A DNA stretch of 64,000 bases, from the NCBI RefSeq assembly GCF_001936575.1, contig NZ_MSMP01000005.1, positions 62,001 to 126,000 of the forward strand. Direction: 5' to 3'. The notes under the pieces are model-generated. The model did not search any database and was not told the DNA's origin. It saw only the letters and a list, made by a program, of their open reading frames with translations. This stretch comes from Tenacibaculum agarivorans (lineage in GTDB: Bacteria; Bacteroidota; Bacteroidia; Flavobacteriales; Flavobacteriaceae). Shown piece after piece: positions 1 to 64,000 of this stretch; position 1 is the first letter of the stretch, and each line of letters begins with the position of its first letter. The position numbers and the translations under genes were made by a program.

Positions 1-1262
1 TTTTTAGTGGCTAAGTTTAGTATCCAAATATTAAAATCGGTATCTGTATAAGCAATATGTTTACCATCTGGAGACCAATCTGGTCTGAAGTAAAAAGTTG
101 GATTAGGTATTGCAATAAAGGTTTGATTTTTTCCGTTTTGATCGGCAATAACTAATTGGTATTCTCCACTTTTATCTGAAAACCAAGCAACTTTATCTCC
201 TTTTGGAGACCAAATAGGTGAACGATCTGCTACACCAGGTGTATTGGTAATATTTCTCCAAGTTCCATTTTCTTTTGGAATGGTGAAAATTTCACCACGA
301 TATTCAAAGATGGCCCTTTTTCCTTTAGGAGATACATTTGGATTGGTTAGATTTCGACCAGTGACATTCATCCATCTTGTTCTGGCATAGTTTAAATCTC
401 CTTTTACGTTGATTACAATTTGTCGAGTAGCTTTCGTTTCAGGATTTACAAAATGAATATATCCACCTTGTTCATATACAATCCCGTTTTGATTAGCATC
501 TAAACTCTTTACATCAAACTTTTTATGAAATGTAATTTGTTGTTCCTGTTTGGTCTTTATATCATAAGACCAGATATTACTGGTATAATCTCTTTCTGAG
601 ATGTAGTATACTTTCCCTTTATACCAAACAGGATCTAAATGCCTTTCTTTATCTTTTTGTGGCGTTGTAGTTAATTGTTTTGTTTTTAAGTTCACAATCC
701 ATATTGGCATGGCTTGTCCACCTCTGTAGTTTCTCCATTCAGCATCCCACCCAGTAATAGGAGTGTAGGCGATGTATTTTCCATTTTTAGATATTTCACC
801 ATAAGCAGCTCTAGGAATGCCAACAGCGACTGGCATGCCACCATCTACAGAAACCTTGAAAAATTTGTTAGTTTGTGTTGGTCTGCCTTCTCTAGAAGAA
901 CGAAAAATAATTTTATTATCTGGAGTCCAACCTTGTACAATATCTGGTGAAGGATGGTATGTTAATCGTTTAGGTTCACCACCTTCAACTGGAATTACAA
1001 AAACATCAGTGTTACCATCGTATTCGGCAGTAAAGGCAATCATTTTACCATCGTTAGAAAAATGCGGGTTTGATTCATAGCCATTATCGCTGGTTAATCG
1101 CACTGCATTTCCTCCATTTATGGGAGCCTTCCATAAATCATTAGCATATACAAAAACAATATTGTTATTTGAAATTGTGGGTTGTCGTAGTAGTCTTGTT
1201 CCCTGTGAATTTCCCGAAATTATTACAAATAATAATCCAAGAATGAGTAGTCCTTTTTTCAT
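1..1262 (-). CDS. Tricorn-like S41 peptidase, N-terminal beta-propeller part (C-terminus outside window)
   Basis: The reading frame is open from an ATG at 1262 to the window edge, giving about 420 residues. It begins with a signal peptide (MKKGLLILGLLFVIISGNSQ), so the protein is exported. The rest is a chain of WD40/TolB-like propeller blades with repeats such as WSPDGKHIAYTDTD, WSPKGDKVAWFSD and NPHFSNDGKMIAFTAEYDG. The early segment (LLRQPTIS, VYANDLWKAPINGG, RLTSDNGYESNPHFS) is typical of bacterial tricorn protease homologs, which degrade peptides and carry a PDZ domain and an S41 serine peptidase domain C-terminal to the propellers. Those catalytic domains are not in the window, so the peptidase call is inferred. 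A different propeller protein is the alternative. Confidence 0.75.
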   Translation of the reverse strand, partial: MKKGLLILGLLFVIISGNSQGTRLLRQPTISNNNIVFVYANDLWKAPINGGNAVRLTSDNGYESNPHFSNDGKMIAFTAEYDGNTDVFVIPVEGGEPKRLTYHPSPDIVQGWTPDNKIIFRSSREGRPTQTNKFFKVSVDGGMPVAVGIPRAAYGEISKNGKYIAYTPITGWDAEWRNYRGGQAMPIWIVNLKTKQLTTTPQKDKERHLDPVWYKGKVYYISERDYTSNIWSYDIKTKQEQQITFHKKFDVKSLDANQNGIVYEQGGYIHFVNPETKATRQIVINVKGDLNYARTRWMNVTGRNLTNPNVSPKGKRAIFEYRGEIFTIPKENGTWRNITNTPGVADRSPIWSPKGDKVAWFSDKSGEYQLVIADQNGKNQTFIAIPNPTFYFRPDWSPDGKHIAYTDTDFNIWILNLATK

Positions 1263-1289
1263 TAAAAATTATTTGATTATGAAGAGTAA

Positions 1290-1297
1290 CAAAGCTA
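1290..1297 (-). promoter_or_regulatory. Candidate Bacteroidota -7 promoter element of the tricorn-like gene
   Basis: On the minus strand this reads TAGCTTTG, a match to the Bacteroidota -7 consensus TAnnTTTG, 27 bases upstream of the ATG at 1262. No clear TTG -33 element is visible, so the assignment rests on the -7 match and position only. Confidence 0.45.
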
Positions 1298-1351
1298 CTT
1301 AAAAGAACTAGGTGAAAAAGTGAAGAATATGTTAAAGCTCAATACTATAAG

Positions 1352-1771
1352 CTATTTCGCAAACAATTGACTCATATCTTTAAAAGCTTTAAATTCTAAT
1401 GCGTTATTTTCAGGGTCTTTAAAAAACATAGTAGCTTGTTCACCAACTTTTCCTTTAAAACGAATGGTAGGTTCAATCACAAATTGAGTATTTAATTCTT
1501 TTAATCGTTCTGAAAGTTTTGTCCAGTCTTCCCATGAAAGTACTACACCAAAGTGAGGAACAGGTACATCATGTCCATCCACAGGATTTGTGATAGCTTT
1601 GGTAGGTACAAAACCATCTTTTTGATGTATCACCAATTGATGCCCAAAGAAATTAAAATCTACCCAATGATCAGCACTTCTTCCTTCTACACACTGTAAT
1701 ATGTCTCGGTAAAAAGTTCTACATTTTTCTAAATTTTGAACAGGTATTGCTAAATGGAAAGGTTGTGTCAT
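1352..1771 (-). CDS. VOC superfamily (glyoxalase/dioxygenase-like) protein
   Basis: This 139-residue protein has the two beta-alpha-beta-beta-beta modules of the vicinal oxygen chelate fold. It opens with [19 protein letters not shown] and closes with [16 protein letters not shown]. Likely metal ligands are His6, His73 (in [10 protein letters not shown]) and Glu126 (in NALEFKAF), the usual positions in this fold. Family members include glyoxalase I, extradiol dioxygenases and antibiotic-binding proteins, and the substrate cannot be read from the sequence. It has no signal peptide and is probably cytoplasmic and single-gene, with its own promoter motif upstream. Confidence 0.85.
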
Positions 1772-1798
1772 ATTTTAAATCAAATGGTGCTAAAAACC

Positions 1799-1806
1799 CA
1801 AAGATA
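1799..1806 (-). promoter_or_regulatory. Candidate -7 promoter element of the VOC gene
   Basis: The minus strand reads TATCTTTG, matching TAnnTTTG, 27 bases upstream of the ATG at 1771. This is the same distance as for the neighbouring tricorn-like gene. A -33 element at the right spacing is not obvious. Confidence 0.45.
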
Positions 1807-1951
1807 ATATACTTCAAAGTATTTGTAGGTTTTCTGATTCTTAAAATCTGTAAAAATTAAATTATTTATATACTAGATTTAGCCTATCTTATGGTAGTAA
1901 TGTAAAGCCTTGTTACATTTTTTTTATTCTGTTGAACTGATCTTTTGAAAT

Positions 1952-3568
1952 TTGGTAAAGAATTTAATAATCAGCTGCTACTGCAGCATAATACTTCTAA
2001 CTATGTCAAATCTTACTATTCCATCTGTTCAAACTACAAGCAAATCTGCAGAACAAACTACTGAATTACATAATTATTTACTAAAGATAGCAAAGAGTGA
2101 TGCTCCATATGTAAATCCAATTGGTGAAGCGGAACCTTTACTCTCATTTAATGGGTATTATGCACTTAATAGCACAGGAGCATTTCTAACTATTGATACT
2201 AACCTAGTGGTTAAAAATGGTGAGGTAACTCCTCACGTAGCATTAATCTATTCACCAGATGGTGTTACTTCTAGCTTATATCATCTTACTGGTCCAGATA
2301 AGGCTTTCAAGACCATAACATGGGCAGGAACTACTCTTATAGCTCAAACGGATCTAAATAGTGATGTCCCAAGTTTTACCCTTGAGTTTACACGTAAAGA
2401 CAGTAGCCAATTAATTACTTCATCTTTTGAGGGTAAAATAACTCACGGTGTCAGTCAAGAGATTATAGAAATTAATGGGGAAACGTATAACAATCCAATT
2501 CCTATGGCTATGTACGCAGGTACTTACCATGAAAACAAAGGAAAAGGAGATGAAATCCTTAAAATAGGAACGGACAATACACTTCAGTACAACTATACCA
2601 ATGTAGGTGGTAGTGGAGGTAGCCTTCAGAATGTGGATGTTTTCGTATATAATCTTAATATGTATGTATTCTCTTTCAGTTCTTTAGATGGTCTATTTAA
2701 TTATAGTATTATCATGGGAACTTCAGCTGAAGGAGGAATGGTGTGTAATGATCTTTTTTCATTGAAAAATACACAATTATCTATTCCTCGCTCGTTACAA
2801 ACGGTAACAGCAACTCCAGTTAAGAAACCTGTAAAGGGAACAAATGCAGCAAGCGAAGAATTAGCAAAGTTTGCTGGATTCTATCATATCAATTCAAGTT
2901 CTCAGGTATTTAATAATGCATTTATATCAATAGAAGGAGAATATAAAACTGTCGAAAACGGTTCAACTGCATACACAGTTACTCTTGGAGTTTCTTTAGA
3001 CGGTACTTCATCAACAATTTATACCTTTGATGAAACTATGACCTTTGTACAAAATGGAAATAGCTGGGAACTTACAATTCCAATTACTGATCCTGTGGGT
3101 AGTACGCTAAAAATAAACTTCACACGTCAATATGAAAGCGCGTATCCAAATTCAGGAAGTTACTATGGTTCGGTAGTGAGTATTTCAGGAAGTTATAATG
3201 TGGCTCAGTTCACAGGAGAAAGCTTATTGAATGTAGTGCCATTGATGGGATTCTCTGGAGCTTCAATGAAAGTTACTGCGTCGTCTACTGAAACGATTGT
3301 AATTAATAGTAACTCTGAAATTGAATATCATGGTACAACGTATACAACTTTAACCGTTGTTCCTTTAATGTATATTGTAGGGTTTATTGATGAAAATGAG
3401 GATGAGGTGATTCTTTCTTTGGGAACTGACGGAGGAAAAGGAAATACTTGCTTAACTACGGTAAGAAGTACTACAATGGTTAATGGACAACGAGAGGCTG
3501 GACCTATTAAAAGTGTTGAACTATACACGGCTATTCCTGATGGAAATGCTGGTATACCACAACACTAA
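1952..3568 (+). CDS. Secreted protein of unknown function with two homologous halves
   Basis: I do not recognise this 538-residue protein. The TTG at 1952 was chosen because it adds a signal-like segment (KNLIISCYCSIILLTM). The first ATG at 2003 would remove it. The sequence is Ser/Thr/Gly-rich beta-sheet type. It shows an internal duplication: a block starting LLSFNGYYALNSTGAFLTID (about residue 63) recurs as KFAGFYHINSSSQVFNNAFI (about residue 305), each followed by a stretch ending in SLYHLTG or TIYTFDE. In each half a second sub-block follows (MYAGTYHENKG, then YNVAQFTGESL). It stands alone between the VOC gene and a strong terminator. It may be an extracellular beta-structured protein, but no enzymatic motif is seen. 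Confidence 0.6.
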   Translation: MVKNLIISCYCSIILLTMSNLTIPSVQTTSKSAEQTTELHNYLLKIAKSDAPYVNPIGEAEPLLSFNGYYALNSTGAFLTIDTNLVVKNGEVTPHVALIYSPDGVTSSLYHLTGPDKAFKTITWAGTTLIAQTDLNSDVPSFTLEFTRKDSSQLITSSFEGKITHGVSQEIIEINGETYNNPIPMAMYAGTYHENKGKGDEILKIGTDNTLQYNYTNVGGSGGSLQNVDVFVYNLNMYVFSFSSLDGLFNYSIIMGTSAEGGMVCNDLFSLKNTQLSIPRSLQTVTATPVKKPVKGTNAASEELAKFAGFYHINSSSQVFNNAFISIEGEYKTVENGSTAYTVTLGVSLDGTSSTIYTFDETMTFVQNGNSWELTIPITDPVGSTLKINFTRQYESAYPNSGSYYGSVVSISGSYNVAQFTGESLLNVVPLMGFSGASMKVTASSTETIVINSNSEIEYHGTTYTTLTVVPLMYIVGFIDENEDEVILSLGTDGGKGNTCLTTVRSTTMVNGQREAGPIKSVELYTAIPDGNAGIPQH

Positions 3569-3590
3569 TAGCTATATGTTTATTAAGATG

Positions 3591-3616
3591 AAAAAGCCTG
3601 GTAACAGGCTTTTTTT
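3591..3616 (+). terminator. Rho-independent terminator after the two-repeat secreted protein
   Basis: A perfect 10-bp stem (AAAAAGCCTG / CAGGCTTTTT) with loop GTAA is followed by a T-run, 22 bases after the stop codon at 3568. Confidence 0.9.
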
Positions 3617-3892
3617 ATTTTATAATTAAATATTTTAATTTATTGAATTGTTTTTTATCTTTAAAATAAGAGATTTATGAAAAAAGATTTATGATGGGTT
3701 AAGTTTAATTGACTGTAAAATAGTTTTTTATTTAAGTATAGAAGGAAGTGCAGATCAAATTTTTAGTCAAAAACAGCTAATATATCTGTAATCTTATTGA
3801 TTAAATGATCAAACGAAAGTTTGTTGTATTTTTGGTGCAAGTAATGCTTACTGAAATAAAAAGTAATAATACATAAAATAAACATTTTCAGA
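3617..3892. other. Intergenic region with one promoter-like motif
   Basis: This AT-rich stretch carries no convincing ORF. TATTTTTG at 3827-3834 matches the -7 consensus TAnnTTTG and lies 59 bases upstream of the TTG start at 3893, so it may drive the next two genes. Nothing else is recognised. Confidence 0.4.
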
Positions 3893-4612
3893 TTGAAAAA
3901 GAGAAAAGAATATTCATCAGAAGATATTTTAGAACAACTCGACAAATGTGCAGAGGATTTTACATTTCCAATGTTAGATAATGGATATATTTATCCTGTT
4001 CATTCTAAATTAAGTGCATACCGTGATGAAAAAAGATGGGCCTTAATAATAGAAGTAATTGGATTTAATTATAGAGGTGGTGGACATAATGGAATCTCAA
4101 ATTGTTTACACATTTTTGGTAATTGTATTTCTACTAAACCAGGAACGGATAACGATAATTTCTTGTTTATAACAGATAATGCGCCTGAACATCTGACTTT
4201 TGATGAGGAATATCTAGAAAGTTTGAATCCTGAAACGAAAACAATGATTTTGAGAGATAAAGAAATTATTGTTAACCATGATCCTGAATTTTATTTAAAA
4301 AAAGGAATTGAACTTGAAGAAAATGACAAAATTTTCGTTTGGGAATTTTTGAGAGGCTTAGAACCTGAATATAATAATGAATTTGAGGCCACAGAAAATG
4401 AAATACGTGCACGAATTCCTTTAGACTTACCAAAAATTATGGAATTAACAGAATGGAATCATCCTGATTGTGCGAATTCTGAAATTCCAAGTAATAATGA
4501 AACTTTTAAACAAATAGCAAGAGTTTTGGAAACTGGACTAGATGAATTTTATAAACCGACAAAACAGCCAAATAATCATTGGAAAAATTGGCCTGAAGGT
4601 GGAGCTTTATAA
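3893..4612 (+). CDS. DUF7003-like protein of unknown function
   Basis: This is a soluble, acidic 239-residue protein beginning at a TTG (LKKRKEYSSEDILEQLDK). The segment from about residue 23 to 70, with FPMLDNGYIYP and WALIIEVIGFNYRGGG, resembles the DUF7003 family as I remember it. No function is established for that family to my knowledge. No signal peptide or membrane segment is present. A small membrane protein follows 24 bases downstream in the same direction, so the two may be co-transcribed. Short lone genes of this type in Bacteroidota can be immunity-like or orphan accessory genes, but nothing here proves that. Confidence 0.55.
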   Translation: MKKRKEYSSEDILEQLDKCAEDFTFPMLDNGYIYPVHSKLSAYRDEKRWALIIEVIGFNYRGGGHNGISNCLHIFGNCISTKPGTDNDNFLFITDNAPEHLTFDEEYLESLNPETKTMILRDKEIIVNHDPEFYLKKGIELEENDKIFVWEFLRGLEPEYNNEFEATENEIRARIPLDLPKIMELTEWNHPDCANSEIPSNNETFKQIARVLETGLDEFYKPTKQPNNHWKNWPEGGAL

Positions 4613-4636
4613 TAAATAAAAAGACACTAATCCTGT

Positions 4637-5029
4637 ATGGATCTATTCAAAACATCTTATATTAAATATAGAAAGACATTTAAAATTGGAATTAGATTCT
4701 TAATTATTGGAGTTTTATTTTGGCAATTCGGATTTTTTACTCGATTTAACTACTTAACAGCTAAGATTGATATATGGAGAGATTCACCAAGGATTGTGTC
4801 ATGTGGAAGGTCACTTTACCCTTGTGGAGTACCCTGTATTTCACTTAAAGAGAAATATGGGTTTCATGAATCGAATATTAGTTGTGTTGTTACGACACCT
4901 CAGATTCGTGGTATAAAATTATATAATGCTCAAATTATAAAATATCTGAATAAAAAGAATGGAGAGGATTGGCAAAAAGAGTATCATGCTGAAATGGAAT
5001 TACTGATTAAAAATAATATGTTAGAATGA
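4637..5029 (+). CDS. Small single-pass membrane protein, unknown
   Basis: This is a 130-residue protein with one hydrophobic segment at about residues 17-37 (FKIGIRFLIIGVLFWQFGFF). A basic N-terminus precedes it, suggesting a cytoplasmic N-terminus. The remaining part holds a cysteine cluster (CGRSLYPCGVPC, then ISCVV). I do not recognise the family. It lies 24 bases after the DUF7003-like gene and shares its strand. The cysteines could form disulfides if the C-terminal part is periplasmic. Translation starts at ATG 4637. Confidence 0.5.
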   Translation: MDLFKTSYIKYRKTFKIGIRFLIIGVLFWQFGFFTRFNYLTAKIDIWRDSPRIVSCGRSLYPCGVPCISLKEKYGFHESNISCVVTTPQIRGIKLYNAQIIKYLNKKNGEDWQKEYHAEMELLIKNNMLE

Positions 5030-5187
5030 TTATATCTAATTTAATCGTATTCAAAAACAAATTTCGATTCCACTAGTTCTTAATCTATTTTTCATGAGTA
5101 ATAATTAATTTTTATGATTTCCCCAATCTACCAAAAGAATGGAATCTTACCAATAGTGTTGAAGCGCTTAATTATATAATTTCTAAT

Positions 5188-5751
5188 TTACAACCCCAAC
5201 ATTGAACCAGAATATACATAGAACGTAACTAATACTAACTCTCCTAAAAAAACACCTGTAAACATATATTTAAATGGCATTTTTATGATGCCAGCAACAT
5301 AGCATATAATATCTGTTGGAACTAGTGGGAAGAATGACCATCCCAATACTAAAAATGTAGCTTTAGAGCTTTGTAACTTACGTTCCCATTTTTTTACCTT
5401 TTTTGGATATTTTTTTTCTAGGTATTCACTAAATCCTAAAATATCAGCAAAGTAATATAGTGAGGTAGCAGATAACATGATGCCAACCATAGAAATAATC
5501 AATACAAGAAATAATTTATCAGGAAAGAGTAGTGCGCCAGCAATAACAAAAGGAGTACTTGGTATCAAGAAAAAACCTCTAACAAATGAAATAATAACAT
5601 AAACCAGCATTATTTGTCCTTTATAAGAGCTTATAAAGTTTTTAATGTAGTGTACAGAGAATATTTCAGGGTTTTTTACATAACGATATAAGAGGTAGAT
5701 AAGTAATACTCCCCAGAGTATATAAAAGATTTTTTTTCCGGTCTTTAACAT
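5188..5751 (-). CDS. TVP38/TMEM64 family (VTT domain) inner-membrane protein
   Basis: This 187-residue multi-pass protein has hydrophobic segments near residues 8-25, 46-66, 70-105, 130-150 and 160-187. The VTT/SNARE-associated signature is visible: FVRGFFLIPSTPFVIAGALL, then LGWSFFPLVPTDIICYVAGI followed by KMPFKYMFTGVFLGEL. The family is related to DedA and TMEM41/VMP1 proteins, some of which move lipids across membranes. The bacterial role is mostly unknown. It is monocistronic here, facing the DUF7003-like pair tail to tail. Confidence 0.85.
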   Translation of the reverse strand: MLKTGKKIFYILWGVLLIYLLYRYVKNPEIFSVHYIKNFISSYKGQIMLVYVIISFVRGFFLIPSTPFVIAGALLFPDKLFLVLIISMVGIMLSATSLYYFADILGFSEYLEKKYPKKVKKWERKLQSSKATFLVLGWSFFPLVPTDIICYVAGIIKMPFKYMFTGVFLGELVLVTFYVYSGSMLGL

Positions 5752-6229
5752 AGTTTTTCTACTAAATGGTTAATTGCGCAATTGTATTCTATTGCTAGAG
5801 TTTAATAGATAAGACGATTAGTGAAAAAAAATGTTACTTCACTCTGAAAAATTAAAGCGTCAATGATGATTAGTAAAATATTAGAAGAGGAGGGAAGAAT
5901 AGTAATAAAGCAGAAAGTAATACTAAATAAAAGCTATATAAAACGATTTTACTTTTGATTTCGATAAACTCAATCACCAGTAAAATCACTTGAACTGATA
6001 AGAATTTCGTGTCTAAAATTTACGTTAAATAAGAAAAAGAGGCTACCTGAAAATTAGTCATTCCGAACCTTTCGACTCGCTCAAGACAGGTGAAATGAAG
6101 GAATCTTTTTAAGCTGAATTGCTAATAATAAGATTACTTCAAAATTAAAATTTTTCGTAAAGACACTTGAAAATTACTTTTCAGATAGCCTCTTTTGTTT
6201 CTCATATTCAGTATACAATTATTTAAGAA
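5752..6229. other. 478-base intergenic region with an inverted-repeat element
   Basis: No coding sequence is apparent. The right half contains a 19-base inverted repeat (listed separately) enclosing a segment reading TCATTCCGAAC...GAAGGAATCTTTTT. The left half is plain AT-rich sequence. Confidence 0.5.
6035..6196. repeat. MITE-like inverted-repeat element
   Basis: The left arm AAAAGAGGCTACCTGAAAA (6035-6053) is the reverse complement of TTTTCAGATAGCCTCTTTT (6178-6196) with one mismatch. About 124 bases lie between the arms. The interior holds a near-repeat of the arm border (CTGAAAATTAG and TTGAAAATTAC) and a CATTCCGA...GGAATCTTTT motif that looks like a dispersed repeat. It could be a non-autonomous mobile element or a long hairpin. 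No terminal target-site duplication was verified. Confidence 0.5.
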
Positions 6230-6559
6230 TTAATTAGGTGAAATACGTACCGCAGTTCCTGTTACAGAAACAACAAGTACTGATGAATTGGATACAGTTT
6301 CAATATCTACTTTAATACCTACTACAGCATCTGCATATAATGCTTTAGCATTATCTCTTAATTTTTGAAAAGCCTCTTCTTTTATATTGGCTAATCCTAA
6401 TTCATAAGCTTCATAGTACTTTTTCATACTAAACATATCTTTAAAAGACATTTTAGTTCCTTTATAGGTGTAAGAAGAGTTGTAAGAAATACCAGTAACT
6501 ATTCCTTTATATTCCGTTATTTTATGTCCTTCTATAGAGTTAGTTGTTGTTAAAATCAT
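6230..6559 (-). CDS. YbjQ family (heavy-metal-binding domain, DUF74) protein
   Basis: This 109-residue cytoplasmic protein matches the YbjQ/UPF0145 pattern. It starts MILTTTNSIEGHKITEYKG and has GIVTGISY near residue 20. A long helix (AFQKLRDNAKALYADAVVGI) precedes the final strands (VLVVSVTGTAVRI). The length is normal for the family. YbjQ proteins form ring-like pentamers in solved structures and are often labelled heavy-metal binding. The biological role is not settled. It lies 55 bases downstream of ggt on the same strand. Confidence 0.9.
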   Translation of the reverse strand: MILTTTNSIEGHKITEYKGIVTGISYNSSYTYKGTKMSFKDMFSMKKYYEAYELGLANIKEEAFQKLRDNAKALYADAVVGIKVDIETVSNSSVLVVSVTGTAVRISPN

Positions 6560-6614
6560 AGGTGTTGTTTTTACTATTAGTATTTAAAAATAATATTTTG
6601 TTACATTTTCAAAT

Positions 6615-8294
6615 TTAGAAACCAACAGCAGTATCATCACCTCTATGATCTGCACCAGCCTCCAATCTTCCATCAGGTAATACCAAAATAGCATCAACTT
6701 TACCAATTACGGGTGAATTTGTTTCGTCTAGAATATATCCCAATGCTTTGAGTTCATTTTTAATATTTTCAGAAAAACCATTAGGCTCCATTTTAATATC
6801 ATCAGGTAGCCATTGGTGATGAAAGCGTGGTTGATTCACCGCTTCTTGCATTCCCATATTGTATTCGTGGACATTTAGAATAGTCTGTAAAACTGAAGTA
6901 ATAATCGTTGAACCTCCTGGGGTACCTACAACCATAAATAGATTTCCATTCTTCTCAATAATAGTTGGTGTCATAGAACTTAACATTCTTTTTTTAGGTT
7001 CAATTTTATTTGCTTCAGCACCAACTAATCCAAACATATTTGGAGTACCCGGTTTACTGCTAAAATCGTCCATTTCATTATTCAAGAAGAAACCTAATTC
7101 GCTGCAATATAGTTTTGAACCAAAAGCGGCATTAATTGTTGTAGTTACCGAAACAGCATTCCCAAATTGATCAACAATAGAGTAGTGGGTAGTTTCATTG
7201 CTTTCTGAAAATGTAATGCTACCATGAGAAATGGTATTAGAAGAGGTAGCTTTGTCAAAAGAAAAACTTTCCATTCTTGAACTACTATAGGTTTTACTAA
7301 TTAAAGTTTCCTTAGGAATATTTACAAAATCAGGATCCCCAAGAAAATGACTTCTATCTGCATAGGCTCTTCGTTCTGCTTCAGTAATTACTTGAATTGA
7401 TTTTGTTGAATTATGCCCATATGCAGCTAAATCATAAGGTTCTATAGCGTTCATGATTTGCGCTAAACAAATTCCTCCGCTAGAAGGAGGAGACATTGAA
7501 ATAATTTTTAAATCATCGTATGTAAACACTATTGGCGTTCTCCATTTTGCTTCATAGGTAGCTAAGTCCTCTTCGGTAATTATTCCACCATTCTCTTGCA
7601 TGAATTTAGCTAAGGTTTTTGCAGTTTCACCTTTATAAAACTCATCACGACCATTTTGTTGAATTCGTGTTAATGTTTCAGCTAAAGATATGTACTTTAT
7701 AGTATCACCTTTTTTCCAGTTATTATCTAATAGTATTTTTTTGGAGTTTGCTTTTCTAAAACCTGGTGTATGTTTTATTAAACGCTTTTCTTGTTTTTGA
7801 GTCACTACAACTCCTTTTTTGGCTAAGTCAATAACAGGTTGTATAATTTCTTTCATAGGTAGTGTCCCAAATTTTTGATGAGTAGCAAAAACACCTGCAA
7901 CTGTACCTGGAATTCCAACAGCCATAGCTCCTAATGTACTTTTATCGGGAATTACATTTCCTAAAGAATCCAAATACATATCTTTAGTAGCGGCAAGAGG
8001 AGCTTTTTCTCTATAGTCTAAAGCACCAATTTCTCCATTATTTTTTCGATAGACCATAAATCCACCACCACCAATGTTTCCTGCATATGGAAAAGCAACA
8101 GCTAACGCCAATTCAGTAGCAACCATAGCATCAAAAGCATTTCCTCCTTTTTTTAGAATATCAGCTCCTATTTTAGAAGCTTCTTTTCTAGCAGAAACTA
8201 CTATAGCTTTTTCTGTAATTAGACCAATTTCAGGTTGTTTTTTACAATTGGTGAGTAATAAAATAAATAAAAGAATTGTAAAACTTTGTTTCAT
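6615..8294 (-). CDS. ggt: Gamma-glutamyltransferase lipoprotein
   Basis: This enzyme transfers or hydrolyses the gamma-glutamyl group of glutathione and gamma-glutamyl peptides in the cell envelope. The 559-residue precursor starts with a lipoprotein signal (MKQSFTILLFILLLTNC, lipobox LTNC, Cys17). Family motifs follow in order: GGNAFDAMVATELALAV, the GNIGGGGFM loop, Arg95 in ALDYREKAP (substrate carboxylate binding), and TTHYSIVDQFGNAVSVTTTI. In that last motif Thr368 is the expected autocleavage site and nucleophile. GTPGGSTI comes after it. Maturation into two chains is expected. It lies 38 bases downstream of the ACP phosphodiesterase gene. Confidence 0.95.
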   Translation of the reverse strand: MKQSFTILLFILLLTNCKKQPEIGLITEKAIVVSARKEASKIGADILKKGGNAFDAMVATELALAVAFPYAGNIGGGGFMVYRKNNGEIGALDYREKAPLAATKDMYLDSLGNVIPDKSTLGAMAVGIPGTVAGVFATHQKFGTLPMKEIIQPVIDLAKKGVVVTQKQEKRLIKHTPGFRKANSKKILLDNNWKKGDTIKYISLAETLTRIQQNGRDEFYKGETAKTLAKFMQENGGIITEEDLATYEAKWRTPIVFTYDDLKIISMSPPSSGGICLAQIMNAIEPYDLAAYGHNSTKSIQVITEAERRAYADRSHFLGDPDFVNIPKETLISKTYSSSRMESFSFDKATSSNTISHGSITFSESNETTHYSIVDQFGNAVSVTTTINAAFGSKLYCSELGFFLNNEMDDFSSKPGTPNMFGLVGAEANKIEPKKRMLSSMTPTIIEKNGNLFMVVGTPGGSTIITSVLQTILNVHEYNMGMQEAVNQPRFHHQWLPDDIKMEPNGFSENIKNELKALGYILDETNSPVIGKVDAILVLPDGRLEAGADHRGDDTAVGF

Positions 8295-8332
8295 AAGGTT
8301 GAAGTTATTAGGTAGTGTTTGGTTGAAATGTA

Positions 8333-8917
8333 TTATTTTTTATCGATTTCTGTAGTTACGAAGTCGATTAATTCTATCATAAAAGTTTGAAAATCATTTT
8401 CAAGATCTGAATAACGTAATTTTAAATCTTCAATAGCTAAATTCATTTTAGACCTCCCTTTCGTACGTCGGTTCATTCCGTTTAGAACATCTTGAATACC
8501 ATCAATAAACTGATAATTATATAACCAGTTGTATTGAATCATATAGGGTAGTAATTCTTGTGTTTTTTCTGGTAATATTTCTTTATTCTTTTCTAAAAGT
8601 TGATAAATACTATCGGTATAAATATCTAATGGAATTTGAGAATAATCTCCCCAGTTCTTAGCTAAAAAATGATCGTAAAAAATATCGATAATAACGCCGC
8701 TATACAAGCCATATCGCTCATGTAAACGTCGTTTACTTTTACGTACAATTGTATTGGCATCTGTGAATGTATCTATAGCTCTATGTAGGTAAATTCCTTT
8801 TTGTATGTCTTCTGGATAGTGCTTAAACTTATTTCCTTTTACATGATCAGCTATAAAATTGCCAATCATTATTTGCACATTATTTGGAGATAAATAGAGA
8901 TGAGCTAGAAAATTCAT
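8333..8917 (-). CDS. acpH: ACP phosphodiesterase (AcpH, DUF479)
   Basis: The protein should remove the 4'-phosphopantetheine arm from acyl carrier protein in the cytoplasm. Its 194 residues are the usual AcpH length. Diagnostic segments are MNFLAHLYLSPNN, GNFIADHVKGNKFKHYPEDI, GIYLHRAIDTFTDANTIVR and YSGVIIDIFYDHFLAKNW. The histidine/aspartate pattern (H28-type, LHRAIDTFTD, FYDHFL) matches this HD-like family. The gene sits 38 bases below the D gene of the receptor operon and 38 bases above ggt, all on one strand, so some co-transcription is possible. Confidence 0.9.
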   Translation of the reverse strand: MNFLAHLYLSPNNVQIMIGNFIADHVKGNKFKHYPEDIQKGIYLHRAIDTFTDANTIVRKSKRRLHERYGLYSGVIIDIFYDHFLAKNWGDYSQIPLDIYTDSIYQLLEKNKEILPEKTQELLPYMIQYNWLYNYQFIDGIQDVLNGMNRRTKGRSKMNLAIEDLKLRYSDLENDFQTFMIELIDFVTTEIDKK

Positions 8918-8955
8918 TGCATAAATGTAAGCAAAAAAAGATAATGGTTTTCCTA

Positions 8956-10611
8956 TTACTTAACACTAAAATATTCTTTAAATGAAAGAGGATCTCCTTT
9001 TGGTGTAAATCCTTTAATTTCTATTTGAAATTCACCTGTAACATCTGAAGTATAAAAAACAATTTCATTTTTAGTGGAGTCTACATTAGGATCCCAATAT
9101 AATTGTGTTCTATAATCAGGAACTTGCATGTTGATCTTGTTATGCTCTTGAAAGAAGTACTTCTTTTTAGGTTGAATATTCATTATTTTAAATTCTTGAA
9201 TGGAATTTGAAACTGGAACGTAATCTTTTTTAAAAGTGTTGATAAAAGTAATACCTTGATAAATAGAATTGCCGTAGCAGTATTTCTGATTAATTACAGA
9301 GATTGAGCTGATTTTACTACAATCATAATTCAAAAAACTATCATGATCATATACAATATGACCATCAACAATCAGTAGTGAAGGAATATTACCTACTGCA
9401 CCTGTAGCTTTAGTATCTCCAGAAGGGACTATAATCTCTTGTTTTTGATCGATACGCCTAATTTTTGCACTACTAATTATTTCAACAAAAGTTTCTTGCA
9501 ATGTTTTAAATCGTTTATAATCATCTAATCGATATGTTGTTTTTTTATGGTTAAGTAGCGAGTCATTATATACCAAGGGTAAAATGATATCTTCTTTTAC
9601 GGTATAATACGCGTTTTCTATTTGAGCATAAATACTACGTTCTTTTATTGTATTTATGTTGTTTTGAGTTAGTTTGATTGGTGAGGAGTTATCATTTTCT
9701 TTTTTAATTCCTTGGTCTTCTTTTAGTTTGATACTAAAATCCGAAGCATTAGTATCAAGGATTTGGATGTAAACTTTTTGACTATTCACATTAGGAATAT
9801 TGAAATAAAATTCTCCAATAGTATTTGTTGTGGCAATTAAAGGTAAATGACTATGATCTATTGATAAGGAAATTAATTTGTTAGCTACATTTTTGTTGTT
9901 GTTGCTTTCTATTTTTCCTTTGATTAGATTTCCTCTTAGTTCTGGTAGAAACATAGTGTTTTGATATGTTATTTTGTCAAAATCGGCGTTCTTTTGGTTT
10001 TTTAAATTAAGATGAAAATTATCTTTTTTTCTTACGGATATTGAGAATTTATCAATTTGTAACGTTTTGATTTTTTCTAAATTCAAAAGTACTTTCTCTC
10101 TTTTTTGATATATTGTTTTATCAGTAGAAATTTGTTCACTTGTAGTTAAAATAGTGTTCTTTTTTGATATGATTTCTTGATCTGACTGCGCAACTATTCT
10201 ATCTGAAAAGGGATTGATAATAACAATGGAATTTTCGAAGTAATTTGTGTAGTTTTTCATCCATTGGGTATAGCAAATTAATGTATAGGTATCTGTTTTT
10301 AGAGAAGGATTGATAAAAAAATCACCATAACCTATTCCTTTTTCTAACGCTATTTTTTGTTTTAAAACAGAAGTGTTTTCTGAAGATAATAACTCTATAT
10401 AGGCTATTTTACTGTAATTTGAGAGTTTATGATTTTGATTAAAGCAATAAATCTTATAATACAGTTTTTCCCCAGTAACAAGAAATTCATTATTGTAATG
10501 AACTGATATCTGTTCTTTAGGAAATTTGGATAAATCGATTGTAGAAATAGACTCCGATTGTGAATATGAAATCGAAACGATAGCGAGGAGTAAAAATGTA
10601 ATTATTTTCAT
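8956..10611 (-). CDS. MG2/plug-like exported protein, operon copy 2 gene D
   Basis: This is a 551-residue exported protein with signal MKIITFLLLAIVSISYSQ. Residues about 30-125 look like a macroglobulin MG2-type beta-sandwich (ISVHYNNEFLVTGEKLYYKI, TYTLICYTQWMKN). A middle beta domain resembles a carboxypeptidase regulatory fold (GNLIKGKIES, GEFYFNIP). Around residues 385-450 there is a TonB-plug-like stretch (PSLLIVDGHIVYDHDSF, then YGNSIYQGITFINTFK), but no barrel follows. Proteins of this kind accompany DUF4249/TonB receptor operons in Bacteroidota and no substrate is known to me. It has a close paralogue at 15486-17126 with the same ending (EYFSVK). Confidence 0.7.
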   Translation of the reverse strand: MKIITFLLLAIVSISYSQSESISTIDLSKFPKEQISVHYNNEFLVTGEKLYYKIYCFNQNHKLSNYSKIAYIELLSSENTSVLKQKIALEKGIGYGDFFINPSLKTDTYTLICYTQWMKNYTNYFENSIVIINPFSDRIVAQSDQEIISKKNTILTTSEQISTDKTIYQKREKVLLNLEKIKTLQIDKFSISVRKKDNFHLNLKNQKNADFDKITYQNTMFLPELRGNLIKGKIESNNNKNVANKLISLSIDHSHLPLIATTNTIGEFYFNIPNVNSQKVYIQILDTNASDFSIKLKEDQGIKKENDNSSPIKLTQNNINTIKERSIYAQIENAYYTVKEDIILPLVYNDSLLNHKKTTYRLDDYKRFKTLQETFVEIISSAKIRRIDQKQEIIVPSGDTKATGAVGNIPSLLIVDGHIVYDHDSFLNYDCSKISSISVINQKYCYGNSIYQGITFINTFKKDYVPVSNSIQEFKIMNIQPKKKYFFQEHNKINMQVPDYRTQLYWDPNVDSTKNEIVFYTSDVTGEFQIEIKGFTPKGDPLSFKEYFSVK

Positions 10612-10623
10612 TAGTAATAATGT

Positions 10624-11838
10624 TTAATCTATCCAAAAACTTGGAGCTACAGGTTGACCAACTCGAGTACAATCGCCACATGATTTTCCGATTAAAATAT
10701 AAGGTTGATTACTGTCAAGAGGATCATTAGAAGGGTTATTGGTAAAATGAATATATCCATTTTCTAGTAGGTTTAATAGCGGAGAGCGTCCAAACTGATC
10801 TTCTATAAGTGGGTTAGGCCTATCTAAACAAGCAGAAGTTGTTACGTAGTTTGTGAAATCTGTTGTAGTAATATCTTTTCTATTGATATAGAAACGTTTG
10901 GAATATACTGAGGAAACTTCAAAAAATCCAGAGACTTTAGCATTAGATATATTTGTTTCTGCACTAATATTACTAGGAATATTTCCTAATTGTACTTGAG
11001 AAAAAATCTGATCAGGATCTGAAAATGTACTTAATAATTCATAATAATCGTAGGTATTTTTATTCAAGACATATTGATCTACTTTAATACTGTATCGTAA
11101 ACCAATAATATAACTATCTAAAGGAATTGTTCTAATAGGAAAAGCAGCAACACGATCTTCGGCCAATGTTTTAGTTTCAGTAACCATAATTTTTTTAATT
11201 TTTTGATTACCATAGCAGAAACCTACACCGTCTATATCGGGATCTTTATCTTCAGTAGTAAAGGAATATGGATTTTCGGAAAGAAGTTTAATTCTTCTAG
11301 GACTCCAATGAATAGCCCTTACTTTATAAGTTTCGTCATAAGTATATCTATAATAATTAGCATTTTGATTTGTGAGAATACTATTTACCTTAATCACTAC
11401 TACTCGTTGATTATTATCGTCTGATTCAACATCAAAATCAAGATGATTAATTTCTGAAGTTGTAGGCAATTGTTCTGAAGAGGATTTGTACTTTATTCCT
11501 TTCGGAGTTTCTATGTGTAATGTATATGATTTGGAAGATTCAGCAGCAAATTGAGTGATAGAAGTATACTCGCCATTTTCATTTTCTTGAAAATTATATA
11601 CTGTACCAGTATCATCAGTAATAAATACTGTAGCATTTTCCAAAGGATTAGGTTCAGTAGCATCAATTTGTATAGTATTTGAAAGTACTACCGTATGATT
11701 TTTAACTTCATTAGTTAAAATTGCTTTAACTACGATGTTTTCTTCCAGTGTTATATTATCAATTTCTAAAAGCTGTGTACAATTCGTAATTAGAAAGATA
11801 ACTAATAAAAAGTAAAAGTAGTGTTGACGCTTTTTCAT
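10624..11838 (-). CDS. DUF4249 family lipoprotein, operon copy 2 gene C
   Basis: This 404-residue lipoprotein has lipobox LITNC and Cys20. It has the DUF4249 layout: an early beta domain (ENIVVKAILTNEVKNHTVVLS, NPLENATVFITDDTGTVYNF), a middle region with YRYTYDETYKVRAIHWSPRR, and a C-terminus ending GKSCGDCTRVGQPVAPSFWID. The CGDC plus FWID ending is shared with its paralogue at 17137-18345. DUF4249 proteins are encoded beside TonB receptors and are presumed surface substrate-binding partners, which is inference from context. The gene is 3 bases after the receptor and 12 bases before gene D, so it is surely in one operon. Confidence 0.9.
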   Translation of the reverse strand: MKKRQHYFYFLLVIFLITNCTQLLEIDNITLEENIVVKAILTNEVKNHTVVLSNTIQIDATEPNPLENATVFITDDTGTVYNFQENENGEYTSITQFAAESSKSYTLHIETPKGIKYKSSSEQLPTTSEINHLDFDVESDDNNQRVVVIKVNSILTNQNANYYRYTYDETYKVRAIHWSPRRIKLLSENPYSFTTEDKDPDIDGVGFCYGNQKIKKIMVTETKTLAEDRVAAFPIRTIPLDSYIIGLRYSIKVDQYVLNKNTYDYYELLSTFSDPDQIFSQVQLGNIPSNISAETNISNAKVSGFFEVSSVYSKRFYINRKDITTTDFTNYVTTSACLDRPNPLIEDQFGRSPLLNLLENGYIHFTNNPSNDPLDSNQPYILIGKSCGDCTRVGQPVAPSFWID

Positions 11839-11841
11839 TTT

Positions 11842-14568
11842 TTAGAATTTAAAATTATAGGTAATAGTTGGAATGGGAACAGAAAAGATAGAGTTTTGAT
11901 AGCTTTGTACATTTCCATTAACAGATTCAAAAAAGACAGAGTAAGGGTTATTTCTACCCAAAACATTGTATACAGAGATGTTCCAAAAACTATGAGCGAA
12001 TTTTTTTATTTTATGATTTCCTTCAATATTTATTCCGACATCCATTCTATAGTAATCAGGTATTCTAAACTGATTTCTATTACTGTAGGTTAAAAACTCT
12101 ATATCGTTAATTATAAATTTTCCTGTAGGATAGGTAATAGGTTTACCTGTTTGATAGGTGAAGTTTACAGATAAACTATATCGCTTAGTAAATTTATAAT
12201 TTAAAACAGCATTAACATCATGCGGTATATCGTAATTAGTTGGAAAAAAGTTACCATTATTCACCCTTTCTTCATCAAACATACTATTTAACTGAATTAG
12301 AGATCTAGAATAACTGTATCCCAACCAACCGTTTAAGCGACCATTATTTTTTCTGAATAAAAATTCTACACCATAAGATTTTCCTTTTCCTTGAATTACT
12401 TCAGTTTCAATATTTTCATTTAATAACAAATTAGCACCTATTTTATAGTCTAGTAGATTGTTATATTCTTTAAAATACCCTTCTAAACTAAATTCGTAAT
12501 TATTGTCTTCAATATTTTTAAAAAGACCTAGAGATAACTGAGATCCTTCTTGAGGTTTTATATTAGAATCAGAAAGCCTCCAAGTATCTACAGGTGTAGC
12601 AGTTGTATTGTTATTTAATCGATGTATATATTGAAATGATTTATTATATCCAGCTTTAACAGAAAAACTATTGGTAAAAGAATATCTTCCAGAAATTCTG
12701 TAGCTTAGATTATGATATGTTTTATAAATAGAATTGTTATCGTGATTAATTGTGTTTACTAATGTTGATTCATTTTTAGGAAGATCACTTTCGTAAATTC
12801 TTTCTGAAGAAGGTCCTAAAGCTAAAAACTGATTCAATCTTAGCCCAAGATTAAAGTTTAGTTTTTTATTGATCTTAATTTCATCTAATACAAACAAACT
12901 ATTCTCTAATGCTTTTTCTTGTGATATATTAAGTGGTATAGTTTCAGAATTTTCTCCATTAGGAAGTATAGACCCTGGATTTATTGTATATAGTTTAAAT
13001 TCTAACCCATATTTAAAATCATGCTTTGCGGAATATTTATATTTCATTAAGAGTTTTAAATCTGTTTCATTGATACGATATTTCAAATTAAACCCTTTAT
13101 TAGTATCGTCACCTTCATAATCTATATTAAAAGTATAATTACTATTAGAAAGCGTTAAGTCTCCTGTGTTTTTAGCATTAAATTTATGTTTCCAGTTTAA
13201 AGAGACTAAAGTATTTCCGTATTCATTTATGGTATCTGATGCAATTTGATATTGATCTCTGCTGTGGTATCCTGTTACTTGTAAAGAATTTTTTTCATTT
13301 ATAGTATGCTTGTACTTGGCAATCACATCAAAAAAAGAAACACTACTATTTTTAATATCTTCATTATCTATAAGGTCTAATATCCAATCAGAATATGTAC
13401 TTCTTGCACCTAATACTAAACCAGATGTATTATTAATAATTGGTATATCTATGTTGACATTTCCAGTAACTGGACCTACAGAAGCTTCACCAGAAAGCTT
13501 TTTTGTGTTAGGGTCATTTGTTTGTATGTCAAAAACAGAAGACAGTCTTCCTCCATATTCTGCTGGAATATTTCCAGTATATACTTTTAAATTATTTGTA
13601 GTAAATGGATTAATAGCTGAAAATAATCCTAAAAAGTGTGTAGGGTTATAAATTACGCCATTATCTAATAAAAATAAGTTCTGGTCTACTTTTCCACCTC
13701 TTACATTTACGCCTTCAGATCCTTCTCCTGCTGATTTAATTGCGGGCAAAGTAATAGCAACTTTTAAAATATCTCTTTCTCCTAAAATAGTCGGAATAGT
13801 TTTAATGTCTTTAGCTTTAATACTACTAATTCCAGCTATAGTCTGCCTTATATTTTTAGTTTTATTAGCGTTAATAACAACTTCATCCAATTGTTCGGAT
13901 ATTTCGTTAATAGAGAAATTAAGTATACCATTATTGTAAATAATTAATTTTTTGGTTTCATTTTTGAATCCACTAAAAATGGTTTCTATTTGATTCTCAC
14001 CGTAGGAGAGGTTTAATTTAAACTGTCCGTTTTTATCAGTAGTTGTATAATTACTTTTTTGACTACCAATTATGGTTACGCCCTCAAGGGGTACACCTGT
14101 TTTATCATTAGTGATAATACCTGTTAAAATGTACTTTTCTTTTTTATTATCAGTTTCTTTTCCAATTTTTATATACTCATTTTTTATGTCAACAGAAGAA
14201 TTTACAAAAATAGGTGAGTCTATTTGTGTAGTATTATCACTGTTTTCATAGACACTTTTTTTAATTAAATTTCCTTTAGTTAAAATGATTTTAAATTCTT
14301 CTAAAATGTAATAATTAATATTGCTTGTTTGTAAAAGATCATCTAAGACTTTTTCAATTTTTGAGTTGTTATAAGATATTGAGTATGTTTTTTTTGTAAA
14401 CCATTCGTCTAAGAAATAAAAATGATAATTAGTGTTTTTTTGAATCAATTTAAAGATTTCTATAGCTGTTACATTTTCAGCTTCTAGTGTAATTCTTTTT
14501 TCTTTTTCTTGCGATTGAGCTATGGAAAATAATAGACTAGTTAATATGAAGAGTAGCTTTTTTTTCAT
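11842..14568 (-). CDS. TonB-dependent receptor with STN domain, operon copy 2 gene B
   Basis: This 908-residue outer-membrane receptor has signal peptide MKKKLLFILTSLLFSIAQSQ. An STN (secretin/TonB short N-terminal) domain covers about residues 24-98, a carboxypeptidase-like regulatory domain about 146-222 (GVPLEGVTIIGSQKSNYTTT), a TonB-box-like LDEVVINAN near 228 and the plug about 245-350 (GEGSEGVNVRGGKVDQNLFL). A 22-strand-type barrel ends in TITYNFKF. STN domains often signal to a FecR-type anti-sigma factor, but no fecI/fecR pair is adjacent. The start codon overlaps the stop of gene A (TAATG), implying coupled translation. The ligand is unknown. Confidence 0.93.
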   Translation of the reverse strand: MKKKLLFILTSLLFSIAQSQEKEKRITLEAENVTAIEIFKLIQKNTNYHFYFLDEWFTKKTYSISYNNSKIEKVLDDLLQTSNINYYILEEFKIILTKGNLIKKSVYENSDNTTQIDSPIFVNSSVDIKNEYIKIGKETDNKKEKYILTGIITNDKTGVPLEGVTIIGSQKSNYTTTDKNGQFKLNLSYGENQIETIFSGFKNETKKLIIYNNGILNFSINEISEQLDEVVINANKTKNIRQTIAGISSIKAKDIKTIPTILGERDILKVAITLPAIKSAGEGSEGVNVRGGKVDQNLFLLDNGVIYNPTHFLGLFSAINPFTTNNLKVYTGNIPAEYGGRLSSVFDIQTNDPNTKKLSGEASVGPVTGNVNIDIPIINNTSGLVLGARSTYSDWILDLIDNEDIKNSSVSFFDVIAKYKHTINEKNSLQVTGYHSRDQYQIASDTINEYGNTLVSLNWKHKFNAKNTGDLTLSNSNYTFNIDYEGDDTNKGFNLKYRINETDLKLLMKYKYSAKHDFKYGLEFKLYTINPGSILPNGENSETIPLNISQEKALENSLFVLDEIKINKKLNFNLGLRLNQFLALGPSSERIYESDLPKNESTLVNTINHDNNSIYKTYHNLSYRISGRYSFTNSFSVKAGYNKSFQYIHRLNNNTTATPVDTWRLSDSNIKPQEGSQLSLGLFKNIEDNNYEFSLEGYFKEYNNLLDYKIGANLLLNENIETEVIQGKGKSYGVEFLFRKNNGRLNGWLGYSYSRSLIQLNSMFDEERVNNGNFFPTNYDIPHDVNAVLNYKFTKRYSLSVNFTYQTGKPITYPTGKFIINDIEFLTYSNRNQFRIPDYYRMDVGINIEGNHKIKKFAHSFWNISVYNVLGRNNPYSVFFESVNGNVQSYQNSIFSVPIPTITYNFKF

Positions 14569-15257
14569 TATTCATATATTACTTTCATGAGTTCTATACT
14601 AAATTCTTTGAAGTCGTTTTTGAGTTGTTTTTTGTGTTTTTGGAAGAATTTTGAAATTACTTTTTTCTTTTCTGGAAAGATTTTTATAAAATCTCTTTTA
14701 GACTTTACAATCGTATATTGTTCATCTTTTTGAAGAATATATAGATCTTTTTCCTTTTTGAATGTGTGATGTACAAAGTTTTTATCTTGATTATCTTTAC
14801 TCACTTTGCGATGCTTTCTGAAAAGAGAATAATGTTTATTTGAAGCTATTTTTTCTATAAATCCATATGGCTTGGTTTTAATGAAAGAAGTTGCTCCAAT
14901 TTTAAAATTTTCCACAAATTCCTTTTCAGGTATAATTGATATATGTTGATTTAAATTTGAGATTTTTAGAACAACATAATCGTCTACGATATCATATTTT
15001 ATAAAAACGTTATAGAAAATTTCATTTCTATATGTTATACTTCCTTTTTGGAATACGTTTGTTTTAAAAAAATTATGAGTTTCCTTACTTCTTTTTATAT
15101 ATTTTTCCTTATAAACAGTACCATAACTTAATTTTGTGTTTACATTATTTATAGTATTATCTAAAAGAGAATAAAGTAATTCGTGTTGCTTTGTGTCCTG
15201 ACTTAATAAGTTTTGGAGAAAAAGCACACTGAGAAAGAAGATGGTTAACTTCTTCAT
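14568..15257 (-). CDS. Small exported protein of unknown function, operon copy 2 gene A
   Basis: This is a 229-residue protein with signal peptide MKKLTIFFLSVLFLQNLLSQ. It begins the mature part with KQHELLYSLLDNTINNVNTK and then LSYGTVYKEKYI. It is rich in Lys and aromatic residues and has no recognised domain. The paralogue at 21054-21758 shares the pattern LSYGxxxxEKY, SKETHN, YDxVDD and the ending in which IFPEKKK precedes a basic helix. It is the first gene of the four-gene receptor operon and overlaps the receptor start by one base. A periplasmic or surface accessory role is inferred from position. Confidence 0.7.
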   Translation of the reverse strand: MKKLTIFFLSVLFLQNLLSQDTKQHELLYSLLDNTINNVNTKLSYGTVYKEKYIKRSKETHNFFKTNVFQKGSITYRNEIFYNVFIKYDIVDDYVVLKISNLNQHISIIPEKEFVENFKIGATSFIKTKPYGFIEKIASNKHYSLFRKHRKVSKDNQDKNFVHHTFKKEKDLYILQKDEQYTIVKSKRDFIKIFPEKKKVISKFFQKHKKQLKNDFKEFSIELMKVIYE

Positions 15258-15410
15258 ATCAGATTTTTAGCTTGGTTAATTACTATGCAATTTAAAAATT
15301 AACACGTAGTAAAAAACGATAAGTACTTATTTTGCTATTTTGTTTTCATAAAATGAGAATTAATATGAAGTATCGTTAGTTTTGTTGTGTCGAAAGTGAA
15401 AGAATAAAAT

Positions 15411-15445
15411 AAAAAAACACAGTTATTAAAAAATAACTGTGTTTT
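15411..15445 (-). terminator. Rho-independent terminator of receptor operon copy 1
   Basis: A perfect 14-bp stem (15414-15427 with 15432-15445, core ACACAGTTATT) and AAAA loop sits 40 bases downstream of gene D of copy 1. The A-run at 15411-15417 becomes the U-tract on the minus strand. It separates the two operon copies into independent transcription units. Confidence 0.9.
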
Positions 15446-15485
15446 ACGTAGCTCTTATGGGGATTATAGCTAGATAAAATTCTTA

Positions 15486-17126
15486 TTATTTTACACTAAA
15501 ATATTCTTTATAAGAAATAGGTTCGCCATTTTGTGTAAAACCTTCAATTTCTATCTCAAAATCACCTATAACATCTGAGGTATAAAAAACAACCTGATTT
15601 TTTGATACATCTATATTGGGATTCCAATATAATTGTGTTCTATAATCTGGAATACGTTGCTTTTTACTAGTGTTTTGATATGTCTCAAAATAGTATTTTT
15701 TAGGTAGTTGAGCTTTAACGATATCAAAACTTTTAATGTAATCTGATTGAGGGATGAATTCTTGTTTAAATGTTTTTACATCAATTAATCCTTGACAAAT
15801 TTGTCCTCCAAATACATATTTATCTCTAACCACAGCTATGCTTTCTATTTTTTTTGGATCAATATCAAATAATTGATTATGATCATAAACAATATATCCA
15901 TCTACAATTAACAGTGTTGGTAGAAATTTTTGCGTTTTAGCATTAGGTTCTCTAACATGCAAAGAATATGTTTCACCTTCTTTAGTATAAAAAACGCTTT
16001 CTAAAACTTCAATAATTGTTTTTTTAACAGTTTTAAATCGTTTATAATCATCTAATAAAAAAGTTTCTTTTCTTTCGTCGAAGCTAGATTTTGATTTTGA
16101 TAATGCTATTAATGTGTCCTGTTTAATTTGTTTGTAAGCGTTTTCTACTTGTAAGTAGAAAGCTCTGTCTTTTATAGCTTCAATTAAGTTGTTGTCTAGA
16201 TCGATTTTAGTAAAATTATCAAACTTCTTATCTATGGTATTATTTGTGATCAACTTGATTTCGTATTTATCCCTAGTTTCATCAAAAACTTGAAGAAGGA
16301 TTTTTGAAGCACTAATGTCTTTTAGATTAAAATAAAATTCACCTTTTTCATTAGTAACACCACTTCTAGAAAAAGTATCATCATTAACTACAGATAAGCC
16401 TATTTTTACATCTGAAACACTGTATAATGAATCTTTAGATTTTATTTTACCATGAATTAAATTACCTCTTACTTCGGGTAAGTAAAAACTATTGTTTTTG
16501 ATTTTTTGGTATTGGTTTTTAGAAAAGTTAACACTTGTTGTTTTATTGGGTATTTTGTTATTTGTTTGTTTTATAGAAATAGAGTATTTACCATCTTTAA
16601 GCTTATCTTTTAAAGATAGATTCACTTTTTCTCTTTTTGTGTATGTTTTTAAGGTATTGTTTCTTTTTAAACCTTCCGCGGAAGTTGACGTTTTACTAAT
16701 TAGATCATTACTTTTAAAAGGATTAATAATAAAAATATTCTCTTCAAAGAAGATGTTTTCATTTTTCATCCATTGTGTGTAAGCGATTAACTTGTAGGTT
16801 TCAGAGTTTAAATTTGGGTCAATAAAAAAATCACCAGAGCCTAAACCATCTTTCAGATTTATCTGTTGTTTAATAACACTTTTATTCTCAGAATTAAGTA
16901 ATTCTACATAAGCGATTTTACTAATTTTAGAAAGCTCATCTTTTCCTTCCAAAAAATTATATAATGTATAATAGAGTTTTTCTCCGGTTAATAAAAAGTT
17001 CGAATTTGCGTGGACATAAATTTTTTCTTGGGGTAATGCTTTTAAATTGTCAACGAAATTTTCAGATTGCCCAATTAATAATGCATTTATAAAAATAAAT
17101 AGTGTTGATAAAAGTTTCTTATTCAT
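15486..17126 (-). CDS. MG2/plug-like exported protein, operon copy 1 gene D
   Basis: This 546-residue paralogue of 8956-10611 has a signal peptide ending at IGQS. The same domains are visible: an MG2-like sandwich about residues 30-125 (KIYVHANSNFLLTGEKLYYT, YKLIAYTQWMKNEN), a regulatory-type beta domain (GNLIHGKIKSKD, GEFYFNLKDI) and a plug-like region (PTLLIVDGYIVYDHNQLFDI, FGGQICQGLIDVKTFK). It ends in SYKEYFSVK. It is the last gene of copy 1, followed by a strong terminator. The plug-like region without a barrel suggests a soluble or lipid-side partner that might contact the receptor, but this is inference. Confidence 0.7.
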   Translation of the reverse strand: MNKKLLSTLFIFINALLIGQSENFVDNLKALPQEKIYVHANSNFLLTGEKLYYTLYNFLEGKDELSKISKIAYVELLNSENKSVIKQQINLKDGLGSGDFFIDPNLNSETYKLIAYTQWMKNENIFFEENIFIINPFKSNDLISKTSTSAEGLKRNNTLKTYTKREKVNLSLKDKLKDGKYSISIKQTNNKIPNKTTSVNFSKNQYQKIKNNSFYLPEVRGNLIHGKIKSKDSLYSVSDVKIGLSVVNDDTFSRSGVTNEKGEFYFNLKDISASKILLQVFDETRDKYEIKLITNNTIDKKFDNFTKIDLDNNLIEAIKDRAFYLQVENAYKQIKQDTLIALSKSKSSFDERKETFLLDDYKRFKTVKKTIIEVLESVFYTKEGETYSLHVREPNAKTQKFLPTLLIVDGYIVYDHNQLFDIDPKKIESIAVVRDKYVFGGQICQGLIDVKTFKQEFIPQSDYIKSFDIVKAQLPKKYYFETYQNTSKKQRIPDYRTQLYWNPNIDVSKNQVVFYTSDVIGDFEIEIEGFTQNGEPISYKEYFSVK

Positions 17127-17136
17127 GAGTTAATTT

Positions 17137-18345
17137 TTAGTCGATCCAAAAATCGGGTTTTACATTAGAGCCAAAAACAGTACAATCTCCACAAGGTCTT
17201 TTTACCATAACAAATGGTAAGTCATTCATATCATCAACATCAGTAAGTCCAGAATCTCCAAAATTATAAAATATATATCCTTCTTGTATAGCTTCTTCTA
17301 AAGGTCTACTTCCAAAATTCCCAAATTTTGGAATTACTCTTGGCTCACAGGTTTCAGGAAAGTCGCTAAATTGATTTTGTAGAACATCTTCTTTATTAAA
17401 GAAAAGGCGCTTAGTAGCTACTGAATTCACTTCGAAGAAACCAATTACTTTTTCTTCTGGATCAGTATCCGAAAAAATGTTTCCTTGAATAAAGCTAACC
17501 TGACTTTGAGCAAATACATTTTCTGAAGTAGAAAACTTATCTAAAATTTCAAAATAGCTGTAAGCATTTAATGTTTGAACATATTGCTTTACAAGGATAC
17601 TATAGCGATCTCTTAATATAAAATCTGTAGGAGGAATAGAACGTATTTTAAAATCGACAACTCTGTTTTCAGATAAATTGGAAGTTTCTGCTTGTAAAAT
17701 TTCACTAGAAACATTAGTTCCATAGCACACTCTTCCAAATTCAGGATCAGCTCTCTTTACTGCTAATGGAGGGTAAACAGATGTATCCAATGTAAAAGAA
17801 CTCCAAAAACGTGAAACAATTTGGTAGGTTTCCTCATATTCATAGAAAAAATATTTAGCATCAGCATTATTACTAAATGAATTGACAGTTATTTCTACTT
17901 CATCTTCATCTTCAAACTGTTTTTTAGTTACTTTAAAATTTATAGCTTCTACTTCAGCAGTTTCAGTAAGATTTTGATCTGTAGAGCTATATGTTTTCCC
18001 ATTTTGAGTTTCAATTTTTAATTGGTAAATGGTATTTGCTTTAGCTGAAAAACTATTATCTGTTGTATAGACTCCCGCTTCTTGTTCTGTAAAATTATGT
18101 ACAATAGTGCCATCTTCTATAACAGAGACTTTAGCATTTCTTTCAGGGCTAGGATCAGTAGAGTCTATTTGAAAAGTTCTTGATAATTTAATGGTATGAA
18201 ATTTATTTTCATTGGTTAATCTACCTTCAATAACTAAAACATCTTCAAAAGTTAAATTAGTAGTTTCAAAAGGTTCTATACAACCTATTATAGAGATCAA
18301 CATGAAACTGAATACTGAAACGATTTGTATTTTATAATTTTTCAT
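17137..18345 (-). CDS. DUF4249 family lipoprotein, operon copy 1 gene C
   Basis: This 402-residue lipoprotein has lipobox SIIGC and Cys22. It shows the DUF4249 pattern with VLVIEGRLTNENKFHTIKLS near residue 37, NAKVSVIEDGTIVHNF, and YFFYEYEETYQIVSRFWSSF in the middle. It ends with RPCGDCTVFGSNVKPDFWID. It is paralogous to 10624-11838. The spacing is conserved in both copies: 3 bases to the receptor gene upstream and 10 bases to gene D downstream. It is probably a surface-exposed or periplasmic partner of the receptor. Confidence 0.9.
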   Translation of the reverse strand: MKNYKIQIVSVFSFMLISIIGCIEPFETTNLTFEDVLVIEGRLTNENKFHTIKLSRTFQIDSTDPSPERNAKVSVIEDGTIVHNFTEQEAGVYTTDNSFSAKANTIYQLKIETQNGKTYSSTDQNLTETAEVEAINFKVTKKQFEDEDEVEITVNSFSNNADAKYFFYEYEETYQIVSRFWSSFTLDTSVYPPLAVKRADPEFGRVCYGTNVSSEILQAETSNLSENRVVDFKIRSIPPTDFILRDRYSILVKQYVQTLNAYSYFEILDKFSTSENVFAQSQVSFIQGNIFSDTDPEEKVIGFFEVNSVATKRLFFNKEDVLQNQFSDFPETCEPRVIPKFGNFGSRPLEEAIQEGYIFYNFGDSGLTDVDDMNDLPFVMVKRPCGDCTVFGSNVKPDFWID

Positions 18346-18348
18346 AGG

Positions 18349-21045
18349 TTAAAATCTGAAATTATAGGTTATAGTAGGTATTGGAGTAGAAAAAATAGAG
18401 CTTTTAAAGCCTGTAACATTACCATTAACGGTTTCAAAAAAGATAGAATATGGATTGTTTCTACCCAGAACATTATATACAGATATATTCCAAAAACTGT
18501 GGGCAAACTTTTTAATTTTATGATTTCCTTCAATATTTATTCCAATATCAAGTCTATAATAATCAGGAATTCTAAATGCATTTCGATTGCTATAATTCAA
18601 AAACTCTGATCCTTGGAAGATAAATTTACCTGTAGGGTAGGTAATAGGCCTTCCTGTTTGATAACTGAAATTACTAGAAATACTATATCTTTCCGTTAGT
18701 TTATAATTCATAATGATATCTAAACTATGTGGCTTATCATAGTTTGTAGGAAAGAATTTCCCATTGTTTACAATTTCTTCATTGAAATTACCATCTAGTT
18801 GTATTAATGATCTGGCATATGTATAGCCTAACCATCCGTTTAATCTTCCTGCTTTTTTACGGATTAGAAATTCTACACCATACGATTTTCCTGGACCTTG
18901 TAACACTTCTGTTTCGATAGTTTCATTAAGAAGTAAATTGGCACCAGTTTTAAAATCAAGTAAATTTTCATATTTTTTATAGTAACCTTCCACACTAAGT
19001 TCATAATTGGAATTATCAAAGTTTTGGAATACTCCTAAAGAAAATTGTGTACCTTCTTGAGGTTTGATGTTGTGATCCGATAATCTCCACGTGTCCAATG
19101 GAGAGGCAGTTGTATTATTACTTAATCTGTGGATGTATTGAAATAGTTTATTCACTCCAGCTTTAACAGATAAGTCATCATTTAGTAAATATCTCGCCGA
19201 TAATCGATAACTTAATCCTTGATATGTATTAAAAATTTCGAAATTATCTCTTTCAACTGTATTTAATAAAGACGATTGATTTCTTGGTAAATTATCTTGA
19301 TATATTCTTTGAGAGGTAGGTCCTAAGGATACATATTGAGAAAAGCGTAGTCCTAAATCTATGGCTAATTTATCATTCACCTTGAAAGCATCTGAAATGA
19401 AGATCCCATTTTCTATACCCTTTTCTTTTGGGATATTTAAAGGTGTTACTACAGAGTTTTGCCCTTTAGGATTTATACTTCCTGGAGAAACATTATATAA
19501 CTTAGATTCAAGACCATAAACAAACTGATGTTTTTTAGAATGTAAATATTGTAACTTGAGTTTTAAACCGGTTTCGTTGATGTTATAATTTAAATCAAAA
19601 TTCCTGTTTTGATTTCCTTCAAAATCAATTCCAAACTCATAGTTACTATTAGATAAGATGAGATTTCCTTTATTCTTATCATTAAATTTATGAAACCAAT
19701 TAGCAGTCACTATAGTGTTGTTATATGAGTTTAAGGAGTCTGAAGCAATTTGAAACTCGTCATTACTATAATATCCCGTAATTTTTAAGGTATTATTTTT
19801 ATCAAATTCATGGTTGTATTTTAGTATTGCATCTTGAAAACTAGCACTACTATTAGCCAATTTTTTATCATCTAATATGTTAAGAATCCAATCAGAATAT
19901 GTGCTTCTTGCTCCAACTAAAAGACCTGATTTATCTTTAATAATAGGCACTTCTAAACTTAAATTTCCTGTTACTGGACCTATAGAAGCCTCTCCTTTAA
20001 ACTTTTCAGTACTTGCATCTTTAGTATTAATATCAAAAACAGATGATATTCTACCACCATATTCAGCGGGGGTATTTCCTTTATAAACATTTAAGTCTTC
20101 AGTAGTAAAAGGATTAATAGCAGAAAATAGCCCTAAAAAGTGAGTGGGATTGTACATTACTCCTTCATCTAATAAAAATAAATTCTGATCTACTTTTCCA
20201 CCTCTTACATTAACTCCTTCAGAACCTTCACCAGCAGACTTAATACCGGGTAAAGTAACTACGGCTTTAAGAATATCTCTTTCTCCAAGGACTTGAGGAA
20301 TGGTTTTAATATCTTTAGCTTTTATTTGAGTAATTCCAGCTACTGTTTGCTTTACATTAAAGTTTCTTTTTGCATCAATAACAACTTCATCAAGTTCTTC
20401 ATTTTTTTCTTTTAAAGAAAAGTTAAGATTTCCATCGCTATGTACTACTAAAGCTCTAGAATCTCTAGAAAAACCTGAGGCAGATACTTCAATATAATTT
20501 TTACCATAAGGTAACTCTAAGCTGTAAAAACCATTTTTAGTAGTAGTTGTAAAGATGTTTTTTTCTCGTTCAAAAATTGTTACTCCTTCAAGCGGTTGAT
20601 TGTTTTTTTTACTTTTTATTCTACCTGATAGTTTATAAAAATCTTGTCTTTCTTGTTTTTCTTTACCCACTACATAAGAATCTTCGTCAGTAATTATAGG
20701 TGCATGGTAATTATTTTTTTGATCTTCTTCAAAAACGGTTTTTCTAATCAAACTTCCGTTTGTAAGTATAACTTGATTGTTTTTGGTGATATGAAAATTA
20801 ATATTTGTGGTACCAAAAATATGATCTAGGATTTCAGTAATATCTTTATTATTGAAAGTACCGTTGATTTTTTCAGTATCTAACCAATCTTTAATAAAGA
20901 AAAAACGATAATTAGTTTTTTTCTCAATTAACTCAATAGCTTCAAGTTTACTTAAATTATTGAATTCAATATCTATTTTAGTATTCTGGCTAGATAACTT
21001 TAGGAAAGTTACTAGAAAGATAAGTGATAATAATGCTCTTTTCAT
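18349..21045 (-). CDS. TonB-dependent receptor with STN domain, operon copy 1 gene B
   Basis: This 898-residue paralogue of 11842-14568 has a signal peptide (MKRALLSLIFLVTFLKLSSQ). An STN domain (about 24-98), a carboxypeptidase-like domain (NQPLEGVTIFEREKNIFTTT) and LDEVVIDAKR before the plug follow. The plug contains GEGSEGVNVRGGKVDQNLFL, identical in both copies. The barrel ends TITYNFRF. The plug and last strands are much more alike between the copies than the barrel middle, where loops such as NTKDASTEKF and QTNDPNTKKL differ. That fits ligand divergence after duplication. Gene A lies 8 bases upstream. Confidence 0.93.
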   Translation of the reverse strand: MKRALLSLIFLVTFLKLSSQNTKIDIEFNNLSKLEAIELIEKKTNYRFFFIKDWLDTEKINGTFNNKDITEILDHIFGTTNINFHITKNNQVILTNGSLIRKTVFEEDQKNNYHAPIITDEDSYVVGKEKQERQDFYKLSGRIKSKKNNQPLEGVTIFEREKNIFTTTTKNGFYSLELPYGKNYIEVSASGFSRDSRALVVHSDGNLNFSLKEKNEELDEVVIDAKRNFNVKQTVAGITQIKAKDIKTIPQVLGERDILKAVVTLPGIKSAGEGSEGVNVRGGKVDQNLFLLDEGVMYNPTHFLGLFSAINPFTTEDLNVYKGNTPAEYGGRISSVFDINTKDASTEKFKGEASIGPVTGNLSLEVPIIKDKSGLLVGARSTYSDWILNILDDKKLANSSASFQDAILKYNHEFDKNNTLKITGYYSNDEFQIASDSLNSYNNTIVTANWFHKFNDKNKGNLILSNSNYEFGIDFEGNQNRNFDLNYNINETGLKLKLQYLHSKKHQFVYGLESKLYNVSPGSINPKGQNSVVTPLNIPKEKGIENGIFISDAFKVNDKLAIDLGLRFSQYVSLGPTSQRIYQDNLPRNQSSLLNTVERDNFEIFNTYQGLSYRLSARYLLNDDLSVKAGVNKLFQYIHRLSNNTTASPLDTWRLSDHNIKPQEGTQFSLGVFQNFDNSNYELSVEGYYKKYENLLDFKTGANLLLNETIETEVLQGPGKSYGVEFLIRKKAGRLNGWLGYTYARSLIQLDGNFNEEIVNNGKFFPTNYDKPHSLDIIMNYKLTERYSISSNFSYQTGRPITYPTGKFIFQGSEFLNYSNRNAFRIPDYYRLDIGINIEGNHKIKKFAHSFWNISVYNVLGRNNPYSIFFETVNGNVTGFKSSIFSTPIPTITYNFRF

Positions 21046-21053
21046 AGGTGTTC

Positions 21054-21758
21054 TTACAAGTTGTTTTCTATTTTACTACATAACGCAATCATAAATTTTT
21101 CGAAATAACTTTTTCTTAGTTTGCGTTGTTCGTTAAAAAATTGTTTTATTTCCTTTTTTTGCTCAGGAAATATCTCATAAAAATCATTTTTACTTTCTAC
21201 AGTATAATATTCATTTTTGAATTTTAGAATATAACTTTCACGTTGCTTGAAAGAGTAGTAGTTGTAACTTTTATCTAATTTCTTTGTTTTGGTTTTTTGA
21301 AATTTTTTGAAAAGTGAAATTTGACCAAAGTCTTTTAGAATTTGAGCGTAACCATGTTTTTTGGTATTAACAAATTTAGTGGTATTAATAGTGAAATAAT
21401 CCACTAAGTTATTTTCTAAGTGAATAGATAGACCTGTAGTTACAGATAAATCTGTAATGTAGTCTAGAATTCTAGCAATAACCTGATCATCAACCAAATC
21501 ATATTTAATTTCTACATTGGGATAATATTCTCCATTATAAAAAACACTTCCTTTTGTATATTGATAGGTTTCGTAATAGTTGTGAGTTTCTTTAGATCTA
21601 GCGTACTTTTCAGCAAATAAGGGTCCATAACTTAAAGTAGAATTTTTTAGGTTAACAATTTTATCAAAATTGGTATAAAAAGACTCTAAGTTACTATCTT
21701 GAGAAATTACTGTAGCACAATAAGATATTAGAAAAAGGGATAGCACACTTCTTCTCAT
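21054..21758 (-). CDS. Small exported protein of unknown function, operon copy 1 gene A
   Basis: This is a 234-residue exported protein (signal MRRSVLSLFLISYCATVISQ) and a paralogue of 14568-15257. Shared features are LSYGPLFAEKYARSKETHN near residue 41, KYDLVDDQVIARI in the middle, KKHGYAQI, and a basic C-terminal region after IFPEQKKEIKQFFNEQRKL. No known domain is recognised. As first gene of the copy 1 operon it follows the promoter region at 21759-21820. The A genes diverge more between copies than the receptors do. Confidence 0.7.
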   Translation of the reverse strand: MRRSVLSLFLISYCATVISQDSNLESFYTNFDKIVNLKNSTLSYGPLFAEKYARSKETHNYYETYQYTKGSVFYNGEYYPNVEIKYDLVDDQVIARILDYITDLSVTTGLSIHLENNLVDYFTINTTKFVNTKKHGYAQILKDFGQISLFKKFQKTKTKKLDKSYNYYSFKQRESYILKFKNEYYTVESKNDFYEIFPEQKKEIKQFFNEQRKLRKSYFEKFMIALCSKIENNL

Positions 21759-21819
21759 AGTAATTAATTGTTTGGTTGATTAAATTTAGTTTTTGGAGGC
21801 TAAATCTGGAACTAAAATA

Positions 21820-21846
21820 AAAAAAAACAGCTTTCAAAGCTGTTTT
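21820..21846 (-). terminator. Rho-independent terminator of pepD
   Basis: The stem AAAACAGCTT (21824-21833) pairs with AAGCTGTTTT (21837-21846) around a TCA loop, and the preceding A-run gives a U-tract on the minus strand. It sits just past the pepD stop at 21854 and upstream of the receptor operon copy 1. Confidence 0.88.
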
Positions 21847-21853
21847 TTAACAT

Positions 21854-23320
21854 TTAATTCTTGGTCTTAGGTATATTTTTAAGGATTTCTAATAAAAACT
21901 CCCAAAATTTTAACGTAGATGAAATTTGTGCTCGCTCATCTGGAGAATGTGCACCTCTAATATTAGGGCCAAAGGAAATCATATCCATATTAGGATAATT
22001 TTGTCCTAAAATTCCACACTCTAATCCAGCATGACATGCAGCCACGTGAGGTTCAGAATCATTTAGTTCAATATATAGCTTTTTCATGACCTTTAATATA
22101 TCAGAACTCATATTAGGGAGCCAACCTGGATAAGATCCTGAGAACTCAACATCAAAACCTGCCAATTCGAAAATAGATCGTAATGAGTTGGCTAAATCCC
22201 ATTTATTAGTTTCAGATGATGATCTGGTTAAGCATCCTATTTTGATATTTCCATCCTTAACAATAACTCGAGCAATATTATTAGACGTTTCTACCAAATC
22301 GGTTATATCTGGACTCATACGATATACACCATTTAAAGCACCATAAATAGATTTTATCAAGCCTATTTGAACTCCTAAATCCATAACATAATTAGGTAAT
22401 TCTACTTCTTTAAGTTCTATGGTTAGATTAGGTTCTAAGGATTCAAACTCTGCTTTTATTTCATTAATTAACTCATGTAATTCAAGAAAAAAAGATTCTT
22501 TAGATACTGTATCAACAACTATAATAGCAAAACTTTCTCTTGGAATTGCATTACGTAGGCTTCCACCATTGATTTCTGAGATGCGAAGTCCGTGATTAGT
22601 AAAACCATCAAATAATAAACGGTTCATAATCTTATTAGCATTTCCTAATCCTTTATGAATATCCATTCCAGAATGCCCACCATTTAAGCCAGTAACGGAA
22701 AGCTCAAAAGCTAACGTATGTTCAGGAGTTTCTTCTTGCTTATATGTACCAGTAGCAGTAATATCAACACCTCCAGCGCAACCAATGCCAATTTCATCAT
22801 CTTCTTCAGTATCAAGGTTCAATAAGATTTCTCCGGTTAATAATCCTCCTTCAAGTCCCATTGCACCAGTCATTCCTGTCTCCTCATCAATAGTAAATAA
22901 GGCTTCAATTGCTGGGTGTGCAATATCTTCAGAAGATAAAATAGCCATTATAGAAGCTACACCTAAACCATTATCAGCTCCTAAAGTAGTTCCTTTTGCT
23001 TTAACCCAATCTCCATCAACAAACATCTTGATACCTTCTGTATCAAAATCAAAAACAGTATCTGAGTTTTTTTGATGTACCATATCTAAATGACTTTGCA
23101 TTACTATGGTTTTTCTATCTTCCATTCCGGAAGACGCAGGTTTTCTTATAATTACATTTCCTACTTTATCTACACTAGTTTCTAAATTCAATTTTTTTCC
23201 AAAATCTACCATAAATTGAATTACTCGTTCTTCCTTTTTAGAAGGACGTGGAACAGCATTTAAATCAGCAAAATGATTCCAAACCGCTTTGGGTTCTAAA
23301 TTTCTTATTTCTGTACTCAT
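21854..23320 (-). CDS. pepD: Aminoacyl-histidine dipeptidase (M20C, PepD)
   Basis: This is a cytosolic di-zinc dipeptidase that hydrolyses Xaa-His and other dipeptides. It is 488 residues, the family's normal length. Metal and catalytic residues are visible: His77 and Asp79 in MQSHLDMVHQ, Asp116 in TTLGADNGLG, Glu146-Glu147 in TIDEETGMTGAMGLEG. Later come HAACHAGLECGILGQ and the C-terminal FGPNIRGAHSPDERAQI with a metal-binding His. A lid/dimer domain lies between about 200 and 390. The barrel protein gene upstream is only 14 bases away, so the two form a pair on the minus strand. Confidence 0.95.
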   Translation of the reverse strand: MSTEIRNLEPKAVWNHFADLNAVPRPSKKEERVIQFMVDFGKKLNLETSVDKVGNVIIRKPASSGMEDRKTIVMQSHLDMVHQKNSDTVFDFDTEGIKMFVDGDWVKAKGTTLGADNGLGVASIMAILSSEDIAHPAIEALFTIDEETGMTGAMGLEGGLLTGEILLNLDTEEDDEIGIGCAGGVDITATGTYKQEETPEHTLAFELSVTGLNGGHSGMDIHKGLGNANKIMNRLLFDGFTNHGLRISEINGGSLRNAIPRESFAIIVVDTVSKESFFLELHELINEIKAEFESLEPNLTIELKEVELPNYVMDLGVQIGLIKSIYGALNGVYRMSPDITDLVETSNNIARVIVKDGNIKIGCLTRSSSETNKWDLANSLRSIFELAGFDVEFSGSYPGWLPNMSSDILKVMKKLYIELNDSEPHVAACHAGLECGILGQNYPNMDMISFGPNIRGAHSPDERAQISSTLKFWEFLLEILKNIPKTKN

Positions 23321-23334
23321 TGTAAGTATTTGTT

Positions 23335-24030
23335 TTAAAGGAAAAAGTATGTAAATTTTAACGTCACATAAGAATCGGTACCATTTGGTACCACTGGAGG
23401 TATTGAAGCTGGAGAGTTTCGATGTGGATTAGTTAATCCATGGTGATAACGAACACTAGCCATAAACTTATCTAAATATTGAGCGTTTAACCCGATAGTT
23501 AAAAATAGATTTATAGGAATATTAGTATTTCCAGCATTAAAGTTTAAATTTCTAGTATTAATATTGAAAGGAGTTAAGAGGTATGATTCTTTCTCACTAT
23601 CAACAATGTTATATTTATAACCAAAATCTGTAGTGGGGCCAATACTGATACCAAAGTCAGAATTTCTAGTCACATAATAATTGTAATTTATTAATACAGG
23701 TACACTAAAGTTTTCTAAATTATATCCAATTTCTTCAATTGTAGTTGCAACGCTATTTTCACGCCCCAGAAGTTTTAGATTGTGTCTATTATAGTTTAAA
23801 CCAATAAATAAATCAAAACTATCACTTAATTCTAGAGCATATATCAATCCTAAAGAAAAACCTACAGACGATTTTGTTTCAAGATAATTTGGATCCGACA
23901 TAAAATAAGTTGCTCCACCAGTAACTCCGATTCTACCAGAAAAGATTCCGTTATTGTATCTTCCATATCTTTGACCAAAGACATTAATAAATGCTAAGAA
24001 AATAAGCGAAAATGTAAGAGATTTATACAT
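23335..24030 (-). CDS. Outer-membrane beta-barrel protein
   Basis: This 231-residue protein has a signal peptide (MYKSLTFSLIFLAFINVFGQ). About eight amphipathic strands follow, such as GRIGVTGGATYFMSDPNY, VGFSLGLIYALELSDSFDLF and FSVPVLINYNYYVTRNSD. The end is YVTLKFTYFFL, with a terminal aromatic residue typical of Bam substrates. It resembles the PorT/OmpA-barrel-type Bacteroidota family of outer-membrane proteins. Function is unknown. It starts 56 bases from the recR start on the opposite strand, so the promoters are divergent, and pepD follows 14 bases downstream. Confidence 0.8.
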   Translation of the reverse strand: MYKSLTFSLIFLAFINVFGQRYGRYNNGIFSGRIGVTGGATYFMSDPNYLETKSSVGFSLGLIYALELSDSFDLFIGLNYNRHNLKLLGRENSVATTIEEIGYNLENFSVPVLINYNYYVTRNSDFGISIGPTTDFGYKYNIVDSEKESYLLTPFNINTRNLNFNAGNTNIPINLFLTIGLNAQYLDKFMASVRYHHGLTNPHRNSPASIPPVVPNGTDSYVTLKFTYFFL

Positions 24031-24062
24031 GCCACTAAATTAATAAAAAATAAAGATATCCT

Positions 24063-24070
24063 TATATTTG
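24063..24070 (+). promoter_or_regulatory. Candidate -7 promoter element of recR
   Basis: TATATTTG matches TAnnTTTG 16 bases upstream of the recR ATG. A second match, TACTTTTG, sits at 24078-24085 immediately before the ATG and is less likely to be used because it would leave no leader. Confidence 0.5.
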
Positions 24071-24086
24071 CATCAAATACTTTTGA

Positions 24087-24704
24087 ATGGATTTTTCCTC
24101 TAAATTATTAGAAAATGCGGTTAATGAGGTAAGTAGATTACCAGGTATAGGTAAAAGAACTGCTTTACGTTTGGTATTACACTTATTAAAACAGCCTGCT
24201 GATCATACGAAGTACTTAGCCAATGCATTAACACAGCTAAGAAATGAGGTGAAAACATGTAAAAAATGTCATAATATTTCCGATACAATACTTTGTGATA
24301 TTTGTAGTAATCCGAATAGAAATTCTGAAATTGTATGTGTTGTTGAAGACATAAGAGATGTAATGGCGATTGAAAATACAGGTCAATTTAGAGGTTTATA
24401 TCATGTTTTAGGAGGTAAAATTTCACCTATAGAAGGAGTTGGACCTCAAAATTTGAATATTGAATCTCTAGTAGAAAAAGTAAAAAGTGGAGAAGTAAAA
24501 GAACTGATATTTGCTTTAAGTTCTACTATGGAAGGGGATACAACTAATTTTTACATATACAAGCAAATAGAAAAGTATGCTATTATTACTTCTACTATAG
24601 CAAGGGGGATATCAGTAGGGGATGAATTGGAATATGCAGATGAAGTAACATTAGGACGAAGTTTATTAAATCGAATACCTTTTGAAAATAGTTTAAAACA
24701 ATAA
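24087..24704 (+). CDS. recR: Recombination mediator RecR
   Basis: RecR works with RecF/RecO to load RecA at gaps during DNA repair. The 205-residue length is standard. An N-terminal helix-hairpin-helix is visible ([19 protein letters not shown]), followed by a C4 zinc finger (Cys58, Cys61, Cys70, Cys73). The Toprim domain follows ([40 protein letters not shown]). The C-terminal motif [20 protein letters not shown] completes the family. It is a lone plus-strand gene with its own terminator, divergent from the barrel gene. Confidence 0.97.
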
Positions 24705-24728
24705 AAAGCACCTCTAAGGTGCTTTTTT
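24703..24728 (+). terminator. Rho-independent terminator of recR
   Basis: An 11-bp perfect stem (AAAAAGCACCT / AGGTGCTTTTT, loop CTA) begins inside the recR stop codon and is followed by T. It may also serve the convergent lipoprotein genes. Confidence 0.92.
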
Positions 24729-24763
24729 ATTATTCATTATAATTTGTTGTACGTTTAAAAATA

Positions 24764-25129
24764 CTATTGTTTTTTATAAACAGTATTTCCATTTAGAATT
24801 TTCATGGTAGTATTATCATCTGAAAATTCTATTTGTGATTCAATATTATTAAATGTGTATAAACTTTCACCTTTATTTTCCCAAGTATTAGTACCTTCTA
24901 TTTTTATACAGTCAGTATTTACTGTTTGAAAAGTTTCAGATACCGTTGAGTTATTGGTTTTAAATTCTATGGTAGACATTTTCTCACAATCAGGTTGTTC
25001 TACATTGTCTATTGAAAATAAATTCCACTTTCCTAAAATAGGATCGTTAACGTTACTTGAGTTCTCATCATCACTAGAACATGAAAGTAAAGCAACGATA
25101 GCGCAAATGGTTAATACATATTTATACAT
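24764..25129 (-). CDS. Lipocalin-like lipoprotein
   Basis: This 121-residue lipoprotein has lipobox ALLSC and Cys17, then an acidic linker (SSDDENSSNVND). The mature part starts ILGKWNLFSIDNVEQPDCEK and has TIEFKTNNSTV and a NTWENKGESLYTF block. That is the usual pattern of Bacteroidota lipocalin-like (DUF4923/lipocalin_4 type) lipoproteins. Two mature cysteines (in QPDCEK and TDCIKI) may pair. It is 10 bases downstream of a paralogous gene and they form a two-gene unit. Function is unknown. Confidence 0.75.
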   Translation of the reverse strand: MYKYVLTICAIVALLSCSSDDENSSNVNDPILGKWNLFSIDNVEQPDCEKMSTIEFKTNNSTVSETFQTVNTDCIKIEGTNTWENKGESLYTFNNIESQIEFSDDNTTMKILNGNTVYKKQ

Positions 25130-25139
25130 AATAATTAGA

Positions 25140-25565
25140 TTATTTTCTTTTATAGGTAAACCCTCCGATATTCATATTGGTATTATTCTCACTAAATTTT
25201 ATTTCACCAACTGCTCCTGAAGTATAACCATGTCTTTTTATTTCGTACATACTGTTACCTTTGTTGGTCCATTGACCTCTTTGGTTGTTATCTGTTATTT
25301 CTGTACAATTGTTATTTACTACATTAAACTCAGTGTAGGTATATGAATTGTCTTCTTTGAATTCGTAAGTAGTTTTCTTTTGGCAGTCACTATCAATGTC
25401 TACATTATTATTATTTTTAATTAAGGTCCACGTTCCAATAAGAAGATCCTTATCAGAAGTGTTGTCGTCAATTATATCTTCTGCACCATCAATAGCTTCT
25501 TCAGCAGTATCGGAACAAGAAAAAAGACACAAAAAGGCAAATGAAAGAATTAAGATTTTTTTCAT
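25140..25565 (-). CDS. Lipocalin-like lipoprotein, paralogue of its neighbour
   Basis: This 141-residue lipoprotein has lipobox LFSC and Cys17, then an acidic linker (TAEEAIDGAEDIIDDNTSD). The mature domain reads LIGTWTLIKNNNNVDIDSDC, TYEFKEDNSYTYTEF, NNCTEI, GQWTNKGNSMYEI and IKFSENNTNMNI. Each matches a block of the following gene (GKWNLF, IEFKTNNS, TDCIKI, WENKGESLY, IEFSDDNTTM). The two arose by duplication and lie 10 bases apart. They are probably outer-membrane-attached lipid- or small-molecule-binding proteins, though no ligand can be inferred. Confidence 0.75.
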   Translation of the reverse strand: MKKILILSFAFLCLFSCSDTAEEAIDGAEDIIDDNTSDKDLLIGTWTLIKNNNNVDIDSDCQKKTTYEFKEDNSYTYTEFNVVNNNCTEITDNNQRGQWTNKGNSMYEIKRHGYTSGAVGEIKFSENNTNMNIGGFTYKRK

Positions 25566-25611
25566 AATTAAGGGGATAATTTAATATTCAACAACGCAAT
25601 GTACTTATTTT

Positions 25612-26211
25612 TTATGAAAGCTTATCTTCATTCTGAGTATTATTTTTTATAAGCTCTTCTTCGTATTTATCCCAACTTTTTTTAGCTCGGATTTTTTTAT
25701 ACAATCGAACACTCATCATTAATAAAACAGAAACCAATACAATACCAATAACTCCCCAAATCCAATTGATAGCATTTTTAAGGACTACTAAAAATACTAC
25801 TGCGAACAATATTATAGTGGCAACCTCATTCCATATACGAAGTTTTAAAGAAGAATATTTAACTTCATCTCGTTGTAATTGTTTAAAAATAGAATGACAA
25901 GCTCCGTGATAAAAGTATAATGCTAAAACAAATGCCAATTTTACATGCATCCATGGCATTTCTAGATAAATAGGATTCTTAACCAACATCCAAAAAGCAA
26001 AAAAGCTGGCTAAAACAGCGGAAGGCCAAGCAATGATATACCACAACCTCTTTTGCATTAATTTATATTGTGTTTGTAAAATTTCTTTAGCAGGTGTTTC
26101 TTTTTTTTCGGCTTCTGTATGATATATAAATAAACGAACCATGTAAAAAAGACCAGCAAACCAAGTAACAACAAAAATTATGTGTAATGATTTAATGTAT
26201 AGGAAATCCAT
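25612..26211 (-). CDS. hemJ: Protoporphyrinogen IX oxidase HemJ
   Basis: This integral membrane enzyme converts protoporphyrinogen IX to protoporphyrin IX, the step before iron insertion. The 199-residue protein begins MDFLYIKSLHIIFVVTWFAG and continues LFYMVRLFIYHTEAEKKE, the HemJ signature with conserved His10 in the first membrane helix. Four to five membrane helices are visible (about 5-25, 55-75, 82-100, 125-165). The C-terminus carries an extra charged tail (KKSWDKYEEELIKNN). The gene starts 2 bases after hemH ends, so the last two heme enzymes are co-transcribed. No hemG or hemY is seen. Confidence 0.9.
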   Translation of the reverse strand: MDFLYIKSLHIIFVVTWFAGLFYMVRLFIYHTEAEKKETPAKEILQTQYKLMQKRLWYIIAWPSAVLASFFAFWMLVKNPIYLEMPWMHVKLAFVLALYFYHGACHSIFKQLQRDEVKYSSLKLRIWNEVATIILFAVVFLVVLKNAINWIWGVIGIVLVSVLLMMSVRLYKKIRAKKSWDKYEEELIKNNTQNEDKLS

Positions 26212-26213
26212 AA

Positions 26214-27233
26214 CTATCTCTTTTCAAATTCATTAATCCATTTAGTTAAAGCATCAACCCATTCTTCATTATCATTCAAACAAGGTACAGTATAGAATTC
26301 ATCTCCACCAGCTTCGATAAATTCTTCTTTACCTTCCATAGCAATCTCCTCTAAAGTTTCTAAACAATCAGAAACAAAGGCAGGAGTAACAATCGCTAGT
26401 TTTTTAATACCGTCTTTTTCTGCTTTCTTAATGATGGTTCTATCAGTGTATGGTTGTAACCAAGGATCAACACCTAAACGAGATTGAAAAGTAGTAGTGA
26501 CATCATTTTCATCTAAACCTAATTCAGCAATAACGTTTTTAGTGGTTTGAAAACATTGATGACGGTAACAATAGTTATGTGCAGCAGATTGTGTATTGCA
26601 ACAACTACCATCTATTTTACAATGAGATTTTGTAATATCAGATTTTCGAATATGTCTTTCTGGTACTCCGTGATATGAGAAAAGAATGTGATCATATTCC
26701 TTATCTGATAAATATTCCTTTATGCTATTAGATAAAGCACTGATGTATTCCTTTTTATTATAGAAAGCAGGAAGATCAGTCAATTTCATGTCTGGAAAAT
26801 GTTCTTTTCTTAATTTTTCAGCTAAAACTAAAATAGTTTCCGTAGTTGCCATAGCAAATTGTGGATACAAAGGAACGATAAACACATCTTTTACACCTTT
26901 ATCATATAACTCTTGCATTCCTTGTTGTATAGAAGGATTACCATAACGCATAGCTAATGCAACAGGAAGATCTGTTTTTGCTTGAACTCTCTCTTGTAAT
27001 CGTTCTGAAAGTACGATGAGGGGAGAACCTTCTTCCCACCAAATCTTTTTGTATGCTGCGGCAGATTTTTTAGGGCGCGTATTTAAAATGATTCCTTTAA
27101 CTAAAAAAGAACGAAACCAATATGGAAAATCAATTACACGTTCATCCATTAAAAATTCACCTAAATATCTTTTTACATCTTTTGGATCAGTGCTGTCAGG
27201 TGATCCTAAGTTTACTAATAATACTCCTTTCAT
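26214..27233 (-). CDS. hemH: Ferrochelatase
   Basis: It inserts Fe2+ into protoporphyrin IX to make protoheme. The 339-residue protein carries MKGVLLVNLGSPDSTDPKDV at the start and the catalytic His188 in SYHGVPERH. Glu292 in SDCLETLEEI corresponds to the second metal-site residue of the family. TFQSRLGVDPWLQPYTD is also typical. An internal cysteine cluster (Cys205, 211, 212, 222, 227, in HCKIDGSCCNTQ and YCYRHQC) resembles the one proposed to hold a [2Fe-2S] cluster in some bacterial ferrochelatases. It is the promoter-proximal gene of the hemH-hemJ pair. Confidence 0.96.
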   Translation of the reverse strand: MKGVLLVNLGSPDSTDPKDVKRYLGEFLMDERVIDFPYWFRSFLVKGIILNTRPKKSAAAYKKIWWEEGSPLIVLSERLQERVQAKTDLPVALAMRYGNPSIQQGMQELYDKGVKDVFIVPLYPQFAMATTETILVLAEKLRKEHFPDMKLTDLPAFYNKKEYISALSNSIKEYLSDKEYDHILFSYHGVPERHIRKSDITKSHCKIDGSCCNTQSAAHNYCYRHQCFQTTKNVIAELGLDENDVTTTFQSRLGVDPWLQPYTDRTIIKKAEKDGIKKLAIVTPAFVSDCLETLEEIAMEGKEEFIEAGGDEFYTVPCLNDNEEWVDALTKWINEFEKR

Positions 27234-27400
27234 TATTTAGTGTTTATCTTACATAAGCCCATTAGGAAATAGAACTTATTTATATCTGTTTTTTTATTTA
27301 ATAATTATTCTGATAATAGAAATTTCTAACTTCTAACTCGATTTCGACAAGCTTAATCTTCATTTTTATATCATCAGTATATAGTAAAACATGTATTTCA

Positions 27401-27916
27401 TTATTTTACTTCTAACTTGCTTAATTGGTTAGTTACTTCATATAAAGTAATAGCTAAACTATGGATAACGTTCATGCTAGAATTTCTCCCGTACATTGGA
27501 ATGGATATAGTTGCATCTACTAAATCGATATGTTCAATCCCATGTCGTTCGCTACCCAAAAGTAACACCAATTTTTCATGATTTTTAAAATTAAAATCTT
27601 GAATATTTATGCTTTTATCAGTTATTTCAATACCGATAATTGTGTTTCCTTCTTTTTTTAATTGTTGAATTAACTCAGAAAAATCAGAATACATACCATT
27701 TTGTATTTGTTGAATGGTGTTTCTTGCTGTTTTTTTTACAATTCGATTGCCTAGTGAAGGAGAATTTTCATGTAAGTAAATATGTTGCACCCCAAAACTC
27801 TCTGCTATTCTGAAACACATACCAATATTTTCAGGTGTTCGAATAGCATCACATACTATAGTGATTGGAAAATTTTGATTTTGATTTTCTATTTCGTAAT
27901 GTGTCAGTTGTTTCAT
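27401..27916 (-). CDS. TrmH/SpoU family RNA 2'-O-methyltransferase
   Basis: This 171-residue protein has the SPOUT trefoil-knot motifs: IVCDAIRTPENIGMCFRIAE near residue 22, LVLLLGSERHGIEHIDL near 131 and ISIPMYGRNSSMNVIHSLAI near 147. These match motifs 1-3 of TrmH-type enzymes that methylate ribose 2'-OH in tRNA or rRNA using AdoMet. The exact RNA target cannot be told. It follows the hydrolase gene with no gap and probably belongs to the araC-hydrolase-trmH operon. Confidence 0.88.
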   Translation of the reverse strand: MKQLTHYEIENQNQNFPITIVCDAIRTPENIGMCFRIAESFGVQHIYLHENSPSLGNRIVKKTARNTIQQIQNGMYSDFSELIQQLKKEGNTIIGIEITDKSINIQDFNFKNHEKLVLLLGSERHGIEHIDLVDATISIPMYGRNSSMNVIHSLAITLYEVTNQLSKLEVK

Positions 27917-28759
27917 TTATGTTTCTAAATCTAATAAGAATTCATTCCATAGGTTGTCTCTAAATTTTGATTTAAAGAACCCGAAATGTCCAATGTTATC
28001 CGCATTATATTCTTTAGGAATTAAATGCTTGCGAATTATGTGTGCGTTAACATATTTTTTTGTCATCCAATCAATTGCTTTTTTGGGTGCAAAATGATCA
28101 TTGTTTGTGCTATAAGAAGTAATTTTTCCTCTAATTTGATGATGATATAATTCATCATCTTTCTTATAATGGAATAAATATTTCTTTTTTCTTCCCCAAC
28201 TGGCAAATTCACGAGCCATAGATTTTGGCAAATTCTCCATACCTGTAATTTTTTTGCTAGGTAGATAGCCAAATAGAAAAGTAAATAAAGGAAATATTAC
28301 ATGCCAATTGAAGAACATTTGTATTCTTTCGAATCCTTTCCAAAATTTAAAATACCCAGATTGGCTAGCAACTAAAATTATATTGTTTATGTACTTATTA
28401 GCTGGAGTCAAACCTAAGATTTGTCCACCAATACTATGACAAATACAATCTATTTTCGAATTTGGATGTTTATTTTTAATATATTCTAGAACACTATTAA
28501 TATCATTTGTGGCCCAATTTGTCAGAGAAACATCAAAGTTCTTTAAATTCTTTTTTTTGGAAGCGCCTATCCCAGCATAGTCGAAAGTATAAGTAGTTAT
28601 GTTTTTAGAGCTTAAAAAAGAAGCAAACTTTTCATAATATCCTTGGAGTACTCCAGTAGCGGAGCAAATAAGTACAACTTTACTTTTAGGTGTATTTGCA
28701 CTGAATTTTGTTAAACTTAATGAATATCCTAATGGAGTGGCTATTTCAAAAACTTCCAT
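27917..28759 (-). CDS. Alpha/beta hydrolase, serine hydrolase type
   Basis: This 280-residue protein has an alpha/beta hydrolase fold. The oxyanion region is ICSATGVLQGYYEKFA near residue 31, and TYTFDYAGIGASKKK follows. The nucleophile elbow is CHSIGGQ with Ser109. A histidine near the end (NADNIGHFGFFKSKF) probably completes the triad, with an Asp in YSTNNDHFAP. It resembles the lysophospholipase/esterase-like group common in Proteobacteria and Bacteroidota. The substrate is unknown. It lies 2 bases after the AraC gene and directly abuts the trmH-like gene. Confidence 0.85.
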   Translation of the reverse strand: MEVFEIATPLGYSLSLTKFSANTPKSKVVLICSATGVLQGYYEKFASFLSSKNITTYTFDYAGIGASKKKNLKNFDVSLTNWATNDINSVLEYIKNKHPNSKIDCICHSIGGQILGLTPANKYINNIILVASQSGYFKFWKGFERIQMFFNWHVIFPLFTFLFGYLPSKKITGMENLPKSMAREFASWGRKKKYLFHYKKDDELYHHQIRGKITSYSTNNDHFAPKKAIDWMTKKYVNAHIIRKHLIPKEYNADNIGHFGFFKSKFRDNLWNEFLLDLET

Positions 28760-28761
28760 TA

Positions 28762-29643
28762 TTAAGAATTTAAAGATAATACGTACTGTTTTGGTGTGGT
28801 ACCAAACTTCTTTTTAAAAGCTGCAATAAAGTGACTTGATGTACTATAGCCAACTTGTACACCAACTTCATTTACATTATATGTATTACTTTCTAATAAC
28901 TTTCTGGCATGTTCCATTTTGTAATCAAATAAGAAACTATATACTGTATCGCCATAAACTTGTTTAAACCCTTCTTTTAGTTTTTTTAAATTTAGTCCAA
29001 TTTCATTAGAAAGTTCCTGTAATGTTGGAGGTTCAGCCATTCTCGATATGATAATATCTTTAGCTTTTCTAATCTTGGATACATCTCTTTCATCAACTAA
29101 AAACGGACAGTATTCACCTTCTATTGATTCGTCTTTTTGAAAATGTAGACTTAAAAGCTCATATATTTTTCCTTTTATATATAAGTTTCTAATAGAACTA
29201 TTTACATTGGCATTGATTAATTGTTTTAAAACAATTAACACGGTCGGTTTAATGATTGAATCATCGTAATACTTCCTGTTTTTATTTTCTTCACTTAAAA
29301 AAGGAATATAGCCTGCCTCACTAGAAAATAAAGAATGAAATTTTTCTATGGATACTAACAAAGAAACTAATGCGCTTTTAGGCTTTATTTCTAAATTTAA
29401 AGGTAATCGTTGTTGCGGGTTATATAGTAAAATGGAATGTTCCTCTAAAACATCCAATGTATAACTACCGTTATTAAAATGAAATTTTGAATTGCCATGT
29501 ATGGAAAAATGCAATTGAATAAAAGAGTTATCTATGTCTCTTTCAAATTGTTGTGTTTCCATAGAATCATTAATGAATTCTAAAAGAAGGAAACCGTTCT
29601 CGAGGTTTGTTTCGTTAAAAGTACTTCCAGCGATATTTTTCAA
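28762..29643 (-). CDS. AraC/PchR-like transcriptional regulator
   Basis: This 293-residue regulator has an N-terminal cupin-like sensor region (about 1-180). The C-terminal AraC double helix-turn-helix covers about residues 190-290: PPTLQELSNEIGLNLKKLKE, GFKQVYGDTVYSFLFDYKME, and VNEVGVQVGYSTSSHFIAAF with KKFGTTPKQY. The segment NLKKLKEGFKQVYGDTVYSF with HARKLL is close to the PchR/YbtA subgroup, which senses siderophores or iron in other bacteria. It is divergent from hemA and separated by 213 bases containing a Fur-like palindrome. A role in iron/heme control is inferred from that position. Confidence 0.85.
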   Translation of the reverse strand: MKNIAGSTFNETNLENGFLLLEFINDSMETQQFERDIDNSFIQLHFSIHGNSKFHFNNGSYTLDVLEEHSILLYNPQQRLPLNLEIKPKSALVSLLVSIEKFHSLFSSEAGYIPFLSEENKNRKYYDDSIIKPTVLIVLKQLINANVNSSIRNLYIKGKIYELLSLHFQKDESIEGEYCPFLVDERDVSKIRKAKDIIISRMAEPPTLQELSNEIGLNLKKLKEGFKQVYGDTVYSFLFDYKMEHARKLLESNTYNVNEVGVQVGYSTSSHFIAAFKKKFGTTPKQYVLSLNS

Positions 29644-29676
29644 AATATATTAAGTTTATATATGAAACATTTTTAT

Positions 29677-29691
29677 TTAGAATGATTCTAT
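29677..29691. promoter_or_regulatory. Fur/PerR-like 7-1-7 palindrome between araC gene and hemA
   Basis: TTAGAAT-G-ATTCTAT is a 7-1-7 inverted repeat with 6 of 7 pairs matched, in the style of Fur/PerR-family boxes (core AATnATT). It lies between the start codon (29643) and the candidate promoter (29724-29731) of the AraC-type gene. Binding is inferred. Confidence 0.4.
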
Positions 29692-29723
29692 ATAAAAAAT
29701 CATACAAACATTGATTTTTACTA

Positions 29724-29731
29724 CAAAAGTA
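29724..29731 (-). promoter_or_regulatory. Candidate -7 promoter element of the AraC-type gene
   Basis: The minus strand reads TACTTTTG, a match to TAnnTTTG, about 80 bases upstream of the regulator's ATG. The divergent hemA element has the identical octamer. Confidence 0.45.
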
Positions 29732-29825
29732 AAGAAAATCAATAGTTTTTAGAAAAAAATAACGATAAAGACAAAAATCGACATTTTAAGTTCTTTTAGC
29801 GATGTTTTTATCTAAAGTAAGTTTA

Positions 29826-29833
29826 TACTTTTG
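29826..29833 (+). promoter_or_regulatory. Candidate -7 promoter element of the hemA operon
   Basis: TACTTTTG matches TAnnTTTG 23 bases upstream of the hemA ATG, predicting a very short leader. No clear TTG -33 element is present, which would fit a promoter needing an activator such as the divergent AraC-type protein. Confidence 0.5.
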
Positions 29834-29856
29834 TCGGGATTTTAGATTAATATTGA

Positions 29857-31125
29857 ATGTTGACTGATACTAAGCACAAGAATTTTTATAATATTGGTGT
29901 AAACTATGTTAAGGCTGATGCTAAAACCAGAGGGAAGTTTTCTCTATCTAAAGACGATCAAATTTCGTTACTGGAAGAAGCAAAAAAAATGGGGTTTGAT
30001 GGTATTTTTGTATTATCTACTTGCAATAGAACCGAAATATCAGGGTTTGCTTCTAGACCTTGCTTATTAATAGAACTTTTATGTAAGTATTCTAAGGGAA
30101 CAGTAGATGAGTTCAGAAGTATTTCAACAATATTACAAAATCAAGATGCAGTAAATCATTTGTTTCGAATGGGAACTGGTTTAGAGAGTCAGATCTTGGG
30201 AGACTATGAAATTGTAGGCCAACTAAAATTAGCGGTTAAGCAAGCTAAAAAAATAGGAACCGTAAATGCATACATAGAACGCTTGATTAATTTAGTATTA
30301 CAATCAAGTAAACGCGTTAAAAATGAAACAAAACTAAGTTCAGGAACAACATCTGTCTCTTATGCAGCAGTTCAATACTTAATAAAAAACCTTTCCGATT
30401 ACAATACAAAAAACATCCTAGTTTACGGTTTAGGTAAAATGGGTAAGCATACATGTAAAAATCTAGCTCAGTATACTCAAAATCAACAGGTAACTTTAGT
30501 AAATAGAACTGAGTTTAAAGTGGATGAGTTTATTAAGGACCATGGTTTTATAAAAAAAGCTAAATTACAAGATTTAACATCTGAAATAGCTAAAACAGAT
30601 GTGTTGATAGTATCTACGGGAGCAACGAAAGCCACAGTAGTAAAAGAAAATATTTCTCAAAATAGAGAGTTACTAGTTCTAGATTTGTCAGTACCAGCTA
30701 ATGTAAGCGATGAAGTTAAAGAGTTGGAAAACGTTACTTTAGTTAATGTTGATGAATTATCTAAAGTTACGGATGAAACTTTAGCCGTTAGAAAGAAAGA
30801 AATCCCATTAGCAGAAAGTATTATAAAAGAACATAAAGAAGAGTTTAATGAGTGGTTAAATCATCGTCGATTTACACCAGCAATCAATGCGTTAAAACAA
30901 TCATTAGAATCTATCCAAAAAAATGAAATTAACTTTCATAAGAAAAAACTTTCAAATTTTGATGTAGATCAAGCTGAAGCAATTACGTCAAGATTTATAC
31001 AAAAGATTACTACACAATTTGTAAAACACTTAAAAGAAGAAAATACTTCAGTAAATCAAAGTATAGAAGTTATGGCAAAAGTGTTTGGCACAAATTTAGA
31101 AACAATAGATGCAGAAAATCATTAG
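29857..31125 (+). CDS. hemA: Glutamyl-tRNA reductase
   Basis: First committed enzyme of C5-pathway tetrapyrrole synthesis: it reduces Glu-tRNA(Glu) to glutamate-1-semialdehyde with NADPH. The 422-residue protein has catalytic Cys56 in VLSTCNRTE, GTGLESQILGDYEIVGQLK (about 108-127), and a Rossmann NADPH motif (NILVYGLGKMGKHTCKNLAQ). A C-terminal helical dimerisation domain contains FTPAINALKQSLESI. Start ATG 29857 follows a TAnnTTTG promoter motif. The last 17 bases overlap the hemC start. It is the first gene of the heme operon, and its regulator is divergent. Confidence 0.97.
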   Translation: MLTDTKHKNFYNIGVNYVKADAKTRGKFSLSKDDQISLLEEAKKMGFDGIFVLSTCNRTEISGFASRPCLLIELLCKYSKGTVDEFRSISTILQNQDAVNHLFRMGTGLESQILGDYEIVGQLKLAVKQAKKIGTVNAYIERLINLVLQSSKRVKNETKLSSGTTSVSYAAVQYLIKNLSDYNTKNILVYGLGKMGKHTCKNLAQYTQNQQVTLVNRTEFKVDEFIKDHGFIKKAKLQDLTSEIAKTDVLIVSTGATKATVVKENISQNRELLVLDLSVPANVSDEVKELENVTLVNVDELSKVTDETLAVRKKEIPLAESIIKEHKEEFNEWLNHRRFTPAINALKQSLESIQKNEINFHKKKLSNFDVDQAEAITSRFIQKITTQFVKHLKEENTSVNQSIEVMAKVFGTNLETIDAENH

Positions 31126-32695
31126 AATTGGAACTCGCGATAGTGAATTGGCATTATGGCAAGCTAAAAAAGTTCAGAAATTACTTCACCAAGAAGGTTA
31201 TCAATCAGAAATTGTCCCTATAAAATCTACGGGGGATATTATTTTAGATAAACCATTATACGAATTAGGAATTACAGGAATCTTTACTAAAAACTTAGAT
31301 ATCGCAATGTTAAATTATGAAATTGACATTGCTGTACATTCTATGAAAGATGTACCTACTGTTTTGCCTGAAGGTATTGTACAAGCTGCAGTACTTAAAA
31401 GAGCAAATCATAACGATATTTTAGTTTTAAAAGATAATGAAGAGTTTTTAGCTCAACCTAAAGGAGTTATTGCCACAAGTAGTTTACGAAGAAAAGCACA
31501 ATGGCTTAATAGGTATCCATCACATAGTGTAGAAGACTTAAGAGGTAATGTGAATACACGTTTACAAAAAGTGAAAGACAACAATTGGAACGGAGCTATT
31601 TTTGCAGCGGCGGGTCTAGAACGTATTGGTAAACGTCCAAAAGGAGCAGTTAATTTATCTTGGATGATTCCGGCTCCAGCTCAAGGAGCGATTATGATAA
31701 CTGCTTTAGAGGAAAATGAAGATATTAGAGAAGCTTGTTCTTATTTGAATCATAAAGACACAGAAATATGTACTTCCATTGAACGTGAATTTTTAAATAA
31801 GTTAGAAGGAGGCTGTACTGCGCCAATTGGAGGTTTTGCAAGAATAAATGAAGTAGAGAAAGAAATAGAATTTAAAGGAATTCTATTAAGTAGAGACGGA
31901 AAGAAAAAAATAGAAGTACAGAGGACAGTTCCAATTATCAAGAAAAAATATTTAGCACAAGATTGTGCAAACTATATCTTAGATAGAGGAGGAAAGGAAC
32001 TAATGAATGAAGATGTTACTGTAGATAAAGAGTTTTCAATTTATTCAACAAAAGCACTTTCTGAACCTCAAAAAAATCTTTTACCACAGTCTATGAAAGT
32101 AGAGGATAGTGATTTTATTAAAATTAGATTTAATAGAATTGCTCCTAAATTAGTAAAGGAAGAGATTGAACATGTAATTATCACAAGTAAAAATGGAGTA
32201 GAAGCCTTACTGCATAATTTTACAGTTGAACAATTACAATTTAAAAATATTTATTGCGTAGGAAGAAGAACAAAAAAGTTAATTGAACAAAAAATAGGCA
32301 AAGTAACTAACTCTGAAAGAAATGCAAAAAAACTTGCTGAGTATTTATCTAAAGAAATTTCGGGAGAATCAGCAACTTATTTTTGTAGTGATTTACGTTT
32401 AGATACCTTACCTACAGTTTTATCAAGCTATAAAATAACCGTGAACGAGGTGGAAGCATATAAAACAATGTACAGCCCAGTTAAAGTTGACGAGACTGTA
32501 CAAGGAGTTTTATTTTATAGCCCTTCTACAGTAGAGAGTTATATGCAAGAAAACGAGGGAGATAAAATTGCTTTTTGTATTGGAGAAACTACAGCCAAAG
32601 AAGCATCTAAGTATTTTGAACAAGTTCAAGTGGCAAAAATGCCAACAGTAGAAAGTATTTTAGAATTAGTGAATTTACACTTTGTAAAGAGTTAG
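31109..32695 (+). CDS. hemC: Fused hydroxymethylbilane synthase / uroporphyrinogen-III synthase
   Basis: This 528-residue protein joins two consecutive heme enzymes. Residues 1 to about 305 are porphobilinogen deaminase (HemC): IRIGTRDSELALWQAKKVQ, HSMKDVPT with catalytic Asp81, TSSLRRKAQ, LRGNVNTRL, and Cys236 in EGGCTAPIGGFA that carries the dipyrromethane cofactor. Residues about 306-528 resemble the weakly conserved HemD: IITSKNGVEALLHNF, NIYCVGRRTKKLIE, VEAYKTMYS, GVLFYSPSTVESYM, CIGETTAKEA. The HemD half ring-closes the bilane to uroporphyrinogen III. Its start overlaps hemA by 17 bases. Confidence 0.93.
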   Translation: MQKIIRIGTRDSELALWQAKKVQKLLHQEGYQSEIVPIKSTGDIILDKPLYELGITGIFTKNLDIAMLNYEIDIAVHSMKDVPTVLPEGIVQAAVLKRANHNDILVLKDNEEFLAQPKGVIATSSLRRKAQWLNRYPSHSVEDLRGNVNTRLQKVKDNNWNGAIFAAAGLERIGKRPKGAVNLSWMIPAPAQGAIMITALEENEDIREACSYLNHKDTEICTSIEREFLNKLEGGCTAPIGGFARINEVEKEIEFKGILLSRDGKKKIEVQRTVPIIKKKYLAQDCANYILDRGGKELMNEDVTVDKEFSIYSTKALSEPQKNLLPQSMKVEDSDFIKIRFNRIAPKLVKEEIEHVIITSKNGVEALLHNFTVEQLQFKNIYCVGRRTKKLIEQKIGKVTNSERNAKKLAEYLSKEISGESATYFCSDLRLDTLPTVLSSYKITVNEVEAYKTMYSPVKVDETVQGVLFYSPSTVESYMQENEGDKIAFCIGETTAKEASKYFEQVQVAKMPTVESILELVNLHFVKS

Positions 32696-32698
32696 TAT

Positions 32699-33676
32699 AT
32701 GTTGAATACACAAAGACCAAGAAGAAATCGTAAATCTGCAGCAATTCGCGCTATGGTAGAAGAAACTACCTTGTCTGTAAATGATTTTATTTATCCTGTA
32801 TTTCTTATTGAAGGAGAACACAAAAAGGAAGAAATTGTTTCCATGCCAGGTATTTACCGTTATTCACTTGATTTATTATTGAAAGAGATTCAAGAATGTG
32901 TAGATCTTGGGATTAAAGGGTTTTGTGTATTTCCTTCATTAGGAGATGATAAAAAAGATAAATATGCTACTGAAGGTCACAATACAAACAGCTTATATAA
33001 TACAGCACTAAAAGAAATAAAAATGCAATTCCCAGAGATTGCGCTGATGACTGATATTGCTATGGATCCTTACTCTAGTGATGGCCATGATGGAATTGTA
33101 GAAAATGGAGAAATTCTTAATGATGAAACTTTAGAGATTCTCGGTAAAATGGCTTTAGCCCAAGCTGAAGCAGGTGCTGATATTTTAGGACCATCTGATA
33201 TGATGGATGGTCGTGTGGGGTATATTAGAAAAGTATTAGATGAAGCAGGATTTACTCACGTGTCAATAATGTCTTACACAGCAAAATATGCAAGTGCTTT
33301 TTATGGACCATTCAGAGATGCGTTAGACTCAGCTCCAAAGTTTGGTGATAAAAAGACGTACCAAATGAATCCAGCAAATAGTAACGAAGCCTTAATTGAA
33401 GCGGATTTAGATATTGCAGAAGGAGCTGATATGATTATGGTAAAACCAGCTTTAGCATATCTTGATATTATTAAATTACTGAAGGACAACTATAATGTGC
33501 CTATTACAGCCTATAATGTAAGTGGCGAGTATGCGATGTTAAAAGCAGCCGCAGAAAAAGGATGGTTAGATGGAGAAAAGGTAATGATGGAGAGTTTATT
33601 AAGTATAAAAAGAGCAGGAGCAGACATCATTTTAACTTATTTTGCTAAAGAAGCTGCTAGAATATTACAACAGTAG
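32699..33676 (+). CDS. hemB: Delta-aminolevulinic acid dehydratase (porphobilinogen synthase)
   Basis: It condenses two 5-aminolevulinate molecules to porphobilinogen. The 325-residue protein has the Schiff-base lysines Lys196 (SYTAKYASAFYGPFRDA) and Lys249 (DMIMVKPALAYLD). In the metal loop TDIAMDPYSSDGHDG the three zinc-binding cysteines of animal enzymes are replaced by Ala121, Asp123 and Asp131, so this is the Mg-type enzyme. ATG 32699 is 3 bases after the hemCD stop. The stop codon (TAG) is embedded in TAGGAGG just before the next gene. Confidence 0.97.
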   Translation: MLNTQRPRRNRKSAAIRAMVEETTLSVNDFIYPVFLIEGEHKKEEIVSMPGIYRYSLDLLLKEIQECVDLGIKGFCVFPSLGDDKKDKYATEGHNTNSLYNTALKEIKMQFPEIALMTDIAMDPYSSDGHDGIVENGEILNDETLEILGKMALAQAEAGADILGPSDMMDGRVGYIRKVLDEAGFTHVSIMSYTAKYASAFYGPFRDALDSAPKFGDKKTYQMNPANSNEALIEADLDIAEGADMIMVKPALAYLDIIKLLKDNYNVPITAYNVSGEYAMLKAAAEKGWLDGEKVMMESLLSIKRAGADIILTYFAKEAARILQQ

Positions 33677-33681
33677 GAGGT

Positions 33682-36345
33682 ATGAATAAAGTTAAAGTAC
33701 TATTCTTATTTTTTGTTCTACAGGTCGTTTTAGTTTTATCACAGAATAACACAAAACAGAAATTTATATCTCATAAAATTTATGGGAAAGCTATAGAGGA
33801 AAAGACATTAGATAAGGAAGGTACTTTACTGTTTAAAAAAATATTTACACTAAATAAAAAACTCACGAAAGAAAAATATGAAATAGGAACTTACTTCTAC
33901 TATCACAAAAATGGTACCTTAAAGGCTAAAGGAGATTATTATAAAGTTAATGAAGCTAATGTTTTTGGTCAAAGAAAAGAATATAAAGAAGGGGAATGGT
34001 TTTTTTATACAGATAGAGGAACTATTTCTTCTATCATATCTTTAAAAGATAATAAAGAACATGGAGATTTTAAGAGTTATCATCCCAACGGAAAAATAGC
34101 TTCACAAGGCTCATATACTAACGGACGATTAGATGGAGTTGTATCTTCTTTTTTTATGAACAACCAGTTACACAGGAAAATAGCATATAAAAGTGGTAAG
34201 GTATTTAATGTTGTTGAGTTTTTTAATAGTGAAGGAGAAAAAATCAATCATGGAACTTTAAAAAATGGATATGGAACATTTAAGGCTTATGACTTAAAAA
34301 CAGGTGAATTAGAAAAAATATTTACATATGAAAACGGTATTCCAGAGAATGTTTCTATTGAGGAACAAACAACTGCAAAAGGAAAATTAAAAGTTCTTAC
34401 CTATAAAAATAATGATGGAAGCATAAAAAAAGTTAAACGGTTAGTTAATGATGTTTTAGAAGGAAAACAAGAATTTTATAATTTCCAAGGAAAATTAGAT
34501 AGTACGGTAAGTTATAAAAATGGAAAGAAACATGGTTTATTCATTACTTATATGAGTGATGGAGAAACCAAAGCCAATGAAATAAACTTTGTGAATGGAA
34601 AAAAGAAAGGGAAATATATCAAAAGAAGATATACAGAAGATGAAGGAAATCCTGTTTTAATTCAATATGGAAGTTATAATGATGAAGGAGAGTTATCAGG
34701 TACTTATAATGCTTACCTAGGAGAAGAAAAACAACTTGTAGAAACAGGGAAATATAGAGCAGGAAAGCAAGTTGGAGTTTGGAAAAATTATAACAGGAAA
34801 GGCCAATTATACAAAGAAATCCATTTTAAAAAATCTAATCAACAAGAAACTAAAGAGTATTACCCTGAAAAATCAGCATTAAAAAGTAGTACCAATTATA
34901 AAGATGGTCATATAAATGGTGAATTTAAAGTGTTTTTTAACAATAGTCAATTAAAGAAAATAGGGAAATATAAGGATCTAAAAAAAGAAGGGCAGTGGAT
35001 GGTATATAATGAGGCTGGAAAACTTTTAGAAGACAAATTATACAAAAATGGAGAGTTGTTAGAAAAAAAGGAATATATCTATTTTACCAATGGTAAAATA
35101 AAAAAAGAATACTTCAAAACTTATAAAGATAGTACAAGTACAACCAGACAATACACAATTACAGGTAATTTATATAAAATAGAATCTCATAAGGATTTTA
35201 AAACAGGAGTAAGATCTGTTTATGTAAAAAAACATGGAGTTTTTAAATTGTATAATGAAAATGGGACACAAATACTAAAAGAAGGGAGTTATAAGGGAGG
35301 CGAAAAAGAAGGAGTTTGGAAAACTTATGAGAAGGGTAGATTGAAAAGTGTGATAACTTATGTTGACGGTGAAAAAATGGGGGCCTTTGAAAATTATGAT
35401 TATTATGAAAATGGTCAAAAAGAAAGTGTTGTAAAAGGAATAAGATTTGAAGACAATAGAAAGAACACTACAACATATTATTATGAGAACGGAAAGGTAA
35501 AAGAAGTAGGAAATTATTTGTTTTTTTATAATGATAGACAGAATAGTGGTAAAAATGGAGAATGGAAAAGCTTTTATGATAACGGAAAAAAGAAATCTCA
35601 AGAGAGTTATGTAAAAGGAAAGAGAGAAGGAAAATTTGTCCATTATTATAATGATGGTAAGATAAAGTCTAAAGAAACTTATGCTAAAGGAAAAAAATCT
35701 GGCGAGTGTATTTATTATTACGATAATGGTAAAGTAGAATCCCAAGGAAATTACATAAAAGCAAACAAAGAAACACTTCCCTTAGTAAGATCATTATATT
35801 ACAAGGTAAAAATAGGTTTATGGCAGCATTTTTATAGAAATGGAGATATTAAAGAAGAAGCGAACTATACAATATCACAAGACCATAAGTTTGTAATTAA
35901 AAAAGTGAAAGAGTTTTATGAGGAAGGAAAAATAAAGTCAGAAAAATTATTTCATGGTAGTAAACAAGAAGGGGTTCATAGAACTTTTTACAAAAATGGG
36001 AATATAGATTCTGAAAAAATGTATCACGAAGGATATGAGACAGGAGTACATAAAGAGTTTTTTGAGAATGGAAACTTAGCTTTGATAACATTGTACAATG
36101 AAGATGGATATAGATCTAATGTTAAGGAATATTACAACTTACCAGAATTGAAAAAGCAATTAAAAATTGAAATGCAGTTCGATGAAGATGGATATATTTT
36201 AAATATACCTCAATATTTTGATATAAAAGGGGGGAAGTTAGATGTTGGAACTTTAAAAGATGGTACAGGTACCTTAAAGTATTACGATAAAAACAATAAA
36301 GTAATTAAAGTAGAGAAATTTATAGAAGGAGAATTAGACGAGTAA
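33682..36345 (+). CDS. Large exported YwqK/MORN-type repeat protein
   Basis: This 887-residue protein with signal peptide MNKVKVLFLFFVLQVVLVLSQ consists almost entirely of tandem 20-25-residue repeats of the MORN/YwqK kind, for example YYENGKVKEVGNYLF, FYDNGKKKSQESYVKGKREG and YHPNGKIASQGSYTNGRLDG. Such repeats are often labelled YwqK-family antitoxin, but no toxin is seen here. The gene is embedded between hemB and hemL, 5 bases after hemB and 29 bases before hemL, so it is co-transcribed with heme synthesis. An envelope role is expected. AGGAGG lies only one base from the ATG, an odd spacing. Confidence 0.85.
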   Translation: MNKVKVLFLFFVLQVVLVLSQNNTKQKFISHKIYGKAIEEKTLDKEGTLLFKKIFTLNKKLTKEKYEIGTYFYYHKNGTLKAKGDYYKVNEANVFGQRKEYKEGEWFFYTDRGTISSIISLKDNKEHGDFKSYHPNGKIASQGSYTNGRLDGVVSSFFMNNQLHRKIAYKSGKVFNVVEFFNSEGEKINHGTLKNGYGTFKAYDLKTGELEKIFTYENGIPENVSIEEQTTAKGKLKVLTYKNNDGSIKKVKRLVNDVLEGKQEFYNFQGKLDSTVSYKNGKKHGLFITYMSDGETKANEINFVNGKKKGKYIKRRYTEDEGNPVLIQYGSYNDEGELSGTYNAYLGEEKQLVETGKYRAGKQVGVWKNYNRKGQLYKEIHFKKSNQQETKEYYPEKSALKSSTNYKDGHINGEFKVFFNNSQLKKIGKYKDLKKEGQWMVYNEAGKLLEDKLYKNGELLEKKEYIYFTNGKIKKEYFKTYKDSTSTTRQYTITGNLYKIESHKDFKTGVRSVYVKKHGVFKLYNENGTQILKEGSYKGGEKEGVWKTYEKGRLKSVITYVDGEKMGAFENYDYYENGQKESVVKGIRFEDNRKNTTTYYYENGKVKEVGNYLFFYNDRQNSGKNGEWKSFYDNGKKKSQESYVKGKREGKFVHYYNDGKIKSKETYAKGKKSGECIYYYDNGKVESQGNYIKANKETLPLVRSLYYKVKIGLWQHFYRNGDIKEEANYTISQDHKFVIKKVKEFYEEGKIKSEKLFHGSKQEGVHRTFYKNGNIDSEKMYHEGYETGVHKEFFENGNLALITLYNEDGYRSNVKEYYNLPELKKQLKIEMQFDEDGYILNIPQYFDIKGGKLDVGTLKDGTGTLKYYDKNNKVIKVEKFIEGELDE

Positions 36346-36374
36346 TTCAACCTTTTTAAAACTAGTATAAACAA

Positions 36375-37664
36375 ATGAACTTTAAAAAATCACAAAAACT
36401 ATATAATAAAGGGCTAGTAAATCTAGTTGGAGCTGTTAATTCACCTGTAAGAGCATTTGCTTCTGTAGGTGGTAATCCATTATTTATTGAAAAGGCGAAG
36501 GGAAGTAAAATAAAAGATGTAGACGGAAATTCATATGTAGATTTTGTTTTGTCATATGGTCCAATGATTTTGGGACATCGTCATAAAAAAGTTCAAAAAG
36601 CAATTGAAAAAGCATTAAAAAATGGATATTCATTTGGAGCCTCAACTGCTAATGAAATTAAATTGGCTAAGATAGTTTGTGATGCTTTTCCAGGTATGGA
36701 TAAAGTTCGTTTTGTAAACTCTGGTACTGAAGCCGTACTTAGTGGAATTCGTTTAGCAAGAGCTTATACAGGGAAAGATAAAATTATCAAGTTTGCAGGA
36801 TGTTACCATGGTCATCAAGATTCTTTATTAGTTGCTGCAGGCTCAGGTTTAGCTACTTTGAGTTTACCTGGAAGTAAAGGTGTACCAGAAGGAGCAGTAC
36901 AAAATACGTTAATAGCGAATTACAATGATCTTGATAGTGTTAAAGCTCATTTTGATAAGCATGATGATATCGCTGGTGTAATCATTGAACCAGTAGGTGG
37001 TAATATGGGAGTAGTTGTACCTCAAAATGATTTCTTAAAAGAGTTAAAGGATTTAGCGCATAAGAATGGTGCTGTTTTAATTGCTGATGAAGTAATGACT
37101 GGATTCCGTTCTAAATTTGGAGGAGCTCAGGAATTATTGGAAGTAGAAGCAGATATTACCTGTTTAGGAAAAGTTATCGGAGGAGGTTTTCCTGTAGGAG
37201 CTTACGGAGCAAGAAATGAAATCATGGAGAACGTAGCACCTTTAGGAGGAATGTATCAAGCAGGTACATTAAGTGGAAACCCAATAGCAATGGCTGCTGG
37301 AATTTCTACATTAACAGAATTAAAGAAACAAAACCCGTACGAAAAATTTAATAAGATAGCGGAAGAAATAGAAGAGTACTTACTATCTACTGCTAAAAAG
37401 TATGCTATTGAATTATCGGTTAATAGATTTGGTTCTATGATCAATCCATTTTTTACGAGCAAAAAAGTTACTAATTTTGAAGAAGCACAAACATCTGATA
37501 CCAAAAAGTTTGCAACTTTCTTTTGGGAAATGATTAAAAATGGTGTGTTTTTACCACCATCTCAATTTGAAGCTTGGTTTTTATCAAGTGCATTAAGTGA
37601 TAAAGATTTGAAGAAAACGAAACAAGCTATAGACAAAGCATTGAAAGCAGTTTCAGAAATGTAA
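36375..37664 (+). CDS. hemL: Glutamate-1-semialdehyde 2,1-aminomutase
   Basis: This PLP enzyme converts glutamate-1-semialdehyde to 5-aminolevulinate, the substrate of HemB. The 429-residue length is standard. It has FVNSGTEAVLSGIRLARAYT near 113 and FAGCYHGHQDSLLVAAGSG near 140. LIADEVMTGFR contains Asp238, which binds the PLP ring nitrogen, and CLGKVIGGGFPVGAYG contains the PLP Lys266. GGMYQAGTLSGNPIAMAAG is also conserved. It is positioned in the same operon as hemA, so product and consumer are made together. Confidence 0.97.
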   Translation: MNFKKSQKLYNKGLVNLVGAVNSPVRAFASVGGNPLFIEKAKGSKIKDVDGNSYVDFVLSYGPMILGHRHKKVQKAIEKALKNGYSFGASTANEIKLAKIVCDAFPGMDKVRFVNSGTEAVLSGIRLARAYTGKDKIIKFAGCYHGHQDSLLVAAGSGLATLSLPGSKGVPEGAVQNTLIANYNDLDSVKAHFDKHDDIAGVIIEPVGGNMGVVVPQNDFLKELKDLAHKNGAVLIADEVMTGFRSKFGGAQELLEVEADITCLGKVIGGGFPVGAYGARNEIMENVAPLGGMYQAGTLSGNPIAMAAGISTLTELKKQNPYEKFNKIAEEIEEYLLSTAKKYAIELSVNRFGSMINPFFTSKKVTNFEEAQTSDTKKFATFFWEMIKNGVFLPPSQFEAWFLSSALSDKDLKKTKQAIDKALKAVSEM

Positions 37665-37675
37665 AAAAATGAATC

Positions 37676-38140
37676 ATGAAATTACTAAGCTTAGCCTTAA
37701 CACTTCTTTTTTATGTATCATGTGCACAAAAAGTGGTAAATAATACGACAAATGAACAACTAGTGGTTCAGAATGTATACCAAGGAGTAATGGCAGGTAT
37801 GGAAGATGGAGGAGAGAAGGAAAATTTTGTTATTCAGTCTGTTAAAGAGTGGAAAGTTTTCTTAGCTAAGCTAGATGTAATGTATAAAATTTCAGAAGAG
37901 TTTGAAACAACCATAGATTTTTCAAAAAAAAGTGTAATTGTTGCCATAGATAGTGTAAGGAATACTACAGGTTATACGATTAAGATAAACGAAGTTTTAT
38001 CGAAAAATAAAACTTTGGATATTGTAATTAAAAGAACCGGTCCTAAACCAACAGATATGGTTGGTATGGCAATTACACAACCAATACATATAATTACAAT
38101 TAATAAAACAGACAAAAAGATAATTTTTGTCGAGGAATAA
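37676..38140 (+). CDS. PrcB-like lipoprotein (PrcB C-terminal domain)
   Basis: This 154-residue protein starts with [19 protein letters not shown], a lipoprotein-type signal with Cys16. The C-terminal half (about 80-150) fits the PrcB_C domain: [20 protein letters not shown], then [20 protein letters not shown] and [13 protein letters not shown]. PrcB is known as a subunit of an extracellular protease complex in Treponema. Homologs elsewhere have no known function. It lies between hemL (11 bases) and hemE (1 base), so it is transcribed with heme genes without an obvious functional reason. Confidence 0.7.
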
Positions 38141-38141
38141 T

Positions 38142-39170
38142 ATGATAAAAAACGATTTATTTTTAAGAGCTTTAAAAGGAGAAACAGTAGATAGGCCACC
38201 AGTTTGGATGATGCGCCAAGCAGGGAGATATTTACCTGAATTCATGGAGATAAGAAAGAAATACGATTTCTTTACACGTTGTCGAACTCCAGAATTAGCT
38301 TCTGAAATAACAGTGCAACCTATTCGTAGGTATGGAATGGATGCAGCAATTTTATTTTCTGATATTTTAGTGGTACCACAAGCTATGAATGTTGAGGTAG
38401 AAATGAAACCAAATTTTGGACCGTATTTGCCAAATCCAATTCGTGATAGAAAAAGTTTAGACAATGTAATTATACCTGATGTTAATGAAGAACTTGGGTA
38501 TGTTATGGAGGCTATTAAGGCTACTAAAGAAAAGCTAAGTAATGAAATTCCATTAATAGGTTTTGCAGGTTCTCCATGGACTATTTTATGCTATATGGTA
38601 CAAGGACAAGGGTCTAAAAACTTTGATAAAGCAAAAGAATTTTGTTTTACACAACCAGTTTTGGCACACGAATTGCTTAAGAAGATAACGGATACCACAA
38701 TTGCCTATTTAAAGGCAAAAGTAAAAGCAGGTGTAGATGCTGTACAAATTTTTGATTCTTGGGGAGGAATGTTATCTCCAGTAGATTATCAAGAGTTTTC
38801 GTGGCAATACATTAATGACATAATTGAAGCGTTAAAAGATGAAGTTCCAGTTATAGCATTTGGTAAAGGGTGTTGGTTCGCCTTAAATGAAATGTCTAAG
38901 TCAGGAGCCTCAGCACTAGGAATAGATTGGACATGCTCTGCAAGAAACGCAAGATATTTAACAGGAGGAAATATTACTTTACAAGGTAATTTTGACCCTT
39001 CAAGATTGCTTTCTCCACCAGCTGAGATTAAAAAAATGGTGACAGAAATGATCAACAATTTTGGAAAGGATAAATATATTGTTAACTTAGGGCACGGGAT
39101 TTTACCTAATATTCCTTTAGAAAACGCAAAAGCATTTGTTGATGCGGTAAAAGAATATAAACCTGAATAA
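38142..39170 (+). CDS. hemE: Uroporphyrinogen decarboxylase
   Basis: It removes four acetate carboxyls from uroporphyrinogen III to give coproporphyrinogen III. ATG 38142 ([20 protein letters not shown]) was preferred over an upstream TTG because GAGGA precedes it and it matches the family start. The 342 residues contain [11 protein letters not shown] with Arg25 and Arg29 and [11 protein letters not shown] with catalytic Asp74. [30 protein letters not shown] and [20 protein letters not shown] follow. It is one base after the PrcB-like gene stop. Confidence 0.97.
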
Positions 39171-39178
39171 AAATTAAA

Positions 39179-39790
39179 ATGATAATTCCCATGAAAAGAA
39201 TAGTTACTTTACTATTAGTTATAGTATCATCAAGTAGTATGTTAGCACAAAGAACATATTACAATCAAGCAGTAAATAGTTGTGCAGGTAAATCGTCTGA
39301 AGAATTAATTAGTTGTATTAAAAATAGTTATTTATTAGACTACGATTTTAAAACAGACCAAGACAAATTAGTCAGTACTAAAGAAATTAAAAAACCGATA
39401 GTATTAATTACAGCAGCAACATGGTCAGCGCCTTGTTTTGGACAGGTACCTGCTCTAAATAGGATGGTGAAAAAATATCACGAACAAGTAGAGTTTATTA
39501 TGATTTTTTGGGATTCTAAAGATAAAATCAAAAGATTTCAAGACAAGTTAGATTCAAGAATTACGTTAATTCCTGCTGGGGCTGATGATAAAGTTGAGAA
39601 AGGAAACTTAGATATCAGTGGATTCGTTCACAAATTAGATTATCCTACAGCATATTTAATAGACAAAAATAAGAAGTTTTTAGATGTTAAAAGAGGTGCA
39701 GCCACTCCTTCTAAAACTATGAATTGGGATCAAGTTACAGATACAAATACTAAAGAATTAGAAACTTTTATTAGTCAAGTTATAAATTAA
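39179..39790 (+). CDS. Exported thioredoxin-fold protein lacking the first active-site cysteine
   Basis: The precursor is 203 residues from ATG 39179. ATG 39191 (MKRIVTLLLVIVSSSSMLAQ) gives a cleaner signal peptide and may be the true start. A thioredoxin-like domain follows with IVLITAATWSAPCFGQVPAL in the place of the usual WCxxC. The nucleophilic Cys is Ser and only the second Cys remains. LDYPTAYLIDKNKKFLDVKR has the cis-Pro region. Two more cysteines (NSCAGK and LISCIK) lie before the domain. It ends the hemA operon, before a strong terminator. A redox role for the remaining cysteines is unproven. Confidence 0.75.
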   Translation: MIIPMKRIVTLLLVIVSSSSMLAQRTYYNQAVNSCAGKSSEELISCIKNSYLLDYDFKTDQDKLVSTKEIKKPIVLITAATWSAPCFGQVPALNRMVKKYHEQVEFIMIFWDSKDKIKRFQDKLDSRITLIPAGADDKVEKGNLDISGFVHKLDYPTAYLIDKNKKFLDVKRGAATPSKTMNWDQVTDTNTKELETFISQVIN

Positions 39791-39812
39791 AGTTCTAATT
39801 ATTACAATATGT

Positions 39813-39846
39813 AAAACCTCTTTCTTAATTTTGAAAGAGGTTTTTT
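39813..39846 (+). terminator. Rho-independent terminator at the end of the hemA operon
   Basis: The stem AAAACCTCTTTC (39813-39824) pairs perfectly with GAAAGAGGTTTT (39833-39844), with an 8-base loop and a T-run, 22 bases after the thioredoxin-like gene stop. Confidence 0.9.
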
Positions 39847-39860
39847 ATTTTAATTAAGCT

Positions 39861-40589
39861 ATGATACAATCAGCCATAAACGCTATTAAAGCATATTTTG
39901 ATGCATTAGCCATCATTAAAAAATTGAATTTGTGGAAATATTTTTTTATTCCAGTAATTATAAGTGCAATAACAGCAATTGTTATTGGAACATTTTCCTA
40001 CTTTTTATCAGATGATTTAGGATATTACTTAGCTAAACTTTGGCCATGGGAATTTGGAAAAGAAACTTTTACAGCTATTGGTAATGTACTTAGTGGAATA
40101 GCCATTTTTGCCTTAGGTTTAATGTTATACAAGCATATAGTTTTAGCTTTAGCTTCTCCGTTTATGAGTCCTGTTTCTTTAAAAATAGAAGAACATTTGT
40201 ATGGCAAGCAACATCAACACAAGCCGAGTACCTTTTCAGAATCTTTGGCAAGAGGTATCAGAATTAGTGTCAGAAACATAGGTAAAGAATTACTATTAAC
40301 TATACCTATTTTACTACTAAGTTTTATTCCTGTAATAGGTCTTTTTTCATCGATCCTATTATTTTTAATACAAGCATATTATGCAGGATTTGGAAATATG
40401 GACTATACCTTAGAACGTCATTATAATTATAAAGATACAGTAGCATTTGTGCAAAAAAATAGAGGTACAGCAATAGGAAACGGAATCGTATTTATTCTTT
40501 TCTTATTAATTCCATTTGTTGGCGTACTGCTAGTTTTACCTTTTTCAGTAACAGCTGCTACTACACAAACACTTCGTAAAATAAGATAA
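39861..40589 (+). CDS. EI24 domain-containing membrane protein
   Basis: This 242-residue inner-membrane protein has the EI24/CysZ fold pattern. N-terminal amphipathic MIQSAINAIKAYFDALAIIK is followed by membrane helices near 27-48, 73-97, 146-180 and 208-232. The motif LYKHIVLALASPFMSPVSLK with KIEEHLYG is the EI24 core. Some family members (CysZ) import sulfate, but the ligand here is unknown. It starts after the hemA-operon terminator and reads alone. The ATG is 15 bases past the T-run. Confidence 0.85.
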   Translation: MIQSAINAIKAYFDALAIIKKLNLWKYFFIPVIISAITAIVIGTFSYFLSDDLGYYLAKLWPWEFGKETFTAIGNVLSGIAIFALGLMLYKHIVLALASPFMSPVSLKIEEHLYGKQHQHKPSTFSESLARGIRISVRNIGKELLLTIPILLLSFIPVIGLFSSILLFLIQAYYAGFGNMDYTLERHYNYKDTVAFVQKNRGTAIGNGIVFILFLLIPFVGVLLVLPFSVTAATTQTLRKIR

Positions 40590-40993
40590 GTTTTAACTCA
40601 ACAGTAATGTGTTAATTTGAAATTAATAACTAAAATTTTATGAAACGTTTGTAATGAGGTTTTATTAAAGGGAATTAGATCTATTGATAAGAATTTTTAA
40701 AAATCAAGGTAGCAGCATTGGAATTAAGATGAAAAGTTGTTTGAGCAACAGCGAGTTCTTTTCATCTGTGGCTGGAGTTACCGTAGTATTTTTTTATTCT
40801 TATCATAAATCTTGATTTTTGCTCCTTTGTATCAAGACAAAGGAGGGGGGGATTGATTTTTTTAAATAGCTTTTTTTAGCAAATTATTAAAGATTTTACT
40901 GGTAAGAATTTCTTTTTCAATATTTACGTTAAAATAGAAAAATAGAAAGTACGGTTCAAAAATTTTAGATCGTACTTTCTATACTTTTATATA
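40590..40993. other. 404-base intergenic region holding a structured repeat-like element
   Basis: No ORF is credible. The centre (40686-40845) contains nested inverted repeats, listed separately. The flanks are AT-rich, including a poly-T stretch at 40857-40863. The right flank near 40946-40985 has GAAAGTACG...CGTACTTTC, a hairpin (AGAAAGTACG with CGTACTTTCT) that may terminate the convergent trypsin-like gene on the minus strand. Confidence 0.55.
40686..40845. repeat. Structured non-coding element with several inverted repeats
   Basis: Hairpin 1: GATGAAAAG (40728-40736) pairs with CTTTTCATC (40758-40766). Hairpin 2: CTCCTTTGT (40822-40830) pairs with ACAAAGGAG (40837-40845). AAAAATCAAG (40699-40708) is complementary to CTTGATTTTT (40811-40820) and GATAAGAA (40686-40693) to TTCTTATC (40797-40804), in crossed order. 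A G-run (GGGGGGG) ends the element. It resembles dispersed intergenic elements I recall from other Flavobacteria. That memory was not checked. Confidence 0.5.
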
Positions 40994-41737
40994 TTACTTT
41001 ATTTTAGATAGAAATGAAATAATATTATCAACAGGAGTAATCTCTAACCAAGTTTCCTGCGTTTTATCATCTTTCCAACCAGAGGTTACTAAACCGACTA
41101 CTTTTCCTTTTTGATCAACTACGGGAGATCCACTTAAACCTCCTAAGCTTTTCGGTCCTTTTATTTGTAACAAAGAATGATAATTATTTTCGGTTTTATC
41201 AAATGTATATTCATATACACGTTGATTTCCTATACTATCTTTATACGTCCAACCGATAGCATATAAAGGTTCACCTTTTTGTAATGTAGAAGCTCTAAAT
41301 TTAAGAGGCTTATGATTTGTGGTATTCTCTTTAACAGAAAAGACTAACCAATCATTATATGTATTCCAATTAGTATTCATATAATTCCATGTTAAAGAAT
41401 CTTTCCTATTTGTATTTAATAGTTTATCAGTTATAATATATTGTGTACTATCGTTTTTAGGATGCATTTTCCATTCCTTTAAACTACCTTCAAAATCAAT
41501 AAATTTCATTTTATCATTTTTTGCAATAATTAAAATATGTTTAGCAGTTATGGCATATGTGGTATTGTTATAATCAACTAGAAAAGCGTTTGAAGCATTA
41601 GGATTATTGAACTTAGCATCCTTATAAGAAACATTATTGATTAATCCTATTGGTGTTTTTTGTAACCTTTGTGTTGTTGAACAATTACTAATTAACGTAA
41701 GTGTAAATATGATTGCTATAGCTTTAAATAATTTCAT
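40994..41737 (-). CDS. Trypsin-like serine peptidase lipoprotein
   Basis: This 247-residue lipoprotein has lipobox LISNC and Cys19. The mature domain shows a chymotrypsin-fold catalytic triad in order: His67 in YAITAKHILII, Asp129 in TYNDWLVFSV and Ser204 in GGLSGSPVVDQKGKVVGLVT. GPKSLGGLSGSP is the oxyanion loop. No PDZ domain follows, unlike DegP. It is probably anchored in the outer or inner membrane facing the periplasm or surface. The gene is monocistronic, convergent with the EI24 gene and divergent from the histidine kinase. Confidence 0.85.
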   Translation of the reverse strand: MKLFKAIAIIFTLTLISNCSTTQRLQKTPIGLINNVSYKDAKFNNPNASNAFLVDYNNTTYAITAKHILIIAKNDKMKFIDFEGSLKEWKMHPKNDSTQYIITDKLLNTNRKDSLTWNYMNTNWNTYNDWLVFSVKENTTNHKPLKFRASTLQKGEPLYAIGWTYKDSIGNQRVYEYTFDKTENNYHSLLQIKGPKSLGGLSGSPVVDQKGKVVGLVTSGWKDDKTQETWLEITPVDNIISFLSKIK

Positions 41738-41949
41738 ATGTTATTATTATAATACGATTTGTTTCAACTAATTTATAAAGTTAGCAAGCATCAATAATTT
41801 TAAAAAGATAAACAACTATTAAAAGAATACGTATGCTATGTTGTAGTATACTTTTACATTCTTATATAGTTAATACTGTTTTATCGATGCATTTTGGGTG
41901 TTTATCAATTTCTGAAATATACCGTATGTAAATTTAGTATATTTCCAAA

Positions 41950-42978
41950 ATGAACTTTATGAAGAAAAAAATAGTACAGCATATTCTTTTTTGGATAGGA
42001 ATTTTCTTGTTCTATATTTTCTCCTCTACAGATCCAGAATTATTTGAGCAAACAGTAATAACTACATTAGTGAAATTTCCGTTACTAATACTAGCCGCAT
42101 ATGCATTTAACTATTGGCAAGTTCCTTCGTATCTAAAACAAAAGAAATATATCAGTTTTGCAGTATCAATGCTAGGTGTAATTATCGTACTAGTCATTTT
42201 ATTTCGCTTTATAGGGTATTTTTATCTAGACCGTTTTTGTGCAGATGGACCATATCCTTTATTAAGTTTGGTCGATTTTCCTTTTTATATGCTATCCTTT
42301 CATTTTCCTGCGCTATTAATGTACTTCTATAAAGTCAATAAAGAACAAGAAATTAAGAAAGAGAAAATTTTTCAATTACAAAAAGAAAAAATCACAACAG
42401 AGCTTAAGTATTTAAAAGCGCAATTAAATCCTCATTTCTTATTTAATACCTTAAATAATTTATATTCTTATGTGCTTATAAAATCTCCCAAAGCTCCTGA
42501 TATGGTGCTACAACTTTCAGAAATTTTAGACTATATTTTATATAAAAGTCAACATGATTTTGTGGCATTAAGAGAAGAAATACAGATTATTGAAAATTAT
42601 TTAGCATTAGAACAAATTAAGTATGGAAATAGGATAACGATTAGTTTTGAAAAAGAAATTCAACATAAAGAATTAAAAATAACTCCATTATTACTTTTGT
42701 CTATAGTAGAAAATGCATTTAAGCATGGAGCTAGTGGTAGTATTGAAAAACCTACGATTAACATAAGTCTTAAAGAGTTAGATTCTACCATTGAATTTGT
42801 AGTATGGAATACTATAAGTGCTACTAAAAAAGATAATAAAACAGATAGTTATAAAAATGGAATTGGTCTTTCTAATATTCAGAGGCAATTGGATTTAATT
42901 TATCCAGAAAAACATGAGTTGATCACAGAAGAAACAGATTCATTTTTTAACCTTAGACTAACTTTAAAAATAGATTGA
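41950..42978 (+). CDS. LytS-type sensor histidine kinase
   Basis: This 342-residue membrane kinase has four membrane helices (about 8-25, 38-57, 69-92, 107-127). A short coiled-coil linker leads to the His_kinase domain (PF06580 type) with phospho-acceptor His162 in LKAQLNPHFLFNTLNNL. The ATPase part contains LLLLSIVENAFKHGASG (N box) and GIGLSNIQRQLDLIYPEKH (G box). Such kinases pair with LytTR regulators, and the next gene encodes one, 1 base downstream. ATG 41950 was kept, and ATG 41959 (MKKKIVQ) is an alternative start. Confidence 0.93.
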   Translation: MNFMKKKIVQHILFWIGIFLFYIFSSTDPELFEQTVITTLVKFPLLILAAYAFNYWQVPSYLKQKKYISFAVSMLGVIIVLVILFRFIGYFYLDRFCADGPYPLLSLVDFPFYMLSFHFPALLMYFYKVNKEQEIKKEKIFQLQKEKITTELKYLKAQLNPHFLFNTLNNLYSYVLIKSPKAPDMVLQLSEILDYILYKSQHDFVALREEIQIIENYLALEQIKYGNRITISFEKEIQHKELKITPLLLLSIVENAFKHGASGSIEKPTINISLKELDSTIEFVVWNTISATKKDNKTDSYKNGIGLSNIQRQLDLIYPEKHELITEETDSFFNLRLTLKID

Positions 42979-42979
42979 T

Positions 42980-43684
42980 ATGTTACGTTGTTTATTAGTA
43001 GATGATGAATCTCCTGCAATAGAATTGCTGCAAAATCATATAAACAAACTTAATGATATAACAATTGTAGCAAGTTGTTATAGTGCAATAGAAGCATTTG
43101 AAGTACTAAAAAAAGAACATATCGATCTGATATTCTTAGACATCGAAATGCCTGTATTAACAGGACTAGATTTTTTAAAAACAATTAAATCTCCTCCTAA
43201 AGTAATTATTACCACTGCATATAGAGAATATGCGATTGAAGGTTACGATTTAGATATCGTAGACTATTTGTTAAAACCTATTTCATTTGATCGTTTTATA
43301 AAAGCGATAGACCGTTATCATGAAAGAAGTAGTTTCATAAATAAACAAGTGGAGCCATCACAAATCAATGATAATTCGTTCTTTTATGTCAACATAAATA
43401 AGAAACACATAAAAATTATTTTTGAAGATATCCTATATATAGAAAGCCTAAAAGACTATGTTAGAATTCATACTAAAAACCAAAGGCTCATAGTAAAAAG
43501 TAACATAGGAAAAATAGCTACACAGTTGCCGAAACATCTCTTTTTGAGAACACATCGTTCTTACATTATATCCTTAGATAAAATAACAGCATTTACACAA
43601 AGAGATGTAGAAATAGGAAATATAGAAATTCCTATAGGTTCTAGTTATTTTAAGGAAGTGCAACAAGTGTTAACAAGAACTTAG
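42980..43684 (+). CDS. LytTR family response regulator
   Basis: This 234-residue regulator has an N-terminal receiver domain (LLVDDESPAIELL, phospho-acceptor Asp54 in LIFLDIEMPVLTGL, Lys in YLLKPISFDRF) and a C-terminal LytTR DNA-binding domain (about 130-232). The latter has ILYIESLKDYVRIHTKNQR and FLRTHRSYIISLDKITAF. It is one base after the kinase gene, forming a two-component system. Targets are unknown. The neighbours are a TPR lipoprotein and hemF downstream, which may or may not be regulated by it. Confidence 0.94.
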   Translation: MLRCLLVDDESPAIELLQNHINKLNDITIVASCYSAIEAFEVLKKEHIDLIFLDIEMPVLTGLDFLKTIKSPPKVIITTAYREYAIEGYDLDIVDYLLKPISFDRFIKAIDRYHERSSFINKQVEPSQINDNSFFYVNINKKHIKIIFEDILYIESLKDYVRIHTKNQRLIVKSNIGKIATQLPKHLFLRTHRSYIISLDKITAFTQRDVEIGNIEIPIGSSYFKEVQQVLTRT

Positions 43685-43791
43685 TCATATTAAAGGTATT
43701 CATATACTCTTACACTATCATGGTCTATTAAAGAAAAAATAGAGTTATATCTTCTATAATTTAGAGGTATGAATCTTAAAAAATAGATGAT

Positions 43792-44658
43792 ATGAATACC
43801 ATTAACATTATAAGTATAGTATTAATTTTTACTAATATTATTTCTTGTTCAATTGACAAAACAGAAAGAGAAAAAGAAGATGAATTTGTAAAAAAATATG
43901 CTCCAAAAGATTTAAATACTCATGGATTTACCTTAGCTGTTGATTCTAAAGTTCCTGAGGTACATCAATTACTTAACGATTTAGAAAAAAGTTTCTATTT
44001 CTATGGAGATAAAGAAGAATATGAAAAAAAAGCAGCCAGAATTAAAATGTTAGATCCTGATTATCCAAGTGGAGTTTTAATGGGCTCTTTTTATGAAACC
44101 GACGAAAATGAGTATAAGAAAAAAGTAACCAAGGCCTATGAACTATCAAAGAAATCTAGATTGCAATCAGAACGAGATCTAATACAAGCAGAATATTCAC
44201 TTTTAGTTGAAGAAGATTATCCAAAGGCACAAAAATACTTTCAAAAAGTGGTTGATATGTACCCAGATAGTGCAGCTGCTATATGGTCTTTAGGTATGGC
44301 TTATTATTACAGTAAAGAACACGATAAGGCTCTTGAGTGTTATAAAAAGAGTACTGAAATTATTCCAAATTTGCCAAAAGGTTATGAGTTTATGGCGGCC
44401 GTATATTACGATAAAAAAGAATATACTAAGGCATTAGAATATCTAAATAAAGCAATAGAGTATGGTGCAATTGCAAAAAACGATGTTTATTTTTCAGAGT
44501 TTGAGAATTACGTGTATTATAGAAATAAGCAATATGCTAAAGTTTTACAATCTGTTGAAAAAGCATTTACCTATGGAGAAATGTATAGGAATAGTGAAAA
44601 TTTAAAAGAAGTGTATCGTTTGTCTAAAATAAAGCTAGATAGTTTAGGAAAATTATAG
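43792..44658 (+). CDS. TPR repeat lipoprotein
   Basis: This 288-residue lipoprotein has lipobox IISC and Cys20. An acidic linker (DKTEREKEDEFVKKYAPKDL) follows. The second half holds TPR motifs, for example PKAQKYFQKVVDMYPDSAAA, IWSLGMAYYYSKEHDKALEC and YEFMAAVYYDKKEYTKALEY. TPR arrays mediate protein binding, and the partner is unknown. It lies 107 bases after the response regulator gene. The gap suggests a separate or loosely coupled transcript. Confidence 0.85.
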   Translation: MNTINIISIVLIFTNIISCSIDKTEREKEDEFVKKYAPKDLNTHGFTLAVDSKVPEVHQLLNDLEKSFYFYGDKEEYEKKAARIKMLDPDYPSGVLMGSFYETDENEYKKKVTKAYELSKKSRLQSERDLIQAEYSLLVEEDYPKAQKYFQKVVDMYPDSAAAIWSLGMAYYYSKEHDKALECYKKSTEIIPNLPKGYEFMAAVYYDKKEYTKALEYLNKAIEYGAIAKNDVYFSEFENYVYYRNKQYAKVLQSVEKAFTYGEMYRNSENLKEVYRLSKIKLDSLGKL

Positions 44659-44704
44659 TTTATATTTTATGGCGTAAGATTGAAATTACGTTCTTGATAA
44701 TAAT

Positions 44705-44712
44705 TACTTTTG
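44705..44712 (+). promoter_or_regulatory. Promoter of hemF (-7 element, with TTG -33)
   Basis: TACTTTTG matches TAnnTTTG, and TTG at 44680-44682 lies 22 bases upstream of it, close to the usual -33 spacing. This is the best-formed promoter in the window. It overlaps the upstream in-frame TTG at 44710, showing that the later ATG at 44734 is the true hemF start. Confidence 0.65.
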
Positions 44713-44733
44713 CGGTACAATAGAAATGAAAGA

Positions 44734-45639
44734 ATGAAAGATCAATTTTACGCCTATATTCAAAAATTACAAGATACCATTACTACTACGCTAGAAACCA
44801 TAGATGGTAAAGCTCAATTTCAAGAAGACATATGGAAAAGAGAACAAGGTGGAGGAGGTAGAACTCGTGTAATTGAAAATGGAAATGTATTTGAAAAAGG
44901 AGGCGTAAATATATCAGCTGTTCATGGAGAGTTACCTGAAGTACTAAGAAAACAATTTAAAGTAGAAACGGGTGATTTTTTTGCTTGTGGATTAAGTTTG
45001 GTATTGCATCCAAAAAATCCTTTTATACCAACAGTACATGCAAATTGGCGTTATTTTGAAATGTATAATGAGAAAGGAGAGATTGTTACACAATGGTTTG
45101 GAGGTGGACAAGATTTAACTCCTTATTATTTGTTTGAAGAAGACGCCAAACATTTCCATACAGTTTGTAAAGAAGCTTGTGATGCACATCACTCAGAATT
45201 TTATCCTAAATTCAAAGAAACCTGTGATAATTATTTTTGGAATTCACATAGAAATGAGGCTAGAGGAGTAGGAGGGTTATTTTTTGACTATTTAAAGGAA
45301 ACAGAAGAATTTTCTATGCAAGATCGTTATGATTTTGTAACGGAAGTAGGTAATAGTTTTCTAAACAGTTATGTTCCAATAGTTGAAAAAAGAAAAGATA
45401 CTTCATATACGCCAGCACATAAAGATTGGCAAGAAGTTCGACGTGGACGCTATGTTGAATTTAACTTAGTTCACGATAGAGGAACACTTTTTGGCTTAAA
45501 AACAAACGGTCGCATAGAAAGTATTTTAATGAGTTTACCACCTACGGTACAATGGAAATATAATCATATACCAGAAGATGGAACACCAGAAGCTGAGTTA
45601 TTGAAAGTTTTAGCTAAACCAATAACTTGGGTTAAGTAG
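44734..45639 (+). CDS. hemF: Oxygen-dependent coproporphyrinogen III oxidase
   Basis: It oxidatively decarboxylates coproporphyrinogen III to protoporphyrinogen IX using O2. ATG 44734 (MKDQFYAYIQKLQDTI) gives 302 residues, close to the E. coli length of 299. Signature segments are WKREQGGGGRTRVIENGNVF, GLSLVLHPKNPFIPTVHANW with His102, WFGGGQDLTPYY, GGLFFDYLKETEEF and RRGRYVEFNLVHDRGTLFGL. It has its own promoter, away from the hemA operon, so oxygen-linked control could differ. An anaerobic hemN is not in the window. Confidence 0.97.
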   Translation: MKDQFYAYIQKLQDTITTTLETIDGKAQFQEDIWKREQGGGGRTRVIENGNVFEKGGVNISAVHGELPEVLRKQFKVETGDFFACGLSLVLHPKNPFIPTVHANWRYFEMYNEKGEIVTQWFGGGQDLTPYYLFEEDAKHFHTVCKEACDAHHSEFYPKFKETCDNYFWNSHRNEARGVGGLFFDYLKETEEFSMQDRYDFVTEVGNSFLNSYVPIVEKRKDTSYTPAHKDWQEVRRGRYVEFNLVHDRGTLFGLKTNGRIESILMSLPPTVQWKYNHIPEDGTPEAELLKVLAKPITWVK

Positions 45640-45642
45640 TTT

Positions 45643-46053
45643 ATGAATAGGGGAAGTTTACTTACGATGTTGCTTCATTCATTGATAGTCATAGGATTTG
45701 GTCACGGTATCGGTTTTATAATATTTTTCGATGTGTTTGCTATTCCTCATCTTTTTACAAATGGAATTGAGATTAATTTTAACTCCAACTATGAAGATAG
45801 AGTTATGGATGTTGCTGTCTTTTCTGCGGTAGGAAAAATACTATTAATTTTGGGGCTACTTTTTAAGCAGAAAAATTATAAAATAGTATTGAATTTAATA
45901 GGGTTAAGTTTACTATTATTTTCTGTATGTTATCTTACCTATGGAAATTGGAGTTATAGTAGTTTATTCGGAATTTCTTTTAGTTTTAGTATCCCTTTTC
46001 TAATATATTCATTACTATTTTTAGCTACAATTTTAGTAGAAATAAAAAAATAA
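45643..46053 (+). CDS. Four-helix membrane protein, unknown
   Basis: This is a 136-residue hydrophobic protein with four likely membrane helices near 8-30, 56-75, 82-104 and 110-133. No known motif is recognised. It starts 3 bases after the hemF stop (ATG 45643), so it is probably translated from the hemF transcript. The polar loop after helix 1 (FTNGIEINFNSNYEDRVMDV) would face one side of the membrane. A function tied to heme synthesis or coproporphyrin metabolism is only suggested by the position. Confidence 0.6.
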   Translation: MNRGSLLTMLLHSLIVIGFGHGIGFIIFFDVFAIPHLFTNGIEINFNSNYEDRVMDVAVFSAVGKILLILGLLFKQKNYKIVLNLIGLSLLLFSVCYLTYGNWSYSSLFGISFSFSIPFLIYSLLFLATILVEIKK

Positions 46054-46075
46054 CTTTGCTTACTGCCTACTGGTC

Positions 46076-48700
46076 TCAACTCCAAATCACATGTTTCTTT
46101 GTTGTTTTTGTATTGATCTTTTTAGCAGCCTGTAATTTAGCTTTCAATAAATATTTTCTACCTTTTATGTTTCGAGTGTAAATTAAATCTGATTTTTTGA
46201 TATGTTTTTCCCAGTACTTCTTAAAGACAGATGCACTCTTTTTGTTTATTCCAAAAATATCTGGAACTGTAAAAAAATGTTCTTTTTTGAGTTTTTTACT
46301 AATCCAAGTAGATTCGCAAATTAAATACTTTGGATTATTTACGGGCAGTAAAACTTCATTTAAAGCATCAATAAATAATTTACATTCTAATCGGTTTAGA
46401 CCATCAGCAGTGCAAGATATATTACCATCTTCTTTTATGCTAGTTTTAATCTGAACTTTATTTTTAGGAGTAGTAATCATCTTTAAATCATAGAGTGTAT
46501 GTAAAATAACTAAAGCCCTATTGTATATTTTTTTATCGATGATTCCATATTTCAAATAATATTTGACAAAAACATTTACTTTAAAACCAAACCATATAAT
46601 CAAGAAGAGTAAAAGTATAACCAAAATGGAAACTACAATTGTATTGTTAATCAAAAAGAGTATAAAAGCATAAACCATGAGTAGAAAAAGTATATACCAT
46701 GTCTCTTTCAAACCAAAAATAACAGCATTAGTATAGTTTTCCTTTTGTGGGATAGTTTGTTTTTTAGGTGTTAAGTATGTAAGCTGTTGACGTACTTTTT
46801 TACCTTTAAAAATAGCAGATTTCCATTTTTCAGATATTGAGTTTCTATTTGAAGAGAATTCTAATGTTTTATGATTTAAACTTTCTACATCATTAGCAAA
46901 AATAGTACTTGGTAAATTTAATCGTGTCATTCCGGTTTGAATACTATTTTCTTCTGTGTTTGAAATTCCTAAGAATGAATTGAAACGTCTTTCTAACACA
47001 GTAAAATCTTTTCCTCCGTTTTCATTTGTAGTATCCAAACACGCCAAATGCCATATTAAACCAACTTTTCTAGGTTCGTTTTCATCAATTCGAATTGCTC
47101 GCCCTCGCATTTGATTCGACGTTACAAAAGAACCTACAACCGAAGCTAAAATAAGACTATTGATACTAGGAGCATCCCAACCTTCACCTAAAAGTGATTT
47201 GGTTCCTATAAGTACTTTAATATGTCCTAATTGAAAAAGAGCGGTAATGACTTCAACAATGCTTTTTTGAGAAGATGATTTAGATGAAATTAGTAGAAAA
47301 TTATCATCTGATTTTAAATACGAGATTGAATAATTTTCCAAAGCATCAATCTTTTCCAATTCAGGAATAATATCTTGATGAATAATAACAATAGAACCTG
47401 TTAAAACAGCAAGAGATTTGGTATAAAAGATGACATTTCTAATTCTATGAAAAATAGGAATGACCCCAATCTTTTGAATATTTTCATACTCGTGATTGGG
47501 AAGATTTAAATACTCTTTCCTGATGTAATCCGTAAGAATAACACAGCGTAAACTATCTTTTAAGTTTTTTTGTTCTTGACGTACAATATCAATTATACTT
47601 TTCAGTTTACTTGGGCTATTGCTTAATGATTTATACACTAATTCATCACCAGTAAAATTCACTTTGTTCTTACTAAAAATGGAAAGTAATCGAAGTTGTT
47701 TTTCAATTGTATTCAAGTAAGTTTCGTGATCTATTAATATTTCTCTATCGGTGACTAATAAAAACTGAAATAAAATTTCAACCCAGTGGTTAGACAGTTT
47801 TGGAAATTCAATAGCCTCTTCTCTATTAAAACCTAAAATGACCAATTTCTCGTTAGCAATATTTTTTTGACATGCGCTTAAGAAAATGAGAACAGCAGAG
47901 AAAAATTCGGTATGTTGGTAAATTTCCTCTAAGTACCCCTGTGTGTTTTTATAAAAACGATGGTTCTCTATAAAATCAATAAAAGTAGCATCAGTAATAA
48001 GATTACTTACAAACTCATCCACTTTTTGTTTGAATTGTGTTATGAATTTGGCTTCTTCATCATCAGGTTTGGAGAGGTAAATAAGATCTTGATGAGGCGC
48101 TAAGTTTTTTTCTTTAACTAGGTCTGGTACTACAATTTCATCATCGACTTCACCACAGAGTTGAAAATATTTTTGAATTTCAGAATTTACACTATCATAA
48201 GGAGGAGTAGCTGTTAAAGCGACAACAGTTTGTAAATGTTCTTCTTTTAAATCGTATAAGCATTTCCACCAAGCATTTTTTAAATGATGGGCTTCATCTA
48301 ATAATAAAACCTCTATCTTTTCTTTCTTAAAAAAATCGAAATAAGCTTCAGTGGAATCAAAAGTTTTAAAAAAACTATGTAATGCTTGGTAAGTAGAAAA
48401 AGTTAAGGTAGAAGGAGTTTTTATATCAAAAGAAACTTCATCAAATTTTCCATCTACAGTAAAAAAGTTTTGTAATCTATCATTCCATTGATTTCTAATA
48501 GTAAGTGTAGGAGCTAATACTAATGCTTTTTTACCAATGCGCCTTAGGATTTCCAAACCAAGAATTGTTTTTCCTGATCCTGGAGGTGCTACAATATGAA
48601 AATGATTATCTTCAATATGTGCGCTAAAATTTTGTAGAATAGTGCTTTGGTAAGATCTCCAATGAAATTTAAATTGCAATTTTTGTAAGTCTATGCTCAT
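46076..48700 (-). CDS. Superfamily 2 helicase with C-terminal transmembrane segments
   Basis: This 874-residue protein opens with a ResIII/DEAD-type helicase core: Walker A APPGSGKT (38-45), LAPTLTIRNQW, DEAH at 135-138 (LLLDEAHHL), and TAT at 163-165. The helicase C part has VLIGTKSLLGEGWDAPSINS and SNQMRGRAIRIDENEPRKVG. After it, two adjacent membrane helices are predicted at about 667-685 and 687-707 (LFLLMVYAFILFLI, IVVSILVILLLFLIIWFGF), then a soluble basic tail. A helicase fixed to a membrane is unusual. It is unclear whether it acts on DNA or RNA or in defence. It is convergent with the hemF-linked gene. Confidence 0.8.
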   Translation of the reverse strand: MSIDLQKLQFKFHWRSYQSTILQNFSAHIEDNHFHIVAPPGSGKTILGLEILRRIGKKALVLAPTLTIRNQWNDRLQNFFTVDGKFDEVSFDIKTPSTLTFSTYQALHSFFKTFDSTEAYFDFFKKEKIEVLLLDEAHHLKNAWWKCLYDLKEEHLQTVVALTATPPYDSVNSEIQKYFQLCGEVDDEIVVPDLVKEKNLAPHQDLIYLSKPDDEEAKFITQFKQKVDEFVSNLITDATFIDFIENHRFYKNTQGYLEEIYQHTEFFSAVLIFLSACQKNIANEKLVILGFNREEAIEFPKLSNHWVEILFQFLLVTDREILIDHETYLNTIEKQLRLLSIFSKNKVNFTGDELVYKSLSNSPSKLKSIIDIVRQEQKNLKDSLRCVILTDYIRKEYLNLPNHEYENIQKIGVIPIFHRIRNVIFYTKSLAVLTGSIVIIHQDIIPELEKIDALENYSISYLKSDDNFLLISSKSSSQKSIVEVITALFQLGHIKVLIGTKSLLGEGWDAPSINSLILASVVGSFVTSNQMRGRAIRIDENEPRKVGLIWHLACLDTTNENGGKDFTVLERRFNSFLGISNTEENSIQTGMTRLNLPSTIFANDVESLNHKTLEFSSNRNSISEKWKSAIFKGKKVRQQLTYLTPKKQTIPQKENYTNAVIFGLKETWYILFLLMVYAFILFLINNTIVVSILVILLLFLIIWFGFKVNVFVKYYLKYGIIDKKIYNRALVILHTLYDLKMITTPKNKVQIKTSIKEDGNISCTADGLNRLECKLFIDALNEVLLPVNNPKYLICESTWISKKLKKEHFFTVPDIFGINKKSASVFKKYWEKHIKKSDLIYTRNIKGRKYLLKAKLQAAKKINTKTTKKHVIWS

Positions 48701-48743
48701 GATTGCAATTTACAATTTCAATTTATAAAAAGTACATTGTATA

Positions 48744-49166
48744 TTATTTCATATACAATGTACCCTTGTTTATAATTTCAGCTTGGACACTTTTAGATTT
48801 TCCGTTAGCTGTATAATTTATATGGATAGCGTTTTTTAAGTCGTTTAATTTTTCAGAAGAAGAAACCCTAACTTGATATTCACCTGTAGTCAATACTTGT
48901 TTTGGGTTTAAAATAGTTCCATCACTAAGCTTGTAGACTTGAAACGTTGAAAAGTTTTTAGAATTAGAAGCATCACCAATAGACACTGAATCTATTTGAA
49001 TGTCTTCATTAACTTTTAAAATTGCTGAGAAATTAGCACCAAAAGTACCGTTCGGTCTTCCAGGAACGGTACTTTGTTTATTGGCACTTTTTATTTCCAT
49101 TTCTGTTGATTTACAACCCAATAATATTGCAAAAGAAAATAAGGCTGTTAAGAAACGTTGGATCAT
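48744..49166 (-). CDS. Lipoprotein of unknown function coupled to the T9SS cargo gene
   Basis: This 140-residue lipoprotein has lipobox ILLGC and Cys18. The mature part is a single beta-rich domain starting AANKQSTVPG-like (SANKQSTVPGRPNGTFGANF) and ending EIINKGTLYMK. I do not recognise a family. Its ATG overlaps the stop of the upstream T9SS cargo gene by one base (TAATG), implying translational coupling. A partner or anchor role for the propeller protein is inferred from that coupling only. Confidence 0.6.
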   Translation of the reverse strand: MIQRFLTALFSFAILLGCKSTEMEIKSANKQSTVPGRPNGTFGANFSAILKVNEDIQIDSVSIGDASNSKNFSTFQVYKLSDGTILNPKQVLTTGEYQVRVSSSEKLNDLKNAIHINYTANGKSKSVQAEIINKGTLYMK

Positions 49167-51763
49167 TATTTAATTATTATTTTTTTGTTGATACTACTTT
49201 TACCGTTTGTTATTCGAATCAAATATATACCACTAGCAATACTTTCGGTAGTTATTTTTTGAATATTTTCAGTAATATTTCCTTCTTTCACAATCCCACC
49301 AACATAATTATAGATAGTATACGAAAGGTTTTCTCTATTAAAGCTATCAGATATTTTGATATTGAACTCATTATCTACAACAGGGTTAGGGAATAAAGAA
49401 AGATTAACTGCATTTTTGAATTCCTCATCTTCAGTACCTAATGTAGAATCGCTAATATTATGTCTCCACATTCCTCTTCCGAATGTACCTATATATAAAA
49501 GTTGATCTGTATAATTGATTTCTAAATCATCAATAATTACATTAGGTAAACCAGTACCTAATTTTTCCCAATCTGTCATGGTATCATTTTTCCAATATAC
49601 TCCTAATTCAGTACCTAAAAATAAAGTTTCATTAGTTGAGTCTATTTTAAAAATTACTTTTTTCACTACAATATTTGGTAGTCCATCACTCATATTAGTC
49701 CAAGTCACTCCATTATCAGTAGATCTGTACACTTTACTTCCAGCTGTATATCCTGAAACAGTTGCAAATACTGTAGTAGAATTAGGTACAGCAGCAAAAC
49801 TATTAAAAGTAGCTCCTGTAGGCGCAGTTACAGCGTTCCAAGTAGCTCCGTTATCATCACTACGTCTAGCAGTAGTTCCTATACCATAGATTCTAATAGA
49901 ACTACCATTAGTGGTTACATCTAAGAAGTCTGTACGGACTAATCCACTATTAAGCGCTGTAAAATTATCACCTCTGTCTGTAGACATTTTAATATCACTA
50001 TCAGCTGCATAAATAGTGGTAGGAACTGTAGGGTGGATAGCCATAGGCGAAACAAAAGCAGCACTACCGTCACCAGCTAAAATTTGAGTGGCAGAAAACG
50101 CACTTGAAGCATATCCATCACTAGTTCTGTATAAAACACCACCTACACCACCTAAATATCTTGTACTAGGTGTATTGTAATCAATCCCTACACCTGTACC
50201 ATCTCCGGCAGCTGCAGATACCCATTGTCTAACACCATTTTTTAATACTTTAGAAAAACCATCATTATCTTGATTTCCCATCATAAAATCATCACCACTT
50301 GAATCCTGTGTAACAGCAATATGATATGATTGTGTAATATTTAAACCTGGCGATAAATCTACCCAAGTGTTAGCTGCTCCAGAAAAAGAACCTCTATGAA
50401 TACCTCCATCATGACCACTAAGAACCGTATCTCCATCAGGGAAGAAAGAAAAGTGGTGGAAATCAGGGTGTACATAAAAACCAACACCAGGAGGATCATT
50501 ATAAGGATTTAAGCGTACAGCAAAAGTAGCTCCTCCATCAGTAGATCGATATCCTCTAACGCCACCAACTATGATGTTATTTGCATTTGTAGGAGAAAGT
50601 GCCAAACAAAGATTATAACCTCCTTGAGAATTAAAATCAGCAATGGTAGTTGTACTTACTAAATCATTAGCAGTATTATCCATATTAAAACGATACTTTT
50701 TAAATTCTCCTATTTGATTGATACCATAGAAATGATCTGGATCATTAGGTGTTGTAGCTATCTTTAAAATTCTCTGACTATTTTCGCCGATATATACAGA
50801 GTGAAGTGCGAAATTATCTCCAGAATCAGTGGAAAGGTAAATTCCATCCCAAACATCTGAAACAACTACTCTAGTAGGATCATTAGGATCAAAAACGATA
50901 TTTTGGAAAAATTCTCCAAAAGTAGTTCCAGTTGGAGATGTAGACCATGAAGATCCAGCATTGTTAGATACTCTAATTTCTCTATTAGTTAATGCAAAAA
51001 TTCGAGAAGAATTTCCAGGAGCAAAAGCTAAATCTCTAATAAATTCGTTATCATTAAGTGAAAATCGTAAACCTGTAGGCGCCCAAGTATCACCACCATC
51101 TGTCGATTTAAAAAGCCCGATAGAAGAAATGTGTTGAGCATTTTCATCTCCAGTGGCCATGTAAATAATGTTTGTATTGTTTGGATCAACTAATATGTCA
51201 GTTACACCTAAACCAGCTAACTCATCAGATTTTGGAGTCCAATTTTGTCCACCATCTGTAGACTTCCATATACCACCAGCCGCAGCACCAGCATATAATA
51301 TTTGATTATTATTTGGATCTTCTACTACTACATTCACTCTTCCTTTTCCTGGATAAGCAGAATAATTATTTCGGTGCGGATTATCAACAGGACCAATATG
51401 TGTCCAAGTAGAAGTTAAAGATCTATTAGAAGTCAAAGCATTTAAAACTTCACTCTGATACTCTCCATTGTCTTTTTTAGTAGGGAAAGCTCCATTTGAA
51501 TTTACTCTGTCTTTCCAAACATATGCCCATCTTTCTACTTGTTTTACTGCTTTTTCATTCGCTTTTACCTCAGATTTAGAAAGTGCTTTCTGAGATTTGG
51601 TAATTACTTTATATTTAACTCTTCTTTTGCTAAGAATTTCATTAAAATTTTCAGAGTAAATATCTGAAGATTCGCTTTTTGTTATTTGTGCAGCACAATT
51701 GAAAGTTAAAAAAATTGAAGCTACAACTAGTAAAAATCTACGAGGGATAATTCTAATTTGCAT
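49166..51763 (-). CDS. T9SS-exported BNR/sortilin-type beta-propeller protein
   Basis: ATG 51763 (MQIRIIPRRFLLVVASIFL) gives 865 residues and a signal peptide ending near NCAAQ. An upstream in-frame TTG at 51793 is less likely. The body contains many sortilin/BNR-like blades with Asp-box phrases such as IWKSTDGGQNWTPKSDE, LFKSTDGGDTWAPTGLRF and YRSTDNGVTWTNMSDGLP. The C-terminal about 75 residues form a type A T9SS sorting domain (LFPNPVVDNEFNIKISDSF, GIYLIRITNGKSSINKKIII), so it is secreted across the outer membrane. BNR propellers often bind or cleave glycans, but no enzymatic residues are certain. Confidence 0.9.
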   Translation of the reverse strand: MQIRIIPRRFLLVVASIFLTFNCAAQITKSESSDIYSENFNEILSKRRVKYKVITKSQKALSKSEVKANEKAVKQVERWAYVWKDRVNSNGAFPTKKDNGEYQSEVLNALTSNRSLTSTWTHIGPVDNPHRNNYSAYPGKGRVNVVVEDPNNNQILYAGAAAGGIWKSTDGGQNWTPKSDELAGLGVTDILVDPNNTNIIYMATGDENAQHISSIGLFKSTDGGDTWAPTGLRFSLNDNEFIRDLAFAPGNSSRIFALTNREIRVSNNAGSSWSTSPTGTTFGEFFQNIVFDPNDPTRVVVSDVWDGIYLSTDSGDNFALHSVYIGENSQRILKIATTPNDPDHFYGINQIGEFKKYRFNMDNTANDLVSTTTIADFNSQGGYNLCLALSPTNANNIIVGGVRGYRSTDGGATFAVRLNPYNDPPGVGFYVHPDFHHFSFFPDGDTVLSGHDGGIHRGSFSGAANTWVDLSPGLNITQSYHIAVTQDSSGDDFMMGNQDNDGFSKVLKNGVRQWVSAAAGDGTGVGIDYNTPSTRYLGGVGGVLYRTSDGYASSAFSATQILAGDGSAAFVSPMAIHPTVPTTIYAADSDIKMSTDRGDNFTALNSGLVRTDFLDVTTNGSSIRIYGIGTTARRSDDNGATWNAVTAPTGATFNSFAAVPNSTTVFATVSGYTAGSKVYRSTDNGVTWTNMSDGLPNIVVKKVIFKIDSTNETLFLGTELGVYWKNDTMTDWEKLGTGLPNVIIDDLEINYTDQLLYIGTFGRGMWRHNISDSTLGTEDEEFKNAVNLSLFPNPVVDNEFNIKISDSFNRENLSYTIYNYVGGIVKEGNITENIQKITTESIASGIYLIRITNGKSSINKKIIIK

Positions 51764-52146
51764 ATATCTTAATTTATTTGATAAAATTAACAATTATTCT
51801 TCAAGTAGTCTAAAATTTTAACAACTAGGGAGGTATTTCCCGTTTAGTGTTAAAATAGTTAGTGACTTAAACTAGATTTAAGTTTTAATTGACATATATA
51901 CAGCGATTTAAAAAATGAAATAAAATCGTCTCCCACTGTTAAAAAAAAATACTCGATTTAATTGACAGTTAGCTGTTTATAGATACCTATGAAAATGTTT
52001 TTTTCTTAAAGAAAATATAAAATAAACAAGAAGCTTATTTGATTTTTTACAGTATTGATAAAAATTTATCAGTTTTACATTTAATTTGATAATAATTAAG
52101 TCGTAATTATTTACTATTTTTGCATCGCAAAAAACAGATTAATACT
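51764..52146. other. Intergenic region between divergent genes
   Basis: It is AT-rich with no ORF. It holds the promoters of the T9SS cargo gene (minus) and the E2 gene (plus, element 52115-52122). A small GGGAGGTATTTCCC inverted repeat at 51828-51841 is the only other structure noticed. Confidence 0.4.
52115..52122 (+). promoter_or_regulatory. Candidate -7 promoter element of the E2 gene
   Basis: TATTTTTG matches TAnnTTTG 24 bases upstream of ATG 52147. A TTTG at 52085-52088 is a possible -33 but sits slightly far (26-base spacer). The element overlaps the in-frame TTG at 52120, supporting the later ATG. Confidence 0.5.
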
Positions 52147-53466
52147 ATGGCTAGATTTGAATTAAAGCTTCCTAAAATGGGAGAAAGTGTTGCAGAAGCA
52201 ACTATTACTTCTTGGTTAAAAGAAGTAGGAGATACCATTGAAATCGATGACACTATTGTTGAAGTTGCTACTGATAAAGTAGATAGTGAAATACCAAGTG
52301 AAGTTGATGGAAAGCTTGTTGAAATCTTATTCGATAAAGATACTGTTGTTCAAGTAGGACAAACTATAGCTATTATTGAAACAGAAGGAGAGGGAGAAAT
52401 AGAAGCTCAAACTTCTAACGGTACGAATGTTGCGAATAATGGTACGTCTGTAGCTACCTCAGTTGCGGAAGTAGAAAAAACTGTAGAAGTTGCAAAAGAA
52501 ATAGTGAATGATCCAATCGATACTTCCTCAAGTAGTAGATTTTATTCTCCTTTAGTTAAAAGTATTGCACAAACTGAAGGGATTTCTATAACTGAGCTTG
52601 AAGAAATAAAAGGTACAGGAAAAGAAGGAAGAGTAACTAAAAATGACATATTTGCTTATCTTGAGAATAGAAAAAATCCTAAAGTAAGTAATGACGCTAT
52701 ACAGTTTGATATTGAAAAGCCTAAAAAAATAGAAAGTGCACCTGTTTCTATAAGTGGAGAGGATGAAGTTATAGAAATGAGTAGAATGGGCAAGCTGATA
52801 GCTAAGCACATGGTAGACTCTGTACAGACTTCTGCTCATGTACAATCATTTATTGAAATTGATGTAACAAATATTGTAAATTGGAGAAATAAAGTTAAGG
52901 ATGCCTTTTTGAAAAGAGAAGGAGAGAAGTTGACTTTTACGCCAATTTTTATGCAAGCTGTTGCGCAAACCATCAAAAAACATCCATTAATCAATATAGT
53001 TGTTGATGGAGATAAAATTATCAAGAAAGGTAATATTAACTTAGGAATGGCAGCTGCATTACCAGATGGAAATTTAATAGTACCAGTAATTAAAAATGCT
53101 GATGAGTTAAGTTTAGTTGGAATGACAAAAAAGGTTAATGATTTAGCTACTCGTTCTAGAGCAAATAAATTAAAACCAGACGAAATCCAAGGAGGAACGT
53201 ATACGGTAACTAACATTGGTAGTTTTGGAAGTATAACAGGGACGCCAATAATAAATCAACCACAAGTTGCAATTTTAGCGTTAGGTGCTATTGTTAAGAA
53301 GCCAGCTGTTATAGAAACTCCAGAAGGAGATTTAATAGGTATCCGTCATAAAATGATAGTTTCACATTCTTACGATCATAGAGTAGTAAATGGAGCATTA
53401 GGAGGAATGTTTATAAAAACTTTTAAAGATATCATAGAAGCTTGGAATCCAAACCAAGACTTTTAA
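52147..53466 (+). CDS. 2-oxoacid dehydrogenase E2 (dihydrolipoamide acyltransferase)
   Basis: This is the core acyltransferase of a 2-oxoacid dehydrogenase complex. The 439 residues from ATG 52147 contain a lipoyl domain (about 1-80, lipoyl Lys44 in VEVATDKVDSEIPSEV) and an E1/E3-binding domain (about 130-170, FYSPLVKSIAQTEGISITEL). The catalytic domain ends with HSYDHRVVNGALGG, where His411 is catalytic. The usual Asp of the DHRxxDG motif is Asn here, a variation seen in some E2 proteins. Whether it serves pyruvate, 2-oxoglutarate or branched-chain substrates cannot be decided because E1 and E3 are not adjacent. Confidence 0.92.
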   Translation: MARFELKLPKMGESVAEATITSWLKEVGDTIEIDDTIVEVATDKVDSEIPSEVDGKLVEILFDKDTVVQVGQTIAIIETEGEGEIEAQTSNGTNVANNGTSVATSVAEVEKTVEVAKEIVNDPIDTSSSSRFYSPLVKSIAQTEGISITELEEIKGTGKEGRVTKNDIFAYLENRKNPKVSNDAIQFDIEKPKKIESAPVSISGEDEVIEMSRMGKLIAKHMVDSVQTSAHVQSFIEIDVTNIVNWRNKVKDAFLKREGEKLTFTPIFMQAVAQTIKKHPLINIVVDGDKIIKKGNINLGMAAALPDGNLIVPVIKNADELSLVGMTKKVNDLATRSRANKLKPDEIQGGTYTVTNIGSFGSITGTPIINQPQVAILALGAIVKKPAVIETPEGDLIGIRHKMIVSHSYDHRVVNGALGGMFIKTFKDIIEAWNPNQDF

Positions 53467-53493
53467 ATAAATTTTCATAAAGCATAGTAGTAG

Positions 53494-53520
53494 AAGAGAT
53501 CCAAATTTTGGATCTCTTTT
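53494..53520 (+). terminator. Rho-independent terminator of the E2 gene
   Basis: AAGAGATCCAA pairs with TTGGATCTCTT around a short ATT loop, followed by T residues. It ends 36 bases before the ATG of the small peptide gene and insulates it. Confidence 0.88.
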
Positions 53521-53556
53521 TTGTTATATTCATATCTTAAAATAAAATTTAAAATT

Positions 53557-53826
53557 ATGAAGAATTTAGAGAAATTTAAGGACTTTGAAATTTCTAGAGA
53601 AAAGTCTAAAGACATTAAAGCAGGCTATTTTTCAAATTTGTGTTTGTCGACCAGAGCAGCAGCAGGATATTTAAGAACCGTTTTTAAAAGATGTCCTTTT
53701 GGTTGTGTTCAAGAAAGAGTAATATGGATTGCAAACTTATGTGAAGGTAGAGAACCATGGGATGATGGTTATCAGGTAATTTCAGATGAATTAAAAGATA
53801 ATACTAATATTTCAATTACGATTTGA
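53557..53826 (+). CDS. Orphan small peptide with RiPP/bacteriocin-like leader and four cysteines
   Basis: ATG 53557 gives 89 residues. An upstream TTG lies in the terminator region and is unlikely. Residues 1-23 (MKNLEKFKDFEISREKSKDI, then KAG) resemble Bacteroidota natural-product precursor leaders, which end in a double-glycine-type site. Here it is Ala22-Gly23. The remaining 66 residues include four cysteines (Cys29, Cys46, Cys50, Cys62), as in STRAAAGYLRTVFKRCPFGC, and tryptophans. No maturation enzyme, transporter or rSAM gene is nearby. It sits alone between two terminators. It could be a RiPP/bacteriocin precursor, or an unrelated cysteine-rich small protein. Confidence 0.5.
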   Translation: MKNLEKFKDFEISREKSKDIKAGYFSNLCLSTRAAAGYLRTVFKRCPFGCVQERVIWIANLCEGREPWDDGYQVISDELKDNTNISITI

Positions 53827-53833
53827 TGATAAT

Positions 53834-53860
53834 AAAGTCTAGAGAAATCTAGACTTTTTT
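53834..53860 (+). terminator. Terminator of the small peptide gene (possibly bidirectional)
   Basis: AAAGTCTAGA pairs perfectly with TCTAGACTTT around a GAAA tetraloop, followed by T residues. The hairpin starts 8 bases after the peptide stop and abuts the stop of the convergent SDR gene at 53859. Confidence 0.9.
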
Positions 53861-54740
53861 ATTTATAGATATCATATAAAGCATCAGTTAATTTGGAAAA
53901 ATTAAATTGATATACACTTTCTATTTTCTCAGTGGATATTCTACTTCCAGCTAAAACAATAATAGCCAATTCCCCTAAAACTAGTTTTAAAATAAAACTA
54001 GGTACATTAAAAGGAGTAACAGTTTTTTTTAATGTAGTACCTAAAATTTTGGTGAAAGAGGTATTGGTTTGATGTTCGGGAGCAACAGCATTATAAATAC
54101 CAGTAAAAGTAGTATCTTCTATAGCTTTTACGTATAAATTGCATAAATCTTCAATATGAATCCATGGGACATACTGATTTCCGTTTCCTAAAGAAGATAA
54201 AAATAAAGGTGTATTCATTTTTTTTAAAGCTCCTCCTTTTTTACTTAATACAACACCAGTCCTTAAAATAGTTACAGGAATATCTGAATTTGAAAATAAA
54301 AGTGCTGCTTTTTCCCATTCAATACATATTTTTGAAATAAAATCGTTGGCTGGCTCATCAGTTTCCTTATAAATATTTTCAGAGGTGATTGCTCCATAGT
54401 ATCCAATTCCTGATGAGGAAATGAATCCTTTTAAGGGGATAGATAACTCTTTCACTTTATTGTATAATAATTCTGCAGAAGCAACTCTACTATCAATAAG
54501 TTCTTTCTTTCGTTTAGGTGTCCATTTTTTATCAGCTATTCCAGCTCCAGCTAAATGAATAATATAATCTACGCGTAGTGCTTTTTCATCAATGAAATTT
54601 GAACTAACATCCCATTTAAAATGATTTTTTGCTTTTGGGCTTCTAGTTAATATAAAAACCTCGTGTTGTTTTTCTATTAGTATTTTTTCTAATAAGGAAC
54701 CTACTAATCCAGTTCCACCAGTTAATAAGATTTTAGCCAT
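53859..54740 (-). CDS. TIGR01777 family NAD(P)-dependent epimerase/SDR protein
   Basis: ATG 54740 (MAKILLTGGTGLVGSLLEKI) gives 293 residues, chosen because it matches the family start. An upstream start would add hydrophobic residues. The Rossmann motif TGGTGLVG binds NAD(P). KWTPKRKKELIDSRV is the typical family signature, then FISSSGIGYYGAITSENIYK. Later come VTILRTGVVLSKKGGALKKM and GNQYVPWIHIEDLCNLYVKA. This group includes YfcH/SulA-like proteins with unknown physiological substrates. It is convergent with the small peptide gene and separated by the shared terminator. Confidence 0.9.
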   Translation of the reverse strand: MAKILLTGGTGLVGSLLEKILIEKQHEVFILTRSPKAKNHFKWDVSSNFIDEKALRVDYIIHLAGAGIADKKWTPKRKKELIDSRVASAELLYNKVKELSIPLKGFISSSGIGYYGAITSENIYKETDEPANDFISKICIEWEKAALLFSNSDIPVTILRTGVVLSKKGGALKKMNTPLFLSSLGNGNQYVPWIHIEDLCNLYVKAIEDTTFTGIYNAVAPEHQTNTSFTKILGTTLKKTVTPFNVPSFILKLVLGELAIIVLAGSRISTEKIESVYQFNFSKLTDALYDIYK

Positions 54741-54836
54741 ACTGTAAAAATAAAAAACGATAATCAATTGATCATCCTTCTAACCATTTTTATGATTATT
54801 ATTTACTTCCTCTTAAAGTAACTCTTCTGACTAATT

Positions 54837-55406
54837 TTAGCGTTGCTTTTTGTTGGCTTCACAAAGTTTTATAATTTCTTGTATTCTTTTATGACGAGTA
54901 GCTTCTCTTTTAGCTTGAAATAACCAGTACAAATAGTTTTTTCTGTAGGAAGGAGAGAAATTTTCATAGTTTTTATATGCGATTGGGTTAGCATGAAAAG
55001 CTAATTTTAAATCATCAGGAATAATTAAATCTTCTACACTATCTAAAGAGGTCCAACTTCCATTTTGTTTGGCAATTTCTATAGATTTTAAACCACTTTT
55101 TTGTAGTAATCCTTTTTTTGAAAGTTCTTCTATATAAGTTTTGTTTAATCTACTCCATACACTTTTTGGTTTTCTAGGAGAAAAATACTGTCTTCTTTTA
55201 CCATTTCCTAAGCTTTTTACTGTAGAATCAATCCAACCAAAACACAAAGCTACTTTAACAGCTTCTTCCCATCTCATGGATGGAATTTTAGTCTCTACTT
55301 TATAAAAAATGAGATATATACCATCATACTTGTCATGATTTAGTGCTAGCCAGTTGTACCATTCTACATCCTTTTCAAAATAGAGTTCTAGTCTTGTTTT
55401 TTCCAA
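54837..55406 (-). CDS. YdeI/OmpD-associated family protein
   Basis: This 189-residue protein matches the YdeI (OmdA-type) family: WEEAVKVALCFGWIDSTVKS near residue 45, GKRRQYFSPRKPKSVWSRLN near 70, then PDDLKLAFHANPIAYKNYEN and FSPSYRKNYLYWLFQAKREA, followed by TRHKRI. Members are cytosolic with unclear function. Some are tied to stress or antimicrobial peptide tolerance in enterobacteria, which is not transferable here. It is monocistronic as far as can be seen. Confidence 0.88.
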   Translation of the reverse strand: MEKTRLELYFEKDVEWYNWLALNHDKYDGIYLIFYKVETKIPSMRWEEAVKVALCFGWIDSTVKSLGNGKRRQYFSPRKPKSVWSRLNKTYIEELSKKGLLQKSGLKSIEIAKQNGSWTSLDSVEDLIIPDDLKLAFHANPIAYKNYENFSPSYRKNYLYWLFQAKREATRHKRIQEIIKLCEANKKQR

Positions 55407-55464
55407 AAGATATCCTTTTAACTAATTTATTTAGCTAATTAAAATAAGGAAATCTTGTTAAAAA

Positions 55465-55986
55465 TTACATTTTAAGAATCATTAAATCAGCTAAGTTTAA
55501 ATATAATTCATTTATGGATAGAATTTGTTCTTCTAAAAAATCACCAAATTGTAATGTAATTTGATTATCAAAATCTAAAGACATAAAAATGGTAGCAGGA
55601 TATTCTATGGTAAAAGCATTATCAACTCTATTTTCAGAAGGTAATTTATTAACATTACTTTTTCTCTTTAAAAATTTATTGTTATGATGAATTATAGATA
55701 GACCACGTAATGTATTTTCACTTTTAAAAATAGATTCATTAAAAAGCTTAATATCAAATTCTTTAGTAATAAAAAGGAACTTATCTTCAGAGATATTACG
55801 AATTAAAAAAGAGGTATCATCAATAAAATTGAAAAAGGAAGAAGAAGTATTTTGATTTTCATCGAAGTTGTCATAGTACAGATCTTTATTTTCTGATTCG
55901 TAATCTATACCAAAAGCTGTTTTTTCAACCTGAGAATAACTGTTGAATGTAAAAAGTAATGTTAAGAGTAAGACTGTAGTTTTCAT
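55465..55986 (-). CDS. Exported protein of unknown function
   Basis: This 173-residue protein has signal peptide MKTTVLLLTLLFTFNSYSQ. The mature part is acidic, with NKDLYYDNFDENQNTSSSFF and TIEYPATIFMSLDFDNQITL, and no known domain. It has its own upstream region of 182 bases. I cannot assign a function. Confidence 0.55.
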   Translation of the reverse strand: MKTTVLLLTLLFTFNSYSQVEKTAFGIDYESENKDLYYDNFDENQNTSSSFFNFIDDTSFLIRNISEDKFLFITKEFDIKLFNESIFKSENTLRGLSIIHHNNKFLKRKSNVNKLPSENRVDNAFTIEYPATIFMSLDFDNQITLQFGDFLEEQILSINELYLNLADLMILKM

Positions 55987-56111
55987 GATAATAAGTGTTT
56001 ATCTAAAGATAGTGATAAATCGTTTTATATCAATGAATTGAGGTGTTTTTTGTTGATTGAAAATATTGATTATAACTATAAAATAAGTTTATCATATCGT
56101 GTCAATACATA

Positions 56112-56139
56112 AAAACCACTTCTAAACTGAAGTGGTTTT
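56112..56139. terminator. Rho-independent terminator, DUF6249 gene
   Basis: AAAACCACTTC (56112-56122) pairs with GAAGTGGTTTT (56129-56139), loop TAAACT. It is 29 bases past the stop of the minus-strand DUF6249 gene. The A-rich left flank gives the U-tract on that strand. Confidence 0.85.
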
Positions 56140-56168
56140 AACATATATTTTAATAAGAATATTGTTGA

Positions 56169-56516
56169 TTATTCTTTATCTAATTTCTTTGTTAAGTTAA
56201 ATCCTGTAAATAAACCTAAACCTCCCATAAAGAATATCATAGCAGGATACATAGCTTCTTCTTCTAACATTGTATAGGTTGTAACTAATAAAGCTAAAAA
56301 TACTCCTAAGCCTATCCCCATTAATAATAAAGAAAGGTTTAAAACGATAACTCTACCAGTAAGTGTAGATCTTTTTCTTTCTCCTAACATAAAGATTTTT
56401 GCATCAGCTCCTTTTTCAATTAAAGCCAAACGTTCTTTATTTCTGGTAGAATAAAAAAGGTAAAAAATTCCAAATATTACAGCGAATAAGAACATAAATA
56501 CAATTGCTACTTCCAT
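56169..56516 (-). CDS. DUF6249-like membrane protein
   Basis: This 115-residue protein has three hydrophobic segments (about 4-22, 58-80, 88-106) and a basic loop (STRNKERLALIEKGADAKIF) typical of the DUF6249 family near sigma factors in Bacteroidota. A KKLDKE tail ends it. It is divergent from the ECF sigma operon, with 120 bases between the starts. It may be a target or partner of that sigma system, which is inference from position. Confidence 0.75.
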   Translation of the reverse strand: MEVAIVFMFLFAVIFGIFYLFYSTRNKERLALIEKGADAKIFMLGERKRSTLTGRVIVLNLSLLLMGIGLGVFLALLVTTYTMLEEEAMYPAMIFFMGGLGLFTGFNLTKKLDKE

Positions 56517-56635
56517 ATTATTGTTTTTTTAAATATTATTTTTAATGTGTTTACAGGTATGACATTTCAATTTAAAAAAAGGTTACATAATTTTTTAAAA
56601 AAGTTTTTTGTTTTTTCTGTAACCTTTTTTAGAAG

Positions 56636-57241
56636 GTGTATGTCATAGTTAAAGTGGCTATTATCAACAACGATCAAACATATATAGAAAAGATATTACA
56701 AGGTAATACAAATGCTTTTGCTTTTTTAGTAGAAAAATACAAAGTGATGGTATTTAGTTTAGCCTTGAAAATGTTGAAGAATAAAGAAGAAGCTGAAGAA
56801 GTTTCTCAAGATACTTTTATTAAGGCTTATAAAAATTTGTCTAAATTTAAAGGTGATTCTAAATTTTCTACTTGGTTATATAAAATAGCCTATAGAAATT
56901 GTTTAGATAATTTAAAAAAGAATAAAGAACGATATGTAGTAGATACTATAGATGAAGTTACAATTCATAAAATTAGTAGTACAGAAGATATTTTGGAATC
57001 GATTTCAAGAAAAGAAAGAGCAATAGTAATTAAAAAATGTTTAAATGATTTACCAGAAGAAGAACGTACTTTACTTTGGATGTTTTATTTTGATGAACTA
57101 AACCTTAAAGAAATCATGGAAATTACTGGTCTATCATCATCGAATCTTAAAGTAAAATTACATAGAGCTAGAAAAAGATTAGTAAGTGTTGTAGAAAAAA
57201 ATGTTGAACCTGAATTGATTAATCATTATGGAAGAAAATAA
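56636..57241 (+). CDS. ECF-type RNA polymerase sigma factor
   Basis: This 201-residue sigma-70 family protein is read from GTG 56636. GTG 56654 (VAIINNDQTYI) fits the family start better and may be the real one. Region 2 has FAFLVEKYKVMVFSLALKML, EAEEVSQDTFIKAYKNLSKF and FSTWLYKIAYRNCLDNLKKN. Region 4 has LPEEERTLLWMFYFDELNLK with SSSNLKVKLHRARKRL as the helix-turn-helix. It overlaps the following membrane protein by 14 bases, the usual layout of an ECF sigma and its anti-sigma factor. Confidence 0.94.
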   Translation: MYVIVKVAIINNDQTYIEKILQGNTNAFAFLVEKYKVMVFSLALKMLKNKEEAEEVSQDTFIKAYKNLSKFKGDSKFSTWLYKIAYRNCLDNLKKNKERYVVDTIDEVTIHKISSTEDILESISRKERAIVIKKCLNDLPEEERTLLWMFYFDELNLKEIMEITGLSSSNLKVKLHRARKRLVSVVEKNVEPELINHYGRK

Positions 57242-57635
57242 ACATATCGAGGAATTAGATGCTTTTGCAAAAAAATATATAACGGATATAGAACCAGATA
57301 CCCCATCCATAGATTTTACTTCAAATCTAATGGAAGCTATACATGAAACTGAAAATGCATCAGTTTTTAAACCTACACCTTTAATTTCATCTAAAGTTTG
57401 GATAGTTTTATTTGTAATTCTAATTACTAGTATTATTTATGTTTCTAATGGGGAATCCATAGCCAAATTATGGCAGTTTAAATTCAATTACAGTTTAAAT
57501 AATATTGTTCCTGATTTTTTGAATACACTATCTATATCTAATATAATGCTATATGCTTGCTTTTTCTTTACGGTATTAATATTTGTACAGATTTATTTGT
57601 TGAAAGCCAGATTTGAAAACTATATAAATAGCTGA
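57228..57635 (+). CDS. Probable anti-sigma factor, membrane-bound
   Basis: This 135-residue protein starts MEENKHIEELDAFAKKYITD and has an acidic cytoplasmic N-terminal region of about 60 residues. Two hydrophobic segments follow (about 62-80 WIVLFVILITSIIYV, about 104-125 NIMLYACFFFTVLIFVQIYL). Size, topology and 14-base overlap with the sigma gene support an anti-sigma role. No zinc-binding anti-sigma (ZAS) motif is visible, so this is inferred from position. Confidence 0.7.
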   Translation: MEENKHIEELDAFAKKYITDIEPDTPSIDFTSNLMEAIHETENASVFKPTPLISSKVWIVLFVILITSIIYVSNGESIAKLWQFKFNYSLNNIVPDFLNTLSISNIMLYACFFFTVLIFVQIYLLKARFENYINS

Positions 57636-57721
57636 TAATTTAATTGTTAGTTGGTTTGTTTCGTTTTTTGTTTTCAAAAAAATAGTATCTTACAGTGTTA
57701 ACTATTAAAATATTTTCCCTT

Positions 57722-57928
57722 ATGAAAAACAATCTTTTAATATTTCTGGTATTCTCATTAATTTCTCTTGCTTGTGTTGATAAGAAAGCAGAAGAAGAGA
57801 AGAAAAAAGCAGCTGAAATAGAGCAAAAAATAGAAGAAATTGGTAAAGAAACAAATCAAGATTTAGAATCTTTACAAAAGGAAGCTGATGAAATAGATAA
57901 TGAATTAAAAGAACTAGATAACCTTTAA
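57722..57928 (+). CDS. Small coiled-coil lipoprotein
   Basis: ATG 57722 gives 68 residues. An upstream in-frame TTA/TTG region was not used because MKNNLLIFLVFSLISLAC is a good lipoprotein signal (lipobox SLAC, Cys18). The mature part is one Lys/Glu coiled coil (KKAEEEKKKAAEIEQKIEEI). It may be a small Lpp-like or regulatory envelope lipoprotein. It lies 86 bases after the anti-sigma gene and 11 bases before the long coiled-coil protein. Confidence 0.7.
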   Translation: MKNNLLIFLVFSLISLACVDKKAEEEKKKAAEIEQKIEEIGKETNQDLESLQKEADEIDNELKELDNL

Positions 57929-57939
57929 AAACTAGAAAC

Positions 57940-58623
57940 ATGAAACTTTTAAAATACATACTGGTTTTATCTTGTTTTGCTGTAGTAGGAACTATAAATG
58001 CACAACAAACCAAAGAGGAAAAAAAAGCTAAAAGAGAGTTAGTGAAGCAAAAGAAAAAAGAGCTTAAGCAGAAAGGAAAAGAAATGAAAGAGAAAAAGGC
58101 AGAACTTAAGGCAGAAAAAGCTGAACTTAAAGAGGCTAAAAAAGAATTAAAGGCTAAAAGAGATGAAGTTTTAGGTGAACACAAGGAAAAAATGAAGGGA
58201 ATGTCTAAAGAAGAAAAAAAAGCATATTTAGAAGACAATCCTGAACTAAAAGAAAAACTAGAGAAACATAAAGAAGCTACTAAAGAAAAAAGAAAAGAAC
58301 TTAAAGCTAAAAGAAAAGCATACAAGAACAAAAAAGCTGAGGCAGTTCAACAAAGGATAGACAACAAAAAAGAAAAAATATCTTTTTATGAAGATAAGAA
58401 TGTAAAAGCTACAGCTAAAATTCAAGCGACAAAAGAAAGAATTGAAGAAATGAAAGCTTCAGGAAAAATCACTGAAGAAGAATATGCTAAAAAAATGGAA
58501 AAAATAGCTAAAGTTGAAGAGCGTATAAAAAAACACGATGAAAAGATTATTAAAATGAAATCTAATCTTAAAAATAGTGAAGACAAATTGCTTAAGTTAA
58601 ACTCAGACAAAAAAGAAGAATAG
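57940..58623 (+). CDS. Exported Lys/Glu-rich coiled-coil protein
   Basis: This 227-residue protein has signal peptide MKLLKYILVLSCFAVVGTINA and a mature chain almost wholly of charged heptads (KKAKRELVKQKKKELKQKGK, EEKKAYLEDNPELKEKLEKH, EEYAKKMEKIAKVEERIKKH). It should be a long alpha-helical coiled coil in the periplasm. It follows the small lipoprotein and ends at a good terminator, so the sigma operon appears to carry it. The charged repeats resemble periplasmic adaptor or chaperone-like proteins only in composition. No specific family is assigned. Confidence 0.75.
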   Translation: MKLLKYILVLSCFAVVGTINAQQTKEEKKAKRELVKQKKKELKQKGKEMKEKKAELKAEKAELKEAKKELKAKRDEVLGEHKEKMKGMSKEEKKAYLEDNPELKEKLEKHKEATKEKRKELKAKRKAYKNKKAEAVQQRIDNKKEKISFYEDKNVKATAKIQATKERIEEMKASGKITEEEYAKKMEKIAKVEERIKKHDEKIIKMKSNLKNSEDKLLKLNSDKKEE

Positions 58624-58640
58624 AAATAATTTAAAATAAG

Positions 58641-58679
58641 TCAAGCTATTGAAGTTACAATCCAATAGCTTGATTTTTT
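58641..58679 (+). terminator. Rho-independent terminator of the sigma-factor operon
   Basis: TCAAGCTATTG (58641-58651) pairs with CAATAGCTTGA (58663-58673) around an 11-base loop, followed by T residues, 18 bases after the coiled-coil gene stop. Confidence 0.9.
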
Positions 58680-58775
58680 ATTAGCACTGCCAAAGGGTAT
58701 AATACCCCGAGACTTGTCACGAAATAAAAATGGATAGTCAATTATAAATGCCTCGCATGCTTGCCTCGAGGAAGT
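58680..58775. other. Short intergenic repeat-like sequence
   Basis: The stretch contains ACCCCGAGACTTGTC and GCCTCGCATGCTTGCCTCGAGG, including a CCTCGAGG palindrome and GC-rich runs unlike the surroundings. It looks like a dispersed intergenic repeat or remnant. Confidence 0.3.
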
Positions 58776-59948
58776 TTACTTACGCAAAAAACGAATCGCA
58801 CTAATTCTTCCATTGGTAACTTCATAAATAGCAACAGTTCTAAATTTTTTACCGTCTATAGTGATAGACTCTTCATCTATAACTTTATTATCTTTTACAA
58901 TTCTTGTAATAATTTTGCAATGGAGATTTTTAACAGTATTAAACATAGGTTCATATATATTTCGCATTTTATCCTTTCCTTGGTATTTGAGTTGATCTAA
59001 ATGCGTAAAAACCTTTACATCTTTACTAAAAGTAGCCATAAATGCTTCGATATCTCTATTATTATAAGCTTCTAGTTGTTTTTGAACAATATGTCTTGGA
59101 GATTCTTCAGCAGCAAAAGCTAATTTTGTTCCGTTTTTATTTACCGTAATTCTTGATATATTATTTATTTCTTCATTAGAAAAAATATAAAATATCGAAG
59201 GACTCTCTTTAGTTTCAGGATTATATCTATAAATGCGATTTTTATGAGGAAATAGTAGTTCTCCATTAGGTAACCAGCACACATCTTGATTTTCTTGTAC
59301 ATTAACAATAAACTTGGTGGCTCTAGTTTTGGGATGTAAAGACCAAACCTCCCATTCTTGCCCATTCTTTTTCATAAAACTAATTAAATTAGAATTTGGA
59401 ATCTTATGAAAAGATCTTCCTACGTTTTTAATTAAGCCAATATTTTTTTGAGGAGTAATGCTACTTATATTGAGTTGTAGAGAATCGTTTACTATGGCTG
59501 AAGAAATTAAAGTATTTTGGTCATGCCAAAGTGGATAAGCTACTACTAAATCTTGAATTAATTCTTTATATTTTCCAGTATTAAAATTATAAGCATAAAA
59601 TCCTTGTTTACCATCTTTATCTAGACGTACAGCAGATAAATGTCTAGAGTTAGGTATTCGTTGTGGTGAATATTCTCCTCCATTAGGAGTGTTACTTATA
59701 TAGGTAAGTTTATCCAAAGAAATGTCATATTTTACAATATCAGTTTGTTTATTTCGGGTTGAAGAAAACAGTACAGTATTGTCATCATAAAAATGAGGTT
59801 GATTGTCATAACCTTTATTATTTGAAATATTTTTTCCATTAGAAATTACCCATTCATTATTTTTTAAATTAATATCAAAAAGATGAATTTCAGTATTTGC
59901 TTGTGCGAATGTAAAAACCGGTATAAATAATAGTAATAACTTTTTCAT
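58776..59948 (-). CDS. Exported beta-propeller / NTF2-like (SnoaL) fusion protein
   Basis: This 390-residue protein has signal peptide MKKLLLLFIPVFTFAQ. Residues about 20-270 show WD40/TolB-like blades (YSPQRIPNSRHLSAVRLDKD, VCWLPNGELLFPHKNRIYRY). Residues about 275-390 match the SnoaL/NTF2 fold (VQKQLEAYNNRDIEAFMATF with SKDVKVF, then DKMRNIYEPMF, IDEESITIDGKKFRTVAIYE). NTF2 domains bind small ligands or form dimers. A propeller with this domain at its C-terminus is uncommon. Convergent with the sigma operon, it is divergent from the GDPD gene. Confidence 0.7.
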   Translation of the reverse strand: MKKLLLLFIPVFTFAQANTEIHLFDINLKNNEWVISNGKNISNNKGYDNQPHFYDDNTVLFSSTRNKQTDIVKYDISLDKLTYISNTPNGGEYSPQRIPNSRHLSAVRLDKDGKQGFYAYNFNTGKYKELIQDLVVAYPLWHDQNTLISSAIVNDSLQLNISSITPQKNIGLIKNVGRSFHKIPNSNLISFMKKNGQEWEVWSLHPKTRATKFIVNVQENQDVCWLPNGELLFPHKNRIYRYNPETKESPSIFYIFSNEEINNISRITVNKNGTKLAFAAEESPRHIVQKQLEAYNNRDIEAFMATFSKDVKVFTHLDQLKYQGKDKMRNIYEPMFNTVKNLHCKIITRIVKDNKVIDEESITIDGKKFRTVAIYEVTNGRISAIRFLRK

Positions 59949-60013
59949 AAAGTAGAATTTTGAGTTTTAAAAATAAGAAAACTAATTTTACACACAAATT
60001 TGAATTTATATAT

Positions 60014-60940
60014 ATGAAGTTATTTAGGTCGATAGTGCTTCTATCATTTGTGTTATTGTTATTCTCTAATTGCAGATCGAATACCATTAAAAAAACATCT
60101 AAACAAGAAGTTATAGATACGCAAGAAACTGTTCCACATGCAGAAAAAAAGGAGTTGGTTACTTCTTTTAACTATTGGAAAAAAAATCCAGTTCCATTGG
60201 TTAGTGCACACAGGGGAGGACCTTATAAAGGGTATCCTGAAAATGCGATAGAAACCTTTCAAAATATCGTAAATCATACATCTACGGTTATAGAATGTGA
60301 TATTTCAATGACAAGAGATAGTATACTTGTACTAATGCATGATAAAACTTTGGATAGAACAACTACAGGTAAAGGAGATATCAATGATGCAACATTTGAG
60401 GAGCTTAAACAATTAAAATTAGTAGATAATTTAGGGAATACAACTACGTATACCATTCCTACTTTGGATGAAGTATTATCTTGGGGAAAAGATAAAGTTT
60501 TATTCACCCTGGATGTTAAAAGAGGAGTGCCTTTTCAAAAAGTGTTAGCCGCTGTAGAAAAGTATAATGCTCAAGATTACGCAGCAATTATTACCTATAG
60601 AATTCAAGATGCTATAAAAGTTCATGAGTTAAATAAAGATGTGATGATTTCTGTATCTGCAAGAGATGATGGTGCTTTAGCACAAATTGAAAAAGCAAAA
60701 TTACCAACAGATAAATTATTAGGGTTTGTAGGGACAAGACTACCTTCAGAAACACATTATACAAAATTGAAAAGTTTAGGTATTAAAACTATTCTAGGTA
60801 CCTTAGGAAACTTAGATAAAAGTGCTGTTGCTAAAGGTAATGATGAAGTTTATTTGAAGTACATTGAAAATGGAGCTAATATTATTGCTACAGATAGACC
60901 TTTAGAAGTGGCTGAAGTTTTACAGAAGGATAAAAATTAA
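60014..60940 (+). CDS. Glycerophosphodiester phosphodiesterase lipoprotein
   Basis: ATG 60014 (MKLFRSIVLLSFVLLLFSNC) gives 309 residues and a lipobox (LFSNC, Cys20). The enzyme hydrolyses deacylated phospholipid diesters to sn-glycerol 3-phosphate and an alcohol. Motifs are His66-Arg67 in VSAHRGGPYKGYPENAIETF, Glu94 and Asp96 in VIECDISMTRD, and His109 in LVLMHDKTLDRTT. A divalent metal is bound by such residues. It is on the plus strand, divergent from the propeller-NTF2 gene, and ends at a terminator shared with the convergent DUF885 gene. Confidence 0.94.
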   Translation: MKLFRSIVLLSFVLLLFSNCRSNTIKKTSKQEVIDTQETVPHAEKKELVTSFNYWKKNPVPLVSAHRGGPYKGYPENAIETFQNIVNHTSTVIECDISMTRDSILVLMHDKTLDRTTTGKGDINDATFEELKQLKLVDNLGNTTTYTIPTLDEVLSWGKDKVLFTLDVKRGVPFQKVLAAVEKYNAQDYAAIITYRIQDAIKVHELNKDVMISVSARDDGALAQIEKAKLPTDKLLGFVGTRLPSETHYTKLKSLGIKTILGTLGNLDKSAVAKGNDEVYLKYIENGANIIATDRPLEVAEVLQKDKN

Positions 60941-60958
60941 TTTTTAATTATCTTATAA

Positions 60959-60998
60959 AAAAAACACTTTATAATACTTGTTTATAAAGTGTTTTTTA
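60959..60998. terminator. Bidirectional terminator between the GDPD and DUF885 genes
   Basis: A 16-bp stem (60959-60974 with 60982-60997; core AACACTTTATAA / TTATAAAGTGTT) has A residues on the left and T residues on the right, so it can stop transcription in both directions between the convergent genes. Confidence 0.9.
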
Positions 60999-61008
60999 TT
61001 TGAATTAT

Positions 61009-62799
61009 TTACTGTTGAGATTCAATCCAATCATCAATCTTGTTTTCTAAAAGTGCTAAAGGAATACATCCTGTTTCTAACACTTGATTATGAAATTCTC
61101 TAATATCAAATTTATCACCTAAGCTATTTTTTGCTTTTTCTCTAAGTTCTCTAATCTTTAATTGGCCAATTTTATAAGACAAAGCTTGTCCTGGATTAGC
61201 CATGTAACGTTCAATTTCAGATATGATACTAGCTTCACTTTCTGCTTCATTATCTAAAGAATATTGAATAGCTTTCTCTCTAGTCCAACCCTTTGCATGC
61301 AATCCAGTATCTACTACTAAACGAATAGCTCTGTGCATTTCCATACCCAACATTCCGAAATATTGATAAGGATCTGTATATAAACCTAATTCTTTACCTA
61401 AGTTTTCAGTATACAAAGCCCAACCTTCACCATAAGCACTATACCAAAGTGTTTTTCTAAAATCTGGAAGCTCTTCATTTTCTTGTGTTAAAGAGATTTG
61501 ATAATGATGTCCAGGAATAGCTTCATGTAAAAATAAGGCTTCATCTGAAAATACATTGTATTTAGATGCATCTGGAATAGGAGTATAGAATACACCAGGG
61601 CGTGTACCATCTAATGAACCAGGATTATACTCAGCACTTGCTGAAGCTTCTCTAAACTTTTCAGTTTGTTTTACAATAAATGCTGTTTTTGGTTTTTTAC
61701 CGAATAGTTTTTCTAATTGCGGTTTCATTCTTTCATGAATCGCATTAAAATTTTCGATAATTTGTTTTGGTTCAGTATATGGCATTAATTCTTTATTGTT
61801 TCTTACAAAGTCAAAAAATGCTTTTAAGTCCCCTTTAAATCCAACTTGTTCTTTTACCTTTTCCATTTCTGCTAAAATTCTAGCTACTTCTTTTAACCCT
61901 AGTTCATGGATTTCATCAGCAGTCATGGTAGTAGTTGTATAGTTTTTTATAGCATGTTGATAATATTCTTTTCCTTGTGGAAGAGCATCAATACCGCTTG
62001 CAGCTAAACCTGCTTCTGAGTAATCTTTCTGTAAGAACTCATATAAAGCTGTAAAAGAAGGTACCAGCTTGTTTTTAAGAATCGTTGTGTATTTTTCAGT
62101 TAAAACTTTCTTGTCTTCTTCGGAAAAATCACTAGGGAAGTTTTTTACAGGAGAGAAGAATAAATGGTCTTCTAATTTAGTTTCAGCTAAACCTTTAAAT
62201 TGAGGAATTACTTTTTTAATTAACGATTTAGGCAGTACATATCCTTCTTTAATACCTTGCTGCATTCTTGTTTTTGCTGATTGTAACCAAGTATTGAATT
62301 GATCTAATCTACTTAACCAATTCTCGTAATCTTTAACAGTTGTAAAAGGCTGAGCGCTACTTCCACTAGCCAATTGCCCCATAGTTAGATTTACTGTCCA
62401 CATTTGATTAATAGGCAGTAATTGATCATTTTTGAAACTATTTTGTGCTAAGGCCATATCACAATCCCAAGCTAAAACCGCCTTACTTAGTTGTTCACTA
62501 GTAGTTAGCTTTTCAAAAGGGAATTCTTCTAACTTTGCTTTGTAAGTGGTATAAAAGTCCTTAGCCTTTAACGCATATTCGTCAGATAAAAAATTAGGAA
62601 ACTGGTCATTAAATCTGTTGTCACCAGCATAAGTAGCATTGATAGGATTCAATTCTAATTTTCCTTCGTTATATTTTTTTAATAATTCATTAAATTCTTG
62701 GTTGGGAGTAACCACTGCTGTTGCTTCTTTTTTAGTTTCTTGTTTACAAGAAATAAGTATTGCAGTAGTTGCTACAATAGTTAAAAAGATTTTTTTCAT
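61009..62799 (-). CDS. DUF885 family metallopeptidase-like lipoprotein
   Basis: ATG 62799 (MKKIFLTIVATTAILISC) gives 596 residues and a lipobox (LISC, Cys18). The earlier start lacks a signal. The protein matches DUF885: LHEAIPGHHYQISL, with the H-E-x-x-P-G-H-H zinc-type motif near residues 425-432. SAYGEGWALYTENLGKELGL and GMEMHRAIRLVVDTGLHAKG follow. The family is thought to be zinc carboxypeptidase-like, but the substrate is unknown. It is likely envelope-anchored. The gene is monocistronic between two terminators. Confidence 0.9.
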   Translation of the reverse strand: MKKIFLTIVATTAILISCKQETKKEATAVVTPNQEFNELLKKYNEGKLELNPINATYAGDNRFNDQFPNFLSDEYALKAKDFYTTYKAKLEEFPFEKLTTSEQLSKAVLAWDCDMALAQNSFKNDQLLPINQMWTVNLTMGQLASGSSAQPFTTVKDYENWLSRLDQFNTWLQSAKTRMQQGIKEGYVLPKSLIKKVIPQFKGLAETKLEDHLFFSPVKNFPSDFSEEDKKVLTEKYTTILKNKLVPSFTALYEFLQKDYSEAGLAASGIDALPQGKEYYQHAIKNYTTTTMTADEIHELGLKEVARILAEMEKVKEQVGFKGDLKAFFDFVRNNKELMPYTEPKQIIENFNAIHERMKPQLEKLFGKKPKTAFIVKQTEKFREASASAEYNPGSLDGTRPGVFYTPIPDASKYNVFSDEALFLHEAIPGHHYQISLTQENEELPDFRKTLWYSAYGEGWALYTENLGKELGLYTDPYQYFGMLGMEMHRAIRLVVDTGLHAKGWTREKAIQYSLDNEAESEASIISEIERYMANPGQALSYKIGQLKIRELREKAKNSLGDKFDIREFHNQVLETGCIPLALLENKIDDWIESQQ

Positions 62800-62841
62800 A
62801 ATATATGTATTGAGTATAGGCAAATATACCAAAAAAGAAAA

Positions 62842-62863
62842 CCTCTCTGTTTTCACAAAGAGG
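62842..62863 (-). terminator. Terminator of the DUF3570 gene
   Basis: On the minus strand CCTCTTTGT pairs with ACAGAGAGG around GAAA (one G-U pair), followed by a U-rich tract from the A-run near 62831-62840. It lies 20 bases past the stop at 62884. Confidence 0.75.
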
Positions 62864-62883
62864 CCAAACATTTAATTCAAAAA

Positions 62884-64000
62884 TTAATCTAAAATAAATT
62901 TAATTCCAGTAGTTACTATGTTAGAATTAAAATTGATGTTTCTATCATATTTATAAAAACGAATATCGATTTGTTTAAATCCAAATTTCCAGATATGTCT
63001 TTTAGTAAATATGTCTGTATAAGTTAATCCTAGACCGTATTGATTTGCGTTATAATCTGATAGATCAAAATCAGAAGTATAAAAACGATTAGTTGATAAA
63101 TGCTGATTATAAGGTTTAAAATATTCTGCAGCAGTTTGATTGTAGAATCGATATGAAGGGTATATAGTGAATTTATCACTCAGTTTTATAGGCACTTCTA
63201 ATCTAATGGTGTGAGATTTTATACTCCAATCATCAAAATAATAACGATAAAAACTTCTTACAGAAACTCGTTCATTTATATAATAATTAAATTGTGTTCC
63301 TATTGCAGTTTTAAAACGAGAATTAGGAAGTCTTTCAATATCATCAGCTAAATGAAAATCTTCAAAATAACTATCACCAATATCACTAAAATATACACGT
63401 TGAAATGGCGTTGAAAGGAGACCGTTTTGTAAAACAAAGTCTGTAACCAAAGACATTTGTAAATTCTTAGATAAGATTTGAGAAAAACTAAAACCTAAAC
63501 TGTACGAATTTCTATTCTTTTTATCAAAAGGAGTAAAGTTAGGATTGTAAGGGGTTCCAGTAATACCTCCTATATTAAATCTTGATTCTTCTTCGCTATT
63601 GCCAGTAAGAACTCTTAGTTCGTATGGGTAAATCGTATTCCAAGTATCTAAGAATATACTTGTATTTACACTAAGTTCAGTGTTTTTTTGATTGAAAGCA
63701 TAAGAATATCCAGCACTGAAACCGAGTGAAGAATAATCATATTCTGTAGATAGTGAAATGTTTGTGTTCCATGTTTTTTTACGATCGTCAGAACTATGGC
63801 TATATGATGCAGTTACATTTCCCCATGTGTCGGATTGAGATTCACCTGAACTAGCTACAAAAGGATTTCCTCTATTCCTTCCATCAAAAGGGTCAACATT
63901 ACTCGACGAAGCAGAACTATATGCAGAAATTCCTGCATCAATCGTTAGTATATCGTCTTCATTTAAAGGAATAGAAACCACAATTGTTGCAGTGGCGTCT
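62884..64000 (-). CDS. DUF3570 outer-membrane protein, C-terminal part (N-terminus outside window)
   Basis: The frame is open to the window edge, about 372 residues visible. It resembles DUF3570: VSIPLNEDDILTIDAGISAY followed by SSASSSNVDPFDGRNRGNPF, then TELSVNTSIFLDTWNTIYPY, YRFYNQTAAEYFKPYNQHLS and RFYTSDFDLSDYNANQYGLG. The end (NIVTTGIKFILD) is an outer-membrane strand type. Such proteins are predicted 16-strand-like barrels and are often encoded near FAD:protein FMN transferase-like or thioredoxin genes elsewhere. The start is not in the window. Function is unknown. Confidence 0.9.
   Translation of the reverse strand, partial: DATATIVVSIPLNEDDILTIDAGISAYSSASSSNVDPFDGRNRGNPFVASSGESQSDTWGNVTASYSHSSDDRKKTWNTNISLSTEYDYSSLGFSAGYSYAFNQKNTELSVNTSIFLDTWNTIYPYELRVLTGNSEEESRFNIGGITGTPYNPNFTPFDKKNRNSYSLGFSFSQILSKNLQMSLVTDFVLQNGLLSTPFQRVYFSDIGDSYFEDFHLADDIERLPNSRFKTAIGTQFNYYINERVSVRSFYRYYFDDWSIKSHTIRLEVPIKLSDKFTIYPSYRFYNQTAAEYFKPYNQHLSTNRFYTSDFDLSDYNANQYGLGLTYTDIFTKRHIWKFGFKQIDIRFYKYDRNINFNSNIVTTGIKFILD

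Follow-up and report, generated by a model that had tools for sequence, protein, structure and literature searches.

A four-gene TonB-receptor module in Tenacibaculum agarivorans: probable outer-membrane importer cassettes in a shared chromosomal slot

Two adjacent operons of four genes each, both centred on a TonB-dependent receptor, lie in a 64,000-nucleotide stretch of the Tenacibaculum agarivorans genome (the window), and raise the question of how a pair of such similar blocks arose and what they build. The original prediction saw a recent tandem duplication followed by ligand specialisation of the copies. We favour a different reading, to which we give a probability of about 0.6: each block encodes one copy of a conserved outer-membrane importer in four parts, A-B-Cn-D, and the two blocks together form an array of two cassettes that turns over in a clade-wide slot. 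Anatomy, conservation, linkage, age and slot behaviour were all computed. In the window the order A-B-C-D occurs twice, both times on the minus strand:

8956-10611, minus: D1, 551 aa, macroglobulin-type protein with a probable barrel-less plug unit
10624-11838, minus: C1, 404 aa, candidate DUF4249 surface lipoprotein (PF14054, 120.1 bits)
11842-14568, minus: B1, 908 aa, TonB-dependent receptor
13546-13848, minus: plug domain of B1, residues 241-341 (PF07715, 24.9 bits, cut-off 23.9)
14568-15257, minus: A1, 229 aa, small exported protein that opens block 1
15486-17126, minus: D2, 546 aa, exported, macroglobulin-type, with a probable barrel-less CarbopepD-plug unit
15762-15929, minus: plug-like core of D2, about residues 400-455 (hhalign to B; weak SusC/RagA profile match)
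17137-18345, minus: C2, 402 aa, candidate DUF4249 surface lipoprotein (PF14054, 123.7 bits)
17140-17406, minus: C-terminal extension of C2 past DUF4249, with the CxxC...PxFW end (motif counts in family C)
18349-21045, minus: B2, 898 aa, with STN-like region, CarbopepD_reg_2, TonB-box-like LDEVVI, plug and barrel
20050-20352, minus: plug domain of B2, residues 232-332 (PF07715, 35.4 bits, cut-off 23.9)
21054-21758, minus: A2, 234 aa, small exported protein that opens block 2

These coordinates agree with the gene order and spacing claimed for both blocks: B and C are 3 nt apart in each, and C and D are separated by 12 nt in block 1 and 10 nt in block 2. The junction of A and B is a 1-nt overlap in block 1 and an 8-nt gap in block 2. 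A terminator does separate the copies (a site with a 14-bp stem at 15445-15414, minus strand), and the description of the blocks as paralogous tandem operons of a TonB-dependent outer-membrane system is supported. The Bacteroidota-type promoter TANNTTTG was absent from the 260 nt upstream of A1 and A2.

Pfam matches were judged against the cut-off of each family (28.5 bits for DUF4249, 28.4 for STN, 23.9 for Plug and 27 for the barrel). B1 exceeded it for both plug (24.9 bits) and barrel (78.7 bits), as did B2 (35.4 and 90.2 bits), and a TonB box precedes the plug (LDEVVINA in B1, LDEVVIDA in B2). With a TonB-box pattern drawn from general background, the box was found in 38 of 54 family B proteins and missed in 16; the same pattern occurred in 2/69 short and 0/13 long D proteins. 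The SusC/RagA subfamily model TIGR04056 gave B 54 and 58 bits, below its cut-off of 368. Compared with PDB sequences, the B profile matched best to a chain of XusAB (entry 9gbc, E 1.5e-12, the match covering the CarbopepD-plug part); next came the SusC homologue 8aa4 (E 1.3e-11).

The label 'STN receptor' given to B holds for an STN-like N-terminus, but Pfam STN stayed below its cut-off in both copies (16.3 bits in B1, 18.3 in B2); FecR_C did not reach its own in B2 either (20.3 bits, cut-off 24.4). This N-terminus raises the idea that B is a signal-transducing receptor whose STN-like domain reports the ligand to a sigma/anti-sigma pair, with uptake secondary. Indeed, the domain is present in the four-gene B, whereas the genome's two plain pairs have a B without it, in which CarbopepD begins at residue 24-27. 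However, besides the sub-threshold STN scores, a scan of ten flanking proteins, among them the two immediate neighbours, found no sigma or anti-sigma family, and we consider a primarily signalling function improbable.

DUF4249 (PF14054) was above cut-off in C1 and C2, each of which adjoins a transporter gene, and SusD gave no Pfam match in either at E 1. A lipobox-like cysteine, scored with a lenient pattern from general background, was present in 102/135 family C proteins and was mostly followed by V/I-E/D-P-F-E/D; C2 has SIIGC and then IEPFE, and in C1 an N precedes the cysteine. In F. johnsoniae, the export signal worked out from SusD proteins reads SDDFE, according to an excerpt of PMC5080379. 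At the other end of family C, CxxC occurs in 132/135 proteins and a PxFW-type ending in 134/135. The presence of this tail and that of D were concordant in 20/20 scored proteins (7 with both, 13 with neither), the tail being found only beside D; these proteins, window C2 among them, came from 18 of the best 30 loci of a longer list, the other 12 having yielded no C by profile and being unscored. Among 39 B-Cn-D units with a complete B, one C gene was present in 25, two in 10, three in 3 and five in 1. Seven of 18 C arrays formed an exclusive group with starred support, the rest being common to several species or unsupported, and there was no sign of position-specific lid clades, first and last labels requiring 16 and 15 changes against 16.1 and 15.9 when shuffled.

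D is 550-800 aa long across its forms, and no Pfam family was above cut-off in D1 or D2, nor in A1 or A2. Modelling, however, predicts a macroglobulin (MG)-domain rod: the AF2 model of D2 (pLDDT 88) matched complement C3 (VIA Z 16.6, rmsd 3.8, 213 aligned), with C5 and A2M alike, and Pfam MG2 was matched at E<=0.01, a threshold on E and not the family cut-off, by 29/59 D members (best 2.9e-5), none of them the window D proteins. The further claim that D has a plug-like region without a barrel is probably right. The alignment of D with the CarbopepD and plug regions of B by hhalign gave E 2e-4 (probability 46%), and the plugs of SusC and RagA were weak best matches of the D profile in the PDB (E 0.008 and 0.045, profile positions 423-504). 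Against this, of the 11 Pfam families that 59 D members matched at E 0.01, none was Plug (PF07715). TonB-receptor plugs were absent from the listed Foldseek and VIA matches of D, in whole-model searches that cannot exclude them. On balance, D probably contains a barrel-less CarbopepD-plug region homologous to that of B.

The AF2 model of A2 (pLDDT 87.6) consists of beta strands and C-terminal helices and matched no known fold (best Foldseek E 0.16, best VIA Z 4.2), which does not imply that the fold is new. A2 alone matched LolA weakly (NCBIfam NF000665, E 0.0016, 18.5 bits, cut-off 202). Strong A was found in 15/120 family genomes, all within the 24 genomes with full-length D. The A superfamily is not exclusive to the module, because strong A is missing from 9 of these 24 genomes and 9 genomes that lack full-length D have weaker relatives of A.

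In loci L008-L084, 71/72 D genes have a C within 400 nt, the sole miss starting at a contig end, and the figure is 29/29 in L085-L111, L115 and L116; these locus counts are not de-duplicated (one D is counted under both L097 and L100, the D of L023 is identical to that of L063, and L122 is a repeat of L012). The synteny that the original prediction proposed to look for in other Bacteroidota exists: in all 13 loci examined, spread over 11 genomes in other families of the class, the order is A-B-C(1-2)-D and D is about 800 aa long. This long-D set covers 13 of 15 places (all except G274:C9 and G562:C35), was scored at three candidates per genome and leaves out the shorter or partial G445, G251 and G197. 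Most family counts exclude L001-L007 and L055 (the window's own genome).

By sequence, A-B-Cn-D reads as an expanded form of known two-gene DUF4249 'lid' transporters. One such pair is BT2172/BT2173 of Bacteroides thetaiotaomicron, a TonB transporter and a DUF4249 'lid' (Price et al., preprint, cited in PMC11003636); according to the excerpt of PMC11003636, disruption of either gene has similar consequences, and the genetic data described there concern two-gene relatives only. The four-gene form shares with them a TonB-dependent transporter beside a DUF4249 protein and adds the STN-like domain of B, a tail of about 90 aa (CxxC...PxFW) on C, D, mostly A, and up to five C genes; the two-gene side of this comparison is the plain pairs L113 and L114 of the window's genome, not the BT2172/BT2173 sequences. 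SusCD/RagAB likewise combine a barrel-plug receptor with a surface lipoprotein, and their plugs are those that the D unit weakly resembles, but B is far below the SusC/RagA cut-off and its partner is DUF4249 instead of SusD. BtuBG and XusAB, importers of vitamin B12 and xenosiderophores, also have a transporter and a surface lipoprotein lid, and XusAB supplied the best match of the B profile; in contrast, XusB is a propeller of the DUF4374 type, next to which a PepSY protein is encoded (PMC13142918, in excerpt), and the source excerpts mention no macroglobulin-type partner for either system. D shares MG-type domains with alpha-2-macroglobulin and complement C3-C5, but is just 550-800 aa long and has the probable CarbopepD-plug unit. 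The literature searched, which leaves out most subscription journals and preprints, yielded no description of the A-B-Cn-D form.

The module is most likely a TonB-driven importer with several surface receptors. We infer the direction of import, the lid role of C, the docking of D, the role of A and the use of block turnover for ligand range. B would be the energised barrel, equipped with a plug, a TonB box and, on the periplasmic side, an STN-like domain. C, of which there can be several genes to one B, would sit on the surface as a lipoprotein, closing B and catching the ligand in the manner of a SusD or BtuG lid, a role assigned by analogy with the two-gene DUF4249 systems. D, probably an exported MG-domain rod whose CarbopepD-plug unit is homologous to that of B but lacks TonB box and barrel, might dock on the B-C complex from the periplasm through this unit, or serve as a scaffold for C. 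A may be a small periplasmic or outer-membrane-associated helper, and turnover of blocks in the slot might serve ligand range. A bolder version of this scheme is that of a new importer class, in which the barrel-less CarbopepD-plug on the macroglobulin rod acts as a detached second plug that gates or re-seats B, interchangeable C lids (1-5) vary the ligands, and whole machines are swapped as slot cassettes; we regard it as speculative and rather unlikely. TonB importers with lipoprotein lids are central to Bacteroidota feeding, and the four-gene form extends them by a probable barrel-less plug carried on a macroglobulin scaffold and, in many cases, by more than one lid for each barrel. It thus offers a clean system in which to ask whether one barrel can accept alternative lids and what purpose a second plug has.

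The same architecture could be turned round, with the module secreting or displaying a protein. Oar of Myxococcus xanthus is, like B, a TonB-dependent transporter with an N-terminal CarbopepD-like region. A TonB-dependent transporter required for secretion is known, Oar being reported in protein secretion with PopC, and no C or D partner is mentioned for it in the excerpt (PMC6434023). Here B would be an Oar-like exporter and D or A its cargo or guide. Both have signal-peptide-like starts and a lipobox-like cysteine in only 1/72 (D) and 5/30 (A) proteins, counts in which L001-L007 and L055 are included; both, together with C, evolve faster than B and the flanking genes; and neither has an enzyme family above cut-off. 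However, D is multidomain with a probable plug-like unit, each module has a single D whereas it is C that is multiplied, the opposite of what a cargo array would show, and lid-type lipoproteins accompany import in known systems, as far as the excerpted sources go. Secretion is therefore a doubtful reading, and we retain import.

How old is the pair? Between the copies, amino acid identity is 85/226 in A, 545/898 (61%) in B, 154/396 in C and 243/535 in D (38-45% for the genes other than B), and dS is 1.3-1.7, with synonymous sites near saturation. In the B and D trees (the latter by a quick method; L122, a repeat of L012, was left out of the former) each copy groups with orthologues from other Tenacibaculum genomes with starred support. 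B1 is identical at 768/908 positions to the B of the single-block genome G263, and in the B tree the orthologues of B2 are those of G566 (its third block) and L008. The copies are thus old, and recent duplication is rejected because of these dS values and trees; phylogeny had itself been named as the refuting test, and it placed the blocks closest to those of other genomes. The like order, gaps and strand, the tandem placement, and the position of both copies' B and D within one clade of Tenacibaculum sequences would suit a recent in-place duplication with subsequent ligand specialisation, but the plug bears no sign of conversion and the order of blocks varies among genomes, and this scenario now appears very improbable. 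Nor is specialisation of the copies borne out: dN/dS is only 0.18-0.45 for one copy against the other, where dS approaches saturation, and 0.07-0.23 when block 1 is compared with its orthologues from two relatives. The arrangement looks like cassettes rather than a fresh duplication; an ancient duplication predating the split of these Tenacibaculum lineages remains, as part of the best explanation.

The plugs had been called near-identical. They are indeed highly conserved (89/112 residues, 79.5%), but the wording overstated it, synonymous sites being near saturation. Gene conversion of the plug was ruled out: in the plug tree B1 and B2 each group with their own orthologues, and third bases are as different there as elsewhere (identical at 15/35 conserved four-fold codons in the plug, and at 11/21, 16/34 and 24/51 in other parts). 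High plug identity is evidently the mark of purifying selection. The barrels have diverged, as proposed, in their N-terminal part (152/274, 55%), but unevenly, since the C-terminal part is 75% identical (215/288) and conservation within B is lowest in the signal/STN region (47/137, 34%).

The chromosomal setting bears on how the blocks came together. Its elements are:

6615-8294, minus: right edge of the slot, gamma-glutamyltranspeptidase (GGT; Pfam G_glu_transpept, 549 bits)
8333-8917, minus: right edge of the slot, acyl carrier protein phosphodiesterase (AcpH; Pfam ACP_PD, 247 bits)
15258-15445, minus: terminator and leader upstream of A1, homologous to the PepD-A spacer of G263 (locus L131)
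15414-15445, minus: intrinsic terminator between the blocks, aligning with the dipeptidase-gene terminator of L131
21822-21848, minus: terminator between the dipeptidase gene and block 2 (terminator scan)
21854-23320, minus: left edge of the slot, M20-family dipeptidase ('PepD'; Pfam Peptidase_M20 and M20_dimer)

The slot, dipeptidase-[blocks]-AcpH-GGT, holds one, two or three blocks in varying order in relatives. It is not universal: among 23 Tenacibaculum-related loci compared, the window included, PepD was seen in 8 and AcpH in 18, and 5 lie outside the slot. The three nearest relatives by AcpH and GGT among those examined comprise two with one block and one with three. A terminator scan is weak evidence alone, because 6000-25000 gave 8 sites and its shuffles already 5.1 (sd 2.5), but the inter-block terminator sits in a stretch alignable to L131, the only relative to match the terminator itself: the D2-A1 spacer aligns with the PepD-A spacer of L131 at 150/194 positions (score 158, at most 36 in 200 shuffles), and the leader part upstream of A1 is also homologous to G566 and L132. 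In contrast, the spacer between the dipeptidase gene and block 2 scored no better than shuffles against the PepD-A spacers of 8 relatives. That a spacer of the window found between D2 and A1 lies between PepD and A1 in the one-block L131, and that the two nearest relatives by AcpH and GGT (0.89) carry one block, might tentatively point to horizontal acquisition of block 2 by this lineage, with insertion in the slot between the dipeptidase gene and the terminator of that gene. However, B2 is about as far from its G566 orthologue as B1 is from its own (tree paths 0.51 and 0.43), which makes old co-inheritance followed by loss in L131 and L132 just as possible.

The dipeptidase and GGT flanks were not used as evidence for peptide uptake by the proposed importer, because a terminator separates block 2 from the dipeptidase gene and because the neighbours differ in other genera. 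Outside the slot, no pathway partner stood out among the neighbours in 47 loci (L008-L054); the largest neighbour cluster was a YifB/ComM-like gene, judged by eye, present in 16/47 loci and lying downstream in 15.

Both A-B-C-D blocks of the original prediction, with the intergenic gaps described for them, were found to be complete and operon-like:

21758 to 15486, minus strand, block 2 (A2-B2-C2-D2), upstream of block 1
15257 to 8956, minus strand, block 1 (A1-B1-C1-D1)

Above cut-off, Pfam assigned C to DUF4249 and B to CarbopepD_reg_2 plus plug and barrel, the STN of B scoring only under the cut-off; no Pfam family passed it for the window's A or D, and no NCBIfam model for any of the eight proteins. 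Amino-acid identity between blocks is 38% for A, 61% for B, 39% for C and 45% for D; within B it is 34% (signal/STN), 48% (CarbopepD), 79.5% (plug), 55% (barrel N-part) and 75% (C-part). Copy-versus-copy dN/dS was lowest for B (0.18) and highest for C (0.45), at a whole-gene dS of 1.3-1.7, close to saturation. Conserved four-fold codons share their third base at 15 of 35 plug positions, and at 11/21, 16/34 and 24/51 in other parts of B; since plug third bases thus differ like the rest of B, the plug is kept by selection, not homogenised.

The recent duplication proposed for the two blocks was not borne out, because each copy is closest to blocks of other genomes, the pattern named beforehand as speaking against it. 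The window's nearest named relatives place it in Tenacibaculum. A tree of 43 B proteins joins B1 to loci L010 and L011 and to the first L009 block in one set (100/99), and B2 to L008 and the second L009 block in another (100/99). The D proteins (73, quick tree method) gave the same picture (D1 set, 99; D2 with L009, 96, and with L008, 88). In a larger genome set the closest relative of B1 is locus L131 of genome G263 (85% amino-acid identity), and B2 is closest to block three of G566 (72%), the genome that carries L009. The two B lineages nevertheless form one clade (96/94), separate from L120 and the Polaribacter-titled L012, and an old duplication before these lineages remains as the reading.

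We compared 23 Tenacibaculum-related loci side by side, window included, with genes named by Pfam. The ACP phosphodiesterase (AcpH) lies downstream of the blocks in 18 of them, and both edges of the slot, M20 dipeptidase (PepD) and AcpH, are visible in 8; neither edge is found at five modules (L048, L126-L129), whose B proteins lie outside the window's B clade. G566 has both edges as well. Block types were assigned from the B tree (support for type 2, 100/99; for 1a, 90/90, and 1b, 80/85, less firm).

Blocks between both edges of the slot
One block: L131, L132, L118, L119, L011, L120
Two blocks: window (order 2-1a), L117 (1b-1a')
Three blocks: G566 (1a-1b-2)

The D2-A1 spacer of the window, terminator included, aligns with the stretch between the dipeptidase gene and A in L131 (150 of 194 columns identical; score 158, against at most 36 in 200 shuffles). 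Its leader part aligns also to G566 (score 111) and L132 (99); the PepD-A spacers of L117, L118, L119, L011 and L120 did no better than shuffles; the terminator itself was matched in L131 only, among eight relatives' PepD-A spacers. The simplest reading of these alignments, with one relative behind it, is that the inter-block terminator originally belonged to the dipeptidase gene, with block 2 now placed in front of it. Block 2 lies at the opposite end of the array in G566, and the window's 2-1a order may have arisen by insertion, or else a longer array may have been reshuffled and lost blocks. AcpH and GGT are 0.89 identical to the window's in L131 and L132 and 0.86 in G566; branching among them is without support (0.143), and path lengths to the G566 orthologue are similar for B2 (0.51) and B1 (0.43). 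Upstream of the slot, near a recR-like gene, the window carries a tandem pair of small lipocalin-like (Lipocalin_4) genes (24764-25565).

Against G263, dN/dS of block 1 was 0.20 (A), 0.07 (B), 0.16 (C) and 0.17 (D), with flanking genes at 0.05-0.06 and B1 at 0.03 in the plug and 0.02 in the barrel C-part; against G484 it was 0.19, 0.08, 0.17 and 0.23 (flanking, 0.03-0.08). These values are rough, because dS is about 1 or more in nearly all block 1 comparisons. Neither comparison gave any sign of positive selection in block 1, and the faster change of A, C and D than of B is as expected for ligand- or partner-facing parts.

C lies within 400 nt of D for 71 of 72 D genes in L008-L084, the single miss (L027) starting at a contig end, and for 29 of 29 in L085-L111, L115 and L116, duplicate loci included. 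Full-length D is present in 24 of 120 genomes of the family, and strong A (E 3e-46 or better, scored by eye from match listings) in 15, every one among the 24 (Fisher p 3e-13); two of the nine D-positive genomes without strong A have a weak match, and weaker relatives of A (E down to 1e-5) turned up in nine genomes where full-length D is absent. At E 1e-30, D was found in 14 of 58 genomes of the genus, so the module is patchy, and in 30 of 395 phylum-wide (three candidates scored per genome). All 13 loci fetched from other families (11 genomes) read A-B-C-D or A-B-C-C-D, with C of L110 present as an open frame and a D of ~800 aa; short D lacks ~190 columns, mostly after residue 144. A B-C-D fragment (L050) on a contig titled Bacteriovorax sp. 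(Bdellovibrionota) has a C that groups with Lutibacter, and the contig is probably misbinned.

For D2, an AF2 model built on 59 family members (pLDDT 88, pTM 0.85) had complement C3/C5 and alpha-2-macroglobulins as its top matches in Foldseek and VIA (E 4e-10; Z 16.6), with 213 of 546 residues superposed at rmsd 3.8 in VIA and low whole-chain TM-scores (≤0.25). Residues 222-475 of D pair with CarbopepD plus plug of B in hhalign (E 2e-4, probability 46%), and the best PDB sequence matches of the D profile are the SusC and RagA plugs (E 0.008, 0.045). At E 0.01, Pfam Plug matched none of the 59 members, MG2 29 and CarboxypepD_reg 11. A TonB-box pattern is present in 38 of 54 B, 2 of 69 short D and 0 of 13 long D. 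Elsewhere in the window's genome, tandem ~825-aa proteins (L112, 4434-9392; G000:C70) are distant relatives of D (83 and 71 bits to its profile), with no Pfam match at E 0.01 and no A, B or C in 18 kb around them. The A2 model (pLDDT 87.6, pTM 0.78), strands plus C-terminal helices, gave no fold match in Foldseek or VIA.

By analogy with DUF4249 pairs, which suggests import rather than export, the module is probably a TonB-driven importer; in such pairs, according to PMC11003636, disruption of either gene has similar consequences. C would take the ligand at the surface and cap B, the pull of TonB would shift the plug of B, D (carrying a probable plug-like unit but no TonB box) may steady or gate the complex, and A may assist within the envelope.

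The number of C genes (lids) varies: 39 units with complete B have one C (25), two (10), three (3) or five (1), and units whose B is truncated at the end of a contig or flank have one (8) or two (1), counting neighbours within 400 nt and the broken B of L054. In 7 of 18 arrays (L008, L018, L020, L022, L026, L028, L052) the C copies form an exclusive starred tree group, so lid duplication was repeated and independent; the remaining arrays hold groups common to several species or unsupported. SusD-type genes can also be multiplied next to one system. Literature searches (DUF4249, Bacteroides pair, MG2/plug, macroglobulin-like operons; most subscription journals and preprints outside them) found no description of DUF4249 arrays or of the four-gene form; the term DUF4249 itself appeared in one paper of that literature. 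An extra C lies past D in some modules (L010, 5471-6676; L039, 11714-13006; L120); that of L039 pairs as sister with the C preceding D, and lid genes thus reach the far side of D too.

A lipobox-like Cys is present in 102 of 135 C proteins, followed by E/D at +3 in 95, P at +4 in 57, F at +5 in 53 and E/D at +6 in 73, comparable to the SusD-derived SDDFE, a working export signal in F. johnsoniae (PMC5080379). Module C proteins run ~90 aa past DUF4249, with CxxC in 132 and a PxFW-type end in 134 of 135. Among DUF4249 proteins scored in loci from 99 genomes of the order (best 30 loci of a longer list, 12 of them unscored), tail and D occur together in 7, neither in 13, and mixed cases in 0. The window's genome also has two plain pairs of TonB transporter and DUF4249 protein, at L113 2779-5980 (G000:C48:3.8-7.0 kb, the window's contig) and L114 4416-7675 (G000:C29), both without A, D, the STN-like part of B or a long C. 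Three more B in G566-G568 match the B profile only from position 157-158 onward.
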